Origin: a virus
IMG/VR virus record: IMGVR_UViG_3300045996_001561
Location: 1-64,000 of that record
Direction: 5' to 3' (one strand)
DNA: 64,000 nt
Shown: piece by piece, positions 1 to 64,000 of the stretch
Numbering within the stretch: the stretch's first letter is position 1
How the letters are laid out: the number at the start of each line of letters is the position of its first letter
Position numbers and translations under genes: made by a program
The notes under the pieces: model-generated
The model's input: only the letters and a program-made list of their open reading frames with translations
The model's database searches: none
What the model was told of the DNA's origin: nothing

Positions 1-1560
1 CAGGAGGTTTCGTCTGAGGGAGAACGGCACCCACAGCGACCCCCAAGGGTGCGTCTCGGTTAAGGGAGCGGTACCGTCCGGGGGAGTGGTTGGGAAGTAG
101 TCGACCGCGCTGATGAACCGATAGCTCCCCGACTCCTTGCGGTACAGGCGAAGGATGTAGCGTCGAAGATAGTCGTTATATCCCTCGGCACGATCCGGGT
201 CGCTGATGGTGAAGGTGAATTCGGGCGTGATGTCGGTGAGGACGACGTCATCCCGGGGGGTCATATCGGAGACAACCGGAGGGCGGTTTTCCTCGACGAC
301 CGCATACCAGTCGGGTACGACACCCGTAGCCTGCTCTGTGGCGGTGCTGAAGGTGAGGGGCATCTCCATATCCGTCTTGGCCCTGCTCCACCAGCGCGCC
401 CCACTCTCCTGTTGGTGGGACGTTCGCAGGGCAGGGTCGCTGACGTTGACGATATGGATGTCATCCTCCGGACGGATCAGCACAGCCAATCGTGACTTGC
501 CGTGCGCGGTTTCCACGCTGGCGATCGGCGGCTCGACATTCACCCCGCCCGGGATGTCGGCGCTCCACGTCACCGGGATCGGAAACACGCCCGTTACCCC
601 GCGCAGCGCGGTGGGAACGGTGCCATCGCTGTCATAGATGGCCCACAGGAGGGCAGGAGCGGTTGCCAGCGGGGGGTTGGTCTTATAGGGGTGCGCCGTG
701 GGCAGGTTGGCGGTCAGACCCCACTTGTGGGCCAGATAGCCCTCCACGCGCTCCCGCTCGTCGTCGGTAAGCTCGGGCTGGGTGATAAGCACTTCGGCCA
801 GCAACCCATCATGCTGATACCCTCCCCCACCAGCCCCGCCGAGATACGTGGTACGCCCTGCGGTGAACGTTGCCGCATGCGTGCCGCTCGTCCACAATCC
901 GTTGATGCCCAGCATCCACCGCGTTGTCTCGGTCTTGACCCCCACAAGGGCCGGGGTGCTATACGGTGCGGTGATTCCGGCTGCGGTGGTATCGCCTATT
1001 GCCGCAGCGAAGTGCGCGTTGACACCGATGGGCCAGGGGTTCCCCGGGAGACCATTGAACGCCCTCCCGCCAGTAGCGGACGGCCCAACAAACCCCGCGC
1101 CATCTGCGTTGTTGTCCCGCCGCACGACGGCGAGAATGCTCTCTCCGAGAACCGAGGCGGATATCCCAGCAGCCCCCAACCAATCACTGCTGACAAAATC
1201 GACCGCTGGCAGTCCGTTGATCTGGTTCGTGCGGTAGATCGGTCGGTTTCCGGATGTACTTTGTGTGGCGGTGTTGCGCTTCCCCGAGGAATCGACCCAG
1301 CTTGATAGTGTCGCGCTGTTGGCAACCCCGGTGATCGCATCGGCCTTGAACCAGCCAATCAGCTTCTCCCCGAGGTACTGCGGTGTCCACGCATTGAGGG
1401 GGGTTGGACTATCGACCCCAACCCACCCTCCGACCGCCACGATGCGCCCCGGTGGCCCCGTGTAGAGGATGCGGTCGGTGGCACGCATCACATCATTGGG
1501 GAGCAGGGTGTTGCGACCCGCGTACGTCTCGCGCTTGCGTCCAATGATGGTGCGGGCCAT
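1..1560 (-). CDS. Minor tail protein with LamG/ConA-like domain (3' end beyond window)
   Basis: An open frame of 520 codons runs from an ATG at 1560 to base 1 with no stop, so the gene continues out of the window. The start shares one base with the tape-measure stop (TAATG). The segment ELTDDERERVEGYLAHKWG (about residues 255-273) is the typical tail of LamG/concanavalin-like modules in phage tail proteins, preceded by a jelly-roll-like stretch with GWFKAD and SSGKRN. After about residue 290 come Fn3/Ig-like beta-rich segments (DMTPRDDVVLTDITPEFTF). Position just after the tape measure suggests a distal-tail or adhesion protein binding cell-surface glycans. The fold call rests on family resemblance; the ligand is inference. 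Confidence 0.85.
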   Translation of the reverse strand, partial: MARTIIGRKRETYAGRNTLLPNDVMRATDRILYTGPPGRIVAVGGWVGVDSPTPLNAWTPQYLGEKLIGWFKADAITGVANSATLSSWVDSSGKRNTATQSTSGNRPIYRTNQINGLPAVDFVSSDWLGAAGISASVLGESILAVVRRDNNADGAGFVGPSATGGRAFNGLPGNPWPIGVNAHFAAAIGDTTAAGITAPYSTPALVGVKTETTRWMLGINGLWTSGTHAATFTAGRTTYLGGAGGGGYQHDGLLAEVLITQPELTDDERERVEGYLAHKWGLTANLPTAHPYKTNPPLATAPALLWAIYDSDGTVPTALRGVTGVFPIPVTWSADIPGGVNVEPPIASVETAHGKSRLAVLIRPEDDIHIVNVSDPALRTSHQQESGARWWSRAKTDMEMPLTFSTATEQATGVVPDWYAVVEENRPPVVSDMTPRDDVVLTDITPEFTFTISDPDRAEGYNDYLRRYILRLYRKESGSYRFISAVDYFPTTPPDGTAPLTETHPWGSLWVPFSLRRNLL

Positions 1561-4500
1561 TAGCGTCCCACCGTGCGGTACTGCCCCTGGTTCTTGCGAA
1601 GGGCGTTGACGAGGTCGATCGCCTGCCGGTGTCCCGGCTCACCCTCCTTGATCTCGATTCCGGCAATCGTAATGTTCGTCCCGCCGCTCACCGTGGTGCC
1701 CTCCGACCGGGTGACCTGGGCGCTGGTACGATCCGCGATATCGGTCAACGCGGACTTCGGGAGGCTAGACAGCGTCACCATGCGCTCGATGCTGGTCAGC
1801 GTACCCGCAACCCGGCTCGTATAGCGATCCAGATTGAGGTCGAGGATCCGGCTGGCCTGTCCCACCCCGGTTCCCCGGAACACGTCGATCATCTCTCGGG
1901 TGGACGATGAGACGGCACGGTTCAGGGTTGGCGTCAGGTTCTCCACCCCCATTGCGGCACCCCGCATCCAGTCGGCCCCGATGTCCATGAACACCAGCGA
2001 GGGGGACTTCGACTTCGACTCGTCCTTTGCGGCGTCGACCCCCTCCTGCACCGCCTTTTCCACGGCCGACCGGATTTCGGGGATAGTGGAGGTCACGCCT
2101 GCCGCGATTCCCTGACCGATCGACTCACCGACCGACTGGCCCTGCGACTTGCCGCTCACCGTCCCGGCCGCGTTTGCCACATCCCGGGCCTTGCCGATGA
2201 CCGACTCGCGCGCCCCCGCGATCCCTGTCCCCATCGCGTTGGAGAACCCGGTTCCGGCATTGCCGAAGCTGCGCTCCACATCCTTCTTGCGGATATCGAG
2301 GCCGTTCATCAGCGAGTTGGAAATATCCTGCCCCGCGTTCTGGGCCACGTTGGTCGCATCCTTCAGACCGCTGTTGATCCCTTCGGGGATACAGGACTCG
2401 GTCAGATCGTTTGCGGTGCTGTTGACCGGCGCACAGGCCGAATCGATGCCACTGGTCAGGGAGCTTCCGATCGACTCCCCGGCCTGATTCGCGGCATTCC
2501 CCGTCGCCCCCACGCCCTGATCGATCCCGGTTCCAACCTCCTTGACCAGATCCGTCCCGCTCTGGGTCGGATTCGACTGGTCGACCCCTGCGGCGAAGGA
2601 TGACCCCACCTGGGTTCCGGCCTGCTGGAAGTTGGGCATCATCGACATGACCGCGTTGCGGATGCCATCCCCGTAGCTCTTGACCATTGTCGTCGCGGCT
2701 GTGGGATCAATCCCTGACGCGAACCCATCGCCAAAGGTTCCCGCGATCAGCTCCCCGATCTGCTGCGAGAAGCTGCTCTGGGAATTCGCTGCGTCGGTCA
2801 TGCCGGTCACGGCCGAGTCGACGAGTCCCGCGCCCGCTTCCGTCGCGGCCGGTGCTGCCGTGGAGAGTCCGGTGCCAATCGACTCTCCAACATTCCCGGC
2901 GCTCTCCTGCACCGAGGGAATCGTGCTATCGAGACCCGTCCCCAGCGCCTGCCCGGTATCGGTGCCCATTGCCTCGGCCATCTCGGGCAAGCGGGAGAGG
3001 TTGGCGTTCAGGCCCGTTGCGGCGGCATCGCCCACACCTGTCGCCGCCTCGGTTGCGGCCGGGATGGCTTCCTTGATCCCCGACCCGATCTTCGATGCCA
3101 GATCCTTGGAGAGATCCTTCATCACCGCCCGCATGGCCTCCTTGGAGTCTTTGAAGGTCTGCTCCAGGCTCTTGACCAGATCCTTGGCACTCTCCAGGGC
3201 AGGCTCCCGTGCGGCGTCGATGTTGTCTGCGACCGTGTTCAGATCCTGCTCAAGGGTATGGAGGCCCGGGATATCGCCCGCCCGCTCGGCAATGCCACGA
3301 AGCTCGTTCACGTCGGCCTTCATCGCCTGCAGGTCGCCTACGATGGACTTCGCGCCCTTGATATCCTCGCGCTGGACGGTGGGGATATTGTCGAGGGCTT
3401 GTCGAATCTGATCGCGCAGACCCTTGATGACGTTCTCCCCGGCCCCGGCTGTGGCTCCCGAGGCCGATCCAAGTCCGGAGGCCAAGCCCTCTCCGACTGC
3501 GGCTCCCGCCTCGCGGCCCCGGTTCCGCATGTCATCTTCAAGCTGGCCCAGCTTCTCTTTGACCGAGGTCATCAGGTCGTCGAGACCGCTGCGGGCCTCG
3601 TCGGCATTGCCGCTAATGGATCCCGAGATATCGGAGAGGCTCGATTGCAGGGTGTTGAGTCCCGGGATCTCCCCGACACGGAGGGCGATATTGTCAAGCT
3701 CTCGCGTCGAGCTTTGGATCTCCTTGATGCCCTCCTTGACGCCCTTCCCGAGGTCGAGTCCCGCCTTCATGGCGCGCGAGATCATGCGCTCGATGCCGAT
3801 GGCGAATCCTTCTCCCACCATCTCGCCTTGATGGATCGCAACCTTGGAGGGAGAGCTAATCTGCTGGACGAGGTTGATGGCCCCCTGCGCGGCGGCAGCG
3901 AGTGCCCCGGCAGCGGCCTCAACCGCGCCAATGGCTGACGAGATGCCGTCCGCAAACGCCTGCCCGACATTCGCCCCGGCCGAGAACGCGCCCCCTGCCG
4001 CACCCTCTAGGATGCCCTGCATGTTCGTGACGCCGCCCTGCACGGCAGACACGGCTGCGTCCATCCCGCTCTGTACGGCCGACGAGAAGGCTTGCATGTT
4101 CGACGCCGCCGTGTTCGCCATCGACGACATCGCGTTCTGCGTCGACGTGATCATCGAGTTGGTCATCGACGTGACGACCTGCCCGATCTGGGAGAACCCG
4201 GAACTGACTGCCTGCGTGAGCGCCGCCATGTTGGAGGACGCGGTATTCGCCATCGAACTGAACCCGTTTTGCACGGAGGCAATAGCGGCGTTCATCATCG
4301 ATGTGATGGTGTTGCCCACCCCGGCCATTTGCGTGGACACCGTCTGCGAGAGTCCCTGCATGTTGGCCGACGCGGTGTTTGCCATTGAGCTAAAGGCGTT
4401 TTGGAACGTGCCGATCCATCCGTTCGTGGCGTTCTGGATCTCTGGCCCGACCGCGTTGATCGCCTCGGTGACCGCCCCCGTAATGCCGGTCTGCAGCGCG

Positions 4501-7500
4501 GTGCCAAGGGCCGAGAAGTCCGCACCCTGGATATCGGTGACGATGGAGTTGACGATCGATGCGCCAATCCCCGCGCCGGATGCCGTTCCCGCCTCCCCCC
4601 GCTCACCAGGGCCACCCATGCTGTTGACCGCACCCAGACCGGCCGCGAGGGACTCACTGATCTTGGCGTTGATGGCGATACCCACGGCTGAGAAGTCGGC
4701 CATCTGGATCGCGGACGCCATCGACGTGGCGATCGACTGTCCGATACTGGCCCCGGTGCCGCCCGCTGCCCCCGCTTCCGGAGCCGCTTCGGCACTCAGT
4801 CCGGCCGTCAGCCCCTCATTGATCTTGGCCTGGATCGCCGTGCCAACCTCGGCAAAGTCGGCCCCCCGAATCGATGCGGCCAGCCCACCGGCCACTGCCG
4901 CGCCGATGCCACCCCCTGCCTCGGCGGCTCCCTCGGTGCCTTCACCCGTTCCTTGTCGAGACAACCCCGTAGCAATCGTGGACTGGATCTGGGAGCTAAT
5001 CGCCTCACCGACGAGGGAGAAGTCGGCTCCCTGAATGGAGGTTGCCAGCGTCGTGGCGATCTGGTTGCCAATGCCCGCCCCTGCGGCTGGCCCCATGTCG
5101 CGCGGGCCACCCTCCCCGGCAAATGCCGCCCCCTCGATGCCCTCAAGGATGGCCGTGTTGATTGCCTGACCGATCCCCGTGGCAAACTGGTCGAGGGTGG
5201 CCCCGGCAACGCTCTGCCCCATCGCCGCATCGATGGCCGTTGTCAGCCCGGTGGATTCTTGTGTCGCCGCCTCCCGGGCCTGTTGCTCTGCAGCAGCGAT
5301 AGCCTTGCCCGTTCCCGCTCCGATGGCCGGGGGGATTGGCTCAAAAAGCTCTGCCGCCTTCGCGTTGGGGTCGACACCTGTTGGGAAGGGGTTGATCGCA
5401 TCCCACAGCCCGGAACTCAGGAAATCGGCAATCGGATTTTGCGTGGCTGCCGCCCGCGCCATCTCGGTAACCGTCTCTCCGAGTCCGATCCGCTGACCCT
5501 CGACCACCTGACCGCCAACTTCGGACACCTGCTGCGCGGTCTGGTCGGCAATATTCCCCTGCTGGGCCGCTTGTCCCTCGGCAGACTCCAGCCATCGCTG
5601 ATAGGCTCCAATCGCACCCCCGGGGCCACCCCAGACAGCCTCCGCGATCATCGCCCCTACTTGCTGCCCCCGATCCCCGGGAGACACCCCGGCAACCTCT
5701 GCGGGAAGGATCTCCATCCCCAGCAACCCACTCAGGGTGTTGGCCATCTCCTGGGCAATGTAGGGCGGGAGGGCAGCCGCCGCTTCCTGCATCTCGGCCG
5801 CGAATGCCGTCTTGAAGGCTTCGATGAAGGCGTCGGAGAACCCCTCCAGGGCGCTGGTCAGGTCAAGACCCGTGCCACCACCGAGACCCGCGCCCGTGAC
5901 GAGTTCGGCCATCATGGAATCGCGACTGCCCGCCCCGGCCGCAAACCCCTCTCCGGCTGAGGTGGTGATGGCATCCATGATCGCGTCGTTCAGGGCGCTA
6001 CCGAGTTCCGTCCCCGCCTTGGTGCCAAGCTCTTCACCAACCCGCCGCGCCTCGGCCACAAACGCGGGGGAGGTCACCAAGTCGTTGATCGGTTTCAGGA
6101 TGGCGCTCACGGCCGCGTCCGCATCGGCAAGGTCAATGGTGGATGGCGACCCAAGGTCGATCTCGTACCCGGTGAAATCCTCGATCCGGACGTCGGCTTC
6201 CTCGATCTGCTGACGGAAGAACCCCGCCCAATCGATCGCCTGCGTTCCGCCCCGGAAGGATCCGCCCCCATTGGGGTCGCCACCCATTCCCGGCATCCCC
6301 AGCGACAGACCCCACGCAGTGAAGTTCTCGACCGTAATCCCGGCCGACTCCAGTTGTCCCCGGATCCAATCCTCGACTTGCCCTGCCAGATCGCCAAGGG
6401 TGGCCCACGCGCCCTGCGCCCACGATCCGATGTTGACCGCCACATCTTCCAGCGTCAGGCCAGCACTGGCCGTCCCGGCTTCACCGCGCTCCCCCGGGCC
6501 ACCCATGCTGTTGGCCGACCCGAACCCGAACCATCCCTGGATGGTGCCCCACAGGTCGGCAATCGATCCCTGAATGAAGCCACCGATATTGACGGCGATG
6601 GCCGGAATGTTGATCCCGGTCTGAGCCTCCTGCACGGCGCTGCGGGCCATCGGGAAGCGCGTGGCACCTGTCGGCCCGCCACCCAGACCGAAGAAGGCCA
6701 TGATCGATGACCACAGGTCGGGAATGGTTCCCTGCAGGAACTCCCCGATGTTGACGAGGATCCCGGGTACGTCGATGACCGCTTCCGATGCGCCGGTGCC
6801 TCCAAGACCCGCCTGCGCATCGCCGCCAAACCCGAAGAAGCCCTTGATTGCATTGACGAGATCGGGAACCGCCCCCTTGATGAACTCGCTGATGTTGACC
6901 GCAATCTGCCCGATGTCGATCGTTTGCGCGGTGGCAATAATCTTGTCGATCTCGGTCTTGATATCAGTCCCGAGACTGCGGAACGCCTCCACGACCCCGG
7001 AGAAGTCCCCGGCTGCTACGGCGGATCCGATCTCGCTCAGAAGTTGCCCAACGCGACCAAGTCCCGACCCCACAAGGTTGTTTGCCGAATCCGCCATATC
7101 CTGAATGCGCTGACTGATCCCATCGAGAGCCGCTTCCTGATCGGCCGACAGGATCATATCCAGCGCGGTGTCGACCGCGAAGAGTCCGGCCTCAAAGGGG
7201 TTGAGACCATCGGTCAGGGCGGAATTGAAGGCTCCCACGATGCGGTCGACGGCAACGGCGGTGTCGTTGAGCTTGTTGGCAAGATCCTCAAACCCGAGAG
7301 TGCGGACGGCGGACGCCAGCCCCTGCAGCACCTGGGAGAGGCCCGTTGCCCCATCCATCATGGCGAACCATTGTGCGGTGCTGAAGGCATCTCCGAACCG
7401 CTGCGCCGCATCCGATGCCTCTTTGATCCGCTCCGAGAGGCCATCCCAATTCATCTTGTCGGCAACGACCCCGACCACCTGAAGGGCTGCGGCAAGGGGA

Positions 7501-9512
7501 TTCAGTCCGTTGCGGGTCGCGGACTGCCATGCCCGGTCGGCTGTTTCGATGATGCTGGCAAGATTGATCAATCCAGCACCGATCGTTGTCCAACCGATGC
7601 TGTTGAAGGCCGCTCCCAGCGCATAGACGGTGTTGGTCAACCCACTCATGGCCGAGAGCGCAGGCGTGTTCTGCATCCCGGCAAAGACATCCCCGAACAG
7701 TTGCGCCTTGTCCGCGACATCCCCGAGCGTCTTGGCGAGATCGCTGGGCGCGATGCCGGTGAAGATATCGACGAACTTCGATGCGGCCCGGAGGCCAGCC
7801 ACCAGCGGGGAGATTCCCTTCTTGGTCAAATCGTTAAAGAGCTTGCGGGCCTGATAGAGTCCCTCGGACAGATTGGTAATCAGGAACTTACCGAACGTCT
7901 CCACAGCCGGGATGCCGGACTTGGACAGCCCCACACCCAACCCGTAGACGGCCTCTTCCAGGGCGTTCATATCGCGCCCGGATCGGGATGCCGCCTCAGC
8001 CCCCTTGCGGGCCTCATCACCGACCTCTCCGAGAAGATCCAACACATCTTCGATAGCATCCCGCAGACCGAACCAGTTGTTCTGGTAGGCGATCGCCGCA
8101 ACACCGATCGCCGCCCCGGCAATCGTCGCCGCTGCCGCCACCCGACCAAACAGACCCAGCAGCATCTGCAGGTTGATACCCGCCGCACTGAATCGTGCGA
8201 CCGCCTCCAGTACATACCCGCCCACCAGCAGGAATGCCCCACCGAGGGCCGTCATCCCTCCGGTGAGCAGTCCCGCCGTCGAGACAACCGCCCGGATCGG
8301 TGCTGGGAGGCCGATAAGACGTCCGAGGAAGGTGTTAAGCGACTCGATGGGCTGGCGTAGCGCGGTGTTGAGCGGCATGCCGAATTCTTCAGCGAGGGTA
8401 CCCACGGTGCCCCGCAGGCGCTCGATCGCTCCTGCCGTGGAGTCCATGCGCGCTTCGGCAAAGTCGTGCGCCGCGCCAACGTCGCTGACCGCGTTGATGT
8501 ACTCGTCCCATCCCTTGCCAATGCCGGTCTGCTGTGCCTCCAGCGCCTGCATGCCAAACAGGATGGCGCGGATGGCGTCTGTGCCCAGCACATCGCCCAG
8601 CGGCTCCATGAACTCGGAGAGGGTTTGGCCGGATCGCTTCCAGGCGTCGAAGAACTCCTGCGATGCCCCGGCAAGACCGACGAAGTTCCCCTCGGCATCC
8701 AGAAGCGAGATCCCGAGATCCTCCATCACCCCGACCGCCGTATCCGTGGGCGAGAGCAGCCGGACAAGGGCGCTCTTCATCGAGGTTGCGGCATCCGACC
8801 CCCGGATACCGTTGTCGGCCATCATCGCCATGAAGGCGGCGGTTTCCTCAAAGGTCATATTGGCGGCAGCGGCAATACCCGCCACCTGACCCATGCCGAT
8901 GCCCATTTGGTTGATATCGGAGAGCGAGGTATTTGCGGCCCCGGCGATGCCGTCCGCGACCCGCATCGAATCTTCGCCGGTGATGTTGAACGCGGCCATC
9001 GCCGCCGCCATGACCTGTGCGGCCTTGGGAACGTCGGTGCCACCGGCTGCCGCAAGATCCGTTGCGGCCTGCGCCGCGCCCCCAACGACATCCTCAAAGC
9101 TGATACCGGCGCGACCAAGCTCTTCAATGCCGGTGGCGACCTGCTGCCCGGTGAAGATCGTGTCCCGTCCAAGCTGCTGGGACACGTCGCTGACCGTTTT
9201 CATCTGATCTTCGGTTAACCCCATGACGGCGTTAACCCCGGCTAAGGTGGACTCGTAATCCATAGCCGACTTGACGCCCAGCGCGAACGGCGCGGTAATC
9301 GCCGTCCCCAAGCCAACGCCAACACGCCCAAGGTGCTGCATTCCTTGAGCGAGGCCGACCACGCTTTGATTGAAATTGCCGATTTCCTGCCCGACCGTCG
9401 CCTGGGTGCCAAGACGATCGAGCGCCTGCCCGACCTGCTGGATCGAGCTAATCGCCTGACCGGCGTCAACGGTAATTCGACCTTCGGCTGTCCCTAAGCT
9501 GGCACCGGCCAT
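1560..9512 (-). CDS. Phage tail tape measure protein (TP901-type core)
   Basis: This very long protein (about 2650 residues) scaffolds tail-tube assembly and sets tail length. Residues about 70-330 match the TP901 tape-measure core (SAMDYESTLAGVNAVMG, GIEELGRAGISFEDVVGGAA, NMTFEETAAFMAMMADNG), followed by hydrophobic helices near 400-480. The rest is Ala/Gly/Ser-rich helix with internal repeats: VNIGEFxQGxIPDLW units near 860-1030, ADFSxVGxAI units near 1490-1680, and MANTAxxNM units near 1710-1820. No lysozyme or peptidase domain is obvious. At the usual 0.15 nm per residue a tail near 400 nm is implied. I chose ATG 9512, preceded by GGGAG; a TTG at 9539 is the longer alternative. Confidence 0.95.
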   Translation of the reverse strand: MAGASLGTAEGRITVDAGQAISSIQQVGQALDRLGTQATVGQEIGNFNQSVVGLAQGMQHLGRVGVGLGTAITAPFALGVKSAMDYESTLAGVNAVMGLTEDQMKTVSDVSQQLGRDTIFTGQQVATGIEELGRAGISFEDVVGGAAQAATDLAAAGGTDVPKAAQVMAAAMAAFNITGEDSMRVADGIAGAANTSLSDINQMGIGMGQVAGIAAAANMTFEETAAFMAMMADNGIRGSDAATSMKSALVRLLSPTDTAVGVMEDLGISLLDAEGNFVGLAGASQEFFDAWKRSGQTLSEFMEPLGDVLGTDAIRAILFGMQALEAQQTGIGKGWDEYINAVSDVGAAHDFAEARMDSTAGAIERLRGTVGTLAEEFGMPLNTALRQPIESLNTFLGRLIGLPAPIRAVVSTAGLLTGGMTALGGAFLLVGGYVLEAVARFSAAGINLQMLLGLFGRVAAAATIAGAAIGVAAIAYQNNWFGLRDAIEDVLDLLGEVGDEARKGAEAASRSGRDMNALEEAVYGLGVGLSKSGIPAVETFGKFLITNLSEGLYQARKLFNDLTKKGISPLVAGLRAASKFVDIFTGIAPSDLAKTLGDVADKAQLFGDVFAGMQNTPALSAMSGLTNTVYALGAAFNSIGWTTIGAGLINLASIIETADRAWQSATRNGLNPLAAALQVVGVVADKMNWDGLSERIKEASDAAQRFGDAFSTAQWFAMMDGATGLSQVLQGLASAVRTLGFEDLANKLNDTAVAVDRIVGAFNSALTDGLNPFEAGLFAVDTALDMILSADQEAALDGISQRIQDMADSANNLVGSGLGRVGQLLSEIGSAVAAGDFSGVVEAFRSLGTDIKTEIDKIIATAQTIDIGQIAVNISEFIKGAVPDLVNAIKGFFGFGGDAQAGLGGTGASEAVIDVPGILVNIGEFLQGTIPDLWSSIMAFFGLGGGPTGATRFPMARSAVQEAQTGINIPAIAVNIGGFIQGSIADLWGTIQGWFGFGSANSMGGPGERGEAGTASAGLTLEDVAVNIGSWAQGAWATLGDLAGQVEDWIRGQLESAGITVENFTAWGLSLGMPGMGGDPNGGGSFRGGTQAIDWAGFFRQQIEEADVRIEDFTGYEIDLGSPSTIDLADADAAVSAILKPINDLVTSPAFVAEARRVGEELGTKAGTELGSALNDAIMDAITTSAGEGFAAGAGSRDSMMAELVTGAGLGGGTGLDLTSALEGFSDAFIEAFKTAFAAEMQEAAAALPPYIAQEMANTLSGLLGMEILPAEVAGVSPGDRGQQVGAMIAEAVWGGPGGAIGAYQRWLESAEGQAAQQGNIADQTAQQVSEVGGQVVEGQRIGLGETVTEMARAAATQNPIADFLSSGLWDAINPFPTGVDPNAKAAELFEPIPPAIGAGTGKAIAAAEQQAREAATQESTGLTTAIDAAMGQSVAGATLDQFATGIGQAINTAILEGIEGAAFAGEGGPRDMGPAAGAGIGNQIATTLATSIQGADFSLVGEAISSQIQSTIATGLSRQGTGEGTEGAAEAGGGIGAAVAGGLAASIRGADFAEVGTAIQAKINEGLTAGLSAEAAPEAGAAGGTGASIGQSIATSMASAIQMADFSAVGIAINAKISESLAAGLGAVNSMGGPGERGEAGTASGAGIGASIVNSIVTDIQGADFSALGTALQTGITGAVTEAINAVGPEIQNATNGWIGTFQNAFSSMANTASANMQGLSQTVSTQMAGVGNTITSMMNAAIASVQNGFSSMANTASSNMAALTQAVSSGFSQIGQVVTSMTNSMITSTQNAMSSMANTAASNMQAFSSAVQSGMDAAVSAVQGGVTNMQGILEGAAGGAFSAGANVGQAFADGISSAIGAVEAAAGALAAAAQGAINLVQQISSPSKVAIHQGEMVGEGFAIGIERMISRAMKAGLDLGKGVKEGIKEIQSSTRELDNIALRVGEIPGLNTLQSSLSDISGSISGNADEARSGLDDLMTSVKEKLGQLEDDMRNRGREAGAAVGEGLASGLGSASGATAGAGENVIKGLRDQIRQALDNIPTVQREDIKGAKSIVGDLQAMKADVNELRGIAERAGDIPGLHTLEQDLNTVADNIDAAREPALESAKDLVKSLEQTFKDSKEAMRAVMKDLSKDLASKIGSGIKEAIPAATEAATGVGDAAATGLNANLSRLPEMAEAMGTDTGQALGTGLDSTIPSVQESAGNVGESIGTGLSTAAPAATEAGAGLVDSAVTGMTDAANSQSSFSQQIGELIAGTFGDGFASGIDPTAATTMVKSYGDGIRNAVMSMMPNFQQAGTQVGSSFAAGVDQSNPTQSGTDLVKEVGTGIDQGVGATGNAANQAGESIGSSLTSGIDSACAPVNSTANDLTESCIPEGINSGLKDATNVAQNAGQDISNSLMNGLDIRKKDVERSFGNAGTGFSNAMGTGIAGARESVIGKARDVANAAGTVSGKSQGQSVGESIGQGIAAGVTSTIPEIRSAVEKAVQEGVDAAKDESKSKSPSLVFMDIGADWMRGAAMGVENLTPTLNRAVSSSTREMIDVFRGTGVGQASRILDLNLDRYTSRVAGTLTSIERMVTLSSLPKSALTDIADRTSAQVTRSEGTTVSGGTNITIAGIEIKEGEPGHRQAIDLVNALRKNQGQYRTVGR

Positions 9513-9542
9513 ACCCGAACTCCCGTTGACACCTGCCAAACG

Positions 9543-9995
9543 CTACAACGCTGCATCCTCCTGTGGCGCTGCCTGAGCCGCCAGCCAGTCAGCAATGTCG
9601 GGAGGCGGAAGCCCCTTCTTCTTCGCCTCAAAGACGGCATTGCGGTAGTCCAGGGATACGTCCCGAAGCTCCGCTCCGCTATGCCATCCCCCACGTCGGG
9701 CTTCTTCGACGATCCCCAGCGCCTCGCCCAAGGTCTTGTGGGCCGCTTCCCACTTGTGCTTGCCAACCTTCTTCCGGTGCTGGATGCGCCCCTCGACCCA
9801 CAGGCCGAATTGGGCGATTCCCTTGTCGACCTCGGCACAGACCGAATCCGAGAAGATCCGATTCAGCCCAAGATACTGTGTCGGTGTTCCCGCTCCCGCG
9901 TATCGATGGCAGAGGCAATCGATCTCGTAGAGCAGGAGACGGTCACTCAGAAAATCGCTCCAACCGGCGTGCGGCCAGTTGGTCATCTCCTTCAC
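9543..9995 (-). CDS. Tail assembly chaperone, downstream frame (T-type)
   Basis: A 150-codon frame lies between the upstream chaperone and the tape measure, the usual place of the lambda G/T pair. It overlaps the upstream gene by 53 bases in the +1 frame and has no Shine-Dalgarno before its first start (GTG 9995) and none properly spaced before ATG 9986. This suggests it is made as a frameshift extension of the upstream protein. Its content (SDRLLLYEIDCLCHRYAGAG, then a charged helical C-terminus) is compatible with a tail-assembly chaperone that coats the tape measure. Function is inferred from position and overlap, not from a recognised domain. Confidence 0.7.
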   Translation of the reverse strand: MKEMTNWPHAGWSDFLSDRLLLYEIDCLCHRYAGAGTPTQYLGLNRIFSDSVCAEVDKGIAQFGLWVEGRIQHRKKVGKHKWEAAHKTLGEALGIVEEARRGGWHSGAELRDVSLDYRNAVFEAKKKGLPPPDIADWLAAQAAPQEDAAL

Positions 9996-10584
9996 AGATC
10001 CGGCTGAACTCGGTCAAATCGTGAAGCGCGATGCTCCCGACCCAGGCTTCCTTCTCCGGATCCTTCACGTCCTCTTTCCGCATGACCAGCCGTGGCTCGA
10101 TGAACCCGGCCACCCCATAGGCATAGCCGACTTCACGCAACCGGGTCAGCGACTGCTCCATGCGGAGCCGAGAGCCGCCCCTGTTGGCGTTTCCGCGCTG
10201 ATTGCCTGACCCGGCGAAGAAGAGGCGCTGCACGATATCGCGCACTTCCACCGGGACGGAATTGATCAGCGATCGGTCGGTCAGGTTGATGATGCGAACC
10301 CGGGCAAAGAGGGAACCCGGCTCTCCGACGTTGATGCTCGTCTGATGGAGGGCAAACCGGAACTCGGGGAATTCCTCCCCATGCTCGTCGGCCCACTTGT
10401 TGAGCATCGCGGCGGTGACTTGCTTGGGCGCGGCCGACTCGTAGTCGACGTCGTCGGCGGTGTCGATGATATCGATCCCGGCAAACTCGTCAGGGGGTGG
10501 CAGGAGTTTGGATTTCCCTGCTGTGAAATCGACCTCAGCCGTCTTTGGTTCCTGCGCGACGTCTTCTGCAACTGCGTCTACCAC
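9943..10584 (-). CDS. Tail assembly chaperone, upstream frame (G-type)
   Basis: A 213-residue protein between the tail tube gene and the tape measure. It has an acidic N-terminus, a middle segment FPEFRFALHQTSINVGEPGS and a basic region rich in Arg/Asn (GSGNQRGNANRGGSRLRM). Its 3' end overlaps the next frame, and just before its TGA the codons CGA TTT TCT offer a TTT-T run where a +1 slip would fuse it to the downstream frame. This gene order and overlap are characteristic of siphovirus tail chaperones; sequence similarity alone would not name it. Confidence 0.7.
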   Translation of the reverse strand: MVDAVAEDVAQEPKTAEVDFTAGKSKLLPPPDEFAGIDIIDTADDVDYESAAPKQVTAAMLNKWADEHGEEFPEFRFALHQTSINVGEPGSLFARVRIINLTDRSLINSVPVEVRDIVQRLFFAGSGNQRGNANRGGSRLRMEQSLTRLREVGYAYGVAGFIEPRLVMRKEDVKDPEKEAWVGSIALHDLTEFSRICEGDDQLAARRLERFSE

Positions 10585-10624
10585 GATGCGCTCCTTCAGG
10601 GGCTTATCCCCCGATATGCGCTCA

Positions 10625-10651
10625 GGTACGGGGCCGACCTGACCCCGTACC
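10625..10651 (-). terminator. Hairpin after tail tube gene
   Basis: A perfect 9-bp stem GGTACGGGG/CCCCGTACC with a 9-base loop sits between the tail tube gene and the chaperones. No T-run follows on the minus strand. It may attenuate transcription or stabilise the 3' end of the highly expressed tail tube message rather than terminate fully. Confidence 0.6.
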
Positions 10652-10669
10652 GTTTGAGCCTCAGTCAGC

Positions 10670-11206
10670 CTACGCGATGGCCGTTAGGGTCGCGTAGTTC
10701 TGCCGCTTGAGCAGCATGCCTGAGCCGTTGGCAATCGCCTCAAACTCAAACTCAGGCGTCGACCACTCGTCGATGGTCAGCGTCTCGTTCGGGCCTCCCG
10801 TCACGAGCGCCTTGTAGATGGTAATCCGATAGGCTGATCCGTTCGCGTCGGCCGATGCCGCCTGACCAACGATCTGGAAGTAGCGGGCAGGAGCCGCCGA
10901 TGCCTCTTCCAGGGTCGTGATCTCGGTGGCTCCGGTTCCCGATGTGGTGGTTGACCCACCGATCATCGCCGCGATGGCGGCAAGGTTGATCTTGGCAACC
11001 CGGATCGTACCGGCCACGGTCTTGGGGTTACGGACGAGAGCGATGGCCTGGTTGTCACCGCGAAGCTCGTCCGAGTCGGATTCCACCGACCACTCTAGGG
11101 ACTGCGCCCCCGGAACGTCGACCTTGGTGCCGGGGGTGCCTGCGGCATCCAGCACATAGACTGCAAGGTCGTCTAATCCTCGGGGGATCTCACCAAAGTT
11201 CGGCAT
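10670..11206 (-). CDS. Major tail tube protein
   Basis: A 178-residue Ala/Thr/Gly-rich beta protein with no Cys, of typical tail-tube size. It starts MPNFGEIPRGLDDLAVYVLD and contains GAQSLEWSVESDSDELRGDN and ITIYKALVTGGPNETLTIDE, the kind of pattern seen in siphovirus tube subunits. It sits directly upstream of the chaperone pair and is followed by a strong hairpin, as expected for an abundant structural gene. It should polymerise around the tape measure as hexameric rings. The assignment rests mainly on position, size and composition. Confidence 0.8.
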   Translation of the reverse strand: MPNFGEIPRGLDDLAVYVLDAAGTPGTKVDVPGAQSLEWSVESDSDELRGDNQAIALVRNPKTVAGTIRVAKINLAAIAAMIGGSTTTSGTGATEITTLEEASAAPARYFQIVGQAASADANGSAYRITIYKALVTGGPNETLTIDEWSTPEFEFEAIANGSGMLLKRQNYATLTAIA

Positions 11207-11212
11207 GATCGC

Positions 11213-11440
11213 TTACCCTTTCTGCTCCGCACTGCGCGGAACGAACTCGGTTTGATCTTTCAGCACCTTGCGTGCCCAAAGATCAATAACGATGTAAGCG
11301 CGTCCCCGGTCTTTGCAGTCCCGGCTGCGGTCGCGGATGCGCAGGAAGCGGGGAGGGTTCCCCAGCAGCGCAAACCGCACCGACTCGCGTTTCTTACCCG
11401 ACTCGAAATGAGTCCACCCACTTCGGCTATCGGTAGACAT
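11213..11440 (-). CDS. Small basic protein in the neck/tail module
   Basis: A 75-residue Arg/Lys-rich protein (MSTDSRSGWTHFESGKKRES) between the tail tube gene and a putative connector gene, overlapping the upstream gene by 14 bases. I recognise no domain. Its placement inside the virion operon suggests a minor structural or assembly role. Confidence 0.6.
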   Translation of the reverse strand: MSTDSRSGWTHFESGKKRESVRFALLGNPPRFLRIRDRSRDCKDRGRAYIVIDLWARKVLKDQTEFVPRSAEQKG

Positions 11441-11822
11441 CGACGAGGTTCCCCTCGATGGGTTCCCCGACCTCTAGGATACGCGGATCCGGACGAATGA
11501 TCCCCTCATCCTCGATCCCCGGCCACCAGCGTCGGAACTGATGCCCCGAACCCGGGTCGCCCAGGATGATATCCACATCCTCGTCGTCCACAGGTGTCAC
11601 GAACGTGTCTGGCCCCCACGTGTAGGCGCGAGACAGACCCGGAAAGTAATCCGGATCGACCACGCGCTTCGTGATGCCCTTGACCCGTTGCGTCCGCTGG
11701 ATATCGGCCGAGCGCACGACCGTTGCCGCCATCGGATGGATCTCGCCCATCTGAATGCGGAACTTCGTGACCTCGTCGAGAACCTCGGGGTCGCCCACCC
11801 ACTCGATGTCCACCGTTGCCAT
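11427..11822 (-). CDS. Hypothetical protein of the head-tail joining module
   Basis: A 131-residue acidic protein containing VTKFRIQMGEIHPMAATVVR and several Pro/Asp turns near the C-terminus. No domain is recognised. It lies 15 bases downstream of the next gene and overlaps the gene after it, so it is translated with the structural set. A tail-tip, tail-terminator or stopper accessory role is possible but unproven. Confidence 0.65.
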   Translation of the reverse strand: MATVDIEWVGDPEVLDEVTKFRIQMGEIHPMAATVVRSADIQRTQRVKGITKRVVDPDYFPGLSRAYTWGPDTFVTPVDDEDVDIILGDPGSGHQFRRWWPGIEDEGIIRPDPRILEVGEPIEGNLVDVYR

Positions 11823-11836
11823 GCCCGCTCTCCGGT

Positions 11837-12244
11837 TTAGGTGGTGGCTCTTGCCCCGCCACCCGTACGGGTCGCCGTGCCACCTGTGGTGGCCCCAGCG
11901 CCGCCACCTGTGTCGGCCCGGTCACCCGCTGCCGATGCGACAGCGCTCGTTGCACCCCCGGCCTCAGCCACTTCGGCCAGGGTCACGGGTCGGGCGATCT
12001 TGAACTCGTCGGGCTGGTCGCGCATCTCCACCTGACCTGTTGCCAGATTGGTCACGATGCGACCGTCCCAGGAGACGCTCAACTCGCCATTCGCCACTGC
12101 CAGTTCCTCGTCGGTCGCCTTGTAGACATCGGGATCCCTGTCGGGATTGAACGTCCACCCGGCCGGAAGCTGCTCTCCCCGGCCGAGGCGTGCCCGCATC
12201 TCCGCGACCTCCGACGTGTCCTTGTCGGCGTCTCGCTTCGCCAT
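11837..12244 (-). CDS. Hypothetical virion-module protein with Gly/Thr-rich tail
   Basis: A 135-residue protein. The first half is charged (MAKRDADKDTSEVAEMRARL) and holds LPAGWTFNPDRDPDVYKATD. The last 35 residues are low-complexity Gly/Ala/Thr (GGGAGATTGGTATRTGGG). A disordered C-terminus of this kind is seen in minor structural or assembly proteins. No family is recognised. Confidence 0.65.
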   Translation of the reverse strand: MAKRDADKDTSEVAEMRARLGRGEQLPAGWTFNPDRDPDVYKATDEELAVANGELSVSWDGRIVTNLATGQVEMRDQPDEFKIARPVTLAEVAEAGGATSAVASAAGDRADTGGGAGATTGGTATRTGGGARATT

Positions 12245-12256
12245 GATCTCGACCTC

Positions 12257-12745
12257 CTAAACGGCGGGACGCACGAACGTCCCCTGAATCCGCCAGATCG
12301 TGAACACACGACCCGCATAGCCAAAGTCATCGCCGTCTCTGATGGGTTGACGCTCAAGGATGACGAACTGTATGCCACTGCCGTTCGGGTGCGGGTAGGA
12401 GACTCCGCGCCGAAATCTGGCGTGCAATCGCTCGTCAAGCAGCTTGATCGCGTCAATGCCAGTCGGGGTATCGATGACCCAGCCATACACCAGCGGGAAA
12501 CCCACAAACCCGTTTAGGGCAGCACCGCCTGGAGAAGGGTCATCACCCCCGTCAATGACGGAGATCGTATTTTTCAGTTTACCAGACTGCGTCGGACTCT
12601 CTGCCGACGTGTAGAACGCCTGGGGTGTCGACCCCGGGCCAGTTCCGATTTTGGGAAGCTGGGTCAGCACGCCCCCGTTGAATGGCGTGGGTGTGAGCGT
12701 CTCCGGTGGGCTTGCCAAAACATCAGCAATGATGGTGTGCAGCAT
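12257..12745 (-). CDS. Probable tail terminator / tail completion protein
   Basis: A 162-residue protein starting MLHTIIADVLASPPETLT, with a central beta region and FVGFPLVYGWVIDTPTGID. It is immediately downstream of an HK97 gp10-like gene (shared base at 12745), the usual position of the tail terminator that caps the tube and joins it to the head. Length fits that family. The assignment is by gene order, not by a motif I can identify. Confidence 0.55.
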   Translation of the reverse strand: MLHTIIADVLASPPETLTPTPFNGGVLTQLPKIGTGPGSTPQAFYTSAESPTQSGKLKNTISVIDGGDDPSPGGAALNGFVGFPLVYGWVIDTPTGIDAIKLLDERLHARFRRGVSYPHPNGSGIQFVILERQPIRDGDDFGYAGRVFTIWRIQGTFVRPAV

Positions 12746-13143
12746 TATCCGGATCCCGCGATATCGTCCATGATCTGCCGCGTCTTGCCGTAGTGTGCCT
12801 CCAGGGCCGGGCGAATAATGGGATAAGGCGACATGAAGCGCGTCCCAAGCTCTAGAAACGGGCCATAGAACACGGTGTGGAAGGCCGAGAGGGTGACGGC
12901 TCCCTTCCCCGTGATATTGGCGTTCGAACTGAGACCATTCCGCGCATCCGTCGTCCGGTCAGTCCAGGGCGCATTGTCTTTCATGTAGGAGAGCAGTTCA
13001 TCCCGCAACGCACTCATGCGGCCGAGAAGCTCAGGCTCCATCGCATCGGCCCGCCGCTTGCACTCCGCAGACATGCCGGACGGCGGACGAATCCAGATGA
13101 AGCTGACCATGCCCGCACGGCCAACGCCCTGTCTTATCGGCAT
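12745..13143 (-). CDS. HK97 gp10-like tail component
   Basis: A 132-residue protein. The central DELLSYMKDNAPWTDRTTDA and the C-terminal FLELGTRFMSPYPIIRPALE match the HK97 gp10 / tail-component family, in which an amphipathic N-terminal helix is followed by the hallmark leading to a P-I-I-R-P-A-L motif. It acts at the head-tail interface during tail joining. It overlaps the small gene upstream by 10 bases. Confidence 0.85.
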   Translation of the reverse strand: MPIRQGVGRAGMVSFIWIRPPSGMSAECKRRADAMEPELLGRMSALRDELLSYMKDNAPWTDRTTDARNGLSSNANITGKGAVTLSAFHTVFYGPFLELGTRFMSPYPIIRPALEAHYGKTRQIMDDIAGSG

Positions 13144-13298
13144 GATCGTCGCACCACCACGTTGTAGACCTCGTATCCACGATCATTGCGCGCCCGTCGC
13201 ATGCGGTGAGCAATCCGGATCCGACGCTTCCGCATGCGCTCGACCTCTCGCAGACCCCTGATGATCTTCACGCGGTCGATGGCGTCGTAGTCGCTCAC
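13134..13298 (-). CDS. Small basic protein, 54 residues
   Basis: A GTG start at 13298 shares one base with the upstream stop (TAGTG) and the gene ends at a TAA at 13134, 10 bases inside the next gene. The product is strongly basic (VERMRKRRIRIAHRMRRARN), probably nucleic-acid or capsid associated. It exactly fills what would otherwise be a 154-base gap in a tightly packed operon, which supports it being real. Function unknown. Confidence 0.7.
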   Translation of the reverse strand: MSDYDAIDRVKIIRGLREVERMRKRRIRIAHRMRRARNDRGYEVYNVVVRRSCR

Positions 13299-13939
13299 TA
13301 CGTTCCCTCGCCAATATTGGTGCTAAAGATGGCCTCGCGCCGATCGGTTGGATCGGGCGGAACCCACGTCACAATCGCATCGACGCCACCGAGGAAGAAG
13401 CTATCCCCCTGCTGGACGTCAAGCTGCTCGTTCCCCGTGGGGGAGAAGATCCACCCGAACTGCCGAACGGCCACACCACCGAGGCGGTCGGGCTGGTTGC
13501 GACTCCATGCCACCTGTACCAGTTGTGGCGGGAGAATCTCCCAATCCTGAATATCGTGCCGCCATCGCCGCAGGGTGATGAACTGCGCCCCCACGGCCGA
13601 GATGGGTCGTGCGGCCATTGCCCGCTTGAATGAGGCGTAGGTTTCGCTGAGATTGCCGCCACCGACCGTCCACACGTTGCCTCGCGCATGGACGCGGTCA
13701 CCAATACGAATCGGCGTCGAGAGATCCATATGGATCTCCACGAACTCGACCGTCGCGGCCGAGGCGTCGGTCGGGTCGGCAGGCGTGGATGGGGTGATAC
13801 GGTGGTGGATGGCGCAGCGCACCTGACCGATCTGCTTCCATCCGTACCCATCGTTCCGATAGATATCAGCCATGTCCCGAAAGGAGGCCGAGGCAAGCCC
13901 CTGCATCAGTCGGGTCGGCCAGGGGTTGATCGCTCTCAT
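13298..13939 (-). CDS. Head-tail connector / head closure protein
   Basis: A 213-residue protein. It has a short N-terminal helix, a middle region with two beta clusters (FVEIHMDLSTPIRIGDRVHA, GNVWTVGGGNLSETYASFKR), and a C-terminal beta segment. Position between the adaptor gene and the gp10-like gene is that of a stopper/head-closure protein that seals the portal after packaging. The phrase IRIGDRV-HARGNVWTVGG resembles the barrel seen in stopper proteins; this is family-level inference. Confidence 0.6.
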   Translation of the reverse strand: MRAINPWPTRLMQGLASASFRDMADIYRNDGYGWKQIGQVRCAIHHRITPSTPADPTDASAATVEFVEIHMDLSTPIRIGDRVHARGNVWTVGGGNLSETYASFKRAMAARPISAVGAQFITLRRWRHDIQDWEILPPQLVQVAWSRNQPDRLGGVAVRQFGWIFSPTGNEQLDVQQGDSFFLGGVDAIVTWVPPDPTDRREAIFSTNIGEGT

Positions 13940-14358
13940 CCCCGCTGCCCGGAGACGGTCGTAATGAAGATGGGTGCGGTTACCGCGATATCAGGGGCGA
14001 GACTCGGGAGGTAGGCCAGAACGTGGCTAAAGGCGTCGTTCTGCAATCGTGCCGACCGAGTTGTGGGATCTTCCGCATAGAGGAACGTTGCCGAGTGACC
14101 GGCCATATTCGCCTGTCGCGTTTGCGGTACCACCACGGAGAGGTACGATGCCGTCTGCAGGACGATCGCCTCATGCACATGCTCCAGTTCCGCTCCCACG
14201 CGCGTGGGAGCCAATGGATCGAGTGCCGTAATCCAGGCTTCCGCCCTCCCGAGATAGATCGACGACGCGATCACTTCTGCTGGCAACGCTTCCGGTGCCA
14301 GCATCGGATCGACGGCTGCCCGAATGTCGTCGTACCGCTCGGGAGGGAGGATCGCCAT
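13936..14358 (-). CDS. Head-tail adaptor protein
   Basis: A 140-residue, mostly helical protein (YDDIRAAVDPMLAPEALPAE, IYLGRAEAWITALDP, VHEAIVLQTASYLSVVVPQ) in the position of the connector adaptor that docks below the portal. It overlaps the downstream gene by four bases (ATGA). Helical content and length fit the gp6/gp15 adaptor families; no diagnostic motif is visible. Confidence 0.6.
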   Translation of the reverse strand: MAILPPERYDDIRAAVDPMLAPEALPAEVIASSIYLGRAEAWITALDPLAPTRVGAELEHVHEAIVLQTASYLSVVVPQTRQANMAGHSATFLYAEDPTTRSARLQNDAFSHVLAYLPSLAPDIAVTAPIFITTVSGQRG

Positions 14359-14360
14359 GA

Positions 14361-14843
14361 CTACCCCTTGGCTGCCGCCTTGTCGGCCTCAGCCTGCGCC
14401 TTCTGCGCGTTCGCCTCGTTCTGCTCCTGGGCAACCCGAAGCTGCTCCCGAACCTCGGCAAGCTGGACGGAAAGCTCGTCCTGCTGCCGCGAGATCTTGT
14501 CGTAGTCACCCTGGAAGGAAATCTCCCCCCGGGTCGGCATTGCGCCCTCACCGACCACAAGCGGGGCTTCGACGCGCGGCGTACCGTCGATCTTCTGCTG
14601 GGCCATCTCGTCGGCCCGCTTGATCTCGTCCTTGTCTGCGTCATCGGCCTCTTCCAGCCAATTCTCCCGCAGACGTGACATCACGTACGCCGTACGACCA
14701 ACCTTTGCTACCAGATCGCCCGCCACGATCACCGATCCACCCGGGTGCAGGGGGTCGATTTCGTGCAGGGCAACCCGGTTATCGTCGAGGGCAGAACGGA
14801 CGTAGAGGAACTCCCGGTCGTCCTGCGCCGCCTTCTTCGCCAT
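14361..14843 (-). CDS. Coiled-coil structural/assembly protein
   Basis: A 160-residue protein beginning MAKKAAQDDREFLYVRS. The N-terminal half is beta-like (HEIDPLHPGGSVIVAGDLVA). The C-terminal half is a long Gln/Ala/Glu-rich coiled coil (QQDELSVQLAEVREQLRVAQ) ending in Lys/Ala. It directly follows the major capsid gene and its terminator hairpin. It may be a minor head protein or head-fibre component. Confidence 0.65.
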   Translation of the reverse strand: MAKKAAQDDREFLYVRSALDDNRVALHEIDPLHPGGSVIVAGDLVAKVGRTAYVMSRLRENWLEEADDADKDEIKRADEMAQQKIDGTPRVEAPLVVGEGAMPTRGEISFQGDYDKISRQQDELSVQLAEVREQLRVAQEQNEANAQKAQAEADKAAAKG

Positions 14844-14875
14844 GATTGCTCTCCTTACACCGCGATAGGTGTCAA

Positions 14876-14903
14876 GAACGGGGGAACGTCGTCCCCCCGT
14901 TCG
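14876..14903 (-). terminator. Hairpin after major capsid gene
   Basis: The stem GAACGGGGG/CCCCCGTTC with a short loop lies one base beyond the capsid stop codon and is followed on the minus strand by TTGACACC. It is a likely attenuator that lets capsid mRNA accumulate above downstream connector genes. Confidence 0.7.
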
Positions 14904-16130
14904 TTAGGCCATCGTCCAGGTCTTGTTAGCGTTCTGGTCGAGAAGGGCAAAGCCGTCGTTCTCGGTGAACACCATCAATTCCGTCTGCCGCTCGATGAAC
15001 CGGGTCGTCTCCTGAATATCGGATCCCGCCTCGGTGATGCGCTCCAGCGCCCAACGCGCGTCGATACCGAGGTAGACGCCAGCGCCGACCGCATCTGTCT
15101 GGCCCAGCAGCACGCGGGCACCGTAGCGGTTCTGCATCGGTACCAGGGCACCAAAGCCATTCTCGTCCTGCACGGAGATCAGGAGCGGGTTGGCATTCGG
15201 CATGGCCAGCAACTGCAGATTGGTCAGTTCCGCCTCGCGGGCGAAGATGTGCGTCAGGACGTAGGGATCCTTGAACTTCGCCTTGAAGGCCAGGAGTCCC
15301 TTGATCGTGGGCACCGCGCCGGTGTCCAGCGTCGACTGGTTGAAGTTGTCGGCCGAGGTTCCCACGTTGCCGTCGCCGTTCAGGAGAACGTCAATGGCCT
15401 GAGCAACCCGGTCGGCCTCAACCTGCAACGCCGCCTTGGCGACGAAGATCCCGACCTTGTCGATGGGCACGCGCCGGATCGCCTCGTAGGAGATCTCGAT
15501 GCCCCGCCCATACTTGTAGAGCCGAACCAGTTGTTCGCTGGTTTCGATCTTCGCCCGAGGAATATCGGCCGTCTCACCGATACGCAGCAGGCGCACGTCC
15601 GCAGCAGCGGGGTCGTTGAGATAGGCGCGTCGGTAGACGTCGCCATCGATCTGGCTCTGGAAGGCCAGGAGATCGGAGAGCGCGATCCCCGGGGTCAGCG
15701 TCTGGGAGTACAACCCCCCGGAGGCTTCCACGTAGGGGCGCTGCAGCGACCCGATGACCGACTCACCCGACTCGATCACGCGGCGCTGTGGTACCTGTGG
15801 GACGTACCCATCGGCCCGCGCCTCACGATAGACCCGGTTCATCCACTCCGGAAGGAGGGCGCGACCCGTGTCATCCTCGTAGATATCCTCAACCCGGTCG
15901 GCCCAGATGCCTTCCCGGGGTGAGCTGCGGAAGCGGAACCCTGACGCCTGCAGCACGCGGCCAAAGGCGTTGAGCTTGCGATCCTCACCATCCCACTGAT
16001 GCGAGGGATCCTCGTCCTCAAGGAATTGGGTGAGGGTCTTTTTCTCGGTTGCCGCCTCACGGTAATAGACCGGGAGGTTCTTCAGAATCTCTCCGGGCCG
16101 CTCCCGAAAGTTGGAAACGTTCAGTCTCAT
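14904..16130 (-). CDS. Major capsid protein (HK97 fold)
   Basis: A 408-residue protein, the right length for an HK97-fold capsid subunit, located downstream of the protease and decoration genes. The N-terminal 100 residues are charged and helical (EAATEKKTLTQFLEDEDPSH), as in a delta-domain or N-arm. The core contains IETSEQLVRLYKYGRGIEIS, KVGIFVAKAALQVEADRVAQ and VLLGQTDAVGAGVYLGIDAR, typical of the A-domain and P-domain spine helix. The mapped order protease - decoration - capsid - connectors is standard. A dedicated terminator follows. Confidence 0.9.
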   Translation of the reverse strand: MRLNVSNFRERPGEILKNLPVYYREAATEKKTLTQFLEDEDPSHQWDGEDRKLNAFGRVLQASGFRFRSSPREGIWADRVEDIYEDDTGRALLPEWMNRVYREARADGYVPQVPQRRVIESGESVIGSLQRPYVEASGGLYSQTLTPGIALSDLLAFQSQIDGDVYRRAYLNDPAAADVRLLRIGETADIPRAKIETSEQLVRLYKYGRGIEISYEAIRRVPIDKVGIFVAKAALQVEADRVAQAIDVLLNGDGNVGTSADNFNQSTLDTGAVPTIKGLLAFKAKFKDPYVLTHIFAREAELTNLQLLAMPNANPLLISVQDENGFGALVPMQNRYGARVLLGQTDAVGAGVYLGIDARWALERITEAGSDIQETTRFIERQTELMVFTENDGFALLDQNANKTWTMA

Positions 16131-16178
16131 GATGTAGCCCTCCGCGACTCGCGGTCGCGCCGTTAGCCCTTCAGGCTC

Positions 16179-16622
16179 TTATGCGCCGAGGTAGACGCTG
16201 ATCGCGGTCGACACCGCGTCATCCTCAACCCGGTGCCGACCGGCCAGCGCCGTGGTGCCGGATGTGCCAGCAGCGGGGCCAATGTAGCCACGCGCCGAGG
16301 CAGGCCCAAGCGCGCCCACGATGCGATCGCCGCGCACGACGTCAACCGCGTCACCCTGGGGGAGCTTGCACTCGCCCTCGGTCTGGACAACCACGGAGCC
16401 GTCGCCCTCGACGTGATCGAGGCGTCCGAGGATGGCCTGCCCTGCGGCCGACAGTTCCACGGCATCCTGCGTCCCGACAACGTGCGACACGGCACGACCG
16501 GCAACGGCCGATCCATTGGCTGCCGTGGCGTCAAAAACAATCGTCGACCCATCGGCCTTGAAGGTTTCGGCGCGATAGCCAATCCCGTCCCGAGGGCCAG
16601 TGATCAATCTCGGATTCGCCAT
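16179..16622 (-). CDS. Capsid decoration/stabilisation protein
   Basis: A 147-residue small beta protein rich in Ala/Gly/Val, with FKADGSTIVFDATAANGSAV and CKLPQGDAVDVVRGDRIVGA. It lies between the prohead protease and the major capsid gene, where siphoviruses encode decoration or head-fibre-base proteins that bind the outside of the expanded capsid. The name is inferred from order, size and beta content. Confidence 0.7.
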   Translation of the reverse strand: MANPRLITGPRDGIGYRAETFKADGSTIVFDATAANGSAVAGRAVSHVVGTQDAVELSAAGQAILGRLDHVEGDGSVVVQTEGECKLPQGDAVDVVRGDRIVGALGPASARGYIGPAAGTSGTTALAGRHRVEDDAVSTAISVYLGA

Positions 16623-16656
16623 GATGGTACTCCCTCACACCCGGAAACCGGGGTGT

Positions 16657-18141
16657 CTATCCGATCAGGTGGGCGGGCGTGCGTCCGCGCTTGCGGGCCG
16701 GTCGATCGGCAGGCGTCTCTGGCTCTTCCTCGCTCGTGACCACATCGCGCGTGGCGCGACCGGCCTCAAAGGGGGAACGCTCGTCCAGATCCGCAATCAT
16801 GCGCTTGACGCCGTCGATATCCTCAACGGCCGCATAGCGCCGAAACCGCTTCTGCTCCGCTTCCGCCGCATGTGCGCCGTAGACGCGCACGACTGCCGCG
16901 TCGAGGTCTTTGAGCAACCCCTCGCGGAAGTCCCGCCCATCCTTGGCCTCGCGCTCAAGACTCTCCAACCGCTCGTTCTGCTCCAGAACGGAGGTTGCGA
17001 GAGACTCGATGCACTCGTAGGGATCCTCGCCAAGCTCGATCCCCTTGTCGCGGAACGAGACCCGGAGCCGCTCCATCGGATCCTGCTCGACCGCCGAGGA
17101 CGCCTTTGCGCGATCCTCCCGACTGAGATTGATGACCGTGGCCCGCTTGGTGACCGGAGCCGGGTTCGCTCCCTCACCCTGGTCGGCACCCCGCTCTTCA
17201 GCGTTCGGCTCGACAACCTCGGCCTCGGTATCATCGACAACGGTCGCCTTGGTGGTTCGTGCGCTCATGATGTTGAGATCCCTTTCCACCGCGTAGACGC
17301 GGCCCTCCGGTGCGATCCGCACCCGATACGTGTTCTCAAGGATTTGGCGATCCAGATCCGATAGCTCGCCTCGGGCTGAGGCAATACGGGCCATGTCAAC
17401 AGCGACGATCCCCGCCCCCGGGGTCGCGCCGTCATAGACCGTCGAGACCTCGTTGAGGTGACCCTCGTCGATGCGGAAGATGGCAGTGATCTTCTCGACC
17501 TTGCGCCCCTTCTCCACATCGTAGGTGATGCCGGGGTAGTGTGTGCAACGCTCCGGGTCATCCCAATCCAACTCCCACCGCTTCAGGAGGTCGCCGTTGC
17601 AGATGTTGCAGATCATGGCCCCGGGGGTGAATCCGATGCTGACATCGGCGTAGATCCCCGACCGCGCCCCAGCAATGAACTGGTCGCTGGTCATATTGCC
17701 ACATTGCAACCCAGGGATCGTGTAGAAGTCGATCAGGCAGGATCGCTCCTTGGCGGGGCCAATGACCTCTCCCTGCAGGGAGCGACCGAATCCCACCTGA
17801 CCGGCCTCGCCGCCCCCGAAGAAGCCGCTGGTTCCCGCGCCGTTGTGGCTGACCTGAAACTGGACGCCCGGGTCGGTCGCATCGGCCGCGTAGTTGCGAA
17901 GCGATCCGTCCGACATATAGGTGAAGTAGCTGTCGACCTTGGTGTTGCTGGCGCGCACGTTGAAGAAGAAGGGAGTGACCGCATCCTCGCCGTCAAAGAT
18001 ATCGGGATCCGGCGCGCGGCGGCGTACCAGATCCATGAGCGACTCGCGCTCTTTGGCGGTGAGCTTGCTTGCGGCCCGGACATGCAGTGCGCCATGCGCG
18101 CGGTAGACCGCGTTGTCCATTCCCGGTTCGGTTTCTGCCAT
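16657..18141 (-). CDS. Prohead maturation protease with C-terminal scaffold-like region
   Basis: About 494 residues. The N-terminal half looks like an HK97-type serine prohead protease: a HNGAG segment near residue 100, GRSLQGEVIGPAKERSCLID, then SGIYADVSIGF and a downstream ECTHYPG-like block. It also contains a zinc-ribbon-like CNICNGD...CTHYPG insert. The C-terminal half is charged, helical and disordered (EEEPETPADRPARKRGRTPA at the end), as expected for a fused scaffolding domain. I chose ATG 18141 because GGAGG lies 7 bases upstream; an ATG at 18162 is less well placed. The protease cleaves scaffold and capsid N-arms during maturation. Confidence 0.8.
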   Translation of the reverse strand: MAETEPGMDNAVYRAHGALHVRAASKLTAKERESLMDLVRRRAPDPDIFDGEDAVTPFFFNVRASNTKVDSYFTYMSDGSLRNYAADATDPGVQFQVSHNGAGTSGFFGGGEAGQVGFGRSLQGEVIGPAKERSCLIDFYTIPGLQCGNMTSDQFIAGARSGIYADVSIGFTPGAMICNICNGDLLKRWELDWDDPERCTHYPGITYDVEKGRKVEKITAIFRIDEGHLNEVSTVYDGATPGAGIVAVDMARIASARGELSDLDRQILENTYRVRIAPEGRVYAVERDLNIMSARTTKATVVDDTEAEVVEPNAEERGADQGEGANPAPVTKRATVINLSREDRAKASSAVEQDPMERLRVSFRDKGIELGEDPYECIESLATSVLEQNERLESLEREAKDGRDFREGLLKDLDAAVVRVYGAHAAEAEQKRFRRYAAVEDIDGVKRMIADLDERSPFEAGRATRDVVTSEEEPETPADRPARKRGRTPAHLIG

Positions 18142-18337
18142 AGCAAAGCCTCCGAAATCCATGCCGGATCACGGCGGCGGCAGTCGAGTTCCGGACGAAC
18201 GCGGCATCCCGAAGGGGGAACGCTCACGTGTCTGGGGGAGCGGGTTACTCCCTCGACACCTGTCACGCCTCTAAGTGCGGGATACTAGCAGAGGATTTAT
18301 CGCGCTGTCTAGGATGCGTCGGAACGAGGACGCGGGG

Positions 18338-18883
18338 TTAGGAGCGTTTTCTGCTCCTGCGGCGCTTCTTCCTGGCCTTTCCGCCCCATACCGTCTTGAG
18401 CTTCCAGATATCGAATGGCCCGGGCGTCTCGCGCCACCCGTGGACGCACGAATCTTCGCGGCACCCGTAACAGTCCTTGATGCCGGTCAGAATGTGCATG
18501 AACTCATGGCAGGCCACGATGCGCTGGCGTCTGGGATCAAGGGGGATGGTGTCGGTAACGAGGATCTTCCCCACCCCGGGACTCAGCGTCCAAGCAAGAC
18601 CGGCATATTGGTCACCGGGGTTACCGGAGCAGGTATCGATATCCTCGGGGCACACCCCTGTTGGGTGTCGCTCGTAGACCAGCCTCGGCCCCTTGCTGGG
18701 CATGACGGCGTTGAAGTCGTCGACCACCTGGGGGATGATCCCGTTCCAGAGAACCGATGTGTAGTCCTTGACGTGGACGACCGGCCGGACGAAGGTCGTC
18801 GTTCGCTTCTTCTTCGCCTCGGCCCCCACAAAGGGGAGTGCCGCTAGGGCTGCTAGAACACGCCGTCGATCGATCACCGCCAC
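18338..18883 (-). CDS. Secreted HExxH zinc metalloprotease
   Basis: A 181-residue protein with an N-terminal twin-arginine-like signal (DRRRVLAALAALPFVGAEA) and the zinc-binding CHEFMHILTG (HExxH) at about residues 123-132, with Asp and His residues downstream. Two Cys pairs (CPEDIDTC, CYGCREDSC) may form disulfides. The last 15 residues are almost all Lys/Arg/Ser. It is first in the transcript from the 19.03 kb promoter, ahead of the capsid genes. The role is unknown: it might degrade cell-surface protein, aid release, or act in the virion. The GTG start (18883) could also be GTG 18877. Confidence 0.8.
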   Translation of the reverse strand: MAVIDRRRVLAALAALPFVGAEAKKKRTTTFVRPVVHVKDYTSVLWNGIIPQVVDDFNAVMPSKGPRLVYERHPTGVCPEDIDTCSGNPGDQYAGLAWTLSPGVGKILVTDTIPLDPRRQRIVACHEFMHILTGIKDCYGCREDSCVHGWRETPGPFDIWKLKTVWGGKARKKRRRSRKRS

Positions 18884-18894
18884 CCCCGGGGTAT

Positions 18895-18933
18895 GGCAAT
18901 GCCGCCAGGGCGATCAGTCCCAGCGGCATTGCC
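18895..18933. repeat. 11-bp perfect inverted repeat upstream of metalloprotease
   Basis: GGCAATGCCGC and GCGGCATTGCC flank a 17-base spacer. The repeat lies in the untranslated leader between the 19.03 kb promoter and the metalloprotease start, so it can form a hairpin in the mRNA or be an operator. Confidence 0.6.
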
Positions 18934-19030
18934 CGGTACAAAAGTGTGTCATCCCATGATGGTAGTAGGGCAGGAGTCGTCCGACGAGTTGCCGCTCCAC
19001 CTGACGCCTCCCAACCCGACTACGCCCATG

Positions 19031-19059
19031 ATATTACCATATGCGAGGGAGTTTGTCAA
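19031..19059 (-). promoter_or_regulatory. Promoter for the head-gene operon
   Basis: On the minus strand TTGACA (19059-19054), a 17-base spacer ending TATGG, and TAATAT (19036-19031). It has the same architecture as the promoters in the 28-58 kb region, linking structural gene expression to the same polymerase. It lies about 150 bases upstream of the metalloprotease. Confidence 0.85.
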
Positions 19060-19157
19060 TGGCAGGGGCGGGGCGTTCAGGTGGGATGCAGACACCCGAA
19101 CCCCCCGACACCCTTACGCACCCGGAGGTACGGCCGCTTGGGGAAACGGCGAGAAAA

Positions 19158-19418
19158 CTATAACTTGCCCTGCTGCCTCGGATCATTTCGCATGCCGACC
19201 ATCCGCATGCCAATTTCCAACCCGGTGGCATCCGGATCGAGGTCGTGGATATCGGCGTCAGGGATGGTGATCGTCTGGGCGTAGTGCTTGACGAAGGCCA
19301 GCTTGCCATCCTGCACCAGGGAACCGGCAATCACCAGGGCGACCTCGATGCCGCTGTCGGTGATGGTGGTGCCGTTAATCGCCACGCTCAGGTTGCGGGC
19401 GGGTAGGTTGCGGTTCAT
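19158..19418 (-). CDS. Hypothetical beta-rich small protein
   Basis: An 86-residue protein with NLSVAINGTTITDSGIEVAL and DADIHDLDPDATGLEIGMRM. It is the last gene of a four-gene run transcribed from the 20.69 kb promoter. No family recognised; the immunoglobulin-like spacing of strands could suit a small structural protein. Confidence 0.65.
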   Translation of the reverse strand: MNRNLPARNLSVAINGTTITDSGIEVALVIAGSLVQDGKLAFVKHYAQTITIPDADIHDLDPDATGLEIGMRMVGMRNDPRQQGKL

Positions 19419-19876
19419 GTTTTCCTCCGTGCTTCATCCTCGACCCAGGTTGCCTCGTAGAACCGTCGCTCGGCCCCGGGAAACCGCCTGACAGCATAGC
19501 AACGCATCCCGATAGGGGACGCCGCCTCGGGAGAGCAGACGATCTCGACCTCGGTATTGTGGGGCGCGGGCGGGGTAAAGACCCAGGAGACGGCCGCGCC
19601 GTCACCCATGAGGGCTTTGGTCTGCCCGGGCATCACCCGTGGTGACGGCACACGCGGCCCGGGATCCCCAAAACGAAACGCCAGCGACTTCTCTTCCTCC
19701 GTGGGTCGCCGCAGGGCAATGGATCCCCACTCGTTGACCTCAGCCACAGCAACGCCGGACATATGCAGGAGGGCTGCCGCCATATTGGCAAGGTGGACGT
19801 CGACCGATGCCTGGAATGGGGTGATTTCTTCGCCCAGATCGATCGCCACCGCATCCGGGTCGGGTGGTTCGCTCAT
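19415..19876 (-). CDS. Hypothetical protein, 153 residues
   Basis: An acidic protein (MSEPPDPDAVAIDLGEEITP) with FQASVDVHLANMAAALLHMS and a C-terminal beta segment containing CSPEAASPIGMRCYAVRRF. It overlaps both neighbours by four bases, so translation is coupled. No domain recognised. Confidence 0.7.
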   Translation of the reverse strand: MSEPPDPDAVAIDLGEEITPFQASVDVHLANMAAALLHMSGVAVAEVNEWGSIALRRPTEEEKSLAFRFGDPGPRVPSPRVMPGQTKALMGDGAAVSWVFTPPAPHNTEVEIVCSPEAASPIGMRCYAVRRFPGAERRFYEATWVEDEARRKT

Positions 19877-20181
19877 CCCTTGATCCCCATCCCTTCCTTG
19901 ACCTTTTCGTAGACCATCACCTTGTACTCTTCGGTCAGGACGCGGGCATAGTCATGCGGGATGCCGCTGTCGATAAGCTCCTTGTAGAAGGCTCCCAGCA
20001 TGCGCCCAAAGGTCACGCTGGCATCGATGGCAGCGACGGATCCGGGGTTGATGGGTGATGGGTTGGCGGCAATGGCCTGCTCGTAGGTCTTGTCGGGAAC
20101 TCCCGGGACAGCATCGCTAATCAGGGGATCCTGTTTCTTCTGGGAGTCCTTCTGCATCCGATAGTCGAACCCTGCCGTCAT
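19873..20181 (-). CDS. Hypothetical protein, 102 residues
   Basis: The start ATG 20181 overlaps the upstream stop (ATGA). The product MTAGFDYRMQKDSQKKQDPL has a disordered Pro-rich middle and a helical C-terminus (SGIPHDYARVLTEEYKVMVY). No family recognised. Longer in-frame starts run into the upstream gene and are unlikely. Confidence 0.7.
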   Translation of the reverse strand: MTAGFDYRMQKDSQKKQDPLISDAVPGVPDKTYEQAIAANPSPINPGSVAAIDASVTFGRMLGAFYKELIDSGIPHDYARVLTEEYKVMVYEKVKEGMGIKG

Positions 20182-20555
20182 CTCGTCCCCCCCATCGCCA
20201 CGCGACGTGCCTGCTCCAGCAGCAAGCCCACACCCTCGATCTTCTTGAGCGACTCGTTGAGCCACTCGTCATGCTCCCCTGCGGGGATCTCGTAGATGTG
20301 CCACACGAACTCCGCACCAGCCCGCCGCTCCTGCAGCGAGTCGATGTAGCGCCCTCGCTCCGGTTCGGGGAATCCGGTACCCATGATTTTGAAGCGGCGA
20401 ATCTCCATCTCCGCTTCGGTATCGACCTTCGCCCAGATGGTCGGGGTTTCGTTCTGAATCGAGAGCTTCAGAACGATGGCCTCTTTCGGCATCTGGACGA
20501 TGGCGATGTCGTTTTCGAGGTTGAATTGCAGCGGATACTTCCAGATGGTCAGCAT
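20178..20555 (-). CDS. DUF7352-like conserved phage protein
   Basis: A 125-residue protein starting MLTIWKYPLQFNLENDIAIV, with QMPKEAIVLKLSIQNETPTI then WAKVDTEAEMEIRRFKIMGT. The pattern W-K-Y-P-L ... I-x-M-P ... L-x-W-A-x-V-D ... I-x-G-T-G resembles a widely distributed small phage family (DUF7352 type) of unknown role. It is first in the operon from the 20.69 kb promoter and follows a leader of about 130 bases. Confidence 0.75.
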   Translation of the reverse strand: MLTIWKYPLQFNLENDIAIVQMPKEAIVLKLSIQNETPTIWAKVDTEAEMEIRRFKIMGTGFPEPERGRYIDSLQERRAGAEFVWHIYEIPAGEHDEWLNESLKKIEGVGLLLEQARRVAMGGTR

Positions 20556-20693
20556 CACTCCCCCAAGCGCATGCGTAAAGCGGTGACAGGTGACGCCTGT
20601 GAAACATCCCCCGCCACCGCCCGTATCAATCTCGGGCCAATGCCCACGCCCCCGCTCCGCAGTGGCGCGTACACCGCGCCTCCGATTGTCCGT

Positions 20694-20722
20694 ACAATAC
20701 CATGATGGCAGGGATTTGTCAA
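20694..20722 (-). promoter_or_regulatory. Promoter within the structural cluster
   Basis: Minus-strand TTGACA (20722-20717), a 17-base spacer ending CATGG, and TATTGT (20699-20694). The -35 box overlaps the stop of the mini-membrane gene upstream. The message begins near TTGTACGGACAA, a small stem echoing the leader hairpins of the early region. Confidence 0.75.
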
Positions 20723-20838
20723 CCCCGCTTCTGGCGATCGACCCAGGTCATGATGCTGTCGTAGGATACGGCAAAGAGCCAGGAGGCGACCGCCAGTCCC
20801 AGGAGACCCCTACCAATCCAGAAGCCGACGCGCGACAT
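20719..20838 (-). CDS. Mini membrane protein, 39 residues
   Basis: The ATG at 20838 is preceded by GGAGCAGG and the gene ends in a TGA overlapping the downstream -35 box. The product MSRVGFWIGRGLLGLAVASW continues LFAVSYDSIMTW, a single transmembrane helix with a basic C-terminus. Such mini-proteins near terminase/portal genes can be holin-like or membrane anchors; the role is not determinable here. Confidence 0.6.
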   Translation of the reverse strand: MSRVGFWIGRGLLGLAVASWLFAVSYDSIMTWVDRQKRG

Positions 20839-21160
20839 CCTGCTCCCCATCCTTCCAGACCACATCCCGCTTCCCAATCACATCATCAGGTGGGGCGTTG
20901 GATGCCGGATTGGCGCGCGTGCGCGGCGGTGGGTTCGCCACCTTCTCGGCCCCAGCGGGTACCGGGGCCAGCGCCCGGACGTTCGGGTTCGGGTTCCGCT
21001 CGTAGACGACGGTGCCACAGGCACGACAGGTCACACGGAGAAGCCCGGGGGCGTTCTCAAACACCACCTTGGTGGGACACTTCGGGCATGGCAGGCTGTA
21101 GATCTGGCCCATCGTCGCTGCCCATCGTGCGTAAAACTGCTCCGTCGTCACCGCGCCCAT
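20810..21160 (-). CDS. Zinc-ribbon protein overlapping the portal gene
   Basis: About 116 residues. Two CxxC knuckles (LPCPKCPTKVVF and VTCRACGTVVYE) about 20 residues apart form a zinc ribbon, followed by a Pro/Ala-rich linker and a charged tail (GKRDVVWKDGEQDVARRLLD). ATG 21160 lies behind GAGG and overlaps the portal gene by 104 bases; ATG 21112 would give a shorter form. The role may be in head assembly or nucleic-acid binding. Confidence 0.65.
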   Translation of the reverse strand: MGAVTTEQFYARWAATMGQIYSLPCPKCPTKVVFENAPGLLRVTCRACGTVVYERNPNPNVRALAPVPAGAEKVANPPPRTRANPASNAPPDDVIGKRDVVWKDGEQDVARRLLDW

Positions 21161-23048
21161 TCGCCTCGGTGGTGTCAAGGATAGCGGATTCGCGGGTGTG
21201 GCGATAGTCTGCGGGGATCGACACCGTCCCATTCGCATCCACCGTGCCACGCAGGCGCTTCGGTTCCGGAAGGCGACCGCTAATGCGCGCCATCGCGTAC
21301 GCCACCCCGAGGGCGATGTTGGGGTTCTCCATCGATTGCAGGAATCGCGCGAAATCGGCATCCGATATCCGGTTAACACCATCATCGCCCTGGATGTCAT
21401 CTTCATCCTCGGTATCGCCATCGATGACCCCACCCTTCCCCTGGGGATCGTCGGTGGTGTCCTCGGGTGGCGGGTCGTTGCCCACCGCACCGATCGAGGT
21501 TTCCTCGGGTGCCGGGTGCCCCCAGGTGTAGATGGCCCCCTCGTCGTGGGTGATGTAGCCCAGAAGCTCCGAGGCTTCGGCATTCTCGATCTTCTGAAAG
21601 AGCGTCTGGGCGTCCCGCAATTCCTCGGCCGCGCGAAGCTCCTTGAAGCGGAATCGGGCCACGGCGGCGATCCCCTGCGCTTCCAGACCCAAGGTCAGCA
21701 CGCTACTGAGCGCTTCCTCGGCCAGCCCCTGAATGGCCTTGATCCCCTGGACGTGAACCTCCCACTGCCGGTTGGCGTTGGCCTCGCTGACCCCTTCGGG
21801 CATGCCGAAGAGGAGCGGCATGCTTTTCAGTGCCCGGATCGCCATCCGTTCCAGCACACTGACCAGGGCGTCAACCCCATCCAGACTGCCGATGGCTCCC
21901 ACCGGCGTGCCGAAGGTGATGGTGCTGCTATGCACCCAGGCTTGGTCGGGTGCGAGGTCGCTGTAGCTGGCGGCAACTTGATTGACCGCCTCATCGACCA
22001 TCGCTTTGACCTTGGCCGGGTCTTGCTGATCCTCGATCGGCATGGCGGCAATGAGTTGTTCGATGTCGATCATGATGTCGAGGCGCGGCCAGCCCTGCTG
22101 GGCCACCACACGCCGGGCATCAAGGAGCATGGTGATCAGAAAGAGGGCCGGGAACAGCCCCGGTGCGACCGGCGACGTCCCGTAGGGGGTATCGGGAAGG
22201 GGGTCGATGGGGATGTATTTGATCGTCGGTCGGTCGAGGACGACCTCGTCCCGCCCCGTTCCCTGCACTAACTGGTATTTCTGCCCCCCGATATCGGGGT
22301 CATCGACCAGCTTGAAGCGGGCACTGTAGGCATCGGGGATGACCAGATCGGCAAAGGTGCGGGCATCGCGGGCCAGCACAAGCTCTAAAAAGAGCGCCCC
22401 CCGGATGTAGCCGTTGGTCAGGAGGCGGTTCCAGACCACATCGACGGCTCCGTGGCGGCGGGAAAGCTGCAGCATGCAGGCATCGAGGTACTCCTGCCCG
22501 GCCGGGTTGGGGGTCTCGGTTCCCGGGGTGAGGGCTTTCAGTTCCCAGCCGGGGTTGGCCATCCGCAGATAGTCGTAATAGGCGCGACTCATCTCGGGGG
22601 AGATGCGCACCATGCGCGCGATCAGGTCGGCAGGCGACATGCGGCGCAGTTCGTCGGCGCTGAGGTTCTCCAGCCGCCACTCACCCGCCTCCGGTGGGTT
22701 GACCTGCTGTCCGACGCGCGGGGCGCCGATCATCTTGGTCAGGCGACCGCCCTGCAGCGGCTTGGTGCTGATGGGTTCCAGCAGAATGTTGACCGCACGG
22801 GAGGCAACCATAGGCCGGGGTCGTTCTGGGGGAGGGGAGATGGCCCGGTCGTGCGACTCGATGCGGCCTTTGACCTGCGCGATGCGGCGGCGCATGGTCT
22901 GCCGGTGCAGCCCATAGTGGCGCTGGATCCAGCTATAGGTCTTGCCCTCGCGCAGGAATTGCTCGATTTCGGCGTAATGCGCCTCAATCTGGGCGCTCGT
23001 CATCTTGTCGAGGTTCTTGATATCCCCGGTCGCGGTGGGTTCTGACAC
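21057..23048 (-). CDS. Portal protein with N-terminal helix-turn-helix
   Basis: A 663-residue protein directly downstream of the large terminase. Residues about 100-520 carry portal-type features (SPEMSRAYYDYLRMANPGWE, SRRHGAVDVVWNRLLTNGYI, FADLVIPDAYSARFKLVDDP), forming the dodecameric DNA channel. Residues about 15-65 (HYAEIEQFLREGKTYSWIQR then HYGLHRQTMRRRIAQVKGR) read as a helix-turn-helix unit, unusual for a portal. The C-terminal 130 residues are acidic and disordered. Average portals are shorter, so both extensions are additions. Confidence 0.88.
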   Translation of the reverse strand: MSEPTATGDIKNLDKMTSAQIEAHYAEIEQFLREGKTYSWIQRHYGLHRQTMRRRIAQVKGRIESHDRAISPPPERPRPMVASRAVNILLEPISTKPLQGGRLTKMIGAPRVGQQVNPPEAGEWRLENLSADELRRMSPADLIARMVRISPEMSRAYYDYLRMANPGWELKALTPGTETPNPAGQEYLDACMLQLSRRHGAVDVVWNRLLTNGYIRGALFLELVLARDARTFADLVIPDAYSARFKLVDDPDIGGQKYQLVQGTGRDEVVLDRPTIKYIPIDPLPDTPYGTSPVAPGLFPALFLITMLLDARRVVAQQGWPRLDIMIDIEQLIAAMPIEDQQDPAKVKAMVDEAVNQVAASYSDLAPDQAWVHSSTITFGTPVGAIGSLDGVDALVSVLERMAIRALKSMPLLFGMPEGVSEANANRQWEVHVQGIKAIQGLAEEALSSVLTLGLEAQGIAAVARFRFKELRAAEELRDAQTLFQKIENAEASELLGYITHDEGAIYTWGHPAPEETSIGAVGNDPPPEDTTDDPQGKGGVIDGDTEDEDDIQGDDGVNRISDADFARFLQSMENPNIALGVAYAMARISGRLPEPKRLRGTVDANGTVSIPADYRHTRESAILDTTEANGRGDDGAVLRTMGSDDGPDLQPAMPEVSHQGGV

Positions 23049-23063
23049 CTGTTCTCTCCCCGA

Positions 23064-24581
23064 CTAGAGCCGCCCCCACTTGGCCGTAGCATACCCGGTC
23101 GAAATAACCCCAATCGGCTTGACCTCGTCGGGAGGCGGGTCGTAGAAGGCCAGGGCAATGGAATCCCCGAAGTCCGACGACCGGCCCGTGCGCTTGCGAA
23201 AGTCGTCTTTTGGCTCCACCACCGGCTGCGTGTGGCGACCGTCGATGCGCCCCTGCAGCGCGCTCAGGTCGGCTTCGACCTCGGGCACGATGGTGCCAAA
23301 GATATCGCCGTTGCGGAACCGATCGGCCAGCAACCCGTAGGATTCGGAGCGTTGGTTGATGTATTTCTCCTTGTCGTGGGGCACTTTACTGAAGTTGACC
23401 CCCACCACCCGCAGGTTCATGCCGCGTTCCTTGACGACGTGGCGCATCACATCGTAGACCCCGACCCCCAATCCGATGATATCGACCTTGATGCGGGTCG
23501 TCTCGGGCTGGTGTTTGCTGATCAGATCGAGGGTTGCCCCAACGGTTTGCCACGATTCATTGCCCGGAACGGGCCAGGATCCGACCACTTGCGCCCCCGC
23601 ACGCAGGGTCAGGGCGCTGCGATCGTTGCCATCCCGGGCCACATCCAGCCCCGCTTCCTGGGGAAACCCGGCATACATGCCGTCATCGAAGCCCCGATTC
23701 TTGGCCGCTTCGATCATGGCCACCGAGATCATCACCCCTTCGGCACTCACCCAGCGGGCATAGACCCGGGACTGGACGTAGGGTGACTCGATGCCGTACT
23801 TGCGGATGGTGTTGTTGACCCACTGCTCGGTGATCAGTCCCTTCCACCGCGTCTGCCCGGGCATGAGGAAGTTGGGGGTATCCTCCCAGGCATAGACCAT
23901 CGTGTGATAGAGGTCGCGGGCACTGTGGTGGCTGTCATAGAAGGGGCCACTCGTCGATGTCGGGTTGCCGATCATGAGCATGCGCGAATTCTCGGTCGTC
24001 ATCGCGGCCTGCAGACCGTCGATGAGCATCGTCGGCACCCCGGCCCCCTCGTCGATGATGACCAGAATGTTCTCGGCATGGAACCCCTGGGTCGGATCCG
24101 TCTCCTGATCGGACGGCTTGAACCCCATCGCGTACCAATCCTCGGCAATATCGTAGCGCGTGGTGAGGGGTTTGGCCCCCAGCAGCGGCACCTTGGCCCT
24201 GCGGTGGATCGCGCGGATGTTGCGCCACAGCACATGCTCGACCTGTCGTCCGGTGGGTGCGGTACTGAGGACGATGGAGTTTTCAAAGCAATGGAGGAAG
24301 GTGATGCCAATCGCGGCGGTAATGAAGGTTTTGCCGATCCCGTGGCAGGAGGCCACGGAGGTGTATTGATGCTCCCAGACGGCCCGGGTGATATCCTCCT
24401 GCCCCCACCACGGGTCGATCCCCAGCACTTCGCGCTGGAACTGCACCGGATCCTTCGGGTAGTCCCGGTTGACGGCGATCTGACTGGCCGTGGCCGACCG
24501 GATGGCCATGACCATGCGATCCCCGACGCTCATGGGGGGAGCAATCTCCGGGGAGCGCAGATCCTTGATGGTGGTTTTCAC
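23064..24581 (-). CDS. Terminase large subunit
   Basis: A 505-residue packaging motor. The ATPase domain has Walker A in ASCHGIGKTFITAAIG (about residues 77-92) and Walker B ENILVIIDEGAG (about 170-181), with STAPTGRQVEHVLW as the coupling/adenine-binding region. The RNase H-like nuclease domain shows acidic motifs in AGLDVARDGNDRSALT, KVDIIGLGVGVYDVM and SSDFGDSIALAF. It translocates DNA through the portal and cuts concatemers. It overlaps the upstream Zn-finger gene by four bases. Confidence 0.97.
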   Translation of the reverse strand: MKTTIKDLRSPEIAPPMSVGDRMVMAIRSATASQIAVNRDYPKDPVQFQREVLGIDPWWGQEDITRAVWEHQYTSVASCHGIGKTFITAAIGITFLHCFENSIVLSTAPTGRQVEHVLWRNIRAIHRRAKVPLLGAKPLTTRYDIAEDWYAMGFKPSDQETDPTQGFHAENILVIIDEGAGVPTMLIDGLQAAMTTENSRMLMIGNPTSTSGPFYDSHHSARDLYHTMVYAWEDTPNFLMPGQTRWKGLITEQWVNNTIRKYGIESPYVQSRVYARWVSAEGVMISVAMIEAAKNRGFDDGMYAGFPQEAGLDVARDGNDRSALTLRAGAQVVGSWPVPGNESWQTVGATLDLISKHQPETTRIKVDIIGLGVGVYDVMRHVVKERGMNLRVVGVNFSKVPHDKEKYINQRSESYGLLADRFRNGDIFGTIVPEVEADLSALQGRIDGRHTQPVVEPKDDFRKRTGRSSDFGDSIALAFYDPPPDEVKPIGVISTGYATAKWGRL

Positions 24582-25291
24582 GACGAGAGCGCCCCGGCAT
24601 GCATGCTTGGTCGCTTCCGCAGGGCGGCGATGGCTCCATCCTCGATGGTTTGCAGCGCCCGCTTATCGGTGACATTGGCCGCGACGATCTGCATGACCTC
24701 GGTGACGAACCCGACCGCCTGATCGGCACTGACCAGGGCGTTCATATCCATGAGCCGCTTCTGCTCCTGGGCAATGAGCCGTCCCTGCATGTGCATGGCC
24801 TTATACAGATCGTCCCAGACGCGATAGTCCTGATCGGCATCACTCAACAACCGCCCCAGGTCGTCGATCGCCTCGGCATAGCCCACCTTATCCTGTTGCG
24901 CCTGGGCACGCTTGAGGGAGCGGAAGGTGTCCTTGACATCCTTCCACCGCGTCTGGGCCTCACCAGTCGTCAATCGTTGGATCAGTTGCTTGATGCGGGT
25001 CTGGACAAGAGCGATCTCGTCCCGAAGTTGCAGCAGTTCCGGATCCGCGCGGGCCGTCTCAAAGGCGTCGATCAGGTCGTAGGGCAGCCCTTCGGAGTAG
25101 CCCTTGCCCTTGAAGTTGGGATGGGCAATCCCCTTCAGGGCTTTCCCTCCGTGCAGGCGACAGCGGCCGTTGCTCATGGCCGGTTGGTCGCACGGATCGC
25201 CGGTGCGTTTCTCCTTCGCGCCGCACTTGGGGACACGGTCAAAATTGTTGACGACCGCTTTTTCTCGGGCATGGGGGATGGTGTCGGACAT
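24578..25291 (-). CDS. Probable terminase small subunit with CCCH-type finger
   Basis: A 237-residue protein immediately upstream of the large terminase. The N-terminus carries a metal-binding module CGAKEKRTGDPCDQPAM then GRCRLHGGKA, a CCCH pattern common in phage proteins next to terminase. The remainder is helical with a coiled-coil core (LLQLRDEIALVQTRIKQLIQ). It would recognise the packaging site and recruit the motor. The name is inferred from order and the finger; no classical HTH is evident. Confidence 0.75.
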   Translation of the reverse strand: MSDTIPHAREKAVVNNFDRVPKCGAKEKRTGDPCDQPAMSNGRCRLHGGKALKGIAHPNFKGKGYSEGLPYDLIDAFETARADPELLQLRDEIALVQTRIKQLIQRLTTGEAQTRWKDVKDTFRSLKRAQAQQDKVGYAEAIDDLGRLLSDADQDYRVWDDLYKAMHMQGRLIAQEQKRLMDMNALVSADQAVGFVTEVMQIVAANVTDKRALQTIEDGAIAALRKRPSMHAGALSS

Positions 25292-25296
25292 GTCCC

Positions 25297-26628
25297 TTAG
25301 CGCGGCCTTTCCGCCGTCTCTCCCGTGTACTGCTCCCAGCGGTCGACGACCACATCACAGTACCCCGGGCTAATCTCGATCCCGTAGCAGGTCAACCCTT
25401 CCTGCTCGGCCGCAATGAGCGTACTTCCGCTGCCCAGGAAGGGGTCATAGACGATATCGCCGGGTCGCCCGGAGAGGCTAAACGCATGCGCCATGAGGGC
25501 CACGGGCTTCATGGTCGGATGCTCCGGGGATTTCACGGGGCGGTCGAACTCCCAGAGCGTATCGTGGGTGCGATCGCCGTAGAACCAGTGGGCCTTCCCC
25601 GGTGACCACCCGTAAAAAATCGGTTCCCACCGCCAGTGATAGTCGACGCCCAGGGGCGCAAAGGTGGCATTATTCTTGACCCAGGCGAGGGTTTGGCGCA
25701 GCACCCCGACTTCGGTGAGCGCCAATGAAAAGCGCCACAGGTTATTTCCTGACGGCCCGCAGACGTACCAGGGGGAGCCTTCCTCGGTCATCTCCAGGGC
25801 CACCCGAAAACTGTTCCGCAGCAGATCGGTGAGTGCCTCACCGTCGTCCTTCTCGTCACCGTCCAGATCGACGGTCACCCGGTTGCTGGAACCGCGCTGC
25901 AGCGAGTCCAGATACCGATTCTTCGCGGCCACATCCACCCCGTAGGGCGGATCCGTGAACACCAACCGCGCGTTCTCCAGTCCCTCGGTGCCCATGAAGA
26001 GCTTGTGGGCGACCTCGATATCCTCGGCATCGCCACAGATGATCCGGTGCCGCCCCAGCAGGATCAGATCCCCGGGCTGGGTGATCGCCGCGTCGTCGGC
26101 CTTCGGCGGCGGTGCTTCATCCTCGGCCTCGCCGTAGGGATTCTCGTAGGGGCCATCGCCGGTCAGATCGAACTCCGGGTACAGCACATCGGCCCTGACG
26201 CCCAGATCGACCAACTCGTCGGGGAACCAGTACTCGGCCACCGCCTGCACACCCTGGTCGGCATCAGCCTGGATGACTTCCTCGGCCCAGGCCAACCCCT
26301 CCTGCGCCGTCCGGTTATCGGCATAGGCCAACTCGCGGGCCTGCCCCAGCGGGTCGTCGAGATCGAGATCGGTACGTTTCACCGCGATGATGGTATCGCC
26401 GGTCGTCTCCACAATGGTGACCGGCAGCCCCATCTCCATCGCCGCCTCGGCCGTTTTATTCCCGGCGATAATGCGCCCCTCGCCATCGAGCAGGATGGAG
26501 CGACCGGCCCCATTGCGCTGCAGCGACTTCTCCAGCAAGTCCCGACCGCGCTTCGTGCCCTTGTTCGCGTTGTGATCGTCCGGAGTAATCTCCGTCCAAT
26601 CGGCCTCAACCACCCGCCGCACCGCCAT
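25297..26628 (-). CDS. DNA methyltransferase with N-terminal ParB-like domain
   Basis: A 443-residue protein. Residues 1-110 resemble a ParB/Srx nuclease-like domain (ITPDDHNANKGTKRGRDLLE, DGEGRIIAGNKTAEAAMEMG). The C-terminal part is an N6-adenine/N4-cytosine methylase with the catalytic TDPPYGVDV near residue 228 and the SAM-binding DPFLGSGST near residue 400. Catalytic motif before FxGxG is the beta-class order. This fused architecture is common in phages and prophages. It may protect phage DNA or mark packaging substrates. The recognition sequence cannot be read from sequence. Confidence 0.93.
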   Translation of the reverse strand: MAVRRVVEADWTEITPDDHNANKGTKRGRDLLEKSLQRNGAGRSILLDGEGRIIAGNKTAEAAMEMGLPVTIVETTGDTIIAVKRTDLDLDDPLGQARELAYADNRTAQEGLAWAEEVIQADADQGVQAVAEYWFPDELVDLGVRADVLYPEFDLTGDGPYENPYGEAEDEAPPPKADDAAITQPGDLILLGRHRIICGDAEDIEVAHKLFMGTEGLENARLVFTDPPYGVDVAAKNRYLDSLQRGSSNRVTVDLDGDEKDDGEALTDLLRNSFRVALEMTEEGSPWYVCGPSGNNLWRFSLALTEVGVLRQTLAWVKNNATFAPLGVDYHWRWEPIFYGWSPGKAHWFYGDRTHDTLWEFDRPVKSPEHPTMKPVALMAHAFSLSGRPGDIVYDPFLGSGSTLIAAEQEGLTCYGIEISPGYCDVVVDRWEQYTGETAERPR

Positions 26629-26630
26629 CC

Positions 26631-26798
26631 TCAGAACCTCCGTCGCGTGATATACCCATCACTCCACTGCAGCACTTCCCAGGAGCGGCCATCAGGATCG
26701 TTCGTGATATAGCGATGCCAGATAACCGGACGCTCCCGCTTTGGAAGGATGCCCCACTTGGGGAATGCGGGAAGCGTCGGGTTTTGGGTGACCCTCAT
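26631..26798 (-). CDS. Small protein, 55 residues
   Basis: Starts at ATG 26798, overlapping the upstream stop by ATGA, and ends two bases before the methyltransferase. The sequence is aromatic and basic (FPKWGILPKRERPVIWHRYI then WEVLQWSDGYITRRRF). Function unknown; coupling suggests co-expression with the methylase. Confidence 0.65.
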   Translation of the reverse strand: MRVTQNPTLPAFPKWGILPKRERPVIWHRYITNDPDGRSWEVLQWSDGYITRRRF

Positions 26799-26950
26799 TC
26801 GTGGCACGGTGTCCACCCATCCGTCGTGACCCAATCAGGAACCGGGCCATTGCCCCGCACCTCATTGACCTCATCGGATCCCGGGATGGGCTTGCACACC
26901 CACCAATCCCACGCCTGCTCCGGTTCGGTCGTGCGGATCTCGTCGTCCAT
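26795..26950 (-). CDS. Small Trp-rich acidic protein, 51 residues
   Basis: The ATG at 26950 follows an excellent GGAGGAACG site. The product MDDEIRTTEPEQAWDWWVCK has two Cys and several Trp residues and ends TPCHE. It is the first gene of the packaging operon by position, downstream of a TGACACCTGT box. Function unknown. Confidence 0.65.
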   Translation of the reverse strand: MDDEIRTTEPEQAWDWWVCKPIPGSDEVNEVRGNGPVPDWVTTDGWTPCHE

Positions 26951-27079
26951 CGTTCCTCCTCTGCCGCGCTCCGTAGTCTAACAGGTGTCAGAAATTTCCC
27001 GAAATTCAGGGAAAGTGGGGAATGCCGACCTACTCACCCCGCACGGAGCGATGCCGTCGTCCCTAAAAATGCCCATATT

Positions 27080-27673
27080 TCACCCCGAAGTGGGGCGATA
27101 GTCGATGGTTTTCGTTCCCTTGGAGCAGTTACAGGACAGGCACAGCGGTTGAATATTGCCGATATCATTCCTTCCCTTCCGGGCTAGCGGCACCACATGA
27201 TCCGGTGTCAGGGGCTTGCGCTCCCCACAGGCAAGGCACCGATACCCATACCGCGCCTGCAGTTCCTCCCATTCCCGGGCCGAGTAACTCCCCCCATTCT
27301 TCCGCAACCGCGCCCGACGCCGGGCCGATCGCATCTTGGAGTCCCGCCGCTCGTCCTCTTTCCGCTTCACCACGGCACAATCCCGGCACCACTTCGGTCG
27401 ACTCCCCTGCCGAATCACCCACGAAAATTCCGCCCCACACCGCCGACATGCCACCATTTTTTCCGGATCCCGCTTCGCCTTCCTCCGCTTCTTGAACCGC
27501 CGCGCCGCCTCTCGCCGTAACGCATATCCCCGCTCCGTAAACGCCCACGCCCCCGAGGACTCCCGATCCTTCTTCCTGGCACAGCCCACACAATAGATCG
27601 CCCGATAGTGCCGATCCGCTATATCCACCCCACAGACCAAGCACCGCCGCTCCCGTACCTGCTTCTTCGTCAT
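27080..27673 (-). CDS. HNH endonuclease with zinc ribbons
   Basis: A 197-residue protein with three zinc-binding pairs: CLVCG...CVGC (residues about 11-31), CRRCG...CRDC (about 76-98) and CLACGE...CLSCNC (about 147-181). The HNH core reads LTPDHVVPLARKGRNDIGNI then QPLCLSCNCSKGT. HNH nucleases beside terminase genes assist DNA packaging in many siphoviruses; a homing role is the alternative. The middle is extremely basic. A TTGACA lies upstream but no matching -10 box is seen. Confidence 0.9.
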   Translation of the reverse strand: MTKKQVRERRCLVCGVDIADRHYRAIYCVGCARKKDRESSGAWAFTERGYALRREAARRFKKRRKAKRDPEKMVACRRCGAEFSWVIRQGSRPKWCRDCAVVKRKEDERRDSKMRSARRRARLRKNGGSYSAREWEELQARYGYRCLACGERKPLTPDHVVPLARKGRNDIGNIQPLCLSCNCSKGTKTIDYRPTSG

Positions 27674-27879
27674 CCTCTGTTCTCCGCGTAGGGGTCGGAA
27701 GGTGTCAAGGGGGTCATCAGCATTGTCCCGAAATGTGGGCCGGATTCATACGAAGGCTCCGCTGTAGGACACGTGTTCTACCCCCGCCGCGAAACACCCG
27801 TCTGGCCTACCGCGCGGCGCTACCCGGCGCTACCCCCCTACCGCGCGGCAAAGCTACGGGTAGGGGGGTAGGGGGTACC

Positions 27880-28131
27880 CTAGGACTGGCACATGCGTTC
27901 TAGTACCGCTACCCGCCTAGCCGCCGCGCGTACGTCGTCCGCTAGGTAGCTAGGTACCGCTACCCTATCCGCGCGGTAGTACCCGACTTCTAGCCGTAGG
28001 TCAGCTAGGGCGCTATAGGCATCGGCTAGCCGATCTTCTAGGCCGCGTAGCCGCGTACCGCGCGGTACCCAAGCGGTACCTTCATATTGGGCTACCGTAC
28101 TACCGCTAGCCGCTACCATATAGCTATCCAC
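27880..28131 (-). CDS. Hypothetical 83-residue protein with aberrant codon use
   Basis: A GTG start behind TAGGAGGAAACCA, with the promoter 50 bases upstream. All 8 Leu codons are CTA and 8 of 9 Val codons are GTA, unlike neighbouring genes that favour CTC/CTG and GTC/GTG. The product has a helical, probably coiled centre (RGLEDRLADAYSALADLRLE) and a second helix (DDVRAAARRVAVLERM). The leader has a GGCTAG/CTAGCC hairpin with loop TACGGAAG, which together with promoter and ribosome site argues that the gene is real. Function unknown. Confidence 0.7.
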   Translation of the reverse strand: MDSYMVAASGSTVAQYEGTAWVPRGTRLRGLEDRLADAYSALADLRLEVGYYRADRVAVPSYLADDVRAAARRVAVLERMCQS

Positions 28132-28151
28132 TGGTTTCCTCCTACCGCTAC

Positions 28152-28207
28152 GGCTAGCTTCCGTACTAGCCTATAGCTACTATACCATACCCGTAGGCGA
28201 TTGTCAA
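28152..28207 (-). promoter_or_regulatory. Promoter and leader hairpin of the 27.88 kb gene
   Basis: TTGACA (28207-28202), a 17-base spacer ending TATGG, TATAGT (28184-28179). The leader then forms a 6-bp stem GGCTAG/CTAGCC with loop TACGGAAG (28171-28152), followed by GGAGGAAACC before the GTG. Confidence 0.85.
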
Positions 28208-28211
28208 TAGG

Positions 28212-28382
28212 CTAGTACGCTACCCTATAGGCGCTACCCGCGCCTAGTGGCCAGTACCCCGTATAGGTACCCCAAGCGCTACGGTACTGTACCCGTACCC
28301 CGGCTACCCGCCTAGCCGCTAGCCGCCGTACCCGCGCGCCGCGCGATAGGTACCCCGTACCCCGGCCGCCTAGCCTAGTCAT
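28212..28382 (-). CDS. Possible 56-residue basic protein
   Basis: An ATG frame (28382 to a TAG at 28212) lies downstream of a perfect promoter at 28.43-28.46 kb and ends five bases before the next promoter. Codons are again CTA and GTA for Leu and Val. The product MTRLGGRGTGYLSRGARVRR is Arg/Gly/Tyr-rich and could be a non-biological reading of the odd composition. The GGGGGTAGGG before the ATG is a weak ribosome site. Call is tentative. Confidence 0.45.
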   Translation of the reverse strand: MTRLGGRGTGYLSRGARVRRLAARRVAGVRVQYRSAWGTYTGYWPLGAGSAYRVAY

Positions 28383-28427
28383 ACCCTACCCCCTACCGCT
28401 ACCGTACCTACCTACCTAACTACCGCT

Positions 28428-28456
28428 ACTATAGCATACCCGTACGCCATTGTCAA
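28428..28456 (-). promoter_or_regulatory. Promoter of the 28.21 kb frame
   Basis: Minus-strand TTGACA (28456-28451), 17-base spacer ending TATGC, TATAGT (28433-28428). Same family as the other early promoters. Confidence 0.8.
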
Positions 28457-28546
28457 CTACCTACGCGCGGGGTAGCTACGGTACTAGGCTATAGCGGCGC
28501 GCGGGTAGGTATACGGCTAGTACGGTACTACGGCTATACCTACCCC

Positions 28547-28575
28547 TTGACATACCCGTACGGCTATGGTAGTAT
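28547..28575 (+). promoter_or_regulatory. Upstream tandem promoter for the 28.74 kb gene
   Basis: TTGACA, 17-base spacer ending TATGG, TAGTAT. Its leader contains GGGGTA/TACCCC around a GCGGG loop, and a second promoter follows 75 bases downstream with no gene between, so the two are probably tandem. Confidence 0.8.
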
Positions 28576-28649
28576 AGCGGTACTAGGGTAGTACGGGGTA
28601 GCGGGTACCCCGGCCTAGCGGGTAGGAAAGGGGGTAGCCTATAGGGGGG

Positions 28650-28728
28650 TTGACAATCACGGTACGCTATGGTAGGGTATACCTAGAGCGGGGTACGGGT
28701 AGCGCGGTACGGAACGCGCGGTACCCCG
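28650..28728 (+). promoter_or_regulatory. Promoter and two-storey leader hairpin of the 28.74 kb gene
   Basis: TTGACA (28650-28655), 17-base spacer ending TATGG, TAGGGT (28673-28678). The leader pairs CGGGGTAC (28689-28696) with GTACCCCG (28721-28728), enclosing GCGCG/CGCGC (28702-28719) with loop GTACGGAA. GGAGGAAACC precedes the ATG. Confidence 0.85.
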
Positions 28729-28742
28729 TACGGAGGAAACCA

Positions 28743-29078
28743 ATGCACGGCGTGACAACTGAAGAGCGGTGTTCCTGCGGCGAGTACTCACTCGCTGGGG
28801 GTGGGACGATCTGCGCCTCGGAAGCTCGGGCAATCGAGGAGGAGGCGGTTCGGAGCCACTATGAGGTCGCCTATGACGAGGTCATGCCATTCCTCGTCGA
28901 GATGTACCGAGGCGTGGTGGAAGAGGATCGCTCGGCCAACACCTTGATGGCGGTCGTTAGAGCAGCCCAGCTTGCGCTCATGAACCCCGACATCACGGTC
29001 GATTGGGTCAAGGAGCAGTACGAGGACGTTGAGTTCGGAAATCGCGCGCAAAAGGCGCTCGATCCTCGGGTGGTCTAG
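28743..29078 (+). CDS. Hypothetical protein, 111 residues, Cys/His N-terminus
   Basis: Starts at ATG 28743 behind ACGGAGGAAACCA. The N-terminus MHGVTTEERCSCGEYSLAGG has a CxC and a nearby Cys that might bind metal. The rest is helical and acidic (YEVAYDEVMPFLVEMYRGVV, DITVDWVKEQYEDVEFGN). It is a single-gene cassette with its own promoter, leader hairpin and downstream hairpins. No family recognised. Confidence 0.8.
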   Translation: MHGVTTEERCSCGEYSLAGGGTICASEARAIEEEAVRSHYEVAYDEVMPFLVEMYRGVVEEDRSANTLMAVVRAAQLALMNPDITVDWVKEQYEDVEFGNRAQKALDPRVV

Positions 29079-29105
29079 ACAAGCGCCCACAATTCAGGCT
29101 CGGTA

Positions 29106-29170
29106 GGGGTACCCTCGGTACCCCGCTGGGTCGTGAGAAACGTACAGGGGTACCCTCCTTCGGGTACCCC
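29106..29170. terminator. Two consecutive GGGGTACC hairpins between convergent genes
   Basis: First hairpin GGGGTACC/GGTACCCC with a 3-base loop (29106-29124); second GGGGTACCC/GGGTACCCC with a 6-base loop (29147-29170). Both stems are perfect and lie between a plus-strand and a minus-strand gene, so they could act in both directions. No T-runs follow. Confidence 0.75.
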
Positions 29171-29190
29171 CAGGAATCCGAACGTTCGTG

Positions 29191-29454
29191 CTACGGCACG
29201 ATCTCCCACGCCGCGTCCTCGGGGTCGTAGGAAAACGCCTCGCCGTTGGCGCAGATGGCCGTGGCTGACCCATCCTCAAAGACTCGGAGGACTTCGCAAT
29301 CCGGGGTTAAAAGACTCTGAACGTAGCGTTCGTGCGCGTTCAGAAATCGCGCCATCGCGTAGTCCGGCTCGGGCGGAACGTGGGCCGACGCGCTCCCCGT
29401 ACCCAAAACCGCCGCAATCCCGAATGCCGCTACCGCGTACCGTACCTTCCGCAT
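29191..29454 (-). CDS. Small secreted protein, 87 residues
   Basis: Has a Sec-type signal (MRKVRYAVAAFGIAAVLGTG then SASAH) with likely cleavage after ASA, and a mature domain of about 62 residues with two Cys (TPDCEVLRV, TAICANGEAF) that may form a disulfide. Being exported, it could act on the envelope, for example in superinfection exclusion. It is a one-gene cassette divergent from the 29.66 kb gene. Confidence 0.75.
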   Translation of the reverse strand: MRKVRYAVAAFGIAAVLGTGSASAHVPPEPDYAMARFLNAHERYVQSLLTPDCEVLRVFEDGSATAICANGEAFSYDPEDAAWEIVP

Positions 29455-29493
29455 CGCCTACCCCTTTCGTACGTACCTTTTTCAACTAGGGGT

Positions 29494-29522
29494 ACTATAG
29501 CATACCCGGCCTAGTTTGTCAA
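29494..29522 (-). promoter_or_regulatory. Promoter of the secreted-protein gene
   Basis: TTGACA (29522-29517), 17-base spacer, TATAGT (29499-29494). The leader can pair TACCCCT with AGGGGTA just before the ATG, which would include the ribosome site. Confidence 0.8.
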
Positions 29523-29559
29523 GGGGTACCTATAGGGAGAATAGCCTACCCCCTACCCC

Positions 29560-29643
29560 TTGACAAACTGGTAGGGGTATGGTACTATAGCCGTAGTTGA
29601 AAAAGGGTAGCGGGTAGCGGTAGCGGTACCGTACGCGCTACCC
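29560..29643 (+). promoter_or_regulatory. Promoter and leader hairpin of the 29.66 kb gene
   Basis: TTGACA (29560-29565), 17-base spacer ending TATGG, TACTAT (29583-29588). The leader pairs GGGTAGCG (29605-29612) with CGCTACCC (29636-29643), immediately followed by GGAGGG. It lacks the ACGGAA loop seen in most other leaders. Confidence 0.8.
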
Positions 29644-29656
29644 GGAGGGTACGAAG

Positions 29657-29938
29657 GTGGATTGCCCCACAATGGAAGAGGAAGCGCGGGAAGCGGTAGG
29701 TATCGCTTTCTGGCGGGATCACGGCGACGACGTCGAGGCATTGACCTCCGCGATCGAAACCGGGAAGATCGAGGCTCGGACGTGCTTCGACGCCATCCTC
29801 GCTCGGAAATCCTGGCGAAACGCGGTCGATATCGATTACGCGGCCGAGGCGGAAGTCGAGTACAACTTGGCCGAGTTGTGGTGGGATCTGCAGCATCCAG
29901 ATCGGGAATTCCTCGACGCCATGCCCCTGGTCGGATAA
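29657..29938 (+). CDS. Hypothetical acidic protein, 93 residues
   Basis: The GTG at 29657 lies 8 bases after GGAGGG; ATG 29672 is an alternative. The product is helical and acidic (MEEEAREAVGIAFWRDHGDD, EVEYNLAELWWDLQHPDREF). One-gene cassette, convergent with the next gene. No family recognised. Confidence 0.75.
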   Translation: MDCPTMEEEAREAVGIAFWRDHGDDVEALTSAIETGKIEARTCFDAILARKSWRNAVDIDYAAEAEVEYNLAELWWDLQHPDREFLDAMPLVG

Positions 29939-30004
29939 TCCGTACAACGCACCGAATCGCTCGGGTTCCCTCGGGAATCCGGGCTTTTCGGGGTGACAGG
30001 TGTT

Positions 30005-30034
30005 GGGAGTCCTCGGGATTTCCCAAGGACTCCC
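30005..30034. terminator. Terminator hairpin between convergent cassettes
   Basis: A perfect 9-bp stem GGGAGTCCT/AGGACTCCC with a 12-base loop, next to the stop of the minus-strand gene. A weaker GGGTTCCC/GGGAATCC hairpin lies about 35 bases to the left. Confidence 0.75.
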
Positions 30035-30041
30035 CGTGGGT

Positions 30042-30308
30042 TCAAAACCGCTCGGGTAGGTTTCCGTAGCGTTCAAGGAGGAAGATCTGATCGTCCAGAT
30101 CCGGCTCCTTTGGCGTGGGATCGGCTCGGCGGCTCGGGTAGATTCGCTCAAATTCGTCCAGATCGGGGTCGTCTCCGTACAAGGCTCGGAGCGTCTCCCA
30201 AATCCCCACCGCTCGACCGAATTCGTAGGGGTTGGCGTGGTTCATCTCCACGTTCGCGCGTCGGATCAGGTTTCCGACCTTTTCGCGCTGGGTGATCGGT
30301 ATCGCCAT
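30042..30308 (-). CDS. Hypothetical protein, 88 residues
   Basis: ATG 30308 follows AAAGGAGGAGCCG. The protein MAIPITQREKVGNLIRRANV is helical with an acidic C-terminal half (GDDPDLDEFERIYPSRRADP, DLDDQIFLLERYGNLPERF). One-gene cassette with its own promoter. No family recognised. Confidence 0.75.
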   Translation of the reverse strand: MAIPITQREKVGNLIRRANVEMNHANPYEFGRAVGIWETLRALYGDDPDLDEFERIYPSRRADPTPKEPDLDDQIFLLERYGNLPERF

Positions 30309-30345
30309 CGGCTCCTCCTTTTTCCGTACCTTCCAACGTGGGGGT

Positions 30346-30374
30346 ATAGTACCATACCCGTATGCTTTTGTCAA
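30346..30374 (-). promoter_or_regulatory. Promoter of the 30.04 kb gene
   Basis: TTGACA (30374-30369), 17-base spacer ending TATGG, TACTAT (30351-30346). The leader keeps GGTACGGAA but lacks the 3' half of the usual stem. Confidence 0.85.
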
Positions 30375-30411
30375 GGGGTAGGGGTGGGGTATTTTGCTAC
30401 GGCTATACCCC

Positions 30412-30475
30412 TTGACAAACTAGTAGGGGTATGCTATAGTAGCCACAGTTGGATCGGGGTACGGAACCCAGATCC
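30412..30475 (+). promoter_or_regulatory. Promoter and leader hairpin of the 30.50 kb gene
   Basis: TTGACA (30412-30417), 17-base spacer, TATAGT (30435-30440). The leader folds as GGATC-G-GGG / CCC-A-GATCC (30451-30475) with loop TACGGAA (30460-30466), then GAAGGAGGAAAC before the GTG. Confidence 0.88.
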
Positions 30476-30496
30476 GGGTAGACGAAGGAGGAAACG

Positions 30497-30772
30497 GTGA
30501 AATTGGATAAGGCGAAGAAGGAATTGGTCAAGTCGTTGCTGGCGGAATCCGCGCAAGCGGTCGAGGATGCCAGAAAAGCCGACCGGGAAGCCAAGACCGG
30601 CTCCAAGACCCGATTTGAGCGGGTTCGGCTCCAAGGCGTCGAAACCGGGATCACCACGGCGCTGATCGCGATCTTTGGCGAGGATGCGGTGGCGCTCGTC
30701 GAGGACGAGATCACCACGGAGAAGGAGAAGGCGGAACTTGCCGCGCAGGAGCCGGTTGAGGACGCCGCCTAG
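30497..30772 (+). CDS. Hypothetical helical protein, 91 residues
   Basis: GTG start behind GGAGGAAACG. Highly charged and helical throughout (KLDKAKKELVKSLLAESAQA, VEDEITTEKEKAELAAQEPV), no Cys or Trp. Likely a small coiled-coil protein. One-gene cassette ended by a terminator hairpin at 30.84 kb. No family recognised. Confidence 0.8.
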   Translation: MKLDKAKKELVKSLLAESAQAVEDARKADREAKTGSKTRFERVRLQGVETGITTALIAIFGEDAVALVEDEITTEKEKAELAAQEPVEDAA

Positions 30773-30838
30773 ACCCTCGGGGGTACCCTCGGAAGCGGGG
30801 GTACCCTCGTCTGCGCCCAGAACGCGGGCAAAGAGCCA

Positions 30839-30859
30839 CTCCCCAGGCATCCTGGGGAG
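30839..30859. terminator. Terminator hairpin CTCCCCAGG/CCTGGGGAG
   Basis: A perfect 9-bp stem with a CAT loop between convergent genes. Two direct copies of GGGGGTACCCTCG (about 30778 and 30798) precede it. Confidence 0.75.
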
Positions 30860-30874
30860 GCTCGGGGTCGTGGC

Positions 30875-31027
30875 CTAGAGCGGGAATCGGTAGGATCGAC
30901 CCATACGCACCGATGCAAGATAGGATCGACCAACGTTGGCGCGGCGTGCGGCTCGGTACGACCAGATGCCAGCAACTCGCTTGCGGTGGTAGCGGTAGAT
31001 CTTCCGCACGATCCAGGGGGTTTCCAT
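30875..31027 (-). CDS. Small basic protein, 50 residues
   Basis: ATG 31027 follows GGAGGAAACCC. The product METPWIVRKIYRYHRKRVAG is Arg/Tyr-rich with repeated RAARR and RMGRSYR segments, suited to nucleic-acid binding. One-gene cassette with promoter and leader hairpin. No family recognised. Confidence 0.7.
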   Translation of the reverse strand: METPWIVRKIYRYHRKRVAGIWSYRAARRANVGRSYLASVRMGRSYRFPL

Positions 31028-31048
31028 AGGGTTTCCTCCGATCTTTGC

Positions 31049-31108
31049 CGGGGTGCCGTACCCCGATTCCGTAGTTCCTATACTACCATACCCGTAGGAA
31101 AGTGTCAA
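31049..31108 (-). promoter_or_regulatory. Promoter and leader hairpin of the 30.88 kb gene
   Basis: TTGACA (31108-31103), 17-base spacer ending TATGG, TAGTAT (31085-31080). Leader hairpin CGGGG/CCCCG (31065-31049) with heptaloop TACGGCA, preceded by a free TACGGAA. Confidence 0.88.
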
Positions 31109-31123
31109 GGGGTAGAATAGGGG

Positions 31124-31183
31124 TTGACAAACGTACGCGGGTATGGTAGTATTCACCTACGTTGAAGGGGGTACGGAAACCCC
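31124..31183 (+). promoter_or_regulatory. Promoter and leader hairpin of the 31.20 kb gene
   Basis: TTGACA (31124-31129), 17-base spacer ending TATGG, TAGTAT (31147-31152). The leader pairs GGGG (31167-31170) with CCCC (31180-31183) around GTACGGAAA. Its -35 box is 15 bases from the divergent -35 box. Confidence 0.88.
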
Positions 31184-31199
31184 GAAGGAGGAATCGCCC

Positions 31200-31454
31200 A
31201 TGAAGCGCGAGGATTACGAGTTCCTGATCGAGAAAGCCGAGAAGGTGGTACGGGATCACCAAACGGCCGTGGACGTGGTCGAAGGCGTCGATAATTCGCG
31301 GGAATCGGTCATGGCCATGAAGCTGGCCGAGGCGCGGATGGAGGGATTTTTCGACGGAATCTTCGCCGCCTCGCGGGATTCCTGCCTCGCGGGATTTGTG
31401 CGCCAAGATGCCAAGTTTCGGATGGATCGGGATCGGATTCTCGATCTGAGCTAG
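31200..31454 (+). CDS. Hypothetical helical protein, 84 residues
   Basis: ATG 31200 behind GAAGGAGGAATCGCC. The sequence (MKREDYEFLIEKAEKVVRDH, SVMAMKLAEARMEGFFDGIF) is an amphipathic helical bundle with one Cys near the end. One-gene cassette closed by two perfect hairpins. No family recognised. Confidence 0.8.
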   Translation: MKREDYEFLIEKAEKVVRDHQTAVDVVEGVDNSRESVMAMKLAEARMEGFFDGIFAASRDSCLAGFVRQDAKFRMDRDRILDLS

Positions 31455-31472
31455 CACCGCTCGGATCAGCAC

Positions 31473-31502
31473 GGAAACCGTGGGGAGATCCCCACGGTTT
31501 CC
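31473..31502. terminator. 13-bp perfect terminator hairpin
   Basis: GGAAACCGTGGGG/CCCCACGGTTTCC with loop AGAT lies just after the 31.20 kb gene. The 3' arm ends in TTTCC. This is a strong terminator candidate working in both directions. Confidence 0.85.
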
Positions 31503-31526
31503 TGCCTCCCTGGAAAGGCACGACGA

Positions 31527-31552
31527 AGGGTACCCCGAGGATGGGGTACCCT
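31527..31552. terminator. 10-bp GGGTACCCC hairpin
   Basis: AGGGTACCCC/GGGGTACCCT with a 6-base loop lies 15 bases beyond the stop of the minus-strand gene. It is the same word as the 29.1 kb hairpins. Confidence 0.8.
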
Positions 31553-31566
31553 CGGTGGCGTGGTTT

Positions 31567-31854
31567 CTACCAGCCTTCCTCCCACTCTCGCTCGGTCGTG
31601 CAGCCCACGATCGCGCATGGCTCGACGTAGGAGTAGCGACCAAAGGCGATGCCGCCTTCGATCCCGACCATCTCTAGCTTGCGGACGTTGCCGACCAGCC
31701 GCAGATCCGTGGGATCGGTGCCTTGCGCGCGGTAGTCCGCGTAGTGATCCTTTTCCTCTTTCAGGAAGGCTTGGGCGTCCTTCTTGGTGCGGAAGGTTCC
31801 CTGGTATTCGTCGTTGACGCCGTCCCCTAATCCCGCGTACCCGTGGTAATGCAT
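31567..31854 (-). CDS. Hypothetical protein, 95 residues
   Basis: ATG 31854 follows AAAGGAGACGCGC. The product MHYHGYAGLGDGVNDEYQGT has a helical middle (KKDAQAFLKEEKDHYADYRA) and a C-terminal beta region with SYVEPCAIVGCTTEREWEEG (two Cys). One-gene cassette. No family recognised. Confidence 0.78.
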   Translation of the reverse strand: MHYHGYAGLGDGVNDEYQGTFRTKKDAQAFLKEEKDHYADYRAQGTDPTDLRLVGNVRKLEMVGIEGGIAFGRYSYVEPCAIVGCTTEREWEEGW

Positions 31855-31889
31855 GCGCGTCTCCTTTCTGCGACCTTCAACGTGGGGGT

Positions 31890-31918
31890 ACTATAGCATA
31901 CGGGTACGCCATTGTCAA
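31890..31918 (-). promoter_or_regulatory. Promoter of the 31.57 kb gene
   Basis: TTGACA (31918-31913), 17-base spacer, TATAGT (31895-31890). Only three bases separate this -35 box from the divergent one. Confidence 0.85.
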
Positions 31919-31921
31919 GTC

Positions 31922-31979
31922 TTGACAATCGGGGTAGGGTATGGTAGTATATAAGCGTGGTAGGGAAACGGAACCCTAC
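31922..31979 (+). promoter_or_regulatory. Promoter and leader hairpin of the 32.00 kb operon
   Basis: TTGACA (31922-31927), 17-base spacer ending TATGG, TAGTAT (31945-31950). Leader hairpin GTAGGG/CCCTAC (31960-31979) with loop AAACGGAA, then GGGAGG before the ATG. Confidence 0.88.
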
Positions 31980-31997
31980 GGATCACGGGAGGATGCG

Positions 31998-32231
31998 ATG
32001 AAAGTTGATCCGATCTATGCGTACGCGCTTGATGGGCATCTGGAGGATTGCCAGGGGAATCACCTGGGAACCTATCGGGTGATCTCCCGGTGGCGCGTGG
32101 GATCGCGCTACATGGGCTGGTATACGTGGCACGCCATCCGGGCGAGGATCCGGGGTCTCGATGGGGAGATGTGGGCGCGGTACAACGTCGACAACGGCTC
32201 GGCCGTCGCGCTGCGACCGGTGCGATCATGA
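31998..32231 (+). CDS. Hypothetical protein, 77 residues
   Basis: ATG 31998 after GGGAGGATGCG. The product MKVDPIYAYALDGHLEDCQG is beta-rich and aromatic (YRVISRWRVGSRYMGWYTWH). It overlaps the next gene by ATGA. First of three genes on this transcript. No family recognised. Confidence 0.75.
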   Translation: MKVDPIYAYALDGHLEDCQGNHLGTYRVISRWRVGSRYMGWYTWHAIRARIRGLDGEMWARYNVDNGSAVALRPVRS

Positions 32232-32422
32232 GTCTCACGCCAAACCCGACGTTCGATCCGAAAACGGGGGAGGATCTGCCTCCCCACGTCCGCTACGATG
32301 GCTGGTTCCATACGTGCGGCGACTGTGGGAATGATGATGCGGTGTTCATCGTCACCCTCGACGGCGAGGATCACTTCTCCTGTCGATCATGCGTCTATGC
32401 GCACTATCTCGCTATCGCGTAG
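32228..32422 (+). CDS. Zinc-ribbon mini protein, 64 residues
   Basis: Two CxxC knuckles (FHTCGDCGNDD and HFSCRSCVYAH) about 23 residues apart form a zinc ribbon. The ATG overlaps the upstream stop. Such mini ribbons are common in phage early regions and bind nucleic acid or host enzymes. The specific role is unknown. Confidence 0.75.
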   Translation: MSLTPNPTFDPKTGEDLPPHVRYDGWFHTCGDCGNDDAVFIVTLDGEDHFSCRSCVYAHYLAIA

Positions 32423-32456
32423 GAGGCTCGGCGCTTCGCACCAGAAGGAGGCTCGG

Positions 32457-32711
32457 ATGGCTCGGTATTGCCGGGATCGGTACGAGGGTCAGCTTCGTGC
32501 CAACATCTACGGTGCCACCAAATACGTGGTGGCTGATGTGGAAACCGGGAGGATCGTCGCGGAACTCGACGAGAACGATCAGCTCCTGACGCATGAGAGC
32601 GCCCGATCCCTCGCCGCAGGGATGAATGCGATCATCTGGCAGCAGCGTCGACGTCATGGGCGATGCGCGGGGCATCCCAGGACTCGGGATCGGGGTCAGT
32701 CCTCGGTCTAA
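32457..32711 (+). CDS. Hypothetical protein, 84 residues
   Basis: ATG 32457 behind AGAAGGAGGCTCGG. MARYCRDRYEGQLRANIYGA is followed by a beta hairpin (KYVVADVETGRIVAELDEND) and a basic, Cys-containing tail. Last gene before the 32.73 kb terminator. No family recognised. Confidence 0.75.
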   Translation: MARYCRDRYEGQLRANIYGATKYVVADVETGRIVAELDENDQLLTHESARSLAAGMNAIIWQQRRRHGRCAGHPRTRDRGQSSV

Positions 32712-32724
32712 CCCTCGGGAACAC

Positions 32725-32756
32725 GGATCACCCCCTGGAATTCCAGGGGGTGATCC
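32725..32756. terminator. 32-base perfect palindrome (bidirectional terminator)
   Basis: GGATCACCCCCTGGAA followed directly by its complement TTCCAGGGGGTGATCC gives a 16-bp uninterrupted dyad between convergent genes. It is the longest perfect palindrome I see in the window. Confidence 0.85.
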
Positions 32757-32765
32757 TCGGTGCGG

Positions 32766-32996
32766 CTAGCTGATCCGGGTGTTCCAGAGATTGTCCTTGA
32801 TCTTCTGCAATCGGTAGGATCGCTTGAGGGCGCTCGGGCGATGCTTCCCGTTGGCCATCAGATCGTTCTCGCACCGCTCGATCTCGGCGTCGATGCGTCC
32901 GACCTCGTCGCGCAACGCTTCGACTAAGGCGTCCACGCGCGACTGGATCGCATCCTCCGTCAGATTCCGTAGCGGGATCTTGTACCCGGCATCCAT
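32766..32996 (-). CDS. Hypothetical helical protein, 76 residues
   Basis: ATG 32996 follows GGAGGAATCAGG. MDAGYKIPLRNLTEDAIQSR leads into a long helix (ALVEALRDEVGRIDAEIERC) and a basic end. Probable coiled-coil dimer. One-gene cassette with promoter, leader hairpin and terminator. Confidence 0.78.
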   Translation of the reverse strand: MDAGYKIPLRNLTEDAIQSRVDALVEALRDEVGRIDAEIERCENDLMANGKHRPSALKRSYRLQKIKDNLWNTRIS

Positions 32997-33019
32997 CCTG
33001 ATTCCTCCGTTTCCTTTCC

Positions 33020-33074
33020 GGGGTTCCGTACCCCAACGTGCGTCAATACTACCATACTGGTACCCTATTGTCAA
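33020..33074 (-). promoter_or_regulatory. Promoter and leader hairpin of the 32.77 kb gene
   Basis: TTGACA (33074-33069), 17-base spacer, TAGTAT (33051-33046). Leader hairpin GGGG/CCCC with heptaloop TACGGAA (33034-33020). Three bases separate it from the divergent -35 box. Confidence 0.88.
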
Positions 33075-33077
33075 GGC

Positions 33078-33106
33078 TTGACAAACTACCCCGACTATGG
33101 TAGTAT
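33078..33106 (+). promoter_or_regulatory. Promoter of the 33.14-34.03 kb operon
   Basis: TTGACA (33078-33083), 17-base spacer ending TATGG, TAGTAT (33101-33106). The leader keeps GGTACGGAAAGGAGG but has no matching 3' stem, so the loop motif merges with the ribosome site. Confidence 0.85.
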
Positions 33107-33141
33107 AGAGGCAGTTGAGGATGGTACGGAAAGGAGGCAGC

Positions 33142-33507
33142 ATGATCCACGGGAACGAGAACCCCGGCAAGGTGGCCGAGGCGATTGCGGAGGCGTTGCG
33201 CACCGCATCAGAGCATGGGGAGTTCGTCGATACGGACGACGAGCCACCCCGGATCGAGGTCGATCATGGGTTTCAACCCTTCCTCACGATCCGGTTTCGG
33301 AATGGCGCGGAATTCCAACTGACTCCGGTCAGATCGGCATGGCCGTCTGAAGGCTCGGCCCAATTCCTCGGCTGCGATCAGTGCGGCGAGACGGTGTGCG
33401 AATGCTGCGAACGCTGCGGTCGACCACCGGGGTACGAGCATGATCGCTCGGGGTGCGTCGAGTACATCGCGCCGGAAGGTGATGAGCGGTATCGGGAGGG
33501 ATCATGA
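33142..33507 (+). CDS. Cys-cluster protein, 121 residues
   Basis: ATG 33142 behind AAGGAGGCAGC. The N-terminal half is MIHGNENPGKVAEAIAEALR plus a beta segment. The C-terminal part has a metal-binding cluster GCDQCGETVCECCERCGRPP followed by a further Cys, resembling a treble-clef or ribbon finger. It overlaps the next gene by ATGA. Possibly a DNA- or RNA-binding early protein. Confidence 0.78.
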   Translation: MIHGNENPGKVAEAIAEALRTASEHGEFVDTDDEPPRIEVDHGFQPFLTIRFRNGAEFQLTPVRSAWPSEGSAQFLGCDQCGETVCECCERCGRPPGYEHDRSGCVEYIAPEGDERYREGS

Positions 33508-33704
33508 CCGCATTGGAGGCGATTCGTCGGATCACGGACATCGTTGAGGCGTGGGAGAACAACCACGATCCCAGCGCCCAGAACGATATCGATACCCTCT
33601 ACGAGATCCTCGGCATCGCGGGGGAGGTCGAGGAAACCGATCCCTACGCCCTGACTCCCTCGGAGGAAGATCGCTGGCGGAAAGATCAGGCCCATCCCGC
33701 GTAG
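33504..33704 (+). CDS. Hypothetical acidic helical protein, 66 residues
   Basis: Starts by ATGA overlap. MTALEAIRRITDIVEAWENN and IDTLYEILGIAGEVEETDPY give two acidic helices. It co-expresses with the Cys-cluster protein. No family recognised. Confidence 0.75.
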   Translation: MTALEAIRRITDIVEAWENNHDPSAQNDIDTLYEILGIAGEVEETDPYALTPSEEDRWRKDQAHPA

Positions 33705-33733
33705 GACGGATCGGGATCTCCCCCATACCCTCG

Positions 33734-33747
33734 GTGACATCTGTCAC
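33734..33747. promoter_or_regulatory. GTGACATCTGTCAC palindrome
   Basis: A 6-bp-arm perfect dyad in the short gap between two genes. It is related to the recurrent TGACACCTGTCA word seen elsewhere in the window and may be an operator-type protein site. Confidence 0.4.
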
Positions 33748-33779
33748 GCGGGGGTCGGGGTGGTGAAAGGAGAACGATC

Positions 33780-34031
33780 ATGGATCGCTCGGAATGGGTC
33801 AGGATCAAGTACCGAGAACTCGATCCCACCGTGGATACCTTCGCGGATATCCGGGATCACGTTCGGGCATCGCTGCAGGAACAGGTTGACTTCTGGAAGG
33901 GTGACACGATCCAGGGTCGGGCCGATGTGGCGCGCCGGAATGCCCTCGGAGTACCTCCCCTGAATCCCGCGCGGCGTCCAATGGAACGGTGGGCGATCTG
34001 CGCGCTCTTTGTCGCGGCCGGGAAGCTGTAG
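33780..34031 (+). CDS. Hypothetical protein, 83 residues
   Basis: ATG 33780 behind GAAAGGAGAACGATC. MDRSEWVRIKYRELDPTVDT and FADIRDHVRASLQEQVDFWK are helical; the C-terminus is hydrophobic (WAICALFVAAGKL). It ends three bases before the next promoter. No family recognised. Confidence 0.75.
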   Translation: MDRSEWVRIKYRELDPTVDTFADIRDHVRASLQEQVDFWKGDTIQGRADVARRNALGVPPLNPARRPMERWAICALFVAAGKL

Positions 34032-34034
34032 GGG

Positions 34035-34093
34035 TTGACAATACCCCGCGTATATGGTACTATACAACCAGTCAAGTGGGGGAACGGAAGCCC
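34035..34093 (+). promoter_or_regulatory. Promoter and leader of the 34.11 kb operon
   Basis: TTGACA (34035-34040), 17-base spacer ending TATGG, TACTAT (34058-34063). The leader has GGGGG-AACGGAAG-CCC (34078-34093), a weaker version of the hairpin, then GAAGGAGGAAAC before the GTG. Confidence 0.85.
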
Positions 34094-34113
34094 TCGGACG
34101 GAAGGAGGAAACA

Positions 34114-34569
34114 GTGATCAGGCCAGGAATGAAGATCACCCTAGAGAGTCTGGAAGAGATCGGGCCGTTCGCATGGCCGGGAGGGTACGTCAATACCTTC
34201 ATCGACCGGGATGGCAGCATCCTGTGCTTCGATTGCGCCAAGAAGGATCTGCAGGACGGAAACCCGTTCGGATCGATCGCGTACGCGGGGTACGAGGAAC
34301 GCGACCCCGAGGATGGCGACGTGATTTGCGATGGATGCGGACAGGAGGTCGATCCGGCGATTCGCGGTCGAGACGACGATCCCGCCACCGCCTGCCGCTA
34401 CCGCGTACGCGGGAAGGATGTTGCCGAGTTTCACACGAACGTGTGGGACGAGGTGATCACCGAGGCTCGGAAGCTGCGCGGTGAGGGGATCAGAAACATC
34501 GCCGTCGAGGAACGGGATCACGGGCCGGGGTTTGGGCCGGGACATTGGGTGGAGGTGATCTGGTCGTGA
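34114..34569 (+). CDS. Zinc-finger-like protein, 151 residues
   Basis: GTG 34114 behind GGAGGAAACA. The protein opens VIRPGMKITLESLEEIGPFA, has a CFDCAKKDLQDG and ICDGCGQEVDP pair of CxxC motifs about 43 residues apart (a large zinc ribbon), and a C-terminal alpha/beta part. It overlaps the next gene (GTGA). Function unknown. Confidence 0.78.
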   Translation: MIRPGMKITLESLEEIGPFAWPGGYVNTFIDRDGSILCFDCAKKDLQDGNPFGSIAYAGYEERDPEDGDVICDGCGQEVDPAIRGRDDDPATACRYRVRGKDVAEFHTNVWDEVITEARKLRGEGIRNIAVEERDHGPGFGPGHWVEVIWS

Positions 34570-34877
34570 ACGCATGGACAGGTCTGCGGCTCTCGGATGC
34601 GCGGCGACAACTGGTCGGCGTCAAATCCCAGATCGATCGCTCGATCCAAGCGGAGGACGACGACAACTGGCTCCGCGATGCGCCCCAAGATCCCGAAGCG
34701 TACGTGTTGCTCAATGAGATCGTGGGTCTCGTCAACACCCTCGATCAGAAGCTGCTTGACCTCGTCTTGAGAAAGGATCACGATGCTGTTCCAGAAGAAG
34801 AAGCCAGCCAAGAAGGGTCGGTCGCGCACATCATCGACCCGACCAGCCCCAGCGCGGAGGAACTCTGGGGTCAGTAA
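34566..34877 (+). CDS. Hypothetical helical protein, 103 residues
   Basis: GTG start overlapping the upstream stop. Helical (LSDARRQLVGVKSQIDRSIQ, YVLLNEIVGLVNTLDQKLLD) with an acidic end. The segment LVGVKSQIDRSIQAEDDDNW echoes LGALDRSIQANDPLQN in the gene at 34.98 kb, hinting at a shared ancestor. Overlaps the next gene by 95 bases in another frame. Confidence 0.7.
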   Translation: MNAWTGLRLSDARRQLVGVKSQIDRSIQAEDDDNWLRDAPQDPEAYVLLNEIVGLVNTLDQKLLDLVLRKDHDAVPEEEASQEGSVAHIIDPTSPSAEELWGQ

Positions 34878-35037
34878 GATCCCTCGGGGGTACTACGAGA
34901 ACTTTGGCACCGAGTACCACAACACGCGCGGGATGGGGTCAACCTATATCGCGGCGGCAGGATCGGGATGTCTGGGGGTCTCATGGAAGTTCTTTCTGAT
35001 GGTGATGCTGATCGGGATTGTGATTGCCGCCTTCTGA
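34783..35037 (+). CDS. Small membrane protein, 84 residues
   Basis: ATG 34783 after AGAAAGGATCACG, overlapping the upstream gene out of phase. A very basic N-terminus (MLFQKKKPAKKGRSRTSSTR) is followed by a C-terminal transmembrane helix (WKFFLMVMLIGIVIAAF). The order suggests an inner-membrane anchor with a cytoplasmic basic tail that may bind nucleic acid. A holin-like role is possible. Confidence 0.65.
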   Translation: MLFQKKKPAKKGRSRTSSTRPAPARRNSGVSKIPRGYYENFGTEYHNTRGMGSTYIAAAGSGCLGVSWKFFLMVMLIGIVIAAF

Positions 35038-35441
35038 GGGAGGCCCAGGCCCAGATCAGCACGGCCTGGATCGACGGCGACACGGACACCCTCGTCCAGT
35101 GGCTGGGCGCACTCGATCGCTCGATCCAGGCGAACGATCCACTGCAGAACGGTGCGGCCTTCCTGATCGAGTACACCGTGGCAGGGTTGGAGATCCTCCT
35201 GTTTGATCCCACGGTGCATGCATTCTATTGCACGGCACTCCTACCCCAATTCTGGCCCCAACGCCCCACAGAGGCCACGGAGCGCGTCCACAGCGGGGGT
35301 TCCGTGGATGACGACCGGCAACGTCGTGCCGACGTGCTGCGGTTTCGCATCTTCGGGCCGTGGGAAGGGATGCCGGGGGACATTGACAAATACGCGGGGG
35401 TGAGCTACACTACGCAGGCAACTAAAGGGAGCTTCCTCTAA
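34983..35441 (+). CDS. Hypothetical protein, 152 residues
   Basis: ATG 34983 (after GGGGGTC) or ATG 34968. The N-terminal half is helical (RLLREAQAQISTAWIDGDTD, VQWLGALDRSIQANDPLQNG), resembling the 34.57 kb protein; the C-terminal half is less ordered and its coding end overlaps the 35.38 kb promoter and first hairpin of the candidate small RNA. It overlaps the membrane-protein gene by 55 bases. The true end could be decayed. Confidence 0.6.
   Translation: MEVLSDGDADRDCDCRLLREAQAQISTAWIDGDTDTLVQWLGALDRSIQANDPLQNGAAFLIEYTVAGLEILLFDPTVHAFYCTALLPQFWPQRPTEATERVHSGGSVDDDRQRRADVLRFRIFGPWEGMPGDIDKYAGVSYTTQATKGSFL
35383..35411 (+). promoter_or_regulatory. Promoter of the candidate small RNA
   Basis: TTGACA (35383-35388), 17-base spacer, TACACT (35406-35411). 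It fires into a 190-base stretch with no convincing gene before the next promoter. Confidence 0.7.
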
Positions 35442-35550
35442 GCTCCTGGGGGGTCGACACCGGCGATGCCGGAACCACTCGATCCCCAAAGGTTTCCTCC
35501 GAGTTGCACCTTCCGTGTCGGGAACCCCGGTCGCAAGGCTGGGGTTCTTG
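35418..35550 (+). ncRNA. Candidate structured small RNA with anti-Shine-Dalgarno segment
   Basis: From the expected start near 35418 three helices can be drawn. Stem 1 is GGGAGCTT/AAGCTCCT (35427-35447). Stem 2 is GGGGGTCGA/TCGATCCCC (35449-35487) enclosing CCGGC-GAT-GCCGG. Stem 3 is GAACCCC/GGGGTTC (35522-35547) as an ending hairpin. Between stems 2 and 3 the single-stranded GGTTTCCTCC (35491-35500) is the exact complement of the GGAGGAAACC ribosome site used by many early genes here, and CCTTCCGT (35509-35517 area) complements ACGGAAGG of the leaders. The alternative is a decayed minus-strand leader. No expression evidence. Confidence 0.45.
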
Positions 35551-35602
35551 GCGTCCCGATCACCCCCTGTGTATGTATGGGAAACTGGTTTCCATAATAC
35601 CC

Positions 35603-35660
35603 TTGACAATACCCGTATGGTATGGTAGTATTGTCAGTGGTGAAGGGTACGGAACCCTTC
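35603..35660 (+). promoter_or_regulatory. Promoter and leader hairpin of the 35.68 kb operon
   Basis: TTGACA (35603-35608), 17-base spacer ending TATGG, TAGTAT (35626-35631). Leader hairpin GAAGGG/CCCTTC (35642-35660) with exact heptaloop TACGGAA, then ACGGAAGGAGGAAAC before the ATG. Confidence 0.9.
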
Positions 35661-35680
35661 GCACGGAAGGAGGAAACGCG

Positions 35681-36124
35681 ATGCTGCAGACACAGGTCGA
35701 TCATCAGTTTGGGGTGGGCGACCGGGCCATCCTGAAGCTGCGGCCGGGACGCAAGTTTGCCTACACCGGGTGGAAGGACGGCGATCTCGTCATCATCGAT
35801 GCGGTCAACTTCCGCATCAACGCGGACGGATCGACGGTCGTCTTTTACGCGGTCACCCACACGCCCGGTGGGGGGCACGTCCACGTCGGTGCCAATGAGG
35901 TGGTGCCGCTGCTCGATCGCCCCACACCCCCACAGAAATTCCTGATCTACGGCGGTGCGTACATCGCGCTGCTGGAGAAGGCGCTCGACGGCGGGCCATT
36001 CGCTCGGGCCATTCGCAACGCCACGCGCGCCGGAAACGATGCCTGCGGGTACGAGATCGTCCCGCGCAACGCCGAGGACGCCGCCCTGATCGCGCAGGCG
36101 GTGCGGGATGTGATGGTGCGCTGA
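35681..36124 (+). CDS. Hypothetical protein, 147 residues, paralogous to the next gene
   Basis: MLQTQVDHQFGVGDRAILKL begins a small beta-barrel-like domain (residues about 1-75: GDLVIIDAVNFRINADGSTV then FYAVTH) that aligns with the next protein (both have F-x-x-G-D-x-x-x-L, then V-x-I-x-x-V-x-F-R). A helical C-terminal extension follows (GGAYIALLEKALDGGPFARA). The barrel could be SH3/KOW-like and bind nucleic acid or protein. Function unknown. Confidence 0.78.
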   Translation: MLQTQVDHQFGVGDRAILKLRPGRKFAYTGWKDGDLVIIDAVNFRINADGSTVVFYAVTHTPGGGHVHVGANEVVPLLDRPTPPQKFLIYGGAYIALLEKALDGGPFARAIRNATRAGNDACGYEIVPRNAEDAALIAQAVRDVMVR

Positions 36125-36354
36125 TGCCTGAAACCACCTTCCAGCACGCCTTTGCCATCGGGGATGCGGTCATGCTGAACATGCGGGAGACGAAGCAGCG
36201 CAACGGCTGGGTGAACGGCGAGACGGTCTACATCCAGACCGTCAGCTTCCGCACGGCTCGGGAGGGATCGTACACCTTCTACACCGTGGGTATGGAGCCG
36301 GTCAGCACGTCCGTGATCAAGGTTCGGGATATCGACGTGGAGGCGGCAACGTGA
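36124..36354 (+). CDS. Small beta-barrel protein, paralogue of the 35.68 kb gene
   Basis: A 76-residue protein, start overlapping the upstream stop (TGATG). MPETTFQHAFAIGDAVMLNM and NGETVYIQTVSFRTAREGSY match the N-terminal domain of the preceding protein without the C-terminal extension. A recent local duplication is the simplest explanation. Function unknown. Confidence 0.75.
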   Translation: MPETTFQHAFAIGDAVMLNMRETKQRNGWVNGETVYIQTVSFRTAREGSYTFYTVGMEPVSTSVIKVRDIDVEAAT

Positions 36355-36785
36355 ACATCTACGGACACACCTATCAGCAGCGCCGCGAGATCCAGCGGCA
36401 AGCGAATAAAATCTCGGCCCTCTGGCTCTCCCCTCGGGGCAAGCTCTATGGCCTGGGGGAGATCGAGGTCAAGGCGGCACGGGAGTATGCGTCCCACAAC
36501 GAGTACAAAGGCGATCCAGGGGGGTGGATTCGGCGCACCGCATCGGATCGGGTAATCACGCAGGGGTGGAGAAACTTCTTCCTCGCCCGCACGCGGATGA
36601 TCCTCGACTGGTACACCCAGCGCCTGACCGCCTTCCCCAGCTTCGCGGCCATGATCGATGCGCCCTCCACGTACCGGCCGACGCTGATGCAGACCTCGAC
36701 GGACTGGCGGTGCTGGCTGCTGGCCTTCCACTACGATCAGACGATGGCCTATCGGGGTGATCCGAGGCGGGTCTATCGTGGCTAG
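36351..36785 (+). CDS. Hypothetical protein, 144 residues
   Basis: GTG start overlapping the upstream stop. The sequence MNIYGHTYQQRREIQRQANK is basic and helical, with Tyr/Trp-rich segments (KGDPGGWIRRTASDRVITQG, TDWRCWLLAFHYDQTMAYRG). No domain recognised. Coupled to both neighbours. Confidence 0.72.
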   Translation: MNIYGHTYQQRREIQRQANKISALWLSPRGKLYGLGEIEVKAAREYASHNEYKGDPGGWIRRTASDRVITQGWRNFFLARTRMILDWYTQRLTAFPSFAAMIDAPSTYRPTLMQTSTDWRCWLLAFHYDQTMAYRGDPRRVYRG

Positions 36786-37005
36786 GGGGAGGGTTCGGCT
36801 CAAGCGCGGGGAGCAGCGCGTCACCACGTACCACCGGGGTGACGTCACGGCGATCATCAGCGGACGCAGCAGCGGGTACTACACCATGACGATCAACGGG
36901 TTCTTCGGGGGGATCGCCCACAGTCGGCATGAGGCCAAGTGGATGATCCTCTCGGGCCACTACGTCAACGGGCCTGCGCTCCTACGGAGGATTCCGCATG
37001 GATAA
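36778..37005 (+). CDS. Hypothetical protein, 75 residues
   Basis: GTG 36778 (or GTG 36757) overlapping the upstream gene. Basic beta-rich N-terminus (ARGRVRLKRGEQRVTTYHRG) then SSGYYTMTINGFFGGIAHSR and a helix. The G-Y-Y-T-M-T-I-N-G strand pattern is like small beta modules. Function unknown. Confidence 0.68.
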   Translation: MARGRVRLKRGEQRVTTYHRGDVTAIISGRSSGYYTMTINGFFGGIAHSRHEAKWMILSGHYVNGPALLRRIPHG

Positions 37006-37633
37006 GATCAACATCTACCGTGTGAATATCACCGGCGTCGATCAGGTGCTGTCCTTCAGCGCCCCTGACGCTCCGATGGCTCCGATCTGGGCCAGCGTGT
37101 GGCCCTCGGGGGTGGCACTGGCCTCGGTCATCTGGCGCGACCGGGAGCGATTTGCCGGGAAGAAGGTCTTGGAGATCGGGCCGGGTCTGGGGATCACCGC
37201 CACGCTCCTGGGGCTGGCCGGGGCTGAGGTCACCCTCGTCGATATCTCCCAATCCTGCCTCAATGTCGCGGCCTACAACATGCGGCAGAACGGAGCAGGG
37301 TACCCGGCCCATGCCATCGTCAGTGACATCCGTCACCCCACGCCGGATCTCCCGGGCCATCTTGAGCGTGGCGCATACGACATGATCGTGGGAGCCGACA
37401 TCCTCTATGAGGATGACGTGGTGGAGCCACTCCTGCGGACGATCAGTGCCGTCGACCACGCCTGGATCGCCGCCGTGATCCGGGAGCCGTTTGCCAAGTT
37501 CGCCTTCGATACCCCGGGTGCCGGGTGGACGATGCGTACGGAGAAGATCCGGGTTCCCATCCCCGACCCCATCGAGGGCACCGTTGACCCGGTCATCGTT
37601 CTTTACCTTGACAAAGCGGGCCGGGTATGGTAA
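36998..37633 (+). CDS. SAM-dependent methyltransferase (lysine-methyltransferase-16-like)
   Basis: A 211-residue class I methyltransferase. The glycine loop is VLEIGPGLGITATLLGLAGA (about residues 58-77), followed by VTLVDISQSCLNVA with the acidic ribose-binding Asp. The preceding W-x-S-G-x-x-L-A motif (IWASVWPSGVALASVIW) and YDMIVGADILYEDD fit the METTL21/NNMT-like family 16, whose members modify proteins or small molecules. Uncommon in phages; it might modify a host protein. Its 3' end contains the next promoter's -35 box. Confidence 0.88.
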   Translation: MDKINIYRVNITGVDQVLSFSAPDAPMAPIWASVWPSGVALASVIWRDRERFAGKKVLEIGPGLGITATLLGLAGAEVTLVDISQSCLNVAAYNMRQNGAGYPAHAIVSDIRHPTPDLPGHLERGAYDMIVGADILYEDDVVEPLLRTISAVDHAWIAAVIREPFAKFAFDTPGAGWTMRTEKIRVPIPDPIEGTVDPVIVLYLDKAGRVW

Positions 37634-37668
37634 TATAGGGACAATCGAGATGGGGAGCGGAAGCCCCA
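37608..37668 (+). promoter_or_regulatory. Promoter and leader hairpin of the 37.69 kb operon
   Basis: TTGACA (37608-37613, inside the methyltransferase end), 17-base spacer ending TATGG, TAATAT (37631-37636). Leader hairpin TGGGG/CCCCA (37651-37668) with loop AGCGGAAG, then AAAGGAGGAACGG. Confidence 0.88.
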
Positions 37669-37684
37669 CAGAAAGGAGGAACGG

Positions 37685-37960
37685 ATGCGGGATCGCGTCA
37701 CCATCGCCAACGTCGAGGCGGCGCTGAACTATTACACCTTTGTGATGGGGTTGACGGCCGCGCAACAGGCCGACTTCCTGATCGATACGAAGCGGACAGT
37801 CACGAACGGTCGGTCGACGACGCGGTATCGCCTGTCGCACTTCGACGGAGCGGAGATCGGTTTCCCCCTCGGGAGGGAGTGGCGCACCGCGCGGGAGATG
37901 CACGACGGTCTGCGGGATGCCGCCCTCGGCGTCAATTGTTACCGGAGGTCATTCGGATGA
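37685..37960 (+). CDS. Hypothetical protein, 91 residues
   Basis: ATG 37685 behind AAAGGAGGAACGG. MRDRVTIANVEAALNYYTFV and a beta segment (TRYRLSHFDGAEIGFPLGRE) are followed by a helix. It overlaps the next gene by ATGA. First of about nine small genes on this transcript. No family recognised. Confidence 0.75.
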   Translation: MRDRVTIANVEAALNYYTFVMGLTAAQQADFLIDTKRTVTNGRSTTRYRLSHFDGAEIGFPLGREWRTAREMHDGLRDAALGVNCYRRSFG

Positions 37961-38187
37961 AGCTGGAAACCCTCGACCAAAAGCTGCAGCGGAAATACCC
38001 GAAGCTCTCCAAGAAGGAGCGGATGCTGGCCCTGCTCCTGGCCGATGCCCAGCACCGGAGTCAGATCGGCCGAGCCAACGGCATCACCGCCACGCTGGAG
38101 ACGCTCCATCCCCGCAAGGCAGCAGTGATTTCGGACGCCGCCTATTTCATCCGCGAGTACAAGATCGCATCGGGAGCATGGTCATGA
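37957..38187 (+). CDS. Hypothetical helical protein, 76 residues
   Basis: ATG overlapping the upstream stop. MKLETLDQKLQRKYPKLSKK and ERMLALLLADAQHRSQIGRA give basic helices; the end is also helical (AYFIREYKIASGAWS). The LSKKERMLALLLA...QIGRANGI stretch could be HTH-like, but not clearly. Function unknown. Confidence 0.72.
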   Translation: MKLETLDQKLQRKYPKLSKKERMLALLLADAQHRSQIGRANGITATLETLHPRKAAVISDAAYFIREYKIASGAWS

Positions 38188-38477
38188 CCAACGTGATTCT
38201 GCGGGCCGACGATATCGCGCAGCATCGGCAGGAGAGCGCCGTGCGGAGGGCGCTCCTGCCCTGCCTGCACCGGGTGCGGGTGGGTGACGACCGGGATCTG
38301 CATGAGATGATCGTGGCCGACCCGTTCCACGGATTCATCCCGGGAACCGCTGCGACGCTGAACAGGTGTCGTCAGGAAGCCTACTGCGTCAGCCGCAACA
38401 ACCCCGGCCTCACCGTCTTGGTGGAGCGTCTGGATGGGGATGTTGTCGCACGCTACATCAACGGTCGGGAGGTCTGA
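38184..38477 (+). CDS. Hypothetical protein, 97 residues
   Basis: ATG overlapping the upstream stop. MTNVILRADDIAQHRQESAV, LLPCLHRVRVGDDRDLHEMI and a C-terminal beta pair (GLTVLVERLDGDVVARYING). Two Cys (LPCL, RCRQEAYC region). No family recognised. Confidence 0.72.
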   Translation: MTNVILRADDIAQHRQESAVRRALLPCLHRVRVGDDRDLHEMIVADPFHGFIPGTAATLNRCRQEAYCVSRNNPGLTVLVERLDGDVVARYINGREV

Positions 38478-38478
38478 G

Positions 38479-38694
38479 ATGGGTTCCGTCAGGCAGTTGA
38501 TCGAACTCCAGGGCGTCATCGAGGATGCGCGAGAGCAAGCCCGATCCACCTTTGAGTACAGCCTCTTTGCGGGATCGAACAAGGATGAGTCGGGGCAGGA
38601 TAAGGCCGAGGATCGCATCCTGCGCTATCTGGAGTTTGCGCGGAGCGAGGTCGAGATGCTCACCGGAAATCTGGTGCGCCATGAACAGCGGTAG
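38479..38694 (+). CDS. Hypothetical helical protein, 71 residues
   Basis: ATG 38479 two bases after the upstream stop, with GGGAGGTCTGAG as ribosome site. Acidic coiled-coil-like sequence (MGSVRQLIELQGVIEDAREQ, DRILRYLEFARSEVEMLTGN). No family recognised. Confidence 0.74.
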   Translation: MGSVRQLIELQGVIEDAREQARSTFEYSLFAGSNKDESGQDKAEDRILRYLEFARSEVEMLTGNLVRHEQR

Positions 38695-38719
38695 CCCCCT
38701 GAATCGACGGGAGGTCTAG

Positions 38720-38962
38720 GTGCTGGGAACCCTACGTGCAGACGTGGTGGCGATCGAGGACAAGGGCAACGGCCTGTATGCGGCCCATCTCCTGATATCC
38801 GGAACGATCGTCGACGCGAAGAACACCGAGTACACCTTCGATCGTGTGAAATCGGTGATGGGATTCTCCGGGGGGATCGGGCCAAAGCAAACCCTCTCGG
38901 AGCAGCGGCAGGCCGAGGTACACGAGATCACGATGATCACACGATTTGGGGAGGGCATCTGA
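38720..38962 (+). CDS. Hypothetical protein, 80 residues
   Basis: GTG 38720 behind GGGAGGTCTAG. MLGTLRADVVAIEDKGNGLY and AAHLLISGTIVDAKNTEYTF look like a small beta barrel, then charged residues. No family recognised. Confidence 0.72.
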   Translation: MLGTLRADVVAIEDKGNGLYAAHLLISGTIVDAKNTEYTFDRVKSVMGFSGGIGPKQTLSEQRQAEVHEITMITRFGEGI

Positions 38963-39223
38963 ATGACCACACAGGCACAGCGGGATGCGATCGATCTGGC
39001 CCACTATCAGCGGCGGGAGATCGACCGCCGCTACAGCGTGCTGATGACCACCACTATGGGGCAGATGATCGCAATCGCCCAGGATGGGGTGCGCTGGCAG
39101 CAGGAGCATCGCCGGGCCGTACCGTACGCGGCCTACCGGGAGGAAATGGACACCGTGGTGTCGGTGATCGACCAACTCCGCGAGGGCATCCGCACGACGC
39201 TGCAGGAGGATGTCCGTGGATGA
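38963..39223 (+). CDS. Hypothetical helical protein, 86 residues
   Basis: Starts directly after the upstream stop (TGAATG). MTTQAQRDAIDLAHYQRREI, TTTMGQMIAIAQDGVRWQQE and SVIDQLREGIRTTLQEDVRG are helices. No family recognised. Confidence 0.73.
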   Translation: MTTQAQRDAIDLAHYQRREIDRRYSVLMTTTMGQMIAIAQDGVRWQQEHRRAVPYAAYREEMDTVVSVIDQLREGIRTTLQEDVRG

Positions 39224-39311
39224 CGATCCCTACGAGGTCGCCATCATGGCGGTCGGCGCGATTCTGGTCTACCTGGCGATCATTGGGCTTGTCGCACTGA
39301 TCTGGCGTTAG
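39216..39311 (+). CDS. Mini membrane protein, 31 residues
   Basis: GTG 39216 overlaps the upstream stop by 8 bases, behind GGAGGATGTCC. The product VDDDPYEVAIMAVGAILVYL continues AIIGLVALIWR: an acidic head and one transmembrane helix. The 3' half of this gene is also the left edge of a 219-base tandem duplication. Confidence 0.65.
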   Translation: MDDDPYEVAIMAVGAILVYLAIIGLVALIWR

Positions 39312-39323
39312 ACGGAGGGAGAT

Positions 39324-39485
39324 GTGAACGGGACGCTTTCTGCACTGGCCGTCGCACTTGCCATCATCGCGGTGGGGTTCGTGCTGCGAGTCAACGACAA
39401 GATCGACACGCCGACGCAGATCGTCATCATGATTCTGGCGATCGCGATCGAAATCGTGTTGCTCCAGATATGGCGGGATCGATGA
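39324..39485 (+). CDS. Two-helix membrane protein, 53 residues (copy 1)
   Basis: GTG 39324 behind GACGGAGGGAGAT. Two hydrophobic helices (LSALAVALAIIAVGFVL and QIVIMILAIAIEIVLLQIW) flank a polar RVNDKIDTPT loop. Small two-helix proteins of this type include holins and membrane effectors. A paralogue of the same length follows 219 bases later. Confidence 0.72.
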   Translation: MNGTLSALAVALAIIAVGFVLRVNDKIDTPTQIVIMILAIAIEIVLLQIWRDR

Positions 39486-39542
39486 GCGACACAAGGCGAT
39501 CATCGGACTTGTCGCGCTGATCTGGAGATAGACGGAGGGAGC

Positions 39543-39704
39543 ATGACCGGAGTCTTTGCCGCATTTATCATCGCTCAGACCATCATCCTCACGGCGTTCG
39601 TCCTTGCGGTGAACGACACGATCGACCTGCCGACGCAGGCGGTCATCACGATCCTGGCCATCGCCGTGCAAATCGTGCTGCTCCAGATATGGGGGGATCG
39701 ATGA
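39543..39704 (+). CDS. Two-helix membrane protein, 53 residues (copy 2)
   Basis: ATG 39543 behind GACGGAGGGAGC. MTGVFAAFIIAQTIILTAFV and LPTQAVITILAIAVQIVLLQ are clearly homologous to copy 1 (shared V-N-D-x-I-D-x-P-T-Q loop and L-L-Q-I-W end) but the first helix has diverged. The two may form a heteromeric pair. It overlaps the next gene by ATGA. Confidence 0.73.
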   Translation: MTGVFAAFIIAQTIILTAFVLAVNDTIDLPTQAVITILAIAVQIVLLQIWGDR

Positions 39705-39940
39705 GCGACACGGTCGGGAGGGGCAACGCCTATCGATGCTGGCGGGTACGGATGCGCGCCAATCAGGTCTACGAGGCCCACGTCTGGGCCAGCACGACCC
39801 CCGCCGCACAGGAGGCAGGGCAGGCCGCGTATTATGACGATCATGTGATCGAGGTCGATCGGTACCTCGTCGAGATCACGGACGCGACACCTGTCAACGA
39901 GCAGGAGTGCTTTGCCGATGAGAAGCCCATCGGAGGATAG
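39701..39940 (+). CDS. Hypothetical protein, 79 residues
   Basis: ATG overlapping the upstream stop. MSDTVGRGNAYRCWRVRMRA and NQVYEAHVWASTTPAAQEAG give a strand-helix layout, with a beta strand pair near the end (HVIEVDRYLVEITDATP). A truncated copy of its first codons lies at 39482. No family recognised. Confidence 0.74.
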   Translation: MSDTVGRGNAYRCWRVRMRANQVYEAHVWASTTPAAQEAGQAAYYDDHVIEVDRYLVEITDATPVNEQECFADEKPIGG

Positions 39941-39942
39941 CG

Positions 39943-40149
39943 ATGTATCGCACACACGGCGGCGATGTGGCCCAATTGCGTGGGCGCGTGGGGAACCCCT
40001 GTAACAAGATGGGGTTACGCGACTCCGAGGACGAGAAGATCACCCTCCCCATGACCACCCCGGGTATCCACAACGCTTATCGTGATTGCATGACCGAGGA
40101 CTATCTGAAGCAGTGCAAACGCAAGAGGGCCAAGAAGTCAAAGGGTTGA
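39943..40149 (+). CDS. Small basic protein, 68 residues
   Basis: ATG 39943 behind GGAGGATAGCG. MYRTHGGDVAQLRGRVGNPC ends in a very basic tail (DYLKQCKRKRAKKSKG). Three Cys. Its stop overlaps the next promoter. No family recognised. Confidence 0.7.
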   Translation: MYRTHGGDVAQLRGRVGNPCNKMGLRDSEDEKITLPMTTPGIHNAYRDCMTEDYLKQCKRKRAKKSKG

Positions 40150-40201
40150 CAAATACATGCTAGTATGGTAATATCCTCGTAGCTGGGGTGACGGAAGCCC
40201 C
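40146..40201 (+). promoter_or_regulatory. Promoter and leader hairpin of the 40.23 kb pair
   Basis: TTGACA (40146-40151), 17-base spacer ending TATGG, TAATAT (40169-40174). Leader hairpin GGGG/CCCC (40185-40201) with loop TGACGGAAG, then GAAGGAGGAAAC before the GTG. Confidence 0.88.
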
Positions 40202-40224
40202 GAGGACGAGAGAAGGAGGAAACA

Positions 40225-40335
40225 GTGTTCTTTACGGTCAACTTTATGCAGTTCGTCCGATTCATGGGACGGTTCCTGAAGTGGATCCTGATCCTGGCGA
40301 TCATCGTCATCGTGATTGGGAGCCTGTCATGGTAG
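40225..40335 (+). CDS. Mini membrane protein, 36 residues
   Basis: GTG 40225 behind GAAGGAGGAAACA, the first gene after the 40.15 kb promoter. The product VFFTVNFMQFVRFMGRFLKW continues ILILAIIVIVIGSLSW, a membrane helix preceded by an amphipathic aromatic segment. It overlaps the next gene. The strong leader suggests high expression. Confidence 0.68.
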   Translation: MFFTVNFMQFVRFMGRFLKWILILAIIVIVIGSLSW

Positions 40336-41087
40336 CGGCGGCGAAGCGGGGGTGCGGATTTCGGGTTCCCGGCGACATCTACATGGAGTCCGTGGGTGGC
40401 ACGGCAACGGTCGACGACTGTCTGATCGATCCACCCATCCCCATCCCGGCAGGGTTGGAGATCCCGGCCCGTGGTGTCCTGATCATGCAGCGCCCGGGCA
40501 CAGATGGTGATCCGATCTGGGATGTGTACGACCATGTCGGGTCGAACCACTACCCGAACGTGGCCGATTTCGTGGAGGAAACCCGACGCTTCGGGTTGTC
40601 CCGCAAGATCAGCCGCAACGAGAACCTCCATCTGCTCGACGATCGATCGGTGATCATCCTCTGCCATGAGCGGGCCGTGGTGGAGCAGGCCGATTTCATG
40701 TACCAGTTACTCTGGGAGGAGGCCGACGAGTACCCCTCGGCCACCGGGTTGCGCTGCCCACAGCACAAGCACACCCTCGACCAGATGATGGCCGCGCGAC
40801 CGGGTGCCAACACCTGTGCCGGACTCTGGTACGAGATGATCCAGGGCGGGGATGCCTCCTACGATCCCGACAAGCCGCCACGCACGGTGACCCGCGAGGT
40901 CGGATCGACCCGGTACGAGGGGCGCAAGACGCCCGAGGGATTCACGCCACGCTACCGGGAGGGGTTCTTCCTCAGCAGCCGCCTCAGTAATCTCACGGTG
41001 ATCAAGGATCCCGAGGGCGGCGAGGACATCAAGGCGATGCAGAAGGCCAGCCAGAGCAAGCTCACCGTGCGACTGGAGGACTCATGA
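40329..41087 (+). CDS. Conserved-looking phage protein, 252 residues, Cys/His-containing
   Basis: ATG 40329 overlaps the mini-membrane gene. MVAAAKRGCGFRVPGDIYME and a central block (YPNVADFVEETRRFGLSRKI, then LLDDRSVIILCHERAVVEQA) precede GLRCPQHKHTLDQMMA and ANTCAGLWYEMI. The spaced Cys/His residues could bind metal. I do not recognise a family; the block around FGLSRKIS gives the impression of a conserved phage protein, unproven. Confidence 0.75.
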   Translation: MVAAAKRGCGFRVPGDIYMESVGGTATVDDCLIDPPIPIPAGLEIPARGVLIMQRPGTDGDPIWDVYDHVGSNHYPNVADFVEETRRFGLSRKISRNENLHLLDDRSVIILCHERAVVEQADFMYQLLWEEADEYPSATGLRCPQHKHTLDQMMAARPGANTCAGLWYEMIQGGDASYDPDKPPRTVTREVGSTRYEGRKTPEGFTPRYREGFFLSSRLSNLTVIKDPEGGEDIKAMQKASQSKLTVRLEDS

Positions 41088-41094
41088 CGACACG

Positions 41095-41153
41095 TTGACA
41101 ATACCGGGGGTATATGGTAACATGCAACGCAATGGGGAGGAACGGAACCTCCC
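41095..41153 (+). promoter_or_regulatory. Promoter and leader hairpin of the ParB-domain gene
   Basis: TTGACA (41095-41100), 17-base spacer ending TATGG, TAACAT (41118-41123). Leader hairpin GGGAGG/CCTCCC (41135-41153) with exact heptaloop AACGGAA, then CAGGAGGAAACC before the GTG. Confidence 0.9.
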
Positions 41154-41172
41154 ACGCGTACAGGAGGAAACC

Positions 41173-42249
41173 GTGGAACAGGATGCCAGGGACATGGAGA
41201 ATGCGATCACCGAGGCCGAGCAGGAGGCCGAGGCGGGAGCGATCGAGGACGATCAGTTCGTGGAGGCCACCCAGGGGGAGCTTGCCGGACTGATCCCGAG
41301 TGAGATCCCAGAGGGCTTGGCGACGGACTATGCGCCCATCGACAAGTTGCGGCTCGATCCGATAGGCGACCCGCCGACCAAAGGGTTCATCAACAACGTG
41401 CGGCTCCTTGGCATCATCGAGCCGCTGGTGGTTCGGCTCGATGCCGAGGGGTTCTACGAGATCATCGAGGGGCGACGGCGGGCCGAGGCGGCACGCATCC
41501 TCGGCATGCGGTTCGTCCCGGTGGTGGTCGAGACGCGGAGCAGCGCGAACGATCTGGTGCTTGCCCTCGCGGCCAACTACCAACGCTCCCCGAACTTCAT
41601 CGGGGATGCGCGCAACGTCGTCAGGCTCTTGGAGCATTCCAGTGAGCATCAGGTGGCAGCCGCCACGGGGATGGCGATCCCCCAGGTGCGGGCCGCGCGG
41701 GATATGATCACCCGACTCCACCCGAAGCTCGTCGAGGCGGCGGAAACCGGCCATATGGCGAAATGGGCCTCGACTCACGCGGCACGGCTACCGATGCCTG
41801 CCCAGGAGCGATTGCTGGCCGACCTGCAGGAGCGGTTGCAGCACGATCCCAAGGCCAAGATCACCGACCAGCACGTCATCGAGGCGCGGAATGCCGGTCG
41901 GGATGTGGCGAAGGCGACCCTTCCGGCCAGCATGTTCGACCGGGAGGGTGGGGATGCGGTCGACCCGGTGCTATACGGGGATGCAACGGCTGAGGATCTG
42001 GAAGAGGAATTCGCGGAAGGATTGACGGCCGTCGCGGAGCAGGCGCGATCAGAGCTTGCGACGCACCCGGACAATGGGGCAAAGCCCACCAAGATCAGCC
42101 GCGAGGATCGGGTGGCGAATGCGGTCAGTCTCCTGCAGCAGGCGCGCAAGGAACTGATGGCCATCAAGGGACGCAGCGAGGATCAGCAACAGGTGGTGAT
42201 CTTCATCGACGACGAGTTGCTGCCCCGGTTGCTGCAGCCGGTCAGCTAG
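41173..42249 (+). CDS. ParB-like DNA-binding/partition protein
   Basis: GTG 41173 behind GGAGGAAACC. A 358-residue protein. After an acidic 50-residue lead, the ParB N-terminal domain shows YAPIDKLRLDP, IIEPLVVRLDAEGFYEIIEG and RRRAEAARILGMRFVPVVV; the GRRR box is the arginine motif that binds CTP in ParB. An HTH-like region follows (ALAANYQRSPNFIGDARNVV, VAAATGMAIPQVRAARDM). The C-terminus is helical and acidic. No ParA is seen in the window. It may act in replication, transcription or partition. Confidence 0.9.
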   Translation: MEQDARDMENAITEAEQEAEAGAIEDDQFVEATQGELAGLIPSEIPEGLATDYAPIDKLRLDPIGDPPTKGFINNVRLLGIIEPLVVRLDAEGFYEIIEGRRRAEAARILGMRFVPVVVETRSSANDLVLALAANYQRSPNFIGDARNVVRLLEHSSEHQVAAATGMAIPQVRAARDMITRLHPKLVEAAETGHMAKWASTHAARLPMPAQERLLADLQERLQHDPKAKITDQHVIEARNAGRDVAKATLPASMFDREGGDAVDPVLYGDATAEDLEEEFAEGLTAVAEQARSELATHPDNGAKPTKISREDRVANAVSLLQQARKELMAIKGRSEDQQQVVIFIDDELLPRLLQPVS

Positions 42250-42272
42250 GCTAGCATCGCAGGCAAAGAGCA

Positions 42273-42298
42273 GGGGCCGGGAGGGAAGATCCGGCCCC
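42273..42298 (+). terminator. Hairpin after the ParB-domain gene
   Basis: A perfect 8-bp stem GGGGCCGG/CCGGCCCC with a 10-base loop between the ParB gene and the winged-helix gene. There is no new promoter downstream, so it probably attenuates rather than stops transcription. Confidence 0.65.
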
Positions 42299-42358
42299 AT
42301 AGCTCACCCGAGGTAAGGAATGGCGGCTGCCCCTCGGGATTTTGGTGAGGAGGTCACC

Positions 42359-43225
42359 GTGTCTGATCCTACCACAACCACGGGCGATGAACTACTGCGG
42401 ATCTCTGGGCCTCGACCCAAGGGATTCACGATGCTGTATCACGTCATCGCGCGCCCACTGCTGACGGAGCATAGCGCGGTGCTGCGAACCTATGTGGCCC
42501 TCGGGTTGTATAGCAACGTGCAACGCGCGGCCTACCCCTCGATCGATACCATCGCCACGGATATCAACATGGATCCCCGGTCGGTCTACCGCGCCATCGA
42601 CCGATTGGAAACCCTCGGATTGCTCTCAGTCATCCGATCCCCAGGAAAACCGAACCATTATGTCATGCTCTCTCCCGGGGATGATGGGTTCCTGACCCCT
42701 GACACCCGTGTCACGGGTGCTGCGTCAACCCCTGACACCCATGTCACCCCACCCCTGACACCCATGTCACCCGAACAAGACGGTCTGAACAAGAAGAAAG
42801 AATCATCTTCTGCAGAGAAGGAATCCATCAGGGATAATGGGCGCTCGTCTGTGGGCGCGGAAAGCACGACCCCACCCCCTACCCCCGCCCCACAAAAGAA
42901 ATCGACAGATAAACCGATGACCCGATTGGCCCGCGAAGAGGCCGATTCGTACTGGCAGGAGGAACGGGTCAAGCATTTCTTTCTGGAGATCCGCAAGCTC
43001 TACCCGCGCACCCTGGATCGCGGGCAGGAGATGGAGGCGTTCCGAAAGACGGTTGGAGCCAAGATCGTCCAGCACCCTGATCTCGATACGCAGATCTGGA
43101 ACGGGCTGCACGCCTGGATCGCCTACTGGCAGAAGGAGGGAACCGAGACGCGATTCATCCCGCACTTCAGTACGTGGATCAATGGGGAACGATGGGATGC
43201 CAAGCCAACGGGGGTGACAACATGA
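42359..43225 (+). CDS. Winged-helix replication-initiator-like protein
   Basis: GTG 42359 is chosen because GAGGAGGT lies just upstream; ATG 42320 is the longer option. A 288-residue protein. Residues about 25-105 form a winged helix (RTYVALGLYSNVQRAAYPSI then DTIATDINMDPRSVYRAIDR and LETLGLLSVIRSPGK). A long polar linker includes PDTRVTG, PDTHVTP and TPMSPEQ repeats. The C-terminal domain (about 190-288) resembles DnaD/phage O-type helicase-loader regions. Position next to the primase-helicase supports a role in origin recognition or helicase loading. Confidence 0.78.
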   Translation: MSDPTTTTGDELLRISGPRPKGFTMLYHVIARPLLTEHSAVLRTYVALGLYSNVQRAAYPSIDTIATDINMDPRSVYRAIDRLETLGLLSVIRSPGKPNHYVMLSPGDDGFLTPDTRVTGAASTPDTHVTPPLTPMSPEQDGLNKKKESSSAEKESIRDNGRSSVGAESTTPPPTPAPQKKSTDKPMTRLAREEADSYWQEERVKHFFLEIRKLYPRTLDRGQEMEAFRKTVGAKIVQHPDLDTQIWNGLHAWIAYWQKEGTETRFIPHFSTWINGERWDAKPTGVTT

Positions 43226-43509
43226 AATGGTGGGTAGTGACCTTTCCCAATGGGAGCATCGAGGTTGCGGCGGCGAACGCTCCCGATGCCATGTGGCGCG
43301 GCGCGCACGCATGGCCTGCCCTTGACCGGACACCGAGCGAGATCGTGGACAGCATCACCGGCATCAAGCAGATCGGTAACGCACTGAAGTGGATAGGGCC
43401 GCGCGACCCGATCGTCATTGACACCATCCCGAACGGATCGTGGTGGGCCGAGAACAACCCCGTCTCCCCGCGCGAGACGTGGGAACTCCTGACACAGGTG
43501 ATGTCATGA
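43222..43509 (+). CDS. Hypothetical protein, 95 residues
   Basis: ATG overlapping the upstream stop (ATGA). MKWWVVTFPNGSIEVAAANA has a beta-alpha start, then IVDSITGIKQIGNALKWIGP. It lies between the winged-helix gene and the primase-helicase region. No family recognised. Confidence 0.72.
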   Translation: MKWWVVTFPNGSIEVAAANAPDAMWRGAHAWPALDRTPSEIVDSITGIKQIGNALKWIGPRDPIVIDTIPNGSWWAENNPVSPRETWELLTQVMS

Positions 43510-43820
43510 GTCGTCGCAAGGATCGGAATGGGTTTTCCGCCAACCAGTGCAGCCTGTGCGAATCGATCACCTTGACCCTCGGTGATCAGGGCATGGGTGG
43601 TGTCCGCTACTGTCGGGACTGCATCCGCGAGACGCTAGGGTGGCATCAGCTTTCACCCGAGGCCAAGGTCAGTCTGCAGACGCGATTCATCAACGCCTTA
43701 CAGGATCCCGAGTACAAGCGGCAGATGACGATGTGGGGAACCCCAACCCCCGAGGAACGTCAGGCGATCTCCATTGGGGAGAGCCGCTATCGACTTGCCA
43801 CGTCGGAGATGGGACGATGA
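43506..43820 (+). CDS. Zinc-ribbon protein, 104 residues
   Basis: ATG overlapping the upstream stop. NQCSLCESITLTL and VRYCRDCIRETLG form a two-CxxC zinc ribbon in the first 45 residues; the rest is helical (PEAKVSLQTRFINALQDPEY). It overlaps the primase-helicase start by ATGA and is probably a replication accessory protein. Confidence 0.75.
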   Translation: MSRRKDRNGFSANQCSLCESITLTLGDQGMGGVRYCRDCIRETLGWHQLSPEAKVSLQTRFINALQDPEYKRQMTMWGTPTPEERQAISIGESRYRLATSEMGR

Positions 43821-45775
43821 TCACACGACCAGAAGAGGAAGCCGGGATCACCTATGCCGATCTCGATATCGACGTCCGGCACTGCCGCACCGAGGAATGC
43901 AAGACGTGGTGTCCCAAGTGCCGGGACACGCATTCGCCAGGAAAACGCACCCAGAAGGATCTCTCGGTCAACCTCGCACGCGGGGAAGGGAAGTGCCACC
44001 GCTGCCCGTATACCTTCGGCCTCGGAAAAGAGGCCCGAGAACGCGGCCTGACCCCCAGAGTGGTATCTACCCCCCTTTCGCGCCCAAACGCCCCGCAGCG
44101 GCCACGGATTGAAGCGGAGCGGCCCCAAACAGAGGTCATGCCTCCCCGCACTATGCCGGGGTTGCTCCACGATTGGGCCGTCGAGTGGTGCGGACAGCGC
44201 GAGATCCCCGAAGATGTGATGCACCACTTCGGGATCGAGTCCACCGAACGGTGGGAAGAATTCGATCAACCGACGCTGCACTTCCCCTATCGCCTCGACG
44301 GCACCCTCGTCAACATCAAGCACCGCATCCTCCCCAAAGATTTCCGGCAAGAGAAGAAAGCGCTCAGGTCGTGCTTCAACATCGACGCGGCGAATGGTGC
44401 CGAGACGGTAGTGGTTGCCGAGGGGGAGCTTGATGTGATGGCCTGCCATGAGGCCGGGTTCATCGCTATCTCTCCCCCCGATGGTGCGCCAGGACTGATC
44501 CGCGACCCGGTGACAGGTGCCACCACCGGGGTGGCCGAGGTCGGGAACAAGGCGATGGCCTTTCTGGAGCCGCGCAACGCCGAGATCCTCAGTGGCATCA
44601 AGCGGTTCATCATCGCCACCGATGCGGACATGGAGGGGCAAAAGCTGGCCGAGTGGCTGGTTGAGCATTTCGGGGCCGAGCGATGCTGGCAGGTCGCGTG
44701 GCCCGAGGGGGTCAAAGATGCGAATCAGATGCTCGTCGAGCGCGGGACGAAGGCGCTCACCGATCTGATATCCCGGGCGCGGCCGGTCAACCCTCCGGGG
44801 ATCTACACCTTCGAAGATCAGCGCGAGGAAGCCCACTATATCCATCAGCACGGACTCCCCAAGGGACTCTCCACCGGGTGGATCGACTTCGATAGCCTCT
44901 ACACCGTCTGGTCGGGGTCGGTGGTCGTCATCTACGGCGTGCCCAGCCACGGCAAGACCTCCTGGGTCAACAACCTGATCGTCAATCTGGCCCACATCCA
45001 CGACATGAAGTTCGGGGTGTTCTCCCCCGAAGCCGGTCGGCCGGTGATGGCGCTGATGAAGTACGTCCAGATCGCCAACGACCGTCCGCTCCTTCCCGGC
45101 TACGAGCAGCAGATGACTGCCGAGGAACTCGACATCGGCATCGATTGGGTGCGGGATCGCTTCTTCCGCATCGATGCCCCGACCCAAGGTTCCAGCTATA
45201 CCAAGTTCTCCATCCCCGAGATCGTCTCGCGTGGGGAGCAGCTTGCCTTGCGCTCAGGCATTGGTGGCCTCGTCATCGATCCCTGGAACTATCTGCTCCC
45301 GATGCGCCCGGACGGTCAGAGCGACACCGAATACGTGGCGAACTCGATCCTGCAACTGCATGAGTTTGCCGATCGGTATCAGACGACGGTATTCGTGATT
45401 GCTCACCCGACCAAGCAGGACTTCGGGCAGCGGGAGGATGCCGAGGAAACGATGCCGAAGCCCTACTCCATCGCGGGGAGCGCCCACTGGTACAACATGG
45501 CGGATGCGATCCTCGGGGTGCAGCGCAACAAGTACACCGAGCCGATCAACCAGACGACGGTCAAGGTGTGGAAGAACCGCGAAGAAGGGGTCTACGGATC
45601 GCTGGGGGAGTGCTACTTCACCTTCGACGAACGGAGCCGTCGCTTTCATTGCCGTTCCACGCCGATCCCCATCCTGACCGGAACCAATCCCTATCCCGAG
45701 CTACCCGCCTCCCTGCGCGTCAGTCCGATGTCGATCAGCCAGGGGAACACGACCTTTGCCGACGAGCCGTTCTAG
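43817..45775 (+). CDS. DNA primase-helicase (T7 gp4/Twinkle type)
   Basis: A 652-residue bifunctional replisome enzyme. The N-terminal zinc ribbon is HCRTEECKTWCPKCRDTH with CHRCPYTF (residues about 21-66). The TOPRIM primase region has VVVAEGELDVMACHEAG (about 197-213) and FIIATDADMEGQKLAEW (about 260-276). The helicase domain has Walker A IYGVPSHGKTSWVNN (about 372-386), Walker B-like GGLVIDPWNYLLP (about 484-496) and FVIAHPTKQDFG (about 530). It unwinds the fork and primes lagging-strand synthesis. No DNA polymerase is in the window, so host or unseen phage polymerase is implied. Confidence 0.94.
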   Translation: MITRPEEEAGITYADLDIDVRHCRTEECKTWCPKCRDTHSPGKRTQKDLSVNLARGEGKCHRCPYTFGLGKEARERGLTPRVVSTPLSRPNAPQRPRIEAERPQTEVMPPRTMPGLLHDWAVEWCGQREIPEDVMHHFGIESTERWEEFDQPTLHFPYRLDGTLVNIKHRILPKDFRQEKKALRSCFNIDAANGAETVVVAEGELDVMACHEAGFIAISPPDGAPGLIRDPVTGATTGVAEVGNKAMAFLEPRNAEILSGIKRFIIATDADMEGQKLAEWLVEHFGAERCWQVAWPEGVKDANQMLVERGTKALTDLISRARPVNPPGIYTFEDQREEAHYIHQHGLPKGLSTGWIDFDSLYTVWSGSVVVIYGVPSHGKTSWVNNLIVNLAHIHDMKFGVFSPEAGRPVMALMKYVQIANDRPLLPGYEQQMTAEELDIGIDWVRDRFFRIDAPTQGSSYTKFSIPEIVSRGEQLALRSGIGGLVIDPWNYLLPMRPDGQSDTEYVANSILQLHEFADRYQTTVFVIAHPTKQDFGQREDAEETMPKPYSIAGSAHWYNMADAILGVQRNKYTEPINQTTVKVWKNREEGVYGSLGECYFTFDERSRRFHCRSTPIPILTGTNPYPELPASLRVSPMSISQGNTTFADEPF

Positions 45776-45778
45776 GGG

Positions 45779-45841
45779 TTGACATACCCGCGATGATGTG
45801 GTACTATGCTCCCGGGTTGGAATACGGAGCCGCCCGGGAGC
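45779..45841 (+). promoter_or_regulatory. Promoter and leader of the 45.86 kb operon
   Basis: TTGACA (45779-45784), 17-base spacer ending GTGG, TACTAT (45802-45807). GCTCCCGGG (45808-45816) pairs with CCCGGGAGC (45833-45841); the loop includes ATACGGAGCC. The transcript probably starts inside the 5' arm, so the DNA dyad may matter as much as the RNA stem. Confidence 0.82.
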
Positions 45842-45855
45842 GACTCGGAGGAACG

Positions 45856-47070
45856 ATGAAGCGTCTGACGGATTACTTCAGCGACCTGCCCACGGCGCTG
45901 GCCGATGGCAACTACCCGTTCGCGGAGTTCATGGAGCGTGCCCCGGATCCAGACAAGACGCGTGACTATTTCCTGTCTGCGCTTGAGGAGCGGACGACGC
46001 TCGACATCACGGACATGATGGAGGTTCTTGTCACGGGCCAGATGCTCAGTATGAACTTCAAGGGCATGACCGGATGCGTCCCACCCTGGTTCTCCACCCT
46101 GACGGAGTGGGCGCTCCCCGAGAGCGATCACGATCTGAACGTCCGCATCAAGGAGGTCGTGAACTTCCCGGTGCGCCGCTGGGGCACCCTCACGGTGGGC
46201 ATGACCGCCAGCCAGATGGTGCATCTCATGCGGCGTCCCGACAACACCATCGATCGTGACGAGATGACCACCCTCCCGAAGCTCTCTCCGGACGAGATCG
46301 CTGAGGCATTTCGGGAAGAGCATCCGATCATGCAGCGGCACAGCCACGACGTTGCCGCGAATATCGGGTGGTACCTCCTGATGTATCCCTTCATCCGTAC
46401 CAACCGGGGGATGCTGGGGCCACTCTACGAGGTTCACACCGTCCTCGATCACGACGGCAAGCCGCTGGTATTGCCGCACATAGAGGGTGATTACCTGAAG
46501 TGGGAAAAGGACGACACATCGCACGTCGCCATCTGGAACGAGTGGACGTCCTCTGCGCCCCTCGGTCGGGCGATCTTCAGCGGGAACACCCTCCACACCC
46601 CGAACGATCGATCGGTGATCGCCTTCTCCACGGTGTTCGTGATGCCGACGCTGCACGCCTTTGAGCTTGCCAACTACCGCAACATCCGCCCTCGCCCGGT
46701 GGAGCCACGCTACGCCTCCCGGCAGGAGCGAAGGGATGCCGAGCGGCGTGGCGACCCGCCGCTGACCAAGTACCACATTCTGGAGATCCTCCCGGCCGGG
46801 TCGACGAACGCCAAGCTGGCCCGACCGCTGGGGGAGGTCATGCGCGAGATGCCGCTGCACGCCGTGCGACGGCACAAGCGGGTCTACACGAAAGAGGCTC
46901 CCCTCTTTGGGAGGTTTGGGGATCCCCGCTACTACGGCACCTTCTGGATCGCTCCCCACACCCGGGGCGACCGGGAGAAGGGCGTGGTGCAGAAGGACTA
47001 CATCGAGACGGCACGAACGGTGGAGATTGCCGAGGCGGATCGCCACGGCATCACCCCGGTCATCGCCTGA
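45856..47070 (+). CDS. Hypothetical protein, 404 residues
   Basis: ATG 45856 behind CGGAGGAACG. MKRLTDYFSDLPTALADGNY starts an alpha/beta protein with LEERTTLDITDMMEVLVTGQ, PLGRAIFSGNTLHTPNDRSV, AFSTVFVMPTLHAFELANYR and a basic C-terminal third (ASRQERRDAERRGDPPLTKY). It is the largest non-assigned gene of the right arm, with its own promoter. No family recognised; it is conceivably an early regulator or nucleotide enzyme, but no active-site motif is visible. Confidence 0.75.
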   Translation: MKRLTDYFSDLPTALADGNYPFAEFMERAPDPDKTRDYFLSALEERTTLDITDMMEVLVTGQMLSMNFKGMTGCVPPWFSTLTEWALPESDHDLNVRIKEVVNFPVRRWGTLTVGMTASQMVHLMRRPDNTIDRDEMTTLPKLSPDEIAEAFREEHPIMQRHSHDVAANIGWYLLMYPFIRTNRGMLGPLYEVHTVLDHDGKPLVLPHIEGDYLKWEKDDTSHVAIWNEWTSSAPLGRAIFSGNTLHTPNDRSVIAFSTVFVMPTLHAFELANYRNIRPRPVEPRYASRQERRDAERRGDPPLTKYHILEILPAGSTNAKLARPLGEVMREMPLHAVRRHKRVYTKEAPLFGRFGDPRYYGTFWIAPHTRGDREKGVVQKDYIETARTVEIAEADRHGITPVIA

Positions 47071-47084
47071 GAGGGAGAGAGCAT

Positions 47085-47474
47085 TTGCCACCTGTCAACA
47101 TCAGCCTTGATGCGGCGCTGCGGGAGCGCGACGATATTTTGACGCGCATGGATAGCGAGGCGGCGAAGGCGTACATCGTCACGCACGGGGGGAAGGTTCC
47201 GAGGGAGAACCTCGATTGGGAGAAGGTGTTGCATCTGGCACGCCTGGAAGTCACGACCCTTCCCGGGGAGGTGCGTTCGGAAAGCCGCGTCTGGCTTGCC
47301 CGAAACGGCGCGCAGTCGATCATGACCCTTGGCCCCGATAGCCCGTACGTCACGGCCGTGCTTGATCTGATCTTCCCCGCCGCGCTCACCGATGCCTACA
47401 TCGCGGAGATGGAGAAATCCCAGCGCCACCCGTATCCCGGCAATCCTCTTGTCTCCAACGGAGGGACGGTGTGA
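47085..47474 (+). CDS. Hypothetical protein, 129 residues
   Basis: Likely TTG start at 47085 behind GAGGGAGAGAGC. The product PPVNISLDAALRERDDILTR is helical (DSEAAKAYIVTHGGKVPREN, YVTAVLDLIFPAALTDAYIA). No family recognised. Coupled to the next gene by GTGTGA overlap. Confidence 0.68.
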   Translation: MPPVNISLDAALRERDDILTRMDSEAAKAYIVTHGGKVPRENLDWEKVLHLARLEVTTLPGEVRSESRVWLARNGAQSIMTLGPDSPYVTAVLDLIFPAALTDAYIAEMEKSQRHPYPGNPLVSNGGTV

Positions 47475-47842
47475 TCGTCGTCACGGTTGAACTGTGGCCC
47501 TACGGCATCGAGGGATTGAAGCGCCACCTGGGAACGGCCCGGATCTGGAACGACACCACGGGCGATCCCAAAACAGGGAACTACCAGATCGAACTCCTTG
47601 GTCGCATGGAGTCGAGTGATTACCGGGGGTATCCTGGGATGCACGCAAACCCCGATTGGGGGAGCGACGAGGTCTCGGAGGAAGATCTGATGGTGACCCT
47701 GTCGAAGTGGGGTCGACCGGATCAGGTCTGGAAGAAAGGAGAGGTCAAAGGATTTCCTCGCACCCGCCTTGGGGCGTGGGACTTGCTCTATCTGGCTCTC
47801 CGCAACATTGTCGGGAGCCGCAACAGGGAGGTCGGGTCATGA
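47471..47842 (+). CDS. Hypothetical protein, 123 residues
   Basis: GTG overlapping the upstream stop. IVVTVELWPYGIEGLKRHLG and TARIWNDTTGDPKTGNYQIE give a beta-rich start, then acidic loops and a helix (AWDLLYLALRNIVGS). No family recognised. It directly precedes a secreted lytic protein. Confidence 0.7.
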   Translation: MIVVTVELWPYGIEGLKRHLGTARIWNDTTGDPKTGNYQIELLGRMESSDYRGYPGMHANPDWGSDEVSEEDLMVTLSKWGRPDQVWKKGEVKGFPRTRLGAWDLLYLALRNIVGSRNREVGS

Positions 47843-48168
47843 TTCGTCGCGCAATCGTGGCGGCATGGATGGTGGTGGTGTTCCTGGGCGGGCAGGCAAG
47901 CGCCCAAGGGTACAGTTACGAGCAGGCCATCTACGACGCCTGTGCCCGCTACGGGTGCAACGGCGATCAGTTGGTGCGGGTGATGTACTGCGAGAGCGGC
48001 GGCAACCCCTATGCGGTCGGCCCGAACGGGGAGCGCGGTCTGTTCCAGTACCACCCCTATGGACACAACCCGGCAGCGGCCTGGGTCGATCCCTACACCC
48101 AGATCGACATTGCGGCGCGGGAGTGGGCCGCAGGACTTGGCTATCTCTGGGTGTGCCAGGGCTGGTAG
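47839..48168 (+). CDS. Secreted transglycosylase-like (SLT) protein
   Basis: A 109-residue protein overlapping the upstream stop. A Sec signal (MIRRAIVAAWMVVVFLGGQA then SAQG) is followed by a lysozyme-like core: LVRVMYCESGGNPYAVGPNG (catalytic Glu in CESGGNP) and ERGLFQYHPYGHNPAAAWVD, then IAAREWAAGLGYLWVCQGW. The E-S-G-x-x-x-x-x-x-G-x-x-G-L-F-Q pattern is that of transglycosylase/lysozyme folds cutting peptidoglycan. Export by signal peptide suggests a secreted endolysin (SAR-like or Sec-dependent) or a host-wall remodelling enzyme. Confidence 0.85.
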   Translation: MIRRAIVAAWMVVVFLGGQASAQGYSYEQAIYDACARYGCNGDQLVRVMYCESGGNPYAVGPNGERGLFQYHPYGHNPAAAWVDPYTQIDIAAREWAAGLGYLWVCQGW

Positions 48169-48181
48169 GAGGAATACGTCG

Positions 48182-48424
48182 ATGCCCGGAGGTAATGATG
48201 CCCTCGCGCACGCGCACGGCGTGCAGGAGAATCTCCGGGCCATCGACCTCGCTCTGCAGATACTCCGCTTCCTGCACGAAAAGGGGTCGACCCGACTCAC
48301 CATCGACGAGGCGGTCGATGTTTACGAGATGCAGGTACTGACCACTTCGGCCAAGCGCAAGGCCGACACCCTCGTCGCATCGATGACGCGGCGAATGAAG
48401 GACAAGGAGAGCGAATCGCAATGA
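48182..48424 (+). CDS. Hypothetical helical protein, 80 residues
   Basis: ATG 48182 behind GGAGGAATACGTCG. MPGGNDALAHAHGVQENLRA and DLALQILRFLHEKGSTRLTI are helical; the C-terminus is basic. No membrane segment. It lies between two exported proteins; its role is unknown. Confidence 0.7.
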   Translation: MPGGNDALAHAHGVQENLRAIDLALQILRFLHEKGSTRLTIDEAVDVYEMQVLTTSAKRKADTLVASMTRRMKDKESESQ

Positions 48425-49143
48425 CCACGATCAATCGTCGTCGCTTGTTCGGATCAGGGCTGGGCGCACTCGTCGCCGCTGTAGTGGCGAAGGTGGCTCC
48501 GGTGGAGGCCGCACCCACCGGGGCAATCCTCGGGGAAGCCACGGGCACCATCTCGGTCGATGTGGCTCCTGCCATGACGGCGATGGACAGCCTGCATTCC
48601 TACATCTCGGCCATCCCCGATCCGGTTCCGTGGGCTACGCCACCGCACATGGAGATGATCCCGACCCCGCTCTCCCAGGACACGACCGCGTATTACGGCG
48701 GGACTGATGGCGGGCAGGAGGTTCTCACCATCCCTGAGCCACAGATCCTTGCATCTGTCACGGGGGACTACCTGACGATCGACGAGTGGGCACCGTACCC
48801 GGTGGATGTGGGGAATCGGCGCATCTCGGCCAGGATCGATGAGGGACACACGATCCTTGTCTGTGGGAGTCGGGAGGTTGCCGTCTACTGCGATGGTCGT
48901 GAGATCGGCATCAACCTGTTCCCATCCGTCCGCAACCGTCCAGGCGGTGGTGAGTGGTGGGGATCATTCCGCATCGATGACGGCGCGTGGCACGCCCTAA
49001 CCGTTCCGCGCGGCGTCGACACCATCAAGCTCTACGCCTCGGGACAGATCAGCCACTTGACCGGGGGAGACTACTTCTCTGTCTCGCACGACGACGGCAA
49101 GACGTGGACGAAGATCCCAATCACGTCATGGACGTGGGAATGA
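48421..49143 (+). CDS. Tat-exported protein, 240 residues
   Basis: Has a twin-arginine-type signal (NRRRLFGSGLGALVAAVVAK then VAPVEA). The mature part is beta-rich: TAYYGGTDGGQEVLTIPEPQ, VGNRRISARIDEGHTILVCG, WWGSFRIDDGAWHALTVPRG and YFSVSHDDGKTWTKIPI. The H-D-D-G-K-T-W motif resembles a BNR/Asp-box. It might bind or act on the cell surface after export. Adjacent to the secreted lytic enzyme gene; function not known. Confidence 0.75.
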   Translation: MTTINRRRLFGSGLGALVAAVVAKVAPVEAAPTGAILGEATGTISVDVAPAMTAMDSLHSYISAIPDPVPWATPPHMEMIPTPLSQDTTAYYGGTDGGQEVLTIPEPQILASVTGDYLTIDEWAPYPVDVGNRRISARIDEGHTILVCGSREVAVYCDGREIGINLFPSVRNRPGGGEWWGSFRIDDGAWHALTVPRGVDTIKLYASGQISHLTGGDYFSVSHDDGKTWTKIPITSWTWE

Positions 49144-49331
49144 TCCTCAACCTCTTTCCCGAGCGAAAGATCGGGACGGTTGAGTTTCAGTACCTCTCCT
49201 GCAATTGGGACAACCGCAGGCTGAAGCGCAAGATCCCGATTGGCAACCCTCGGAGCCGCTACGACCGGCGTGAGCATGTCTGCGCGAGGCGGCGGGCCAA
49301 TCCCTACATCAGAGAGCAGTGGTACGCATGA
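49140..49331 (+). CDS. Small basic protein, 63 residues
   Basis: ATG overlapping the upstream stop (ATGA). MILNLFPERKIGTVEFQYLS is followed by an Arg-rich segment (RRLKRKIPIGNPRSRYDRRE) with two Cys. No family recognised. Confidence 0.65.
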   Translation: MILNLFPERKIGTVEFQYLSCNWDNRRLKRKIPIGNPRSRYDRREHVCARRRANPYIREQWYA

Positions 49332-49552
49332 GGGAAACGAACGATTCAGTGGAGAAGTGGGAGGCTGACGCGAGGCAGTGGGTGCGAGATTCCACCCTGT
49401 CCCTAGTTCCCCTGATCAAGCGTCGGGCCAACCTGTTCAGGGCGGCGACCGGGATGAATCGTCGCCGCTCCACTGAGCAAGCCATCAAGCATCTTCAGGC
49501 CATCCAGAAGCGTGAGACACCCGCGACCCTCTTGGGAGTGTCATTCGAATGA
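49328..49552 (+). CDS. Hypothetical helical protein, 74 residues
   Basis: ATG overlapping the upstream stop. MRETNDSVEKWEADARQWVR and LSLVPLIKRRANLFRAATGM form basic helices. No family recognised. Coupled to the nuclease gene. Confidence 0.7.
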   Translation: MRETNDSVEKWEADARQWVRDSTLSLVPLIKRRANLFRAATGMNRRRSTEQAIKHLQAIQKRETPATLLGVSFE

Positions 49553-49980
49553 CGCGCCCACGCTTTCAGATGGGCGCGGATGCCTACAAGGACTCGGTGA
49601 GCGAGGCACAGTGGCAGGCAACGCTCGTCGAGCAGGCCGGATACTACGGCTGGGTGGTGCTGCTCTCGATCCCCGATAGCGGCCTCGCGGCCCTCGGGCA
49701 CATCATCCAGCGCATCAAGAAGGGGCAGGCCCAAGGGCCACTCCGGGGGTTGCTGGCGCTCCTGGCCGCGATCAGTGGATGGCCGGACTTGACGCTGGGC
49801 CACCCCCATCTGCACCGCACGATCTGCGTCGAGGTCAAGACCAACACCGGGACGGTGCGGGCCAACCAGAAGGCAATGCTGTCCCTGCTGCCCCGGTGCG
49901 GAATCCCCAGCTACGTATGGCGTCCCAAGGATGGCGACGAGGTTGAACGGGTCTTGTCAGGGGTTGACATACCCGGTTAG
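49549..49980 (+). CDS. VRR-NUC domain nuclease
   Basis: A 143-residue protein. An N-terminal SEAQWQATLVEQAGYYGWVV (Glu of the first helix) leads to GWPDLTLGHPHLHRTICVEV then KTNTGTVRANQKAMLSLL: PD...E-x-K with Q, the VRR-NUC signature of the PD-(D/E)xK superfamily, and a C-terminal YVWRPKD. Phage VRR-NUC proteins are structure-specific nucleases for recombination or replication intermediates. Its end contains the next promoter's -35 box. Confidence 0.88.
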   Translation: MTRPRFQMGADAYKDSVSEAQWQATLVEQAGYYGWVVLLSIPDSGLAALGHIIQRIKKGQAQGPLRGLLALLAAISGWPDLTLGHPHLHRTICVEVKTNTGTVRANQKAMLSLLPRCGIPSYVWRPKDGDEVERVLSGVDIPG

Positions 49981-49992
49981 TTGTGGTATTAT
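49964..49992 (+). promoter_or_regulatory. Promoter of the 50.02 kb operon
   Basis: TTGACA (49964-49969), 17-base spacer ending TGTGG, TATTAT (49987-49992). Unlike most others, its leader is short (about 20 bases, AAAGGGGGAGAA) with no hairpin, so the gene it drives may escape leader control. Confidence 0.85.
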
Positions 49993-50015
49993 ACGGAGCG
50001 TGAAAAGGGGGAGAA

Positions 50016-50471
50016 ATGAGTAACACGATGCCACGACCGATGGACAGTGAGGCCGAGGCGCGCGTCGAACGCTGGCGCAAGCTAGAGGCCCAGGGCATCA
50101 ACCGCTCCGAGATTGCCCGACGCGAGGGCATCAGTCGGCAGCGAGTGACGGCCAAGCTGGGGCCACTCCCCGACCGGGGGGGTCGCAAGGAGAAGCGCAT
50201 CTACGTCCATGAGGGCGATTACCGCAAGGCGGCGGAAGTCGCCAAGAGCCTCGGCCTGCGGTTGCGGGCCGGGGAAACCTCGGGCGAGGGGTCGGTGAGT
50301 CTGCTCGTCGAGCTTATCGGTCGCGGGCAGCTAGTGGTGTCGCGGCGGACGGAAACCGCGAGGCCGAAGGAGGAAACGGATGGTGCGCCCACCGCACCAG
50401 TGGATGGAAGAGGCGATGACGCGACACCTGAGGGGGCTGGCAACGTCGTTCCAGATGATGCAGCGGCTTAA
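50016..50471 (+). CDS. Helix-turn-helix DNA-binding protein, 151 residues
   Basis: ATG 50016 behind GGGGGAGAA. RWRKLEAQGINRSEIARREG and ISRQRVTAKLG make a homeodomain-like HTH (about residues 20-50), then a basic linker, a helix (GDYRKAAEVAKSLGLRLRAG) and a low-complexity acidic tail. It is the only early cassette without a leader hairpin, consistent with a regulator. Overlaps the next gene by 92 bases in another frame. Confidence 0.82.
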   Translation: MSNTMPRPMDSEAEARVERWRKLEAQGINRSEIARREGISRQRVTAKLGPLPDRGGRKEKRIYVHEGDYRKAAEVAKSLGLRLRAGETSGEGSVSLLVELIGRGQLVVSRRTETARPKEETDGAPTAPVDGRGDDATPEGAGNVVPDDAAA

Positions 50472-50784
50472 GATCTTTCACCGTGGGGAGAAGTTGACCC
50501 GGTGTGAGCGGCGGGCGCTGCAGTTCCTGATCCAGATCCATTCGAACCAGCTTCCGGAAACCTACTCCGACCCGCGAGAGCGGAGAGCGTGGAATGCTGG
50601 TGCGCGCTACGGCGCTGAGGTGATGGGAGACATCCTTGGCCCTGCAAGTTGGCGGAACTACCCCGCGATCGCTGAGCGATATTGCCGCATCTACTGTCGA
50701 GATCGAGGAACGGCTGATCGCGCTCCGGGCGGTAAGGGATCACGTCGAGCAGGAGCAGCAACGCCTTCTGCTCCTGCAGCTTGA
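50380..50784 (+). CDS. Hypothetical basic protein, 134 residues
   Basis: ATG 50380 behind a very strong GAAGGAGGAAACGG site that lies inside the upstream gene. MVRPPHQWMEEAMTRHLRGL and RCERRALQFLIQIHSNQLPE are helical and basic. The last 30 residues (GTADRAPGGKGSRRAGAATP) overlap the next gene and look like non-selected reading. The ribosome site argues that the gene is real. Confidence 0.6.
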   Translation: MVRPPHQWMEEAMTRHLRGLATSFQMMQRLKIFHRGEKLTRCERRALQFLIQIHSNQLPETYSDPRERRAWNAGARYGAEVMGDILGPASWRNYPAIAERYCRIYCRDRGTADRAPGGKGSRRAGAATPSAPAA

Positions 50785-50905
50785 CTACGAGCAGCAGATC
50801 GACGCCCTGGAGCGACGGCTGCCCAGACTGTGGGGGGATCGTGTCGACCTTATCCATGCCCAGCGCTTCTTTGGTACCGAGGATATCGAAATCGTTGGTG
50901 ATTGA
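50636..50905 (+). CDS. Coiled-coil protein, 89 residues
   Basis: TTG 50636 is the longest start; the true start may be further in. The core TVEIEERLIALRAVRDHVEQ then EQQRLLLLQLDYEQQIDALE is a clear coiled coil. It overlaps the upstream frame by 149 bases and the next gene by 8. Function unknown. Confidence 0.62.
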   Translation: MALQVGGTTPRSLSDIAASTVEIEERLIALRAVRDHVEQEQQRLLLLQLDYEQQIDALERRLPRLWGDRVDLIHAQRFFGTEDIEIVGD

Positions 50906-51233
50906 GCATCGCGTCCCGAGGGACACCACGCCGATCTACGGGACGGTTGAGATTGCGCCCTACCCGGTACGGGAGTGGAGCGGCGGTGTCGACCTGCGCG
51001 GTCAGCCTCGCGTGGCCGGGTATGTGGGAGAGATTGCCCCGGGTGGGGATGTGGAAGCCTACGGCTACATCTACCGCTACCAGACGATGCGAACGATCCA
51101 CGGACGCGCCTGGATCCACCGGGCGCTGAACCGGCTGCAGTACCTCGGATCCTTCACCGGGACGGATGCCCACGACCGGGCAGTCGATGCGGTGCTGCGC
51201 GGCGACCGTGAGGCCACGCACGGTGAGCGATGA
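50898..51233 (+). CDS. Hypothetical protein, 111 residues
   Basis: GTG 50898 overlapping the upstream stop. VIEHRVPRDTTPIYGTVEIA and DVEAYGYIYRYQTMRTIHGR are beta-rich and aromatic; the end is helical (DAHDRAVDAVLRGDRE). No family recognised. Confidence 0.68.
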   Translation: MIEHRVPRDTTPIYGTVEIAPYPVREWSGGVDLRGQPRVAGYVGEIAPGGDVEAYGYIYRYQTMRTIHGRAWIHRALNRLQYLGSFTGTDAHDRAVDAVLRGDREATHGER

Positions 51234-51474
51234 CCCCGCGACCGTCCAGCCTTCGCAACCTCGCCTTCGTGCGGCCGACCTGTGTCGCATGCTCCGACAG
51301 GAGATCGAGGTTGCCAAGGCGTCTCAGGGAACGTACACCCAGAAGGCTAGGAGATCGATTGAGCGCATGGGGCCGGATGACAACAACGCTGACTACTGGA
51401 TGGTCTACGTGGCGATAGCTGAGATTCGTCAGCGGGCCTACGAGGCGGCATTCAGAGAGCAGTGCGATGGCTAG
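51223..51474 (+). CDS. Hypothetical helical protein, 83 residues
   Basis: GTG 51223 overlapping the upstream gene by 11 bases. VSDDPATVQPSQPRLRAADL leads to helices (CRMLRQEIEVAKASQGTYTQ, DYWMVYVAIAEIRQRAYEAA). No family recognised. Confidence 0.68.
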   Translation: MSDDPATVQPSQPRLRAADLCRMLRQEIEVAKASQGTYTQKARRSIERMGPDDNNADYWMVYVAIAEIRQRAYEAAFREQCDG

Positions 51475-51760
51475 GATCACCCCGGAATTCCAAGATGAAG
51501 TCTGTGAGCATGCGAGGGTCTACCGAGCCAATGCGATCACCCACATCATATCGGAGAGTCACCAACTCCAAGCTGCTCAAACGAATGGCTGGAAGGATAT
51601 CGCCGTCACCCTGGTTGGCCGCATCACGGTTGAACAGGAGGTCATCGCTATGGCCGACCGACTCATCAGATTCTTCTGCTGCGACGAAGATGCATCCCCT
51701 GCCCGCCAGCACCAACAGCATCAATGGGAGCGATGGAATGCCGATCGAGCTACCGAGTAA
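51467..51760 (+). CDS. Hypothetical protein, 97 residues
   Basis: ATG overlapping the upstream stop by 8 bases. MARITPEFQDEVCEHARVYR and VTLVGRITVEQEVIAMADRL are helical; the last 20 residues are His/Gln-rich (RQHQQHQWERWN) and overlap the next gene. No family recognised. Confidence 0.65.
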   Translation: MARITPEFQDEVCEHARVYRANAITHIISESHQLQAAQTNGWKDIAVTLVGRITVEQEVIAMADRLIRFFCCDEDASPARQHQQHQWERWNADRATE

Positions 51761-52172
51761 CGTCACGCCGCTGTGGGAGGGGTCGATCACGGTACGCATC
51801 TTCCGCGATCGACTCTGGCCCGACTTGCCCGCCGCGAGTGATGGGGAAGTAAATCTTGCGGACGTTGACCCCATCGCTAGCTCAATCAAGTTTGCCCGGC
51901 TCTGGCAGGACGAGTTACAGCGCCGCCAGAAGCGATCCCGATTGCGCTTTACCACGGAGCCGGGGTCGTTTCAGACGCAGGTCGATGTTGGCGTCAACCA
52001 TGCCAACCCTCGGGCGATGGAGGATACCCTGGCCGTGGGGATGAGCGTCTACGGCCGGTGGAAGGAGTGGGTGGTTCTCGTCGGGACTCCCGAGGCGCGG
52101 GATATCCGAGCGGCATACCAAGCCAACCGCACGGAGCAGCAACCGGAGGAACCCCCTGATCATGAGTTCTAA
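51738..52172 (+). CDS. Hypothetical protein, 144 residues
   Basis: ATG 51738 behind GGGAGCGATGGA. MPIELPSNVTPLWEGSITVR and FARLWQDELQRRQKRSRLRF precede a beta segment ending GRWKEWVVLVGTPEARDIRA. Acidic C-terminal tail. No family recognised. Confidence 0.7.
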   Translation: MPIELPSNVTPLWEGSITVRIFRDRLWPDLPAASDGEVNLADVDPIASSIKFARLWQDELQRRQKRSRLRFTTEPGSFQTQVDVGVNHANPRAMEDTLAVGMSVYGRWKEWVVLVGTPEARDIRAAYQANRTEQQPEEPPDHEF

Positions 52173-52374
52173 CACCCCCTCCCCTGATCCGATGTGTCGT
52201 TCGTGCGGTCTGCGCCCCCGCAGCGGTGAGAGCCGGTATTGCGCCGTCTGCGAGGCGAACGGCATGGCATCGATTGATCGTCTTATGACGCGTGCGCTCG
52301 ATGATGTCATTGCTAAAACTCGGCAGAAGATCGACCGGAACCTCAACGACGCATTCGGGAGGGTGTGCGAGTGA
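52162..52374 (+). CDS. Zinc-ribbon mini protein, 70 residues
   Basis: ATG 52162 overlapping the upstream gene by 11 bases. PMCRSCGLRPRSGESRYCAVCEA is a compact two-CxxC ribbon, followed by a long helix (MTRALDDVIAKTRQKIDRNL). Similar in layout to the ribbon of many phage regulators. Function unknown. Confidence 0.74.
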   Translation: MSSNTPSPDPMCRSCGLRPRSGESRYCAVCEANGMASIDRLMTRALDDVIAKTRQKIDRNLNDAFGRVCE

Positions 52375-52586
52375 AGAAGCTGGTTTCTGCGTGGTCGTCA
52401 ACGGCCAACGATCTCAACTGGAAGGCGAGGCGACTGGAGAGCGATAACTACCACCGCGAGGCCCAGGTGGTCTGGTCACTCGCCTCCACCATTGAGGTCG
52501 CCATCGAGACGAGGCCGCTCGATGAAGAGGTCGATATCGATCTCACCGACCAAGCGATCGATATGGCTATGCGGATAGACGATTGA
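52371..52586 (+). CDS. Hypothetical helical protein, 71 residues
   Basis: GTG overlapping the upstream stop. VKKLVSAWSSTANDLNWKAR and QVVWSLASTIEVAIETRPLD then an acidic end (EVDIDLTDQAIDMAMRIDD). No family recognised. Confidence 0.68.
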   Translation: MKKLVSAWSSTANDLNWKARRLESDNYHREAQVVWSLASTIEVAIETRPLDEEVDIDLTDQAIDMAMRIDD

Positions 52587-52954
52587 GCGATCACGAACAG
52601 ATCCGACGCGGGCTGGCCGCATCGACTATGCAACAGGTGTCACGGCTCGTCAAGGATTACACCGACGCCCTTCCGGTCACCAGCATCCACAAGAAGAACG
52701 CGATCGAGGTCGAGCGCATCCTGAACCGGGTCGCCGGGGCCATCCGCGACGGCCACATCGCGCCAAGTGAATGGGAGTTCCTCACATGGCTCAGTCCGGA
52801 GGGCGGCTTGAAAGAAAGCCCTGCCGCCTCTGCAAAGAACCCGTCGTCTGGGTACAGCACATCAAGCGCATCGCAGACGGCATCGAGTGGGGAAAGCGCA
52901 CCCCCCTCAACCCCGACCCCCTCGACTTCCGAGCAGGCAACCTTGCCCGGGTAA
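52583..52954 (+). CDS. Hypothetical protein, 123 residues, Ser/Pro-rich tail
   Basis: TTG overlapping the upstream stop (TTGA). The first 75 residues are helical (MQQVSRLVKDYTDALPVTSI, AIEVERILNRVAGAIRDGHI). The last 48 (SSASQTASSGESAPPSTPTP) are low-complexity and overlap the next gene in another frame, so they are probably a by-product of that overlap or a disordered tail. Confidence 0.62.
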   Translation: MSDHEQIRRGLAASTMQQVSRLVKDYTDALPVTSIHKKNAIEVERILNRVAGAIRDGHIAPSEWEFLTWLSPEGGLKESPAASAKNPSSGYSTSSASQTASSGESAPPSTPTPSTSEQATLPG

Positions 52955-53196
52955 ACCCCCGCGAGGTTGAGGGCCGCACCGATGTCGTGGAGTTCATCCC
53001 CGAGAACCGGCGCTGGATGTTCGAACGCCTCTATCTCGATCACCACGCGACCTGCGAGGTCTGGAAGTGGTGCAAGGATCAGGGGTTCAGCTTCAAGGAG
53101 TGTCTTGACACATGCGCCAGCAACAAGCCGATTCTGAACCAGAGCGCGAGGGAGGATCGGGAGCCGCAGCAGTACTCCCTCGACCGGAGCCGCTAG
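52786..53196 (+). CDS. Zinc-binding protein, 136 residues
   Basis: ATG 52786 with GGGAG eight bases upstream; ATG 52771 is an alternative. KPCRLCKEPVVWVQHIKRIA begins with a CxxC and a His; further on come HHATCEVWKWCKDQGFS and CLDTCASNKP. It may form a zinc-stabilised fold. A charged Gln/Arg end overlaps the next gene. No family recognised. Confidence 0.7.
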   Translation: MAQSGGRLERKPCRLCKEPVVWVQHIKRIADGIEWGKRTPLNPDPLDFRAGNLARVNPREVEGRTDVVEFIPENRRWMFERLYLDHHATCEVWKWCKDQGFSFKECLDTCASNKPILNQSAREDREPQQYSLDRSR

Positions 53197-53531
53197 GCCC
53201 ACGGGGAGACTGGCTGCCGCTTATCGACATGGGTGTGCGCCCAGGCGACGACGAGAAGGAGGTGGTGCGCCGAGGACAACGCGCGAAGGCCATCGAGCGG
53301 ATCGTGACGGGACAGTGGCTGTTCCCGCACGTCATCGTGCGAAGCTATGCTGCTGTCCCGTACGCTCCCCAGGTGCAGCATCACCCCTCGGGAGCGGTTC
53401 GCTACCAGTGTTATTGCCGCCAAACCGTCATCACCCTGATCCCCATGAGTGTTGCGGTCTGTCCGGCGTGTTTTCGTACCGTGCTGTACACCACGACCTA
53501 TGTGGTGATCGACGAGCCGTCTCGCATCTAG
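53112..53531 (+). CDS. Hypothetical protein with C-terminal Cys cluster, 139 residues
   Basis: ATG 53112 overlapping the upstream gene by 85 bases. A disordered Gly/Pro-rich start, then a helix (VRRGQRAKAIERIVTGQWLF) and a C-terminal ribbon (VRYQCYCRQTVITLIPMSVAVC with PACF). The ribbon resembles a rubredoxin-like knuckle pair. Function unknown. Confidence 0.68.
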   Translation: MRQQQADSEPEREGGSGAAAVLPRPEPLGPRGDWLPLIDMGVRPGDDEKEVVRRGQRAKAIERIVTGQWLFPHVIVRSYAAVPYAPQVQHHPSGAVRYQCYCRQTVITLIPMSVAVCPACFRTVLYTTTYVVIDEPSRI

Positions 53532-53542
53532 GAGGATATCGC

Positions 53543-53788
53543 GTGCCCCGTTCACTGACGATCCCGTACATTTCCAAGACCGCCGCCATTCGCATGGTCA
53601 GGGAGGAAGGAGCCGACCCCTTGCACGTTGCGGCCCGCATCATCAGCCAGCGCCGCACCGAGCTTGTGCAGGTATCGCGGCTCCTGAGCCAGCGCGCCCC
53701 ACGCGATCCTGCGGATCCGCCGAACGACCATGCCTATGTCGAGATGCCGGGACGCCTTCCGGAGATGGCCGAGGTCGCGGGACTATGA
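53543..53788 (+). CDS. Hypothetical protein, 81 residues
   Basis: GTG 53543 behind AGGAGGATATCGC. MPRSLTIPYISKTAAIRMVR and LVQVSRLLSQRAPRDPADPP are basic helices, followed by YVEMPGRLPEMAEVAGL. It overlaps the next gene by ATGA. No family recognised. Confidence 0.7.
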   Translation: MPRSLTIPYISKTAAIRMVREEGADPLHVAARIISQRRTELVQVSRLLSQRAPRDPADPPNDHAYVEMPGRLPEMAEVAGL

Positions 53789-54033
53789 CCGAGAGTCTTG
53801 GACGCCTCTGGATCGAGGATCCTAGCGAGGACATTGGCTCCGTCCTCACCCGACCCTACATTCGGGATTCGGGTCTGCCCCGGCGCTCCCTTGGCACCTA
53901 TCAGGCGATCCGGCGCTACAAGAAGGGAAAGGTGCGCTGGGTCGCTATTCAGGTAGCCTTCGACGACGGAGCCATTGGCATCGGAGCTATGCCTGCCAGC
54001 GACCCGGGGTGGGTCGAGGTCTACTCGGTATGA
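53785..54033 (+). CDS. Hypothetical protein, 82 residues
   Basis: ATG overlapping the upstream stop. MTESLGRLWIEDPSEDIGSV is followed by a basic middle and a beta pair (RWVAIQVAFDDGAIGIGAMP). No family recognised. Confidence 0.7.
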   Translation: MTESLGRLWIEDPSEDIGSVLTRPYIRDSGLPRRSLGTYQAIRRYKKGKVRWVAIQVAFDDGAIGIGAMPASDPGWVEVYSV

Positions 54034-54272
54034 GCATCCCCTCGGTGCGTCAGGTCGACAAGCATCACCTGACGTCGGTGATCCGCCAGCAATTGGCCGC
54101 GTCGTGGGCGACGAACGACCGTCTGCAGCGGGGTCGGGTGTTATGCGACACGGATCGTGAGCGTCATCACGGCATGCTAGTGATGTCCCGGGCCATCTGC
54201 CGCTCGATCGGCTGCGATGCCGATACGATCAACACCGAGGCGGCACGTCTCGCGCGATCGGTGCAGGAATAG
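54030..54272 (+). CDS. Hypothetical helical protein, 80 residues
   Basis: ATG overlapping the upstream stop. MSIPSVRQVDKHHLTSVIRQ, QLAASWATNDRLQRGRVLCD and a helical C-terminus with RAICRSIGCDADTINTEAAR. No family recognised. Confidence 0.7.
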   Translation: MSIPSVRQVDKHHLTSVIRQQLAASWATNDRLQRGRVLCDTDRERHHGMLVMSRAICRSIGCDADTINTEAARLARSVQE

Positions 54273-54273
54273 C

Positions 54274-54504
54274 GTGCCGCGTGCCGCAACGGGCATCAGG
54301 GCAGGAGGGGGGATTCGCTGCCCCTCCTGCCTGCGCTACTCCCAGGCCGCTGAGTGGAAAACCTACTTCTGCCCCAAGTGCGGGGAGCATCACGACCGGC
54401 TCTACAAGGACGAGCATCTGGATCCGGATCGGGCACGCACGATGACCCGCCACGATATCCGTGTGGAATACTCCCGCGCGGGTATGGCATTTCGGAGAGG
54501 GTAA
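54274..54504 (+). CDS. Zinc-ribbon protein, 76 residues
   Basis: GTG 54274 just after the upstream stop. GIRCPSCLRYSQAAEWKTYF then CPKCGEHHDRLY is a classic ribbon with two CxxC about 17 residues apart. A charged helix follows. The next gene starts at its stop (TAATG). Confidence 0.72.
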   Translation: MPRAATGIRAGGGIRCPSCLRYSQAAEWKTYFCPKCGEHHDRLYKDEHLDPDRARTMTRHDIRVEYSRAGMAFRRG

Positions 54505-54809
54505 TGGGAGGGCGCGAGGTCATCCTGGCGGTGCTGTTCACGGTCGCGGTGGTGATGATCGCCTCGGCCGTTGCCACCCCCACGCCTCCCATCGATCCAA
54601 TTCCACCACCCACGGACGCCACCCCGGTGACGCTTGACCCCACGCCCACGATGCGCATCCCCACGGCCGTCCCGATCTGGAAGCTCTCCATCTGGGATTG
54701 CCAGGAGATTCCCCACGTTGGGACACGGTGCGCCACCATCGCGTGGCAGTACCGGGAGCTACAGGATGCTAGGCAACGATCCTATTACTACGGAGATCAC
54801 CACCGATGA
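54504..54809 (+). CDS. Membrane-anchored or secreted protein, 101 residues
   Basis: ATG 54504 (TAATG). MGGREVILAVLFTVAVVMIA is an uncleaved signal-anchor or signal peptide, then a Pro/Thr-rich linker (TPTPPIDPIPPPTDATPVTL) and a C-terminal domain with two Cys (SIWDCQEIPHVGTRCATIAW). A surface-exposed role such as superinfection exclusion is possible. Confidence 0.72.
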   Translation: MGGREVILAVLFTVAVVMIASAVATPTPPIDPIPPPTDATPVTLDPTPTMRIPTAVPIWKLSIWDCQEIPHVGTRCATIAWQYRELQDARQRSYYYGDHHR

Positions 54810-55234
54810 GAGTCACCCCGACGTTTATTCCCCTCTCGCGTGATCCGAAGCTGGGGCCGCTGATCATCACGACCCAACATGGCTATGACGAAGAGATTGA
54901 GGATCGCGGTACCATCCGACACCCTCGGCGCATGGAGGTTACCTTGCCTGACGGACGCATCTACGTCAACGATGGCTATGGCCCCCTCCCCCCGAAGTCG
55001 GACGGCAAATTCGTCGCTGTACGCCTGCGGAGTCCCGATCTGGTTGAGACGGAGTTCTGGGTGAAGCCTGCCGTACGCCACGCTGGCACGGGGCACTTTA
55101 TGGCGATCACCACCAAGCCGTGGGAGCATTTCGTCTACCAAGCCACGCACGATCCCGATTGGATGAAGAAGCCATTTGGCGCATTGGCCTTCCCCGACGA
55201 CCCCGTCCTGATCTGGCATGAGGTGCTTGACTAG
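54806..55234 (+). CDS. Hypothetical protein, 142 residues
   Basis: ATG overlapping the upstream stop. MRVTPTFIPLSRDPKLGPLI and EVTLPDGRIYVNDGYGPLPP are beta-rich; KFVAVRLRSPDLVETEFWVK may continue the sheet. No family recognised. Last gene before the 55.24 kb promoter. Confidence 0.72.
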   Translation: MRVTPTFIPLSRDPKLGPLIITTQHGYDEEIEDRGTIRHPRRMEVTLPDGRIYVNDGYGPLPPKSDGKFVAVRLRSPDLVETEFWVKPAVRHAGTGHFMAITTKPWEHFVYQATHDPDWMKKPFGALAFPDDPVLIWHEVLD

Positions 55235-55237
55235 GGG

Positions 55238-55294
55238 TTGACATACCGGGAGGATTATGGTAGTATTGTCGGGTAGTCAGGAACGGAACCTGAC
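55238..55294 (+). promoter_or_regulatory. Promoter and leader hairpin of the 55.31 kb operon
   Basis: TTGACA (55238-55243), 17-base spacer ending TATGG, TAGTAT (55261-55266). Leader hairpin GTCAGG/CCTGAC (55276-55294) with exact heptaloop AACGGAA, then CGGAGGAACG before the ATG. Confidence 0.9.
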
Positions 55295-55304
55295 CGGAGG
55301 AACG

Positions 55305-55532
55305 ATGAACGACTATCCCGACTGCAGCGCCCAGCCGAACACCGACGAGCGTTGTGAGCCGACCGACGAGGATCTCGCCGCTATCGCGGGGTGGACGTGG
55401 GCAGGCTACCAGCGCATGTACCAAGACCATCTCTGCGCCGTGGCATCCCAGGAAGAGCGGTGGGGGAACTGGAAGGCCGGACTTGGGTACACACTCGATG
55501 CCCACGCATTGCACGGAGCAGATGGTGGATAG
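55305..55532 (+). CDS. Hypothetical acidic protein, 75 residues
   Basis: ATG 55305 behind CGGAGGAACG. MNDYPDCSAQPNTDERCEPT has Cys residues, then helices (EDLAAIAGWTWAGYQRMYQD, WGNWKAGLGYTLDAHALHG). No family recognised. Confidence 0.74.
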   Translation: MNDYPDCSAQPNTDERCEPTDEDLAAIAGWTWAGYQRMYQDHLCAVASQEERWGNWKAGLGYTLDAHALHGADGG

Positions 55533-55677
55533 GCCGGAATGCACGCAGGAGCGAGAGGCATTTGAGAGGGCTAGAGCCACCTATCACCGCGCTCGTCGGA
55601 ATGCTGCGGCCGAGAAGAAGCACCTGAAGCGCATGACCCTCGCGCTCCGAGCTTTTTTGGTGTGTCGTGGGCGCTAA
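55522..55677 (+). CDS. Small basic helical protein, 51 residues
   Basis: ATG 55522 overlapping the upstream gene. MVDRPECTQEREAFERARAT and YHRARRNAAAEKKHLKRMTL form one long basic helix, possibly nucleic-acid binding. Overlaps the next gene by 11 bases. Confidence 0.65.
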   Translation: MVDRPECTQEREAFERARATYHRARRNAAAEKKHLKRMTLALRAFLVCRGR

Positions 55678-56056
55678 TCTCAGCACCCTCTCGGTCGTGA
55701 TGACCGACGACGAGTTTCGCTTTGCCGCGAATCTGGCCGAGGAACGGGGTGAGGTTGCCGGGGTCGCCAGCCTCGTCCAGAACGTCTGGTTTGCGTGGCT
55801 GCAGGATCAGGGATACGTCGATCCATCGATCATCAACCCCGGCCCCGAGTACGAGGTTATTGACACCTGTCCGTGGTGCAAACGAAAGGTGGTGCCAAGC
55901 AAATCAACGATCACCGAGGACTTCCCGCAGACACAGGATGGTGTTGAAAAGATCATTCGCATCCTGTGGCATGGCAAGTGTCTGAAGAACGCTGAGAAGC
56001 GGCTCAATGAGGATCTTGACGACGGTCAGGACGATCCTCGTTACGGAGGCTACTAG
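55667..56056 (+). CDS. Zinc-binding protein, 129 residues
   Basis: GTG 55667. A helical first part (TDDEFRFAANLAEERGEVAG, VASLVQNVWFAWLQDQGYVD) precedes VIDTCPWCKRKVV and a downstream WHGKCLKNAEKR; the CxxC plus H/C pair suggests a zinc finger. It ends one base into the next gene. No family recognised. Confidence 0.74.
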   Translation: MGANLSTLSVVMTDDEFRFAANLAEERGEVAGVASLVQNVWFAWLQDQGYVDPSIINPGPEYEVIDTCPWCKRKVVPSKSTITEDFPQTQDGVEKIIRILWHGKCLKNAEKRLNEDLDDGQDDPRYGGY

Positions 56057-56670
56057 TGCAAGGCACACGATTCAGTAAGCGGGGCAATCCCATCGTTGCG
56101 GGGTCGCACTCCCTGTTCCCCGACGACGGAAAAGGTGGTATCCGCATGGAGGAAATCCTCCGTTCGGAGATGATGCACGGGGAACCGGAGAACGTCAAAG
56201 TCTGCCAGTCGTGGATGACCAAGCTGGGTCAGGCGATTGCCGAGACGGATCGCCGCCTGACCGAGATGAGTTCTCGCGGCATCCGCATGATGCACCCCAG
56301 CGGTCGCTACTTCACCGATCTGGAGAAGTCGGAGCTTCGGGTGTCGCTGATCGAGCAGAAGAACCAGCTTATCGCGCGATCGCAGGATCTCCGACGCTGG
56401 CGCAACGAGCGCGTGCGGCAGGCCAAGGCGGGGGAGATTTCCGACCCCAACGTCTATAGCACGAAGCTCTCGGTCAACGTCCGCAACATGCGGGAAGCGG
56501 CCAAGCGGTATGGGCTACTGGAGGATCTCTACGAGGCCGTCAAGGTCTATCACTACGGCATGGGGGAGGACGAGGACGACCGACCGCAAGATATCGACGG
56601 TCAACGCTACGACGCGATGATCGAGGCGCTCGATGCGCTCATGGCGGATTGTGGCGATGAGCGCCCGTAG
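56056..56670 (+). CDS. Hypothetical coiled-coil protein, 204 residues
   Basis: GTG 56056 overlapping the upstream stop. MQGTRFSKRGNPIVAGSHSL then long helices (KLGQAIAETDRRLTEMSSRG, EKSELRVSLIEQKNQLIARS, QDLRRWRNERVRQAKAG) and an acidic end. Likely a coiled-coil oligomer. It overlaps the nuclease-like gene by 14 bases. No family recognised. Confidence 0.75.
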   Translation: MQGTRFSKRGNPIVAGSHSLFPDDGKGGIRMEEILRSEMMHGEPENVKVCQSWMTKLGQAIAETDRRLTEMSSRGIRMMHPSGRYFTDLEKSELRVSLIEQKNQLIARSQDLRRWRNERVRQAKAGEISDPNVYSTKLSVNVRNMREAAKRYGLLEDLYEAVKVYHYGMGEDEDDRPQDIDGQRYDAMIEALDALMADCGDERP

Positions 56671-57253
56671 CATCCACGTCGCCAGCAATCAGGACAAGGA
56701 TCCCTGGTGCCGGGTCGGGGAGGAATACGAGCGGGCCTTCGTCGAGATCATGCGAACGCAGCTTCGTCTCCCCATCCACATCAACCCTGCGAAGGGGATC
56801 GACAAGTACGCGGCCGATCTGGTCTACGGCGACGTGTTCACCCCATTCCCCAATGTGGCCGACCTGAAAACCCAGACCACCCCGTTCTTCACGGCGGATC
56901 GCTATGGTATGGATCCCCGCTTCACGGTGGTGTTGAACCGCAAGGATGTGGAGCGATACGACGCCTATTACGACTGGAGTATGTCGCTGTTCTTCTGGGT
57001 CGATTGGCACGTCACGGAGATGTTCAAGCAGCGCATCCCCTACTTCGGTGGCATCTTCGTCTGCAGCCTGGGTGACGTGATGCACATGATCAGCAACGAT
57101 GCGCCCGAGCATGTCTATCAGCAGCGCGCCGAGGATGGGCAGGGGAACGCGCGATCGTCCTTCCTCCTGTCCCTTGGTGGCATGACCAACATGGCATCCT
57201 CCACCGAACCAGACTGGTGGGGTGCCGTACCGAAAGGGATCGTCGAGCGATGA
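56657..57253 (+). CDS. Possible PD-(D/E)xK-type nuclease, 198 residues
   Basis: ATG 56657. The segment DKYAADLVYGDVFTPFPNVA then DLKTQTTPFFTADR carries an acidic residue followed about 18 residues later by D-x-K on a strand, the layout of restriction-like nuclease folds; EYERAFVEIMRT supplies a preceding Glu helix. The rest (YDAYYDWSMSLFFWVDWHVT) is aromatic. The fold call is an inference. Function could be DNA processing or host-DNA attack. Confidence 0.65.
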   Translation: MSARSIHVASNQDKDPWCRVGEEYERAFVEIMRTQLRLPIHINPAKGIDKYAADLVYGDVFTPFPNVADLKTQTTPFFTADRYGMDPRFTVVLNRKDVERYDAYYDWSMSLFFWVDWHVTEMFKQRIPYFGGIFVCSLGDVMHMISNDAPEHVYQQRAEDGQGNARSSFLLSLGGMTNMASSTEPDWWGAVPKGIVER

Positions 57254-57696
57254 GTGATGGCAGCCCCAGCGCCAGAAGTGACGTCCTGACCCTCCTGACC
57301 ATGCTGGAGGTGTTAGCGCAAGACAATAACCCACACGGGATTACCGACACCCAGACATTGATCGCGTGGCTCTTTGAGGGCCATCCGTCCACGGTGGCCG
57401 AGTACCGGCGCATCCGCAACACCTATCTGACGTCCGGGATCCCGAACCGAGAGCCAGTCACCCGAGAGCGACTGGTGAATGCCATCAGCCCCATCGTCCA
57501 CGCGGCCAAGAGCTATGGCGAGGCTCCGACTCACGAAACGTGCGGGCGGTGCGTCACCACATCCCATCTGATCGTCGATGCGATCGCTCCCCTGGTCGGG
57601 CGATGGATCGAAGATCACGAACCGGACGAGGACGACCGGCCATCCGTCGATGACGATCTTCTGGAGGAACAGTGGGTGAAGGAGATGGTGCGATGA
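57250..57696 (+). CDS. Hypothetical protein, 148 residues
   Basis: ATG overlapping the upstream stop (ATGA). MSDGSPSARSDVLTLLTMLE starts a helical protein with VAEYRRIRNTYLTSGIPNRE and a CGRCVTTSHLIVDAI segment containing a CxxC. Acidic C-terminus. No family recognised. Confidence 0.72.
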   Translation: MSDGSPSARSDVLTLLTMLEVLAQDNNPHGITDTQTLIAWLFEGHPSTVAEYRRIRNTYLTSGIPNREPVTRERLVNAISPIVHAAKSYGEAPTHETCGRCVTTSHLIVDAIAPLVGRWIEDHEPDEDDRPSVDDDLLEEQWVKEMVR

Positions 57697-57926
57697 CCCT
57701 CCCCACCTACGCCTACTTCCAGATCCGTCCCTACCACTCCCGCTACCGGGTGGCCCGGTCGTGGGCCGCAGGGTACTACCGCAGCGAGTTCGTCGGGGAA
57801 GTGGAGCGCGTCACCCAGAGCAAGTGGAAGGCCACCCTCTATACCGACCCCACCACCGAGGGGTTTGGGCGCACCCGCAATCTAGCAATGGCCCGCGTCT
57901 GGGAACTCGTTGGGGGTGAAGGATGA
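57693..57926 (+). CDS. Hypothetical protein, 77 residues
   Basis: ATG overlapping the upstream stop. MTLPTYAYFQIRPYHSRYRV is beta-rich and aromatic, followed by WKATLYTDPTTEGFGRTRNL and a helix. No family recognised. Confidence 0.72.
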   Translation: MTLPTYAYFQIRPYHSRYRVARSWAAGYYRSEFVGEVERVTQSKWKATLYTDPTTEGFGRTRNLAMARVWELVGGEG

Positions 57927-58351
57927 AAGCAATCTCACTGTGGCAACCGTGGGCCAGTCTGGTTGCCACGCGCAACAAGTGGGTTGAAACCCGTTCGTGG
58001 CAAACCCCGTACCGTGGGCCGATCCTGATCCATGCGGCCAGGCGGAAAGTCACCCGAGACGAGCGAGAGTACTTCGAATCGGTCGCCGCGTTTCAGGACG
58101 CTATGCGAATGGGTGAGATCAGTTGGGATACCATGCCCTATGGTCAGATGGTTGCCTTGGCGGTTCTTGGCAGGGTCGTTCCGACCGAGGCAATTCGGGA
58201 CGCTATCCCCGACATGGAGTATGCCTTCGGGGATTACTCCAACGGCCGGTGGGCTTGGGTCTTTACCCGCATTGACCCCATCGATCCATTTCCCTACAAG
58301 GGAGAGCGCGGACTCTTTGACCTACCCTACGGGTTGACAATACCCCGCTAG
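57923..58351 (+). CDS. ASCH-domain protein
   Basis: A 142-residue protein. MKAISLWQPWASLVATRNKW then VETRSWQTPYRGPILIHAAR is the ASCH/PUA-like signature (I-S-L-x-Q-P-W-A ... E-T-R-x-W ... R-G-P-I-x-I-H-A). ASCH folds bind RNA or modified nucleobases; phage members are thought to act in RNA or DNA modification recognition. Its 3' end overlaps the 58.33 kb promoter. Confidence 0.9.
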   Translation: MKAISLWQPWASLVATRNKWVETRSWQTPYRGPILIHAARRKVTRDEREYFESVAAFQDAMRMGEISWDTMPYGQMVALAVLGRVVPTEAIRDAIPDMEYAFGDYSNGRWAWVFTRIDPIDPFPYKGERGLFDLPYGLTIPR

Positions 58352-58389
58352 TGTGGTAACATTCTTTCAGGTTGGAACGGAAGCAACCT
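58334..58389 (+). promoter_or_regulatory. Promoter and leader hairpin of the SWIM gene
   Basis: TTGACA (58334-58339, inside the ASCH gene end), 17-base spacer ending GTGG, TAACAT (58357-58362). Leader hairpin AGGTTG/CAACCT (58369-58389) with loop GAACGGAAG, then CGGAGGAACG. Confidence 0.9.
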
Positions 58390-58399
58390 CGGAGGAACG

Positions 58400-58759
58400 A
58401 TGAATGGCACGCCTGAGCGCAAGCGGTCGACCCCGGCACGATGGCAAGAGGCACTGGCCCGCGCCATCGCACAAGGCGTGACCGTGCGACAGATCAATAG
58501 TTCCGGAGCCTGGATTGCCACGTCCGGAACGCAGAACGACACGGCGTATGTGATGGAGGTTACGGGTGGGATCGTCCACAGTTGCTCATGCCCGGCAGCA
58601 GAGTACGGAGACGACGTATGCAAGCACCGGGCCAAGTGGTACCACGACGCAGGCGTTCTCGACCCTGACCCCGCGCCAGAAGTTCGGATCCTTCCTGAAC
58701 CGGATCCGGAGGATGCGCGGGTTAACCATGATGGACTTTGCGCGTCAGGTTGGCGTTGA
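58400..58759 (+). CDS. SWIM zinc-finger protein
   Basis: ATG 58400 behind CGGAGGAACG. A 119-residue protein with SCSCPAAEYGDDVCKHRAKW (about residues 54-73), the C-x-C-x(n)-C-x-H pattern of SWIM zinc fingers that bind DNA or protein. The N-terminal part has a beta region (VRQINSSGAWIATSGTQND). The last 40 residues are read in another frame by the next gene. Possibly a recombination or replication accessory protein. Confidence 0.85.
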   Translation: MNGTPERKRSTPARWQEALARAIAQGVTVRQINSSGAWIATSGTQNDTAYVMEVTGGIVHSCSCPAAEYGDDVCKHRAKWYHDAGVLDPDPAPEVRILPEPDPEDARVNHDGLCASGWR

Positions 58760-58919
58760 TCACTCCTATATCAGCCGCCTGGAGTCAGGGAAGCGCGACC
58801 CCGGCCGGGAGGTTGTGGATCTGATTGTCGAGGCGTTCCCCGACCTGAGCGCCGGGGATATCGAGTGGCTCTACTTTTACGCGGGCTACGTTCCGACGTC
58901 CGAATGGGATCCGCGATGA
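58566..58919 (+). CDS. XRE-family helix-turn-helix regulator
   Basis: The core FGSFLNRIRRMRGLTMMDFA then RQVGVDHSYISRLESGKRDP is a textbook XRE/Cro HTH, followed by VVDLIVEAFPDLSAGDIEWL. The HTH needs the region before 58729, yet no good ribosome site or close ATG exists upstream. GTG 58566 lies 194 bases inside the SWIM gene. A frameshift fusion or non-AUG start is possible. It is probably a transcription regulator of this or the host's genes. Confidence 0.8.
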   Translation: MGSSTVAHARQQSTETTYASTGPSGTTTQAFSTLTPRQKFGSFLNRIRRMRGLTMMDFARQVGVDHSYISRLESGKRDPGREVVDLIVEAFPDLSAGDIEWLYFYAGYVPTSEWDPR

Positions 58920-59107
58920 GCGCCACCTTCACACGGGTGACACATACCGATTGGTGGTATTGCGGGAGCTGCGACGTGACGTGGCCGGTGATTACCAATC
59001 GCTACCAGTATCAGGGGTTTTGCACGATTTGCAAACGCGAAGCCACCCTGATCGAACGCACGCGAGATCTCGGAAATCCCCCGTTCCCGGGAAAGACGGA
59101 CGAATGA
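58916..59107 (+). CDS. Zinc-ribbon mini protein, 63 residues
   Basis: ATG overlapping the upstream stop. DWWYCGSCDVTWPV and QGFCTICKREATLIER are the two CxxC arms of a ribbon. ATGA overlap with the next gene. Function unknown. Confidence 0.74.
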   Translation: MSATFTRVTHTDWWYCGSCDVTWPVITNRYQYQGFCTICKREATLIERTRDLGNPPFPGKTDE

Positions 59108-59445
59108 TCATCTTCGTGAGCGGCCCCTATAGCCACCCTGATGACATGCGCGTGCTGAACAACGTCGAGAACGCCATGTGGGTCGGCTACGAGCTTACCC
59201 GGAGGGGTCACTGGCCGGTGGTTCCCCACCTGATGCATTACTTCGATATGTTCCTGCGCCGTGAGCGGATCGCCCATCCGCCGTACGACTTCTACATCCA
59301 GTGGTGCCTCTCTCTCCTTGACAGGTGTGACGCCCTCTATCTGATCGATCGCTCCCCTGGTGCCGATCAAGAGGTCAGGCGGGCCAACCGGAACAACATC
59401 CCCATCTACCGCAGGATGAATCAGGTTCCCGATGGTCGGCTATGA
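59104..59445 (+). CDS. Nucleoside 2-deoxyribosyltransferase-like (DUF4406-like) protein
   Basis: A 113-residue protein. MIIFVSGPYSHPDDMRVLNN, a GYELTRRGHWPVVPHLMHYF block and DALYLIDRSPGADQEVRRAN match the small Rossmann-like family related to nucleoside deoxyribosyltransferases, with the usual conserved G-P-Y, D and S-x-G-x-x-x-E features. It may act in nucleotide metabolism or base modification during infection. Confidence 0.82.
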   Translation: MIIFVSGPYSHPDDMRVLNNVENAMWVGYELTRRGHWPVVPHLMHYFDMFLRRERIAHPPYDFYIQWCLSLLDRCDALYLIDRSPGADQEVRRANRNNIPIYRRMNQVPDGRL

Positions 59446-59869
59446 GTTTCTCTTTGTCATCGTCGGGTTCGCCTGCGTGTGCATCATCATCAACGTCAGG
59501 GAGTTCCATGACTACCATGCACAACTGGAAGATCGCGCCCGGCACGCCGATGCCATGATGACGAGGACTCTTGCGGAGCAACGGCGCATGAACCAAGCGG
59601 TCGGCAGGATGCTGGAAATGGGGGATAAACCCCTCTCTCAGGACAGCGATATCCTTGTGGGCGACAATGGACGGGTGCTAGCCTACGCCTTCTCGCGGCC
59701 GATGAAGCGCCCACTGTACTTTCCTGACAGCAGTCCCTGCTCTTACTGTGGTCGCTCCCCCCAGGAAGGGGATCTGACATGCCGTGGGTGCGGTGCCCCG
59801 GTATGGGCCGAACGCCGTGAAAGGAGGGAGATTCCCCCACCCGGCCCGAGTAACGTGATTCTTCGGTAA
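59432..59869 (+). CDS. Membrane-anchored zinc-ribbon protein, 145 residues
   Basis: ATG overlapping the upstream gene by 14 bases. MVGYEFLFVIVGFACVCIII is one membrane helix, followed by a coiled stretch (DYHAQLEDRARHADAMMTRT) and a C-terminal ribbon CSYCGRSPQEGDLTCRGCGA. Topology suggests a cytoplasmic ribbon tethered to the membrane. Function unknown. Confidence 0.74.
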   Translation: MVGYEFLFVIVGFACVCIIINVREFHDYHAQLEDRARHADAMMTRTLAEQRRMNQAVGRMLEMGDKPLSQDSDILVGDNGRVLAYAFSRPMKRPLYFPDSSPCSYCGRSPQEGDLTCRGCGAPVWAERRERREIPPPGPSNVILR

Positions 59870-59882
59870 CGAAAGGATGCAC

Positions 59883-60458
59883 ATGGATTCCAAGCGGTTC
59901 GACAGTTTCACGAAATCGATCGGTCGTCGTCCTGCCATCGCGCTTGGCCTCGCCGCCGTTCTGGGTGCGGTCGATGGGGCGCAGGGGAGACGGAGGCGAC
60001 TCCGCTCCCAGAAGCGTCAGTGTCGCGTGCAGGGGCATCCCTGTGAGGTCGGCGGGCAGGAGTGCTGCCCGGTCGAAGGCAAGGTCGTCGAGTGTCGCGT
60101 CACCGGCCCGGGAGCGGTCACGCGCTGTGCCGTCGCCGGTGAGCCGGATCCACCCCCGGTACCCCCAACCCCCGACAAGCCCGGGGATGGGAGTGGTGGT
60201 GGTGGAGACACCCCGGGGAAGAAGCGGCGACGACGCAAGAAGAAGGGCGACAAGGGTCGCTGCAAGGACAGTCGCGCCTCGGGACGCGGATGCGCGGTCA
60301 ACTGTCAGTGCAAGTCGAACAAGTGCCAGCGCGGGAAGTGCTGCGACCCGAAGGGCAACCACTGCCGGTCGGACAGCGAGTGCTGCTCTGGTCGATGCGA
60401 GTGGGTACACGCCCCGAACCGTCCCGGCAACCCGGACGAAGATCGGCAGTGCGCCTAG
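59883..60458 (+). CDS. Secreted cysteine-rich protein, 191 residues
   Basis: ATG 59883 after AACGAAAGGATGCAC. MDSKRFDSFTKSIGRRPAIA then LGLAAVLGAVDGAQG is an export signal with an RR; the F-D-x-F-T-K-x-I-G-R-R opening is a style I associate with Thermomicrobia secreted proteins. The mature part has about 20 Cys in knottin-like clusters (CCPVEGKVVECRV, CKSNKCQRGKCCDPKGNHC, CRSDSECCSGRC) around a Lys/Arg/Gly linker. It was likely acquired from the host and acts outside the cell. Confidence 0.75.
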   Translation: MDSKRFDSFTKSIGRRPAIALGLAAVLGAVDGAQGRRRRLRSQKRQCRVQGHPCEVGGQECCPVEGKVVECRVTGPGAVTRCAVAGEPDPPPVPPTPDKPGDGSGGGGDTPGKKRRRRKKKGDKGRCKDSRASGRGCAVNCQCKSNKCQRGKCCDPKGNHCRSDSECCSGRCEWVHAPNRPGNPDEDRQCA

Positions 60459-60482
60459 CCTGAGCGATCGTTGTTCCACAGG

Positions 60483-60513
60483 AAGCGGGGGAGGGATTGC
60501 CCCTCCCCCGCTT
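60483..60513. terminator. Strong bidirectional terminator
   Basis: A 13-bp perfect stem AAGCGGGGGAGGG/CCCTCCCCCGCTT with a 5-base loop, and A/T ends on both sides, separates the convergent right-arm operon and tail-fibre operon. Confidence 0.88.
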
Positions 60514-60872
60514 TAGTGATTGACCAGCAGGAGGACGTAGACCGAGCGGCGCTCGATGCCAGCCGTGGTGTTGGCGTCAAAGGCGATGAAGAGGATGCAC
60601 GGCTCATGCTTCGGGAGCAGAGAGGCGTCGATCTTCTGCGAGGCCACCTTCGTCGGAGCGTCATACCCGATGGGGGCCGACTTCGGATCGGGGTCGATGA
60701 CGGTTCCGTGGCGATAGTGGACGACGCTTGCCGTCATGCCGGGAATGAGGATCGTCGCTCCATCGCTGACCGCGCCCGACAGCCCCACGGTGACGTTGCG
60801 GTTCTCGGTCGAGATCATCTCGACCAGGGGTGGCTCTGTCGATCGACTCCCGGCCCACCAGAGTGTTGACAT
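60513..60872 (-). CDS. Small beta-rich tail-associated protein, 119 residues
   Basis: Two bases downstream of the fibre gene on the same strand. MSTLWWAGSRSTEPPLVEMI, VGLSGAVSDGATILIPGMTA and YVLLLVNH indicate an all-beta protein. It is the last gene of the tail operon before the terminator. It could be a fibre chaperone or adhesin tip; no family recognised. Confidence 0.7.
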   Translation of the reverse strand: MSTLWWAGSRSTEPPLVEMISTENRNVTVGLSGAVSDGATILIPGMTASVVHYRHGTVIDPDPKSAPIGYDAPTKVASQKIDASLLPKHEPCILFIAFDANTTAGIERRSVYVLLLVNH

Positions 60873-60874
60873 GG

Positions 60875-63754
60875 CTAGTCTCCCGCCTCCACCGTCGTGC
60901 TGAACCCGACCCCCACCGCGCCGAGGGTTGCCCCCGATCCTACCACCACCGCATACCCCGACCCAGGCATGGGCGCTACCGGCGAACCCCCGGCCCCAAC
61001 CATCGGCGCTCCGCTTGGCACGGCATTCGTCACAATGGTGGCACTCTCGGCCTCGACAATCTCCTGGCTATCCGGAATCAGGATATAGACCCGAATGCTC
61101 ACCGCCTCGATCGATCCAAGGGTCGTGGCATCCACCGGCACCGGGTGCTGCGGTGGGAACCACGGTTCGGCGTAGGCGCTATCGGTGGTCTGGATCGTCT
61201 GGGCATCATTGACACGAATGGCATAGGTGACACCGATGGCATCCTGCGACCCGATCTCCTGGGTGTCCTGGGCCGATGCGGTGGCCTGGATCTGGCGCGT
61301 CTCGGATACGGCGATCGCCTGGGCATCCGTGGCCGACGTCGCAACGGCAATCCCTGTTGTTTCGTTCGACGCCACGCCCTGGATATCGACGCTGGCCTTG
61401 GTGGTGACCTTGAGAACGGAGGTACTGTCGGATGACGAGATTCCCTGCGCGTCGGTGCGTGTCTGAGCCGTGGCGAGTGCCGTTTGGTCTTGAGCGGACA
61501 GGGGCTGACTGTCAGGTGCGGGTATCGTCGCACCCAGCGCTACGCTCTCAGTCGCCTGCAGAGCGGTCGCGTCGACGGCCGACTTGGACGCTTCTCCTAC
61601 GGAGACTGACGCGGAATCTGACGATCCCAGCGATTGGCTGTCGGTTGCTGGGAGGGACGCCGCCACCGCAGTCGCTTCAGTGGCCTCCACGCTCTGGGAA
61701 TCGGTGGTGGAAATAGTCGCCGCGAGGGATGCGCTCTCGGTGTCAGCGAGCGATTGGGTATCGTCTGCGGCAATCGGTGACCCGACGAACGCGGCATCGC
61801 TTGACCCCATCGACTGTGCGTCGGATGCTGAAATGGTGGCGGTTGCGGTGGCGACGTCGCTCGACCCCAGATCCTGGGTATCCGGGGAAAGTACCGCTAC
61901 CGCGAGAACGGCATCGTCGGCAGACGAGAGCGCCCCGGCATCGTCGGCCGACTTCGACTCCTGATTGGAGAGAACCTCAACCGACGCACTCTCGCTATCG
62001 GCAACCCCTTGGGCATCGTCAGCACTCAGGGATGCGGTAAGGACGGCGCTCTCACTCGACGACACGTCCTGGGCATCTGCTGCCGTGAGCGTGACACCTG
62101 TCTGTGCCGTTTCCGCCTGCGTGATCGCCTGCGAATCGACTGCGTCCTGCAGCACCGACACGACGGAAGCGTCAGACGATCCCAGCGCCTGGGTATCGCT
62201 CTGGGTGAGTGCGGACGCGATGGCCGTCGCTTCCGTCTGACTGATCGCCTGCGTGTCGGCAGCAGAAAGCGTGGTGCTGATAGCGACCGCTTCTGACGAT
62301 CCGAGTGCCTGCGTATCATCAGCGGTGAGACTGGTTGCAAGCGTGGCGGATTCTGACGACCCCAGCGCCTGGGTGTCATCGGCGGTCTTGGCCTCAGTGG
62401 CGGCGACCGATGCACTCTCGGACTGGCTCAGGGATTGGCTGTCGGCAGCGGCAAGGGTCGCGGCGATGACGCCGGTATCGGTGGATCCAAGTGCCTGGGT
62501 GTCGGCCTGGGTTTGGGATGCCGCAATGGCCGTCGTTTCCGACGAGCCAAGGGACTGTGAGTCCGATCCGCTCTTGGCGGCGGTTTCGGCAATCGAGGCG
62601 GTTTCACTCGATCCGAGTGCCTGGGCGTCGTCGGCAGTCTTGGATGTTCCGGCTGAGAGTGTCGGATAGCCGTCGAAAAGGACGGTGCCACTGTTGTCGT
62701 AGAAGACACCAATATCACCGCCAGCGACGGTGATGGGCTGAATTTTGACGTTAGTGATATTGAGTCCGGACTTCCATGTCTGGTCAGTGCCGAATGTTCC
62801 CGACCCGTTGTCAACGTCGCGGAGGATCGTCGTCGCGTTGTTCGTATCCCAGAAGATGTGCGTCAGCGCACCCTCGGGAGCAACAGCGGGGATCTTTACC
62901 GGAACCTCAGTCGTGCTGACCGATCTATTGGTAAGTGTCGGCGCGGAAGTCGTGTCTGCCGAGACACATTCAACGGTTATGACGCCACCCGAACCACGAA
63001 CAGGGAAGACGATGACCGTGCTTCCCGAACGAGCAACGCGAGTCGGTGTCCCTGTGGCGTATCCGCTTGCCGCGCCGCCGTTGTAGGCGTATCCGCCGCT
63101 CGTACTGCTCAGTGACCCGCCCGACGTTATGTGGCGCTCGTAAATGGTGCTTGGGGCGCTAGAGGACTGTTCGTAGAGGCCGTGTACAACGTTGGAAACA
63201 CCCTCAACGCAACCGCGAAACCCGAAGTGTGCGGCGGTTGCGGCTGAGAACTGAACGGCAGACCCCCACGATCCCCCCGAAGGTCGCTCGACGTAATAGA
63301 CGGCGTTCTTCGACCCCATGCTGCTGAAGCTGCCGCTGAAGAAAATAAGCACATCACCGTTTGCGGTGACACAGATCCCCACGCCGGGAACACCAACTGC
63401 GCTCTCAACTTCGGGCAATTGATTGGGAGTTGTCTGCGTTCCCCACGTATCCGTCGCGCAGTCGAAGGGCCGATAGGCAACAACTCCCGACGACGCGAGG
63501 AACGCAACGTGGATCGTTGATCCGACAAGCACAGAGTCAAAGACGTTGTAGTTGCCTGAACCATCGACGGACGTGCCAGAATCGGCTTCGGCCCACGTCT
63601 GACCGCCATCGGTCGATTTCCAGACCATAATGCGGTTGTGGAAGCTGCTGCGAAAGACCCCGTAGAGGTTGCCGTTATATTCCCACGGCCCCGAACGCCC
63701 TGAACGATGGGAGGAAAAGAGGAAGTTCGCGCCAACTGTTCCCGGCCACGCCAT
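60875..63754 (-). CDS. Tail fibre: BNR-type propeller plus about 25 short repeats
   Basis: A 959-residue protein. Residues 1 to about 340 look like a sialidase/BNR beta-propeller (IMVWKSTDGGQTWAEADSGT, VVAYRPFDCATDTWG and repeated S/T-rich blades). Residues about 372-905 consist of about 25 imperfect repeats of 20-22 residues of the form A-D-(D/S)-x-Q-A-L-G-S-S-(E/D)-S-A-x-(V/L)-A, forming an elongated rod. A 50-residue Gly/Pro-rich end follows. It is a receptor-binding or glycan-binding fibre; the propeller could be an enzyme, but catalytic residues cannot be assigned. Confidence 0.85.
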   Translation of the reverse strand: MAWPGTVGANFLFSSHRSGRSGPWEYNGNLYGVFRSSFHNRIMVWKSTDGGQTWAEADSGTSVDGSGNYNVFDSVLVGSTIHVAFLASSGVVAYRPFDCATDTWGTQTTPNQLPEVESAVGVPGVGICVTANGDVLIFFSGSFSSMGSKNAVYYVERPSGGSWGSAVQFSAATAAHFGFRGCVEGVSNVVHGLYEQSSSAPSTIYERHITSGGSLSSTSGGYAYNGGAASGYATGTPTRVARSGSTVIVFPVRGSGGVITVECVSADTTSAPTLTNRSVSTTEVPVKIPAVAPEGALTHIFWDTNNATTILRDVDNGSGTFGTDQTWKSGLNITNVKIQPITVAGGDIGVFYDNSGTVLFDGYPTLSAGTSKTADDAQALGSSETASIAETAAKSGSDSQSLGSSETTAIAASQTQADTQALGSTDTGVIAATLAAADSQSLSQSESASVAATEAKTADDTQALGSSESATLATSLTADDTQALGSSEAVAISTTLSAADTQAISQTEATAIASALTQSDTQALGSSDASVVSVLQDAVDSQAITQAETAQTGVTLTAADAQDVSSSESAVLTASLSADDAQGVADSESASVEVLSNQESKSADDAGALSSADDAVLAVAVLSPDTQDLGSSDVATATATISASDAQSMGSSDAAFVGSPIAADDTQSLADTESASLAATISTTDSQSVEATEATAVAASLPATDSQSLGSSDSASVSVGEASKSAVDATALQATESVALGATIPAPDSQPLSAQDQTALATAQTRTDAQGISSSDSTSVLKVTTKASVDIQGVASNETTGIAVATSATDAQAIAVSETRQIQATASAQDTQEIGSQDAIGVTYAIRVNDAQTIQTTDSAYAEPWFPPQHPVPVDATTLGSIEAVSIRVYILIPDSQEIVEAESATIVTNAVPSGAPMVGAGGSPVAPMPGSGYAVVVGSGATLGAVGVGFSTTVEAGD

Positions 63755-63984
63755 TAGCGAACGATCCCGTGGCCTCGGTGGATGTTGACGATGCGCTCGT
63801 TCGCGTTCTGGCCGGTCGTGCCGATCATGGTGATCCAGTCAGCCTCACTCCGGTACAGCCCTTCCGCCGCTTCTTCCGGCGTCAGTGTGGGCGACCAGGG
63901 CTGCGACGGATCGTACATGCTGATGAAGTGGACGACGCGGCTGCGGTCGGTCGGAGCGCACTCGTCACGGATCGCCGTCAGCAT
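63754..63984 (-). CDS. Small tail-operon protein, possibly incomplete
   Basis: ATG 63984 with AGAGG nine bases upstream gives 76 residues (MLTAIRDECAPTDRSRVVHF, then SQPWSPTLTPEEAAEGLYRS). The frame stays open to the window edge, so a longer upstream start is possible. It abuts the fibre gene with a one-base overlap. No family recognised. Confidence 0.65.
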   Translation of the reverse strand: MLTAIRDECAPTDRSRVVHFISMYDPSQPWSPTLTPEEAAEGLYRSEADWITMIGTTGQNANERIVNIHRGHGIVR

Positions 63985-64000
63985 CGCCTGAACCTCTGCC

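Follow-up and report, generated by a model that had tools for sequence, protein, structure and literature searches.

Why would close to a kilobase of phage DNA use hardly anything but three units, namely C, G and the pair TA? The window analysed here comprises 64,000 nucleotides (positions 1 to 64,000 of IMG/VR record IMGVR_UViG_3300045996_001561, which has 79,344 bases), taken from a 79-kb siphovirus contig in which a 950-bp stretch at 27,781–28,735 has an extreme composition. Within this segment A almost always follows T and T almost always precedes A, there are 139 TA steps, and 90 bases fall outside the C, G and TA-pair alphabet. The dinucleotide profile gives TA a relative abundance of 3.91 in the segment against 0.62 in the genome, and in 300-bp windows the share of A/T that lies in TA steps peaks at 87%, the window median being 10% and the 95th percentile 20%. 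AA (0.35), CA (0.30) and GA (0.27) are scarce, and AT is lowered from 1.45 genome-wide to 0.90, without being shunned outright, because it persists within TATA. All this occurs at a G+C content of 0.61, compared with 0.62 for the genome. Relative to the rest of the genome, CTAG is enriched 38-fold, TATA 25-fold, GTAC 13-fold and CGCG 3-fold, while GCCC/GGGC is nearly forbidden (2 occurrences vs 25 expected under a token model), a rule that is new to this follow-up, and CCGG and GGCC are also low. Recoded as C, G and TA tokens, the segment is approximately memoryless at first order.

The preliminary description had placed the anomaly at 27,710–28,740. Its first ~70 bp (27,710–27,780) turn out to be ordinary, and AT, which it had listed among the avoided steps, is reduced only; the avoidance of AA, CA and GA, the packing with CTAG, GTAC and CGCG and the sharing of words with leaders are borne out, the last extending to −10 boxes. 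A composition like that of the segment was found nowhere else in the 79-kb genome. The milder versions that the preliminary description had noticed at 29–31.6 kb are present as foci on divergent promoter pairs (29.37–29.73, 30.30–30.51, 30.99–31.20, 31.80–32.04 and 33.00–33.15 kb), which fade with distance. The weaker focus of like composition at 29371–29730 surrounds divergent promoters at 29494–29522 (−) and 29560–29588 (+) and reaches into the start of the minus-strand gene 29191–29454. A preference for words that are uncommon elsewhere in this genome yielded a weak correlation only.

The segment sits between two arms, at the head of the early genes. The left arm, on the minus strand, encodes tape measure, major capsid, portal, large terminase, a ParB-domain DNA methyltransferase and an HNH protein; the right arm, mostly on the plus strand, holds small unknown genes in divergent pairs and then a ParB-like protein, an O-like initiator and a primase/helicase. 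The methyltransferase gene (window 25297–26628), between terminase and segment, joins a ParB-like N-terminal domain to an N6/N4 DNA methyltransferase. Cumulative GC skew reaches its minimum at 28,464, where divergent transcription is also centred. About 240 bp are near-identical at the two record ends (1–240 and 79087–79326, the latter past the window), and the map is therefore circularly permuted; the few mismatches between the ends may represent strain variation. No close relatives were found: distant blastn comparisons against phages and protein searches with the HNH, terminase, capsid, primase/helicase and 83-aa proteins gave none or distant ones only, and a scan of genome contigs returned mostly chance or coding matches. 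Other high-TA loci turned out to be tandem repeats (of the GCTAGCGGGG type) or codon effects and were set aside.

What is spared within the segment is informative. The region contains the strong host-type promoters and small genes of an early region, and we read the segment as the divergent early control region of this siphovirus. Between 27.5 and 33.5 kb there are 16 promoter-like sites where 2.1 are expected, 13 of them with a perfect TTGACA and a 17-nt spacer. Leftward, a sigma70-type promoter with an extended −10 (TTGACA-17-TATAGT, 28179–28207, −) precedes an 83-aa open reading frame, and a second promoter of the same consensus (28428–28456, −) has no convincing gene directly downstream. 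Rightward, TTGACA-17-TAGTAT at 28547–28575 (+) is the upstream member of a tandem, and a promoter-like site with two mismatches to the genome motif (28650–28678, +) precedes the gene at 28,743. Exceptions to the TA rule concentrate where function demands particular letters: at these four sites in both the −35 and the −10 box, in ribosome-binding sequences, and in the 83-aa frame at codons for acidic residues. The two leaders in the segment each retain a hairpin loop that is common to other early leaders, while their stems are rewritten: GGCTAG-TACGGAAG-CTAGCC at 28152–28171 (−), where the stem follows the TA rule, and GCGCG-GTACGGAA-CGCGC at 28702–28719 (+), with the same loop. A further G+C-rich hairpin, CTACCCCCCTACC...GGGTAGGGGGGTAG (27830–27871), appears in the predicted fold past the stop codon of the 83-aa frame and is a possible terminator, lacking a T run. 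The segment as a whole shows no added folding stability over shuffled sequence (z −0.84, 0.01 and −1.98) and no match to Rfam families.

The rule extends into codons. In the 83-aa frame (27880–28131, −; GTG start, ribosome-binding site GGAGGAAACC), for which a protein search found no relatives, all eight Leu codons are CTA and eight of nine Val codons GTA, just as first described, and Ser after T is mostly AGC and not TCN. The frame has 34 TA steps, whereas 10,000 synonymous recodings with genome codon usage average 8.9 and never exceed 15, and the rule is broken only by Asp/Glu and a few other codons, 11 residues being acidic. At the right edge of the segment, which is formed by the ribosome-binding site of the next plus-strand gene, the effect ends sharply: this gene (28743–29078, +), which begins eight bases past the segment and encodes a 111-aa acidic early protein (21 Asp/Glu, 10 Lys/Arg), has normal synonymous sites and 7 TA steps vs 9.1. 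A frame that obeys the rule next to a gene that is normal indicates a nucleotide-level pressure that acts regardless of coding and stops abruptly.

Are the missing words the targets of known enzymes? The segment contains 150 distinct REBASE specificities of 614, the lowest of 82 windows (median 284, next-lowest 249), a count that is itself depressed by low word diversity. Palindromic specificities number 49, compared with 68±5 under an order-2 Markov null; the deficit is weaker for all specificities pooled, since the null for the total of 150 is 165±11. When motifs are shuffled within their G+C class, real ones are again under-represented, both palindromic (49 vs 65±5) and other (101 vs 118±8), and a control window from the same genome shows no such deficit. 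Recognition motifs are thus rarer than lower-order composition predicts, which is the pattern of restriction avoidance. Several known restriction sites are nevertheless abundant in the segment (GTAC 33, CTAG 23, CGCG 25, GCGC 19 and CCGC 40), and to our knowledge no nameable restriction site corresponds to the avoided GCCC. The 4 kb after the segment are slightly low in specificities (z of the mean −4.1), with a return to baseline at 32.5 kb, and palindromic tetramers are not depleted in the early region beyond the segment. Type I sites, considered as a main driver, find no support in that role: there are three against a median of eight, a number equalled or undercut in three other windows.

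A second phage contig shows a comparable focus. Among the matches listed in a scan of viral contigs for the TA-rule pattern, which are otherwise largely attributable to chance, one contig is striking (G009, L336; 23.4 kb). It appears unrelated to the phage studied here, judging by a terminase comparison that gave no match, an empty answer being weak evidence. The architecture is alike: portal and terminase lie at the left on the minus strand, and a peak of TA and CTAG stands at the GC-skew flip beside the terminase and decays along the opposite arm. Its rho(TA) is 0.6–0.8 left of 13 kb, 2.54 at 14 kb, where the skew flips, and 0.79 by 20 kb, a trend that is seen in ordinary coding sequence. 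With distance from the boundary, the specificities per kilobase are 149, 180, 211, 215, 216, 223, 243, 245 and 248. In the 9.8-kb right arm AATT, ACGT, AGCT, CATG, CCGG, GGCC, TCGA and TTAA do not occur and there is a single TGCA, where 12–54 of each tetramer are expected; the left arm lacks AGCT and CCGG only and has GGCC once. Over 13600–20000 and the remainder of the contig, the two arms of this uncultured phage differ in restriction-target content, and the change is abrupt where the GC skew flips next to the terminase. Measured against shuffled motifs of matched composition, real restriction motifs are under-represented in both phages, without a deficit in control windows, and both tolerate CTAG, GTAC, TATA, CGCG and GCGC.

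We favor, with a probability of about 0.5, the reading that the segment was shaped by a positional purging of restriction and other defence targets at the leading end of the genome. The segment would probably occupy the part of the genome that is first to enter the cell, a position that we read from gene order. DNA arriving there would meet host restriction enzymes and other sequence-reading defences ahead of any phage protein, and selection would therefore strip recognition words from it, leaving mainly untargeted ones made up of CTAG, GTAC, TATA, CGCG and GCGC. Whatever is needed would be kept, namely promoter boxes, ribosome sites, hairpin loops and the residues of the 83-aa protein, while free positions and synonymous codons would be rewritten, with an effect that weakens along the early region. 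Such purging accounts for the depleted motifs, for the functional sites that are spared and for the effect on codons, as well as for the gradient and for the reappearance of the pattern in the second contig. Nuclease avoidance was among the explanations offered in the preliminary description and is the best backed of them, because real motifs are depleted beyond composition and because the second contig has the same focus and has lost palindromic tetramers in one arm. A packaging or physical end at the segment would be compatible with its position and with the analogy to the phages JWF and Seuss discussed below.

Purging alone leaves three features unaccounted for, namely the ~38% A+T that is kept as TA, the avoidance of GCCC and the safety of GTAC and CTAG. 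Avoidance on its own would lower A+T, yet G+C is 0.61, and TA must therefore also be favored or regenerated. Were restriction, which we infer to be the agent, to explain the whole TA rule, Type I sites would also be avoided, and their number is not exceptional.

Other phages show related, weaker patterns at their ends. In T7 the lowest restriction-site diversity is found in the first kilobase (z −4.0), and in Achromobacter phage JWF and Caulobacter phage Seuss the termini are the lowest-diversity windows (z about −3), the Seuss window overlapping its annotated terminal repeat; these end windows are partly non-coding and the sample is small. The first-step-transfer DNA of T5 has a restriction-site diversity below that of the next 10 kb. 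Together these minima support a leading-end effect, weaker than that in the phage studied here. The likeness to T7 includes strong promoters of host type and, at the first-entering end, an early gene for a small acidic protein (Ocr, gene 0.3), the Ocr product coming from first-entering DNA (PMC3874165). However, the first kilobase of T7 is mildly shifted and has no TA rule, and its entry end is proven, whereas ours is inferred from position. T5 shares a first-entering terminal repeat with lowered restriction-site diversity, but that repeat is 10 kb; it lacks an EcoRI site, a count that is uninformative alone because the following 10 kb likewise lack one. JWF and Seuss have a similar genome size and, at their termini, raised TA together with the lowest diversity, but they are distant (~25–28% identity in the major capsid only) and the effect is mild. 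Seuss has a second TA-rich stretch of low restriction diversity at 32301–32800, within the structural arm.

Avoidance of restriction sites in phages is known: short, mainly palindromic Type II sites are under-represented or eliminated, and mainly orthodox Type II sites are concerned, according to the survey by Rusinov et al (2018; PMC6286503). The loss of palindromic Type II-like sites in the second contig fits that description. In that survey avoidance is described genome-wide, and a term search of it returned no mention of early genes or injection; here, in contrast, it concerns one segment in this phage or one arm in the second contig, and it goes as far as a three-unit language.

Could the segment instead have grown from its own regulatory words? 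By cryptic simplicity, short TA-containing promoter and leader words would have been duplicated and then altered by point mutation, and the 83-aa frame would have been born from, or have drifted in, the duplicated material. Direct short repeats at most 60 bp apart number 54 in the segment, compared with 14 and 24 under order-1 and order-2 Markov models, tandem units of 7–14 bp are common, and the segment has words in common with −10 boxes and leaders; some growth by duplication is therefore likely. The proposal in the preliminary description that regulatory words had expanded locally is supported to this extent, but it leaves the codon-level rewriting of the 83-aa gene unexplained. Moreover, most of the repeat excess disappears once a third-order token model is the baseline and the words are highly varied, the 83-aa frame retains a ribosome-binding site, a leader hairpin and its 11 acidic residues, and in the second contig the trend runs through ordinary coding sequence with outright loss of palindromes. 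We consider cryptic simplicity unlikely as the main cause.

Somewhat less likely again is a mechanical role, in which dense TA steps would provide flexible DNA that serves looping between divergent promoters, binding by a nucleoid or phage protein, or packaging. The location of the segment, where promoters diverge and the skew is lowest, would suit such a platform, and TA steps are most often 5–6 bp apart, but the 10–11 bp helical phasing is absent, and a mechanical role predicts neither a specific shortage of real motifs nor the avoidance of GCCC.

Two further explanations seem to us improbable to a similar degree. Context-dependent mutation near transcription starts or in single-stranded DNA might preserve A only after T; the foci do coincide with promoter pairs, and the sense strand is G-rich on both sides of the skew flip at the divergent promoters, as it is again at 29.5 kb. 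The gene at 28,743, however, lies directly downstream of two promoters and is normal at its synonymous sites, and the use of AGC and not TCN for Ser after T is unreachable by simple synonymous mutation. Alternatively, CRISPR adaptation or PAM avoidance, in place of restriction, might act at the first-injected end. Loss of AA, TT, GA, TC and AT eliminates many Type I and Type V PAMs. Spacers also arise from, and protect best against, the first-injected, early terminal-repeat region (PMC7515739). Against this, the palindrome loss in the second contig is a signature of restriction that a PAM rule does not require. A replication origin of specialised, easily melted composition, which the preliminary description had listed first, is very improbable, since the skew minimum at 28,464 that would favor it coincides with the centre of divergent transcription, G+C is 0.61, and no iterons occur in the segment, iteron-like repeats lying instead in the O-like gene at 42,690–42,772.

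If the purging of defence targets at the leading end is what shaped the segment, it may not be confined to this phage. Tentatively, and with less confidence than for the locus itself, we suggest that phage genomes carry a positional gradient of such purging, strongest at the first-entering end, which in the extreme reduces a kilobase to a three-unit language and overrides codon choice. Such a gradient would mark the entry end in the sequence itself and would record which restriction repertoire the phage had met, and both the entry direction and the recognition repertoire that shaped it would become readable from uncultured virus sequence. The share of host defence that acts before the first phage protein would likewise become testable. 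In this extreme case, selection on short words would have sufficient force to determine how leader stems are written and which codons are used.

Finally, the early arm has further features of its own. Three 22-bp iteron-like repeats (ACCCCTGACACCC[AG]TGTCAC) lie at 42,690–42,772, inside the O-like initiator gene, and likely mark the replication origin. At least 10 early leaders in window 30314–55300, for example those at 31142–31191 (+) and 33004–33056 (−), have a common hairpin with a CGGAA-containing loop, placed after the promoter and before a GGAGG ribosome site. It is possibly an unnamed leader RNA element of the phage; pattern scans of viral contigs for the promoter and leader arrangement gave matches that look like chance. 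In window 29494–33106 five divergent promoter pairs have their TTGACA boxes back to back. The small gene pairs under their control end at GGGGTACCC hairpins, and such a cassette arrangement may make it easier to exchange genes.
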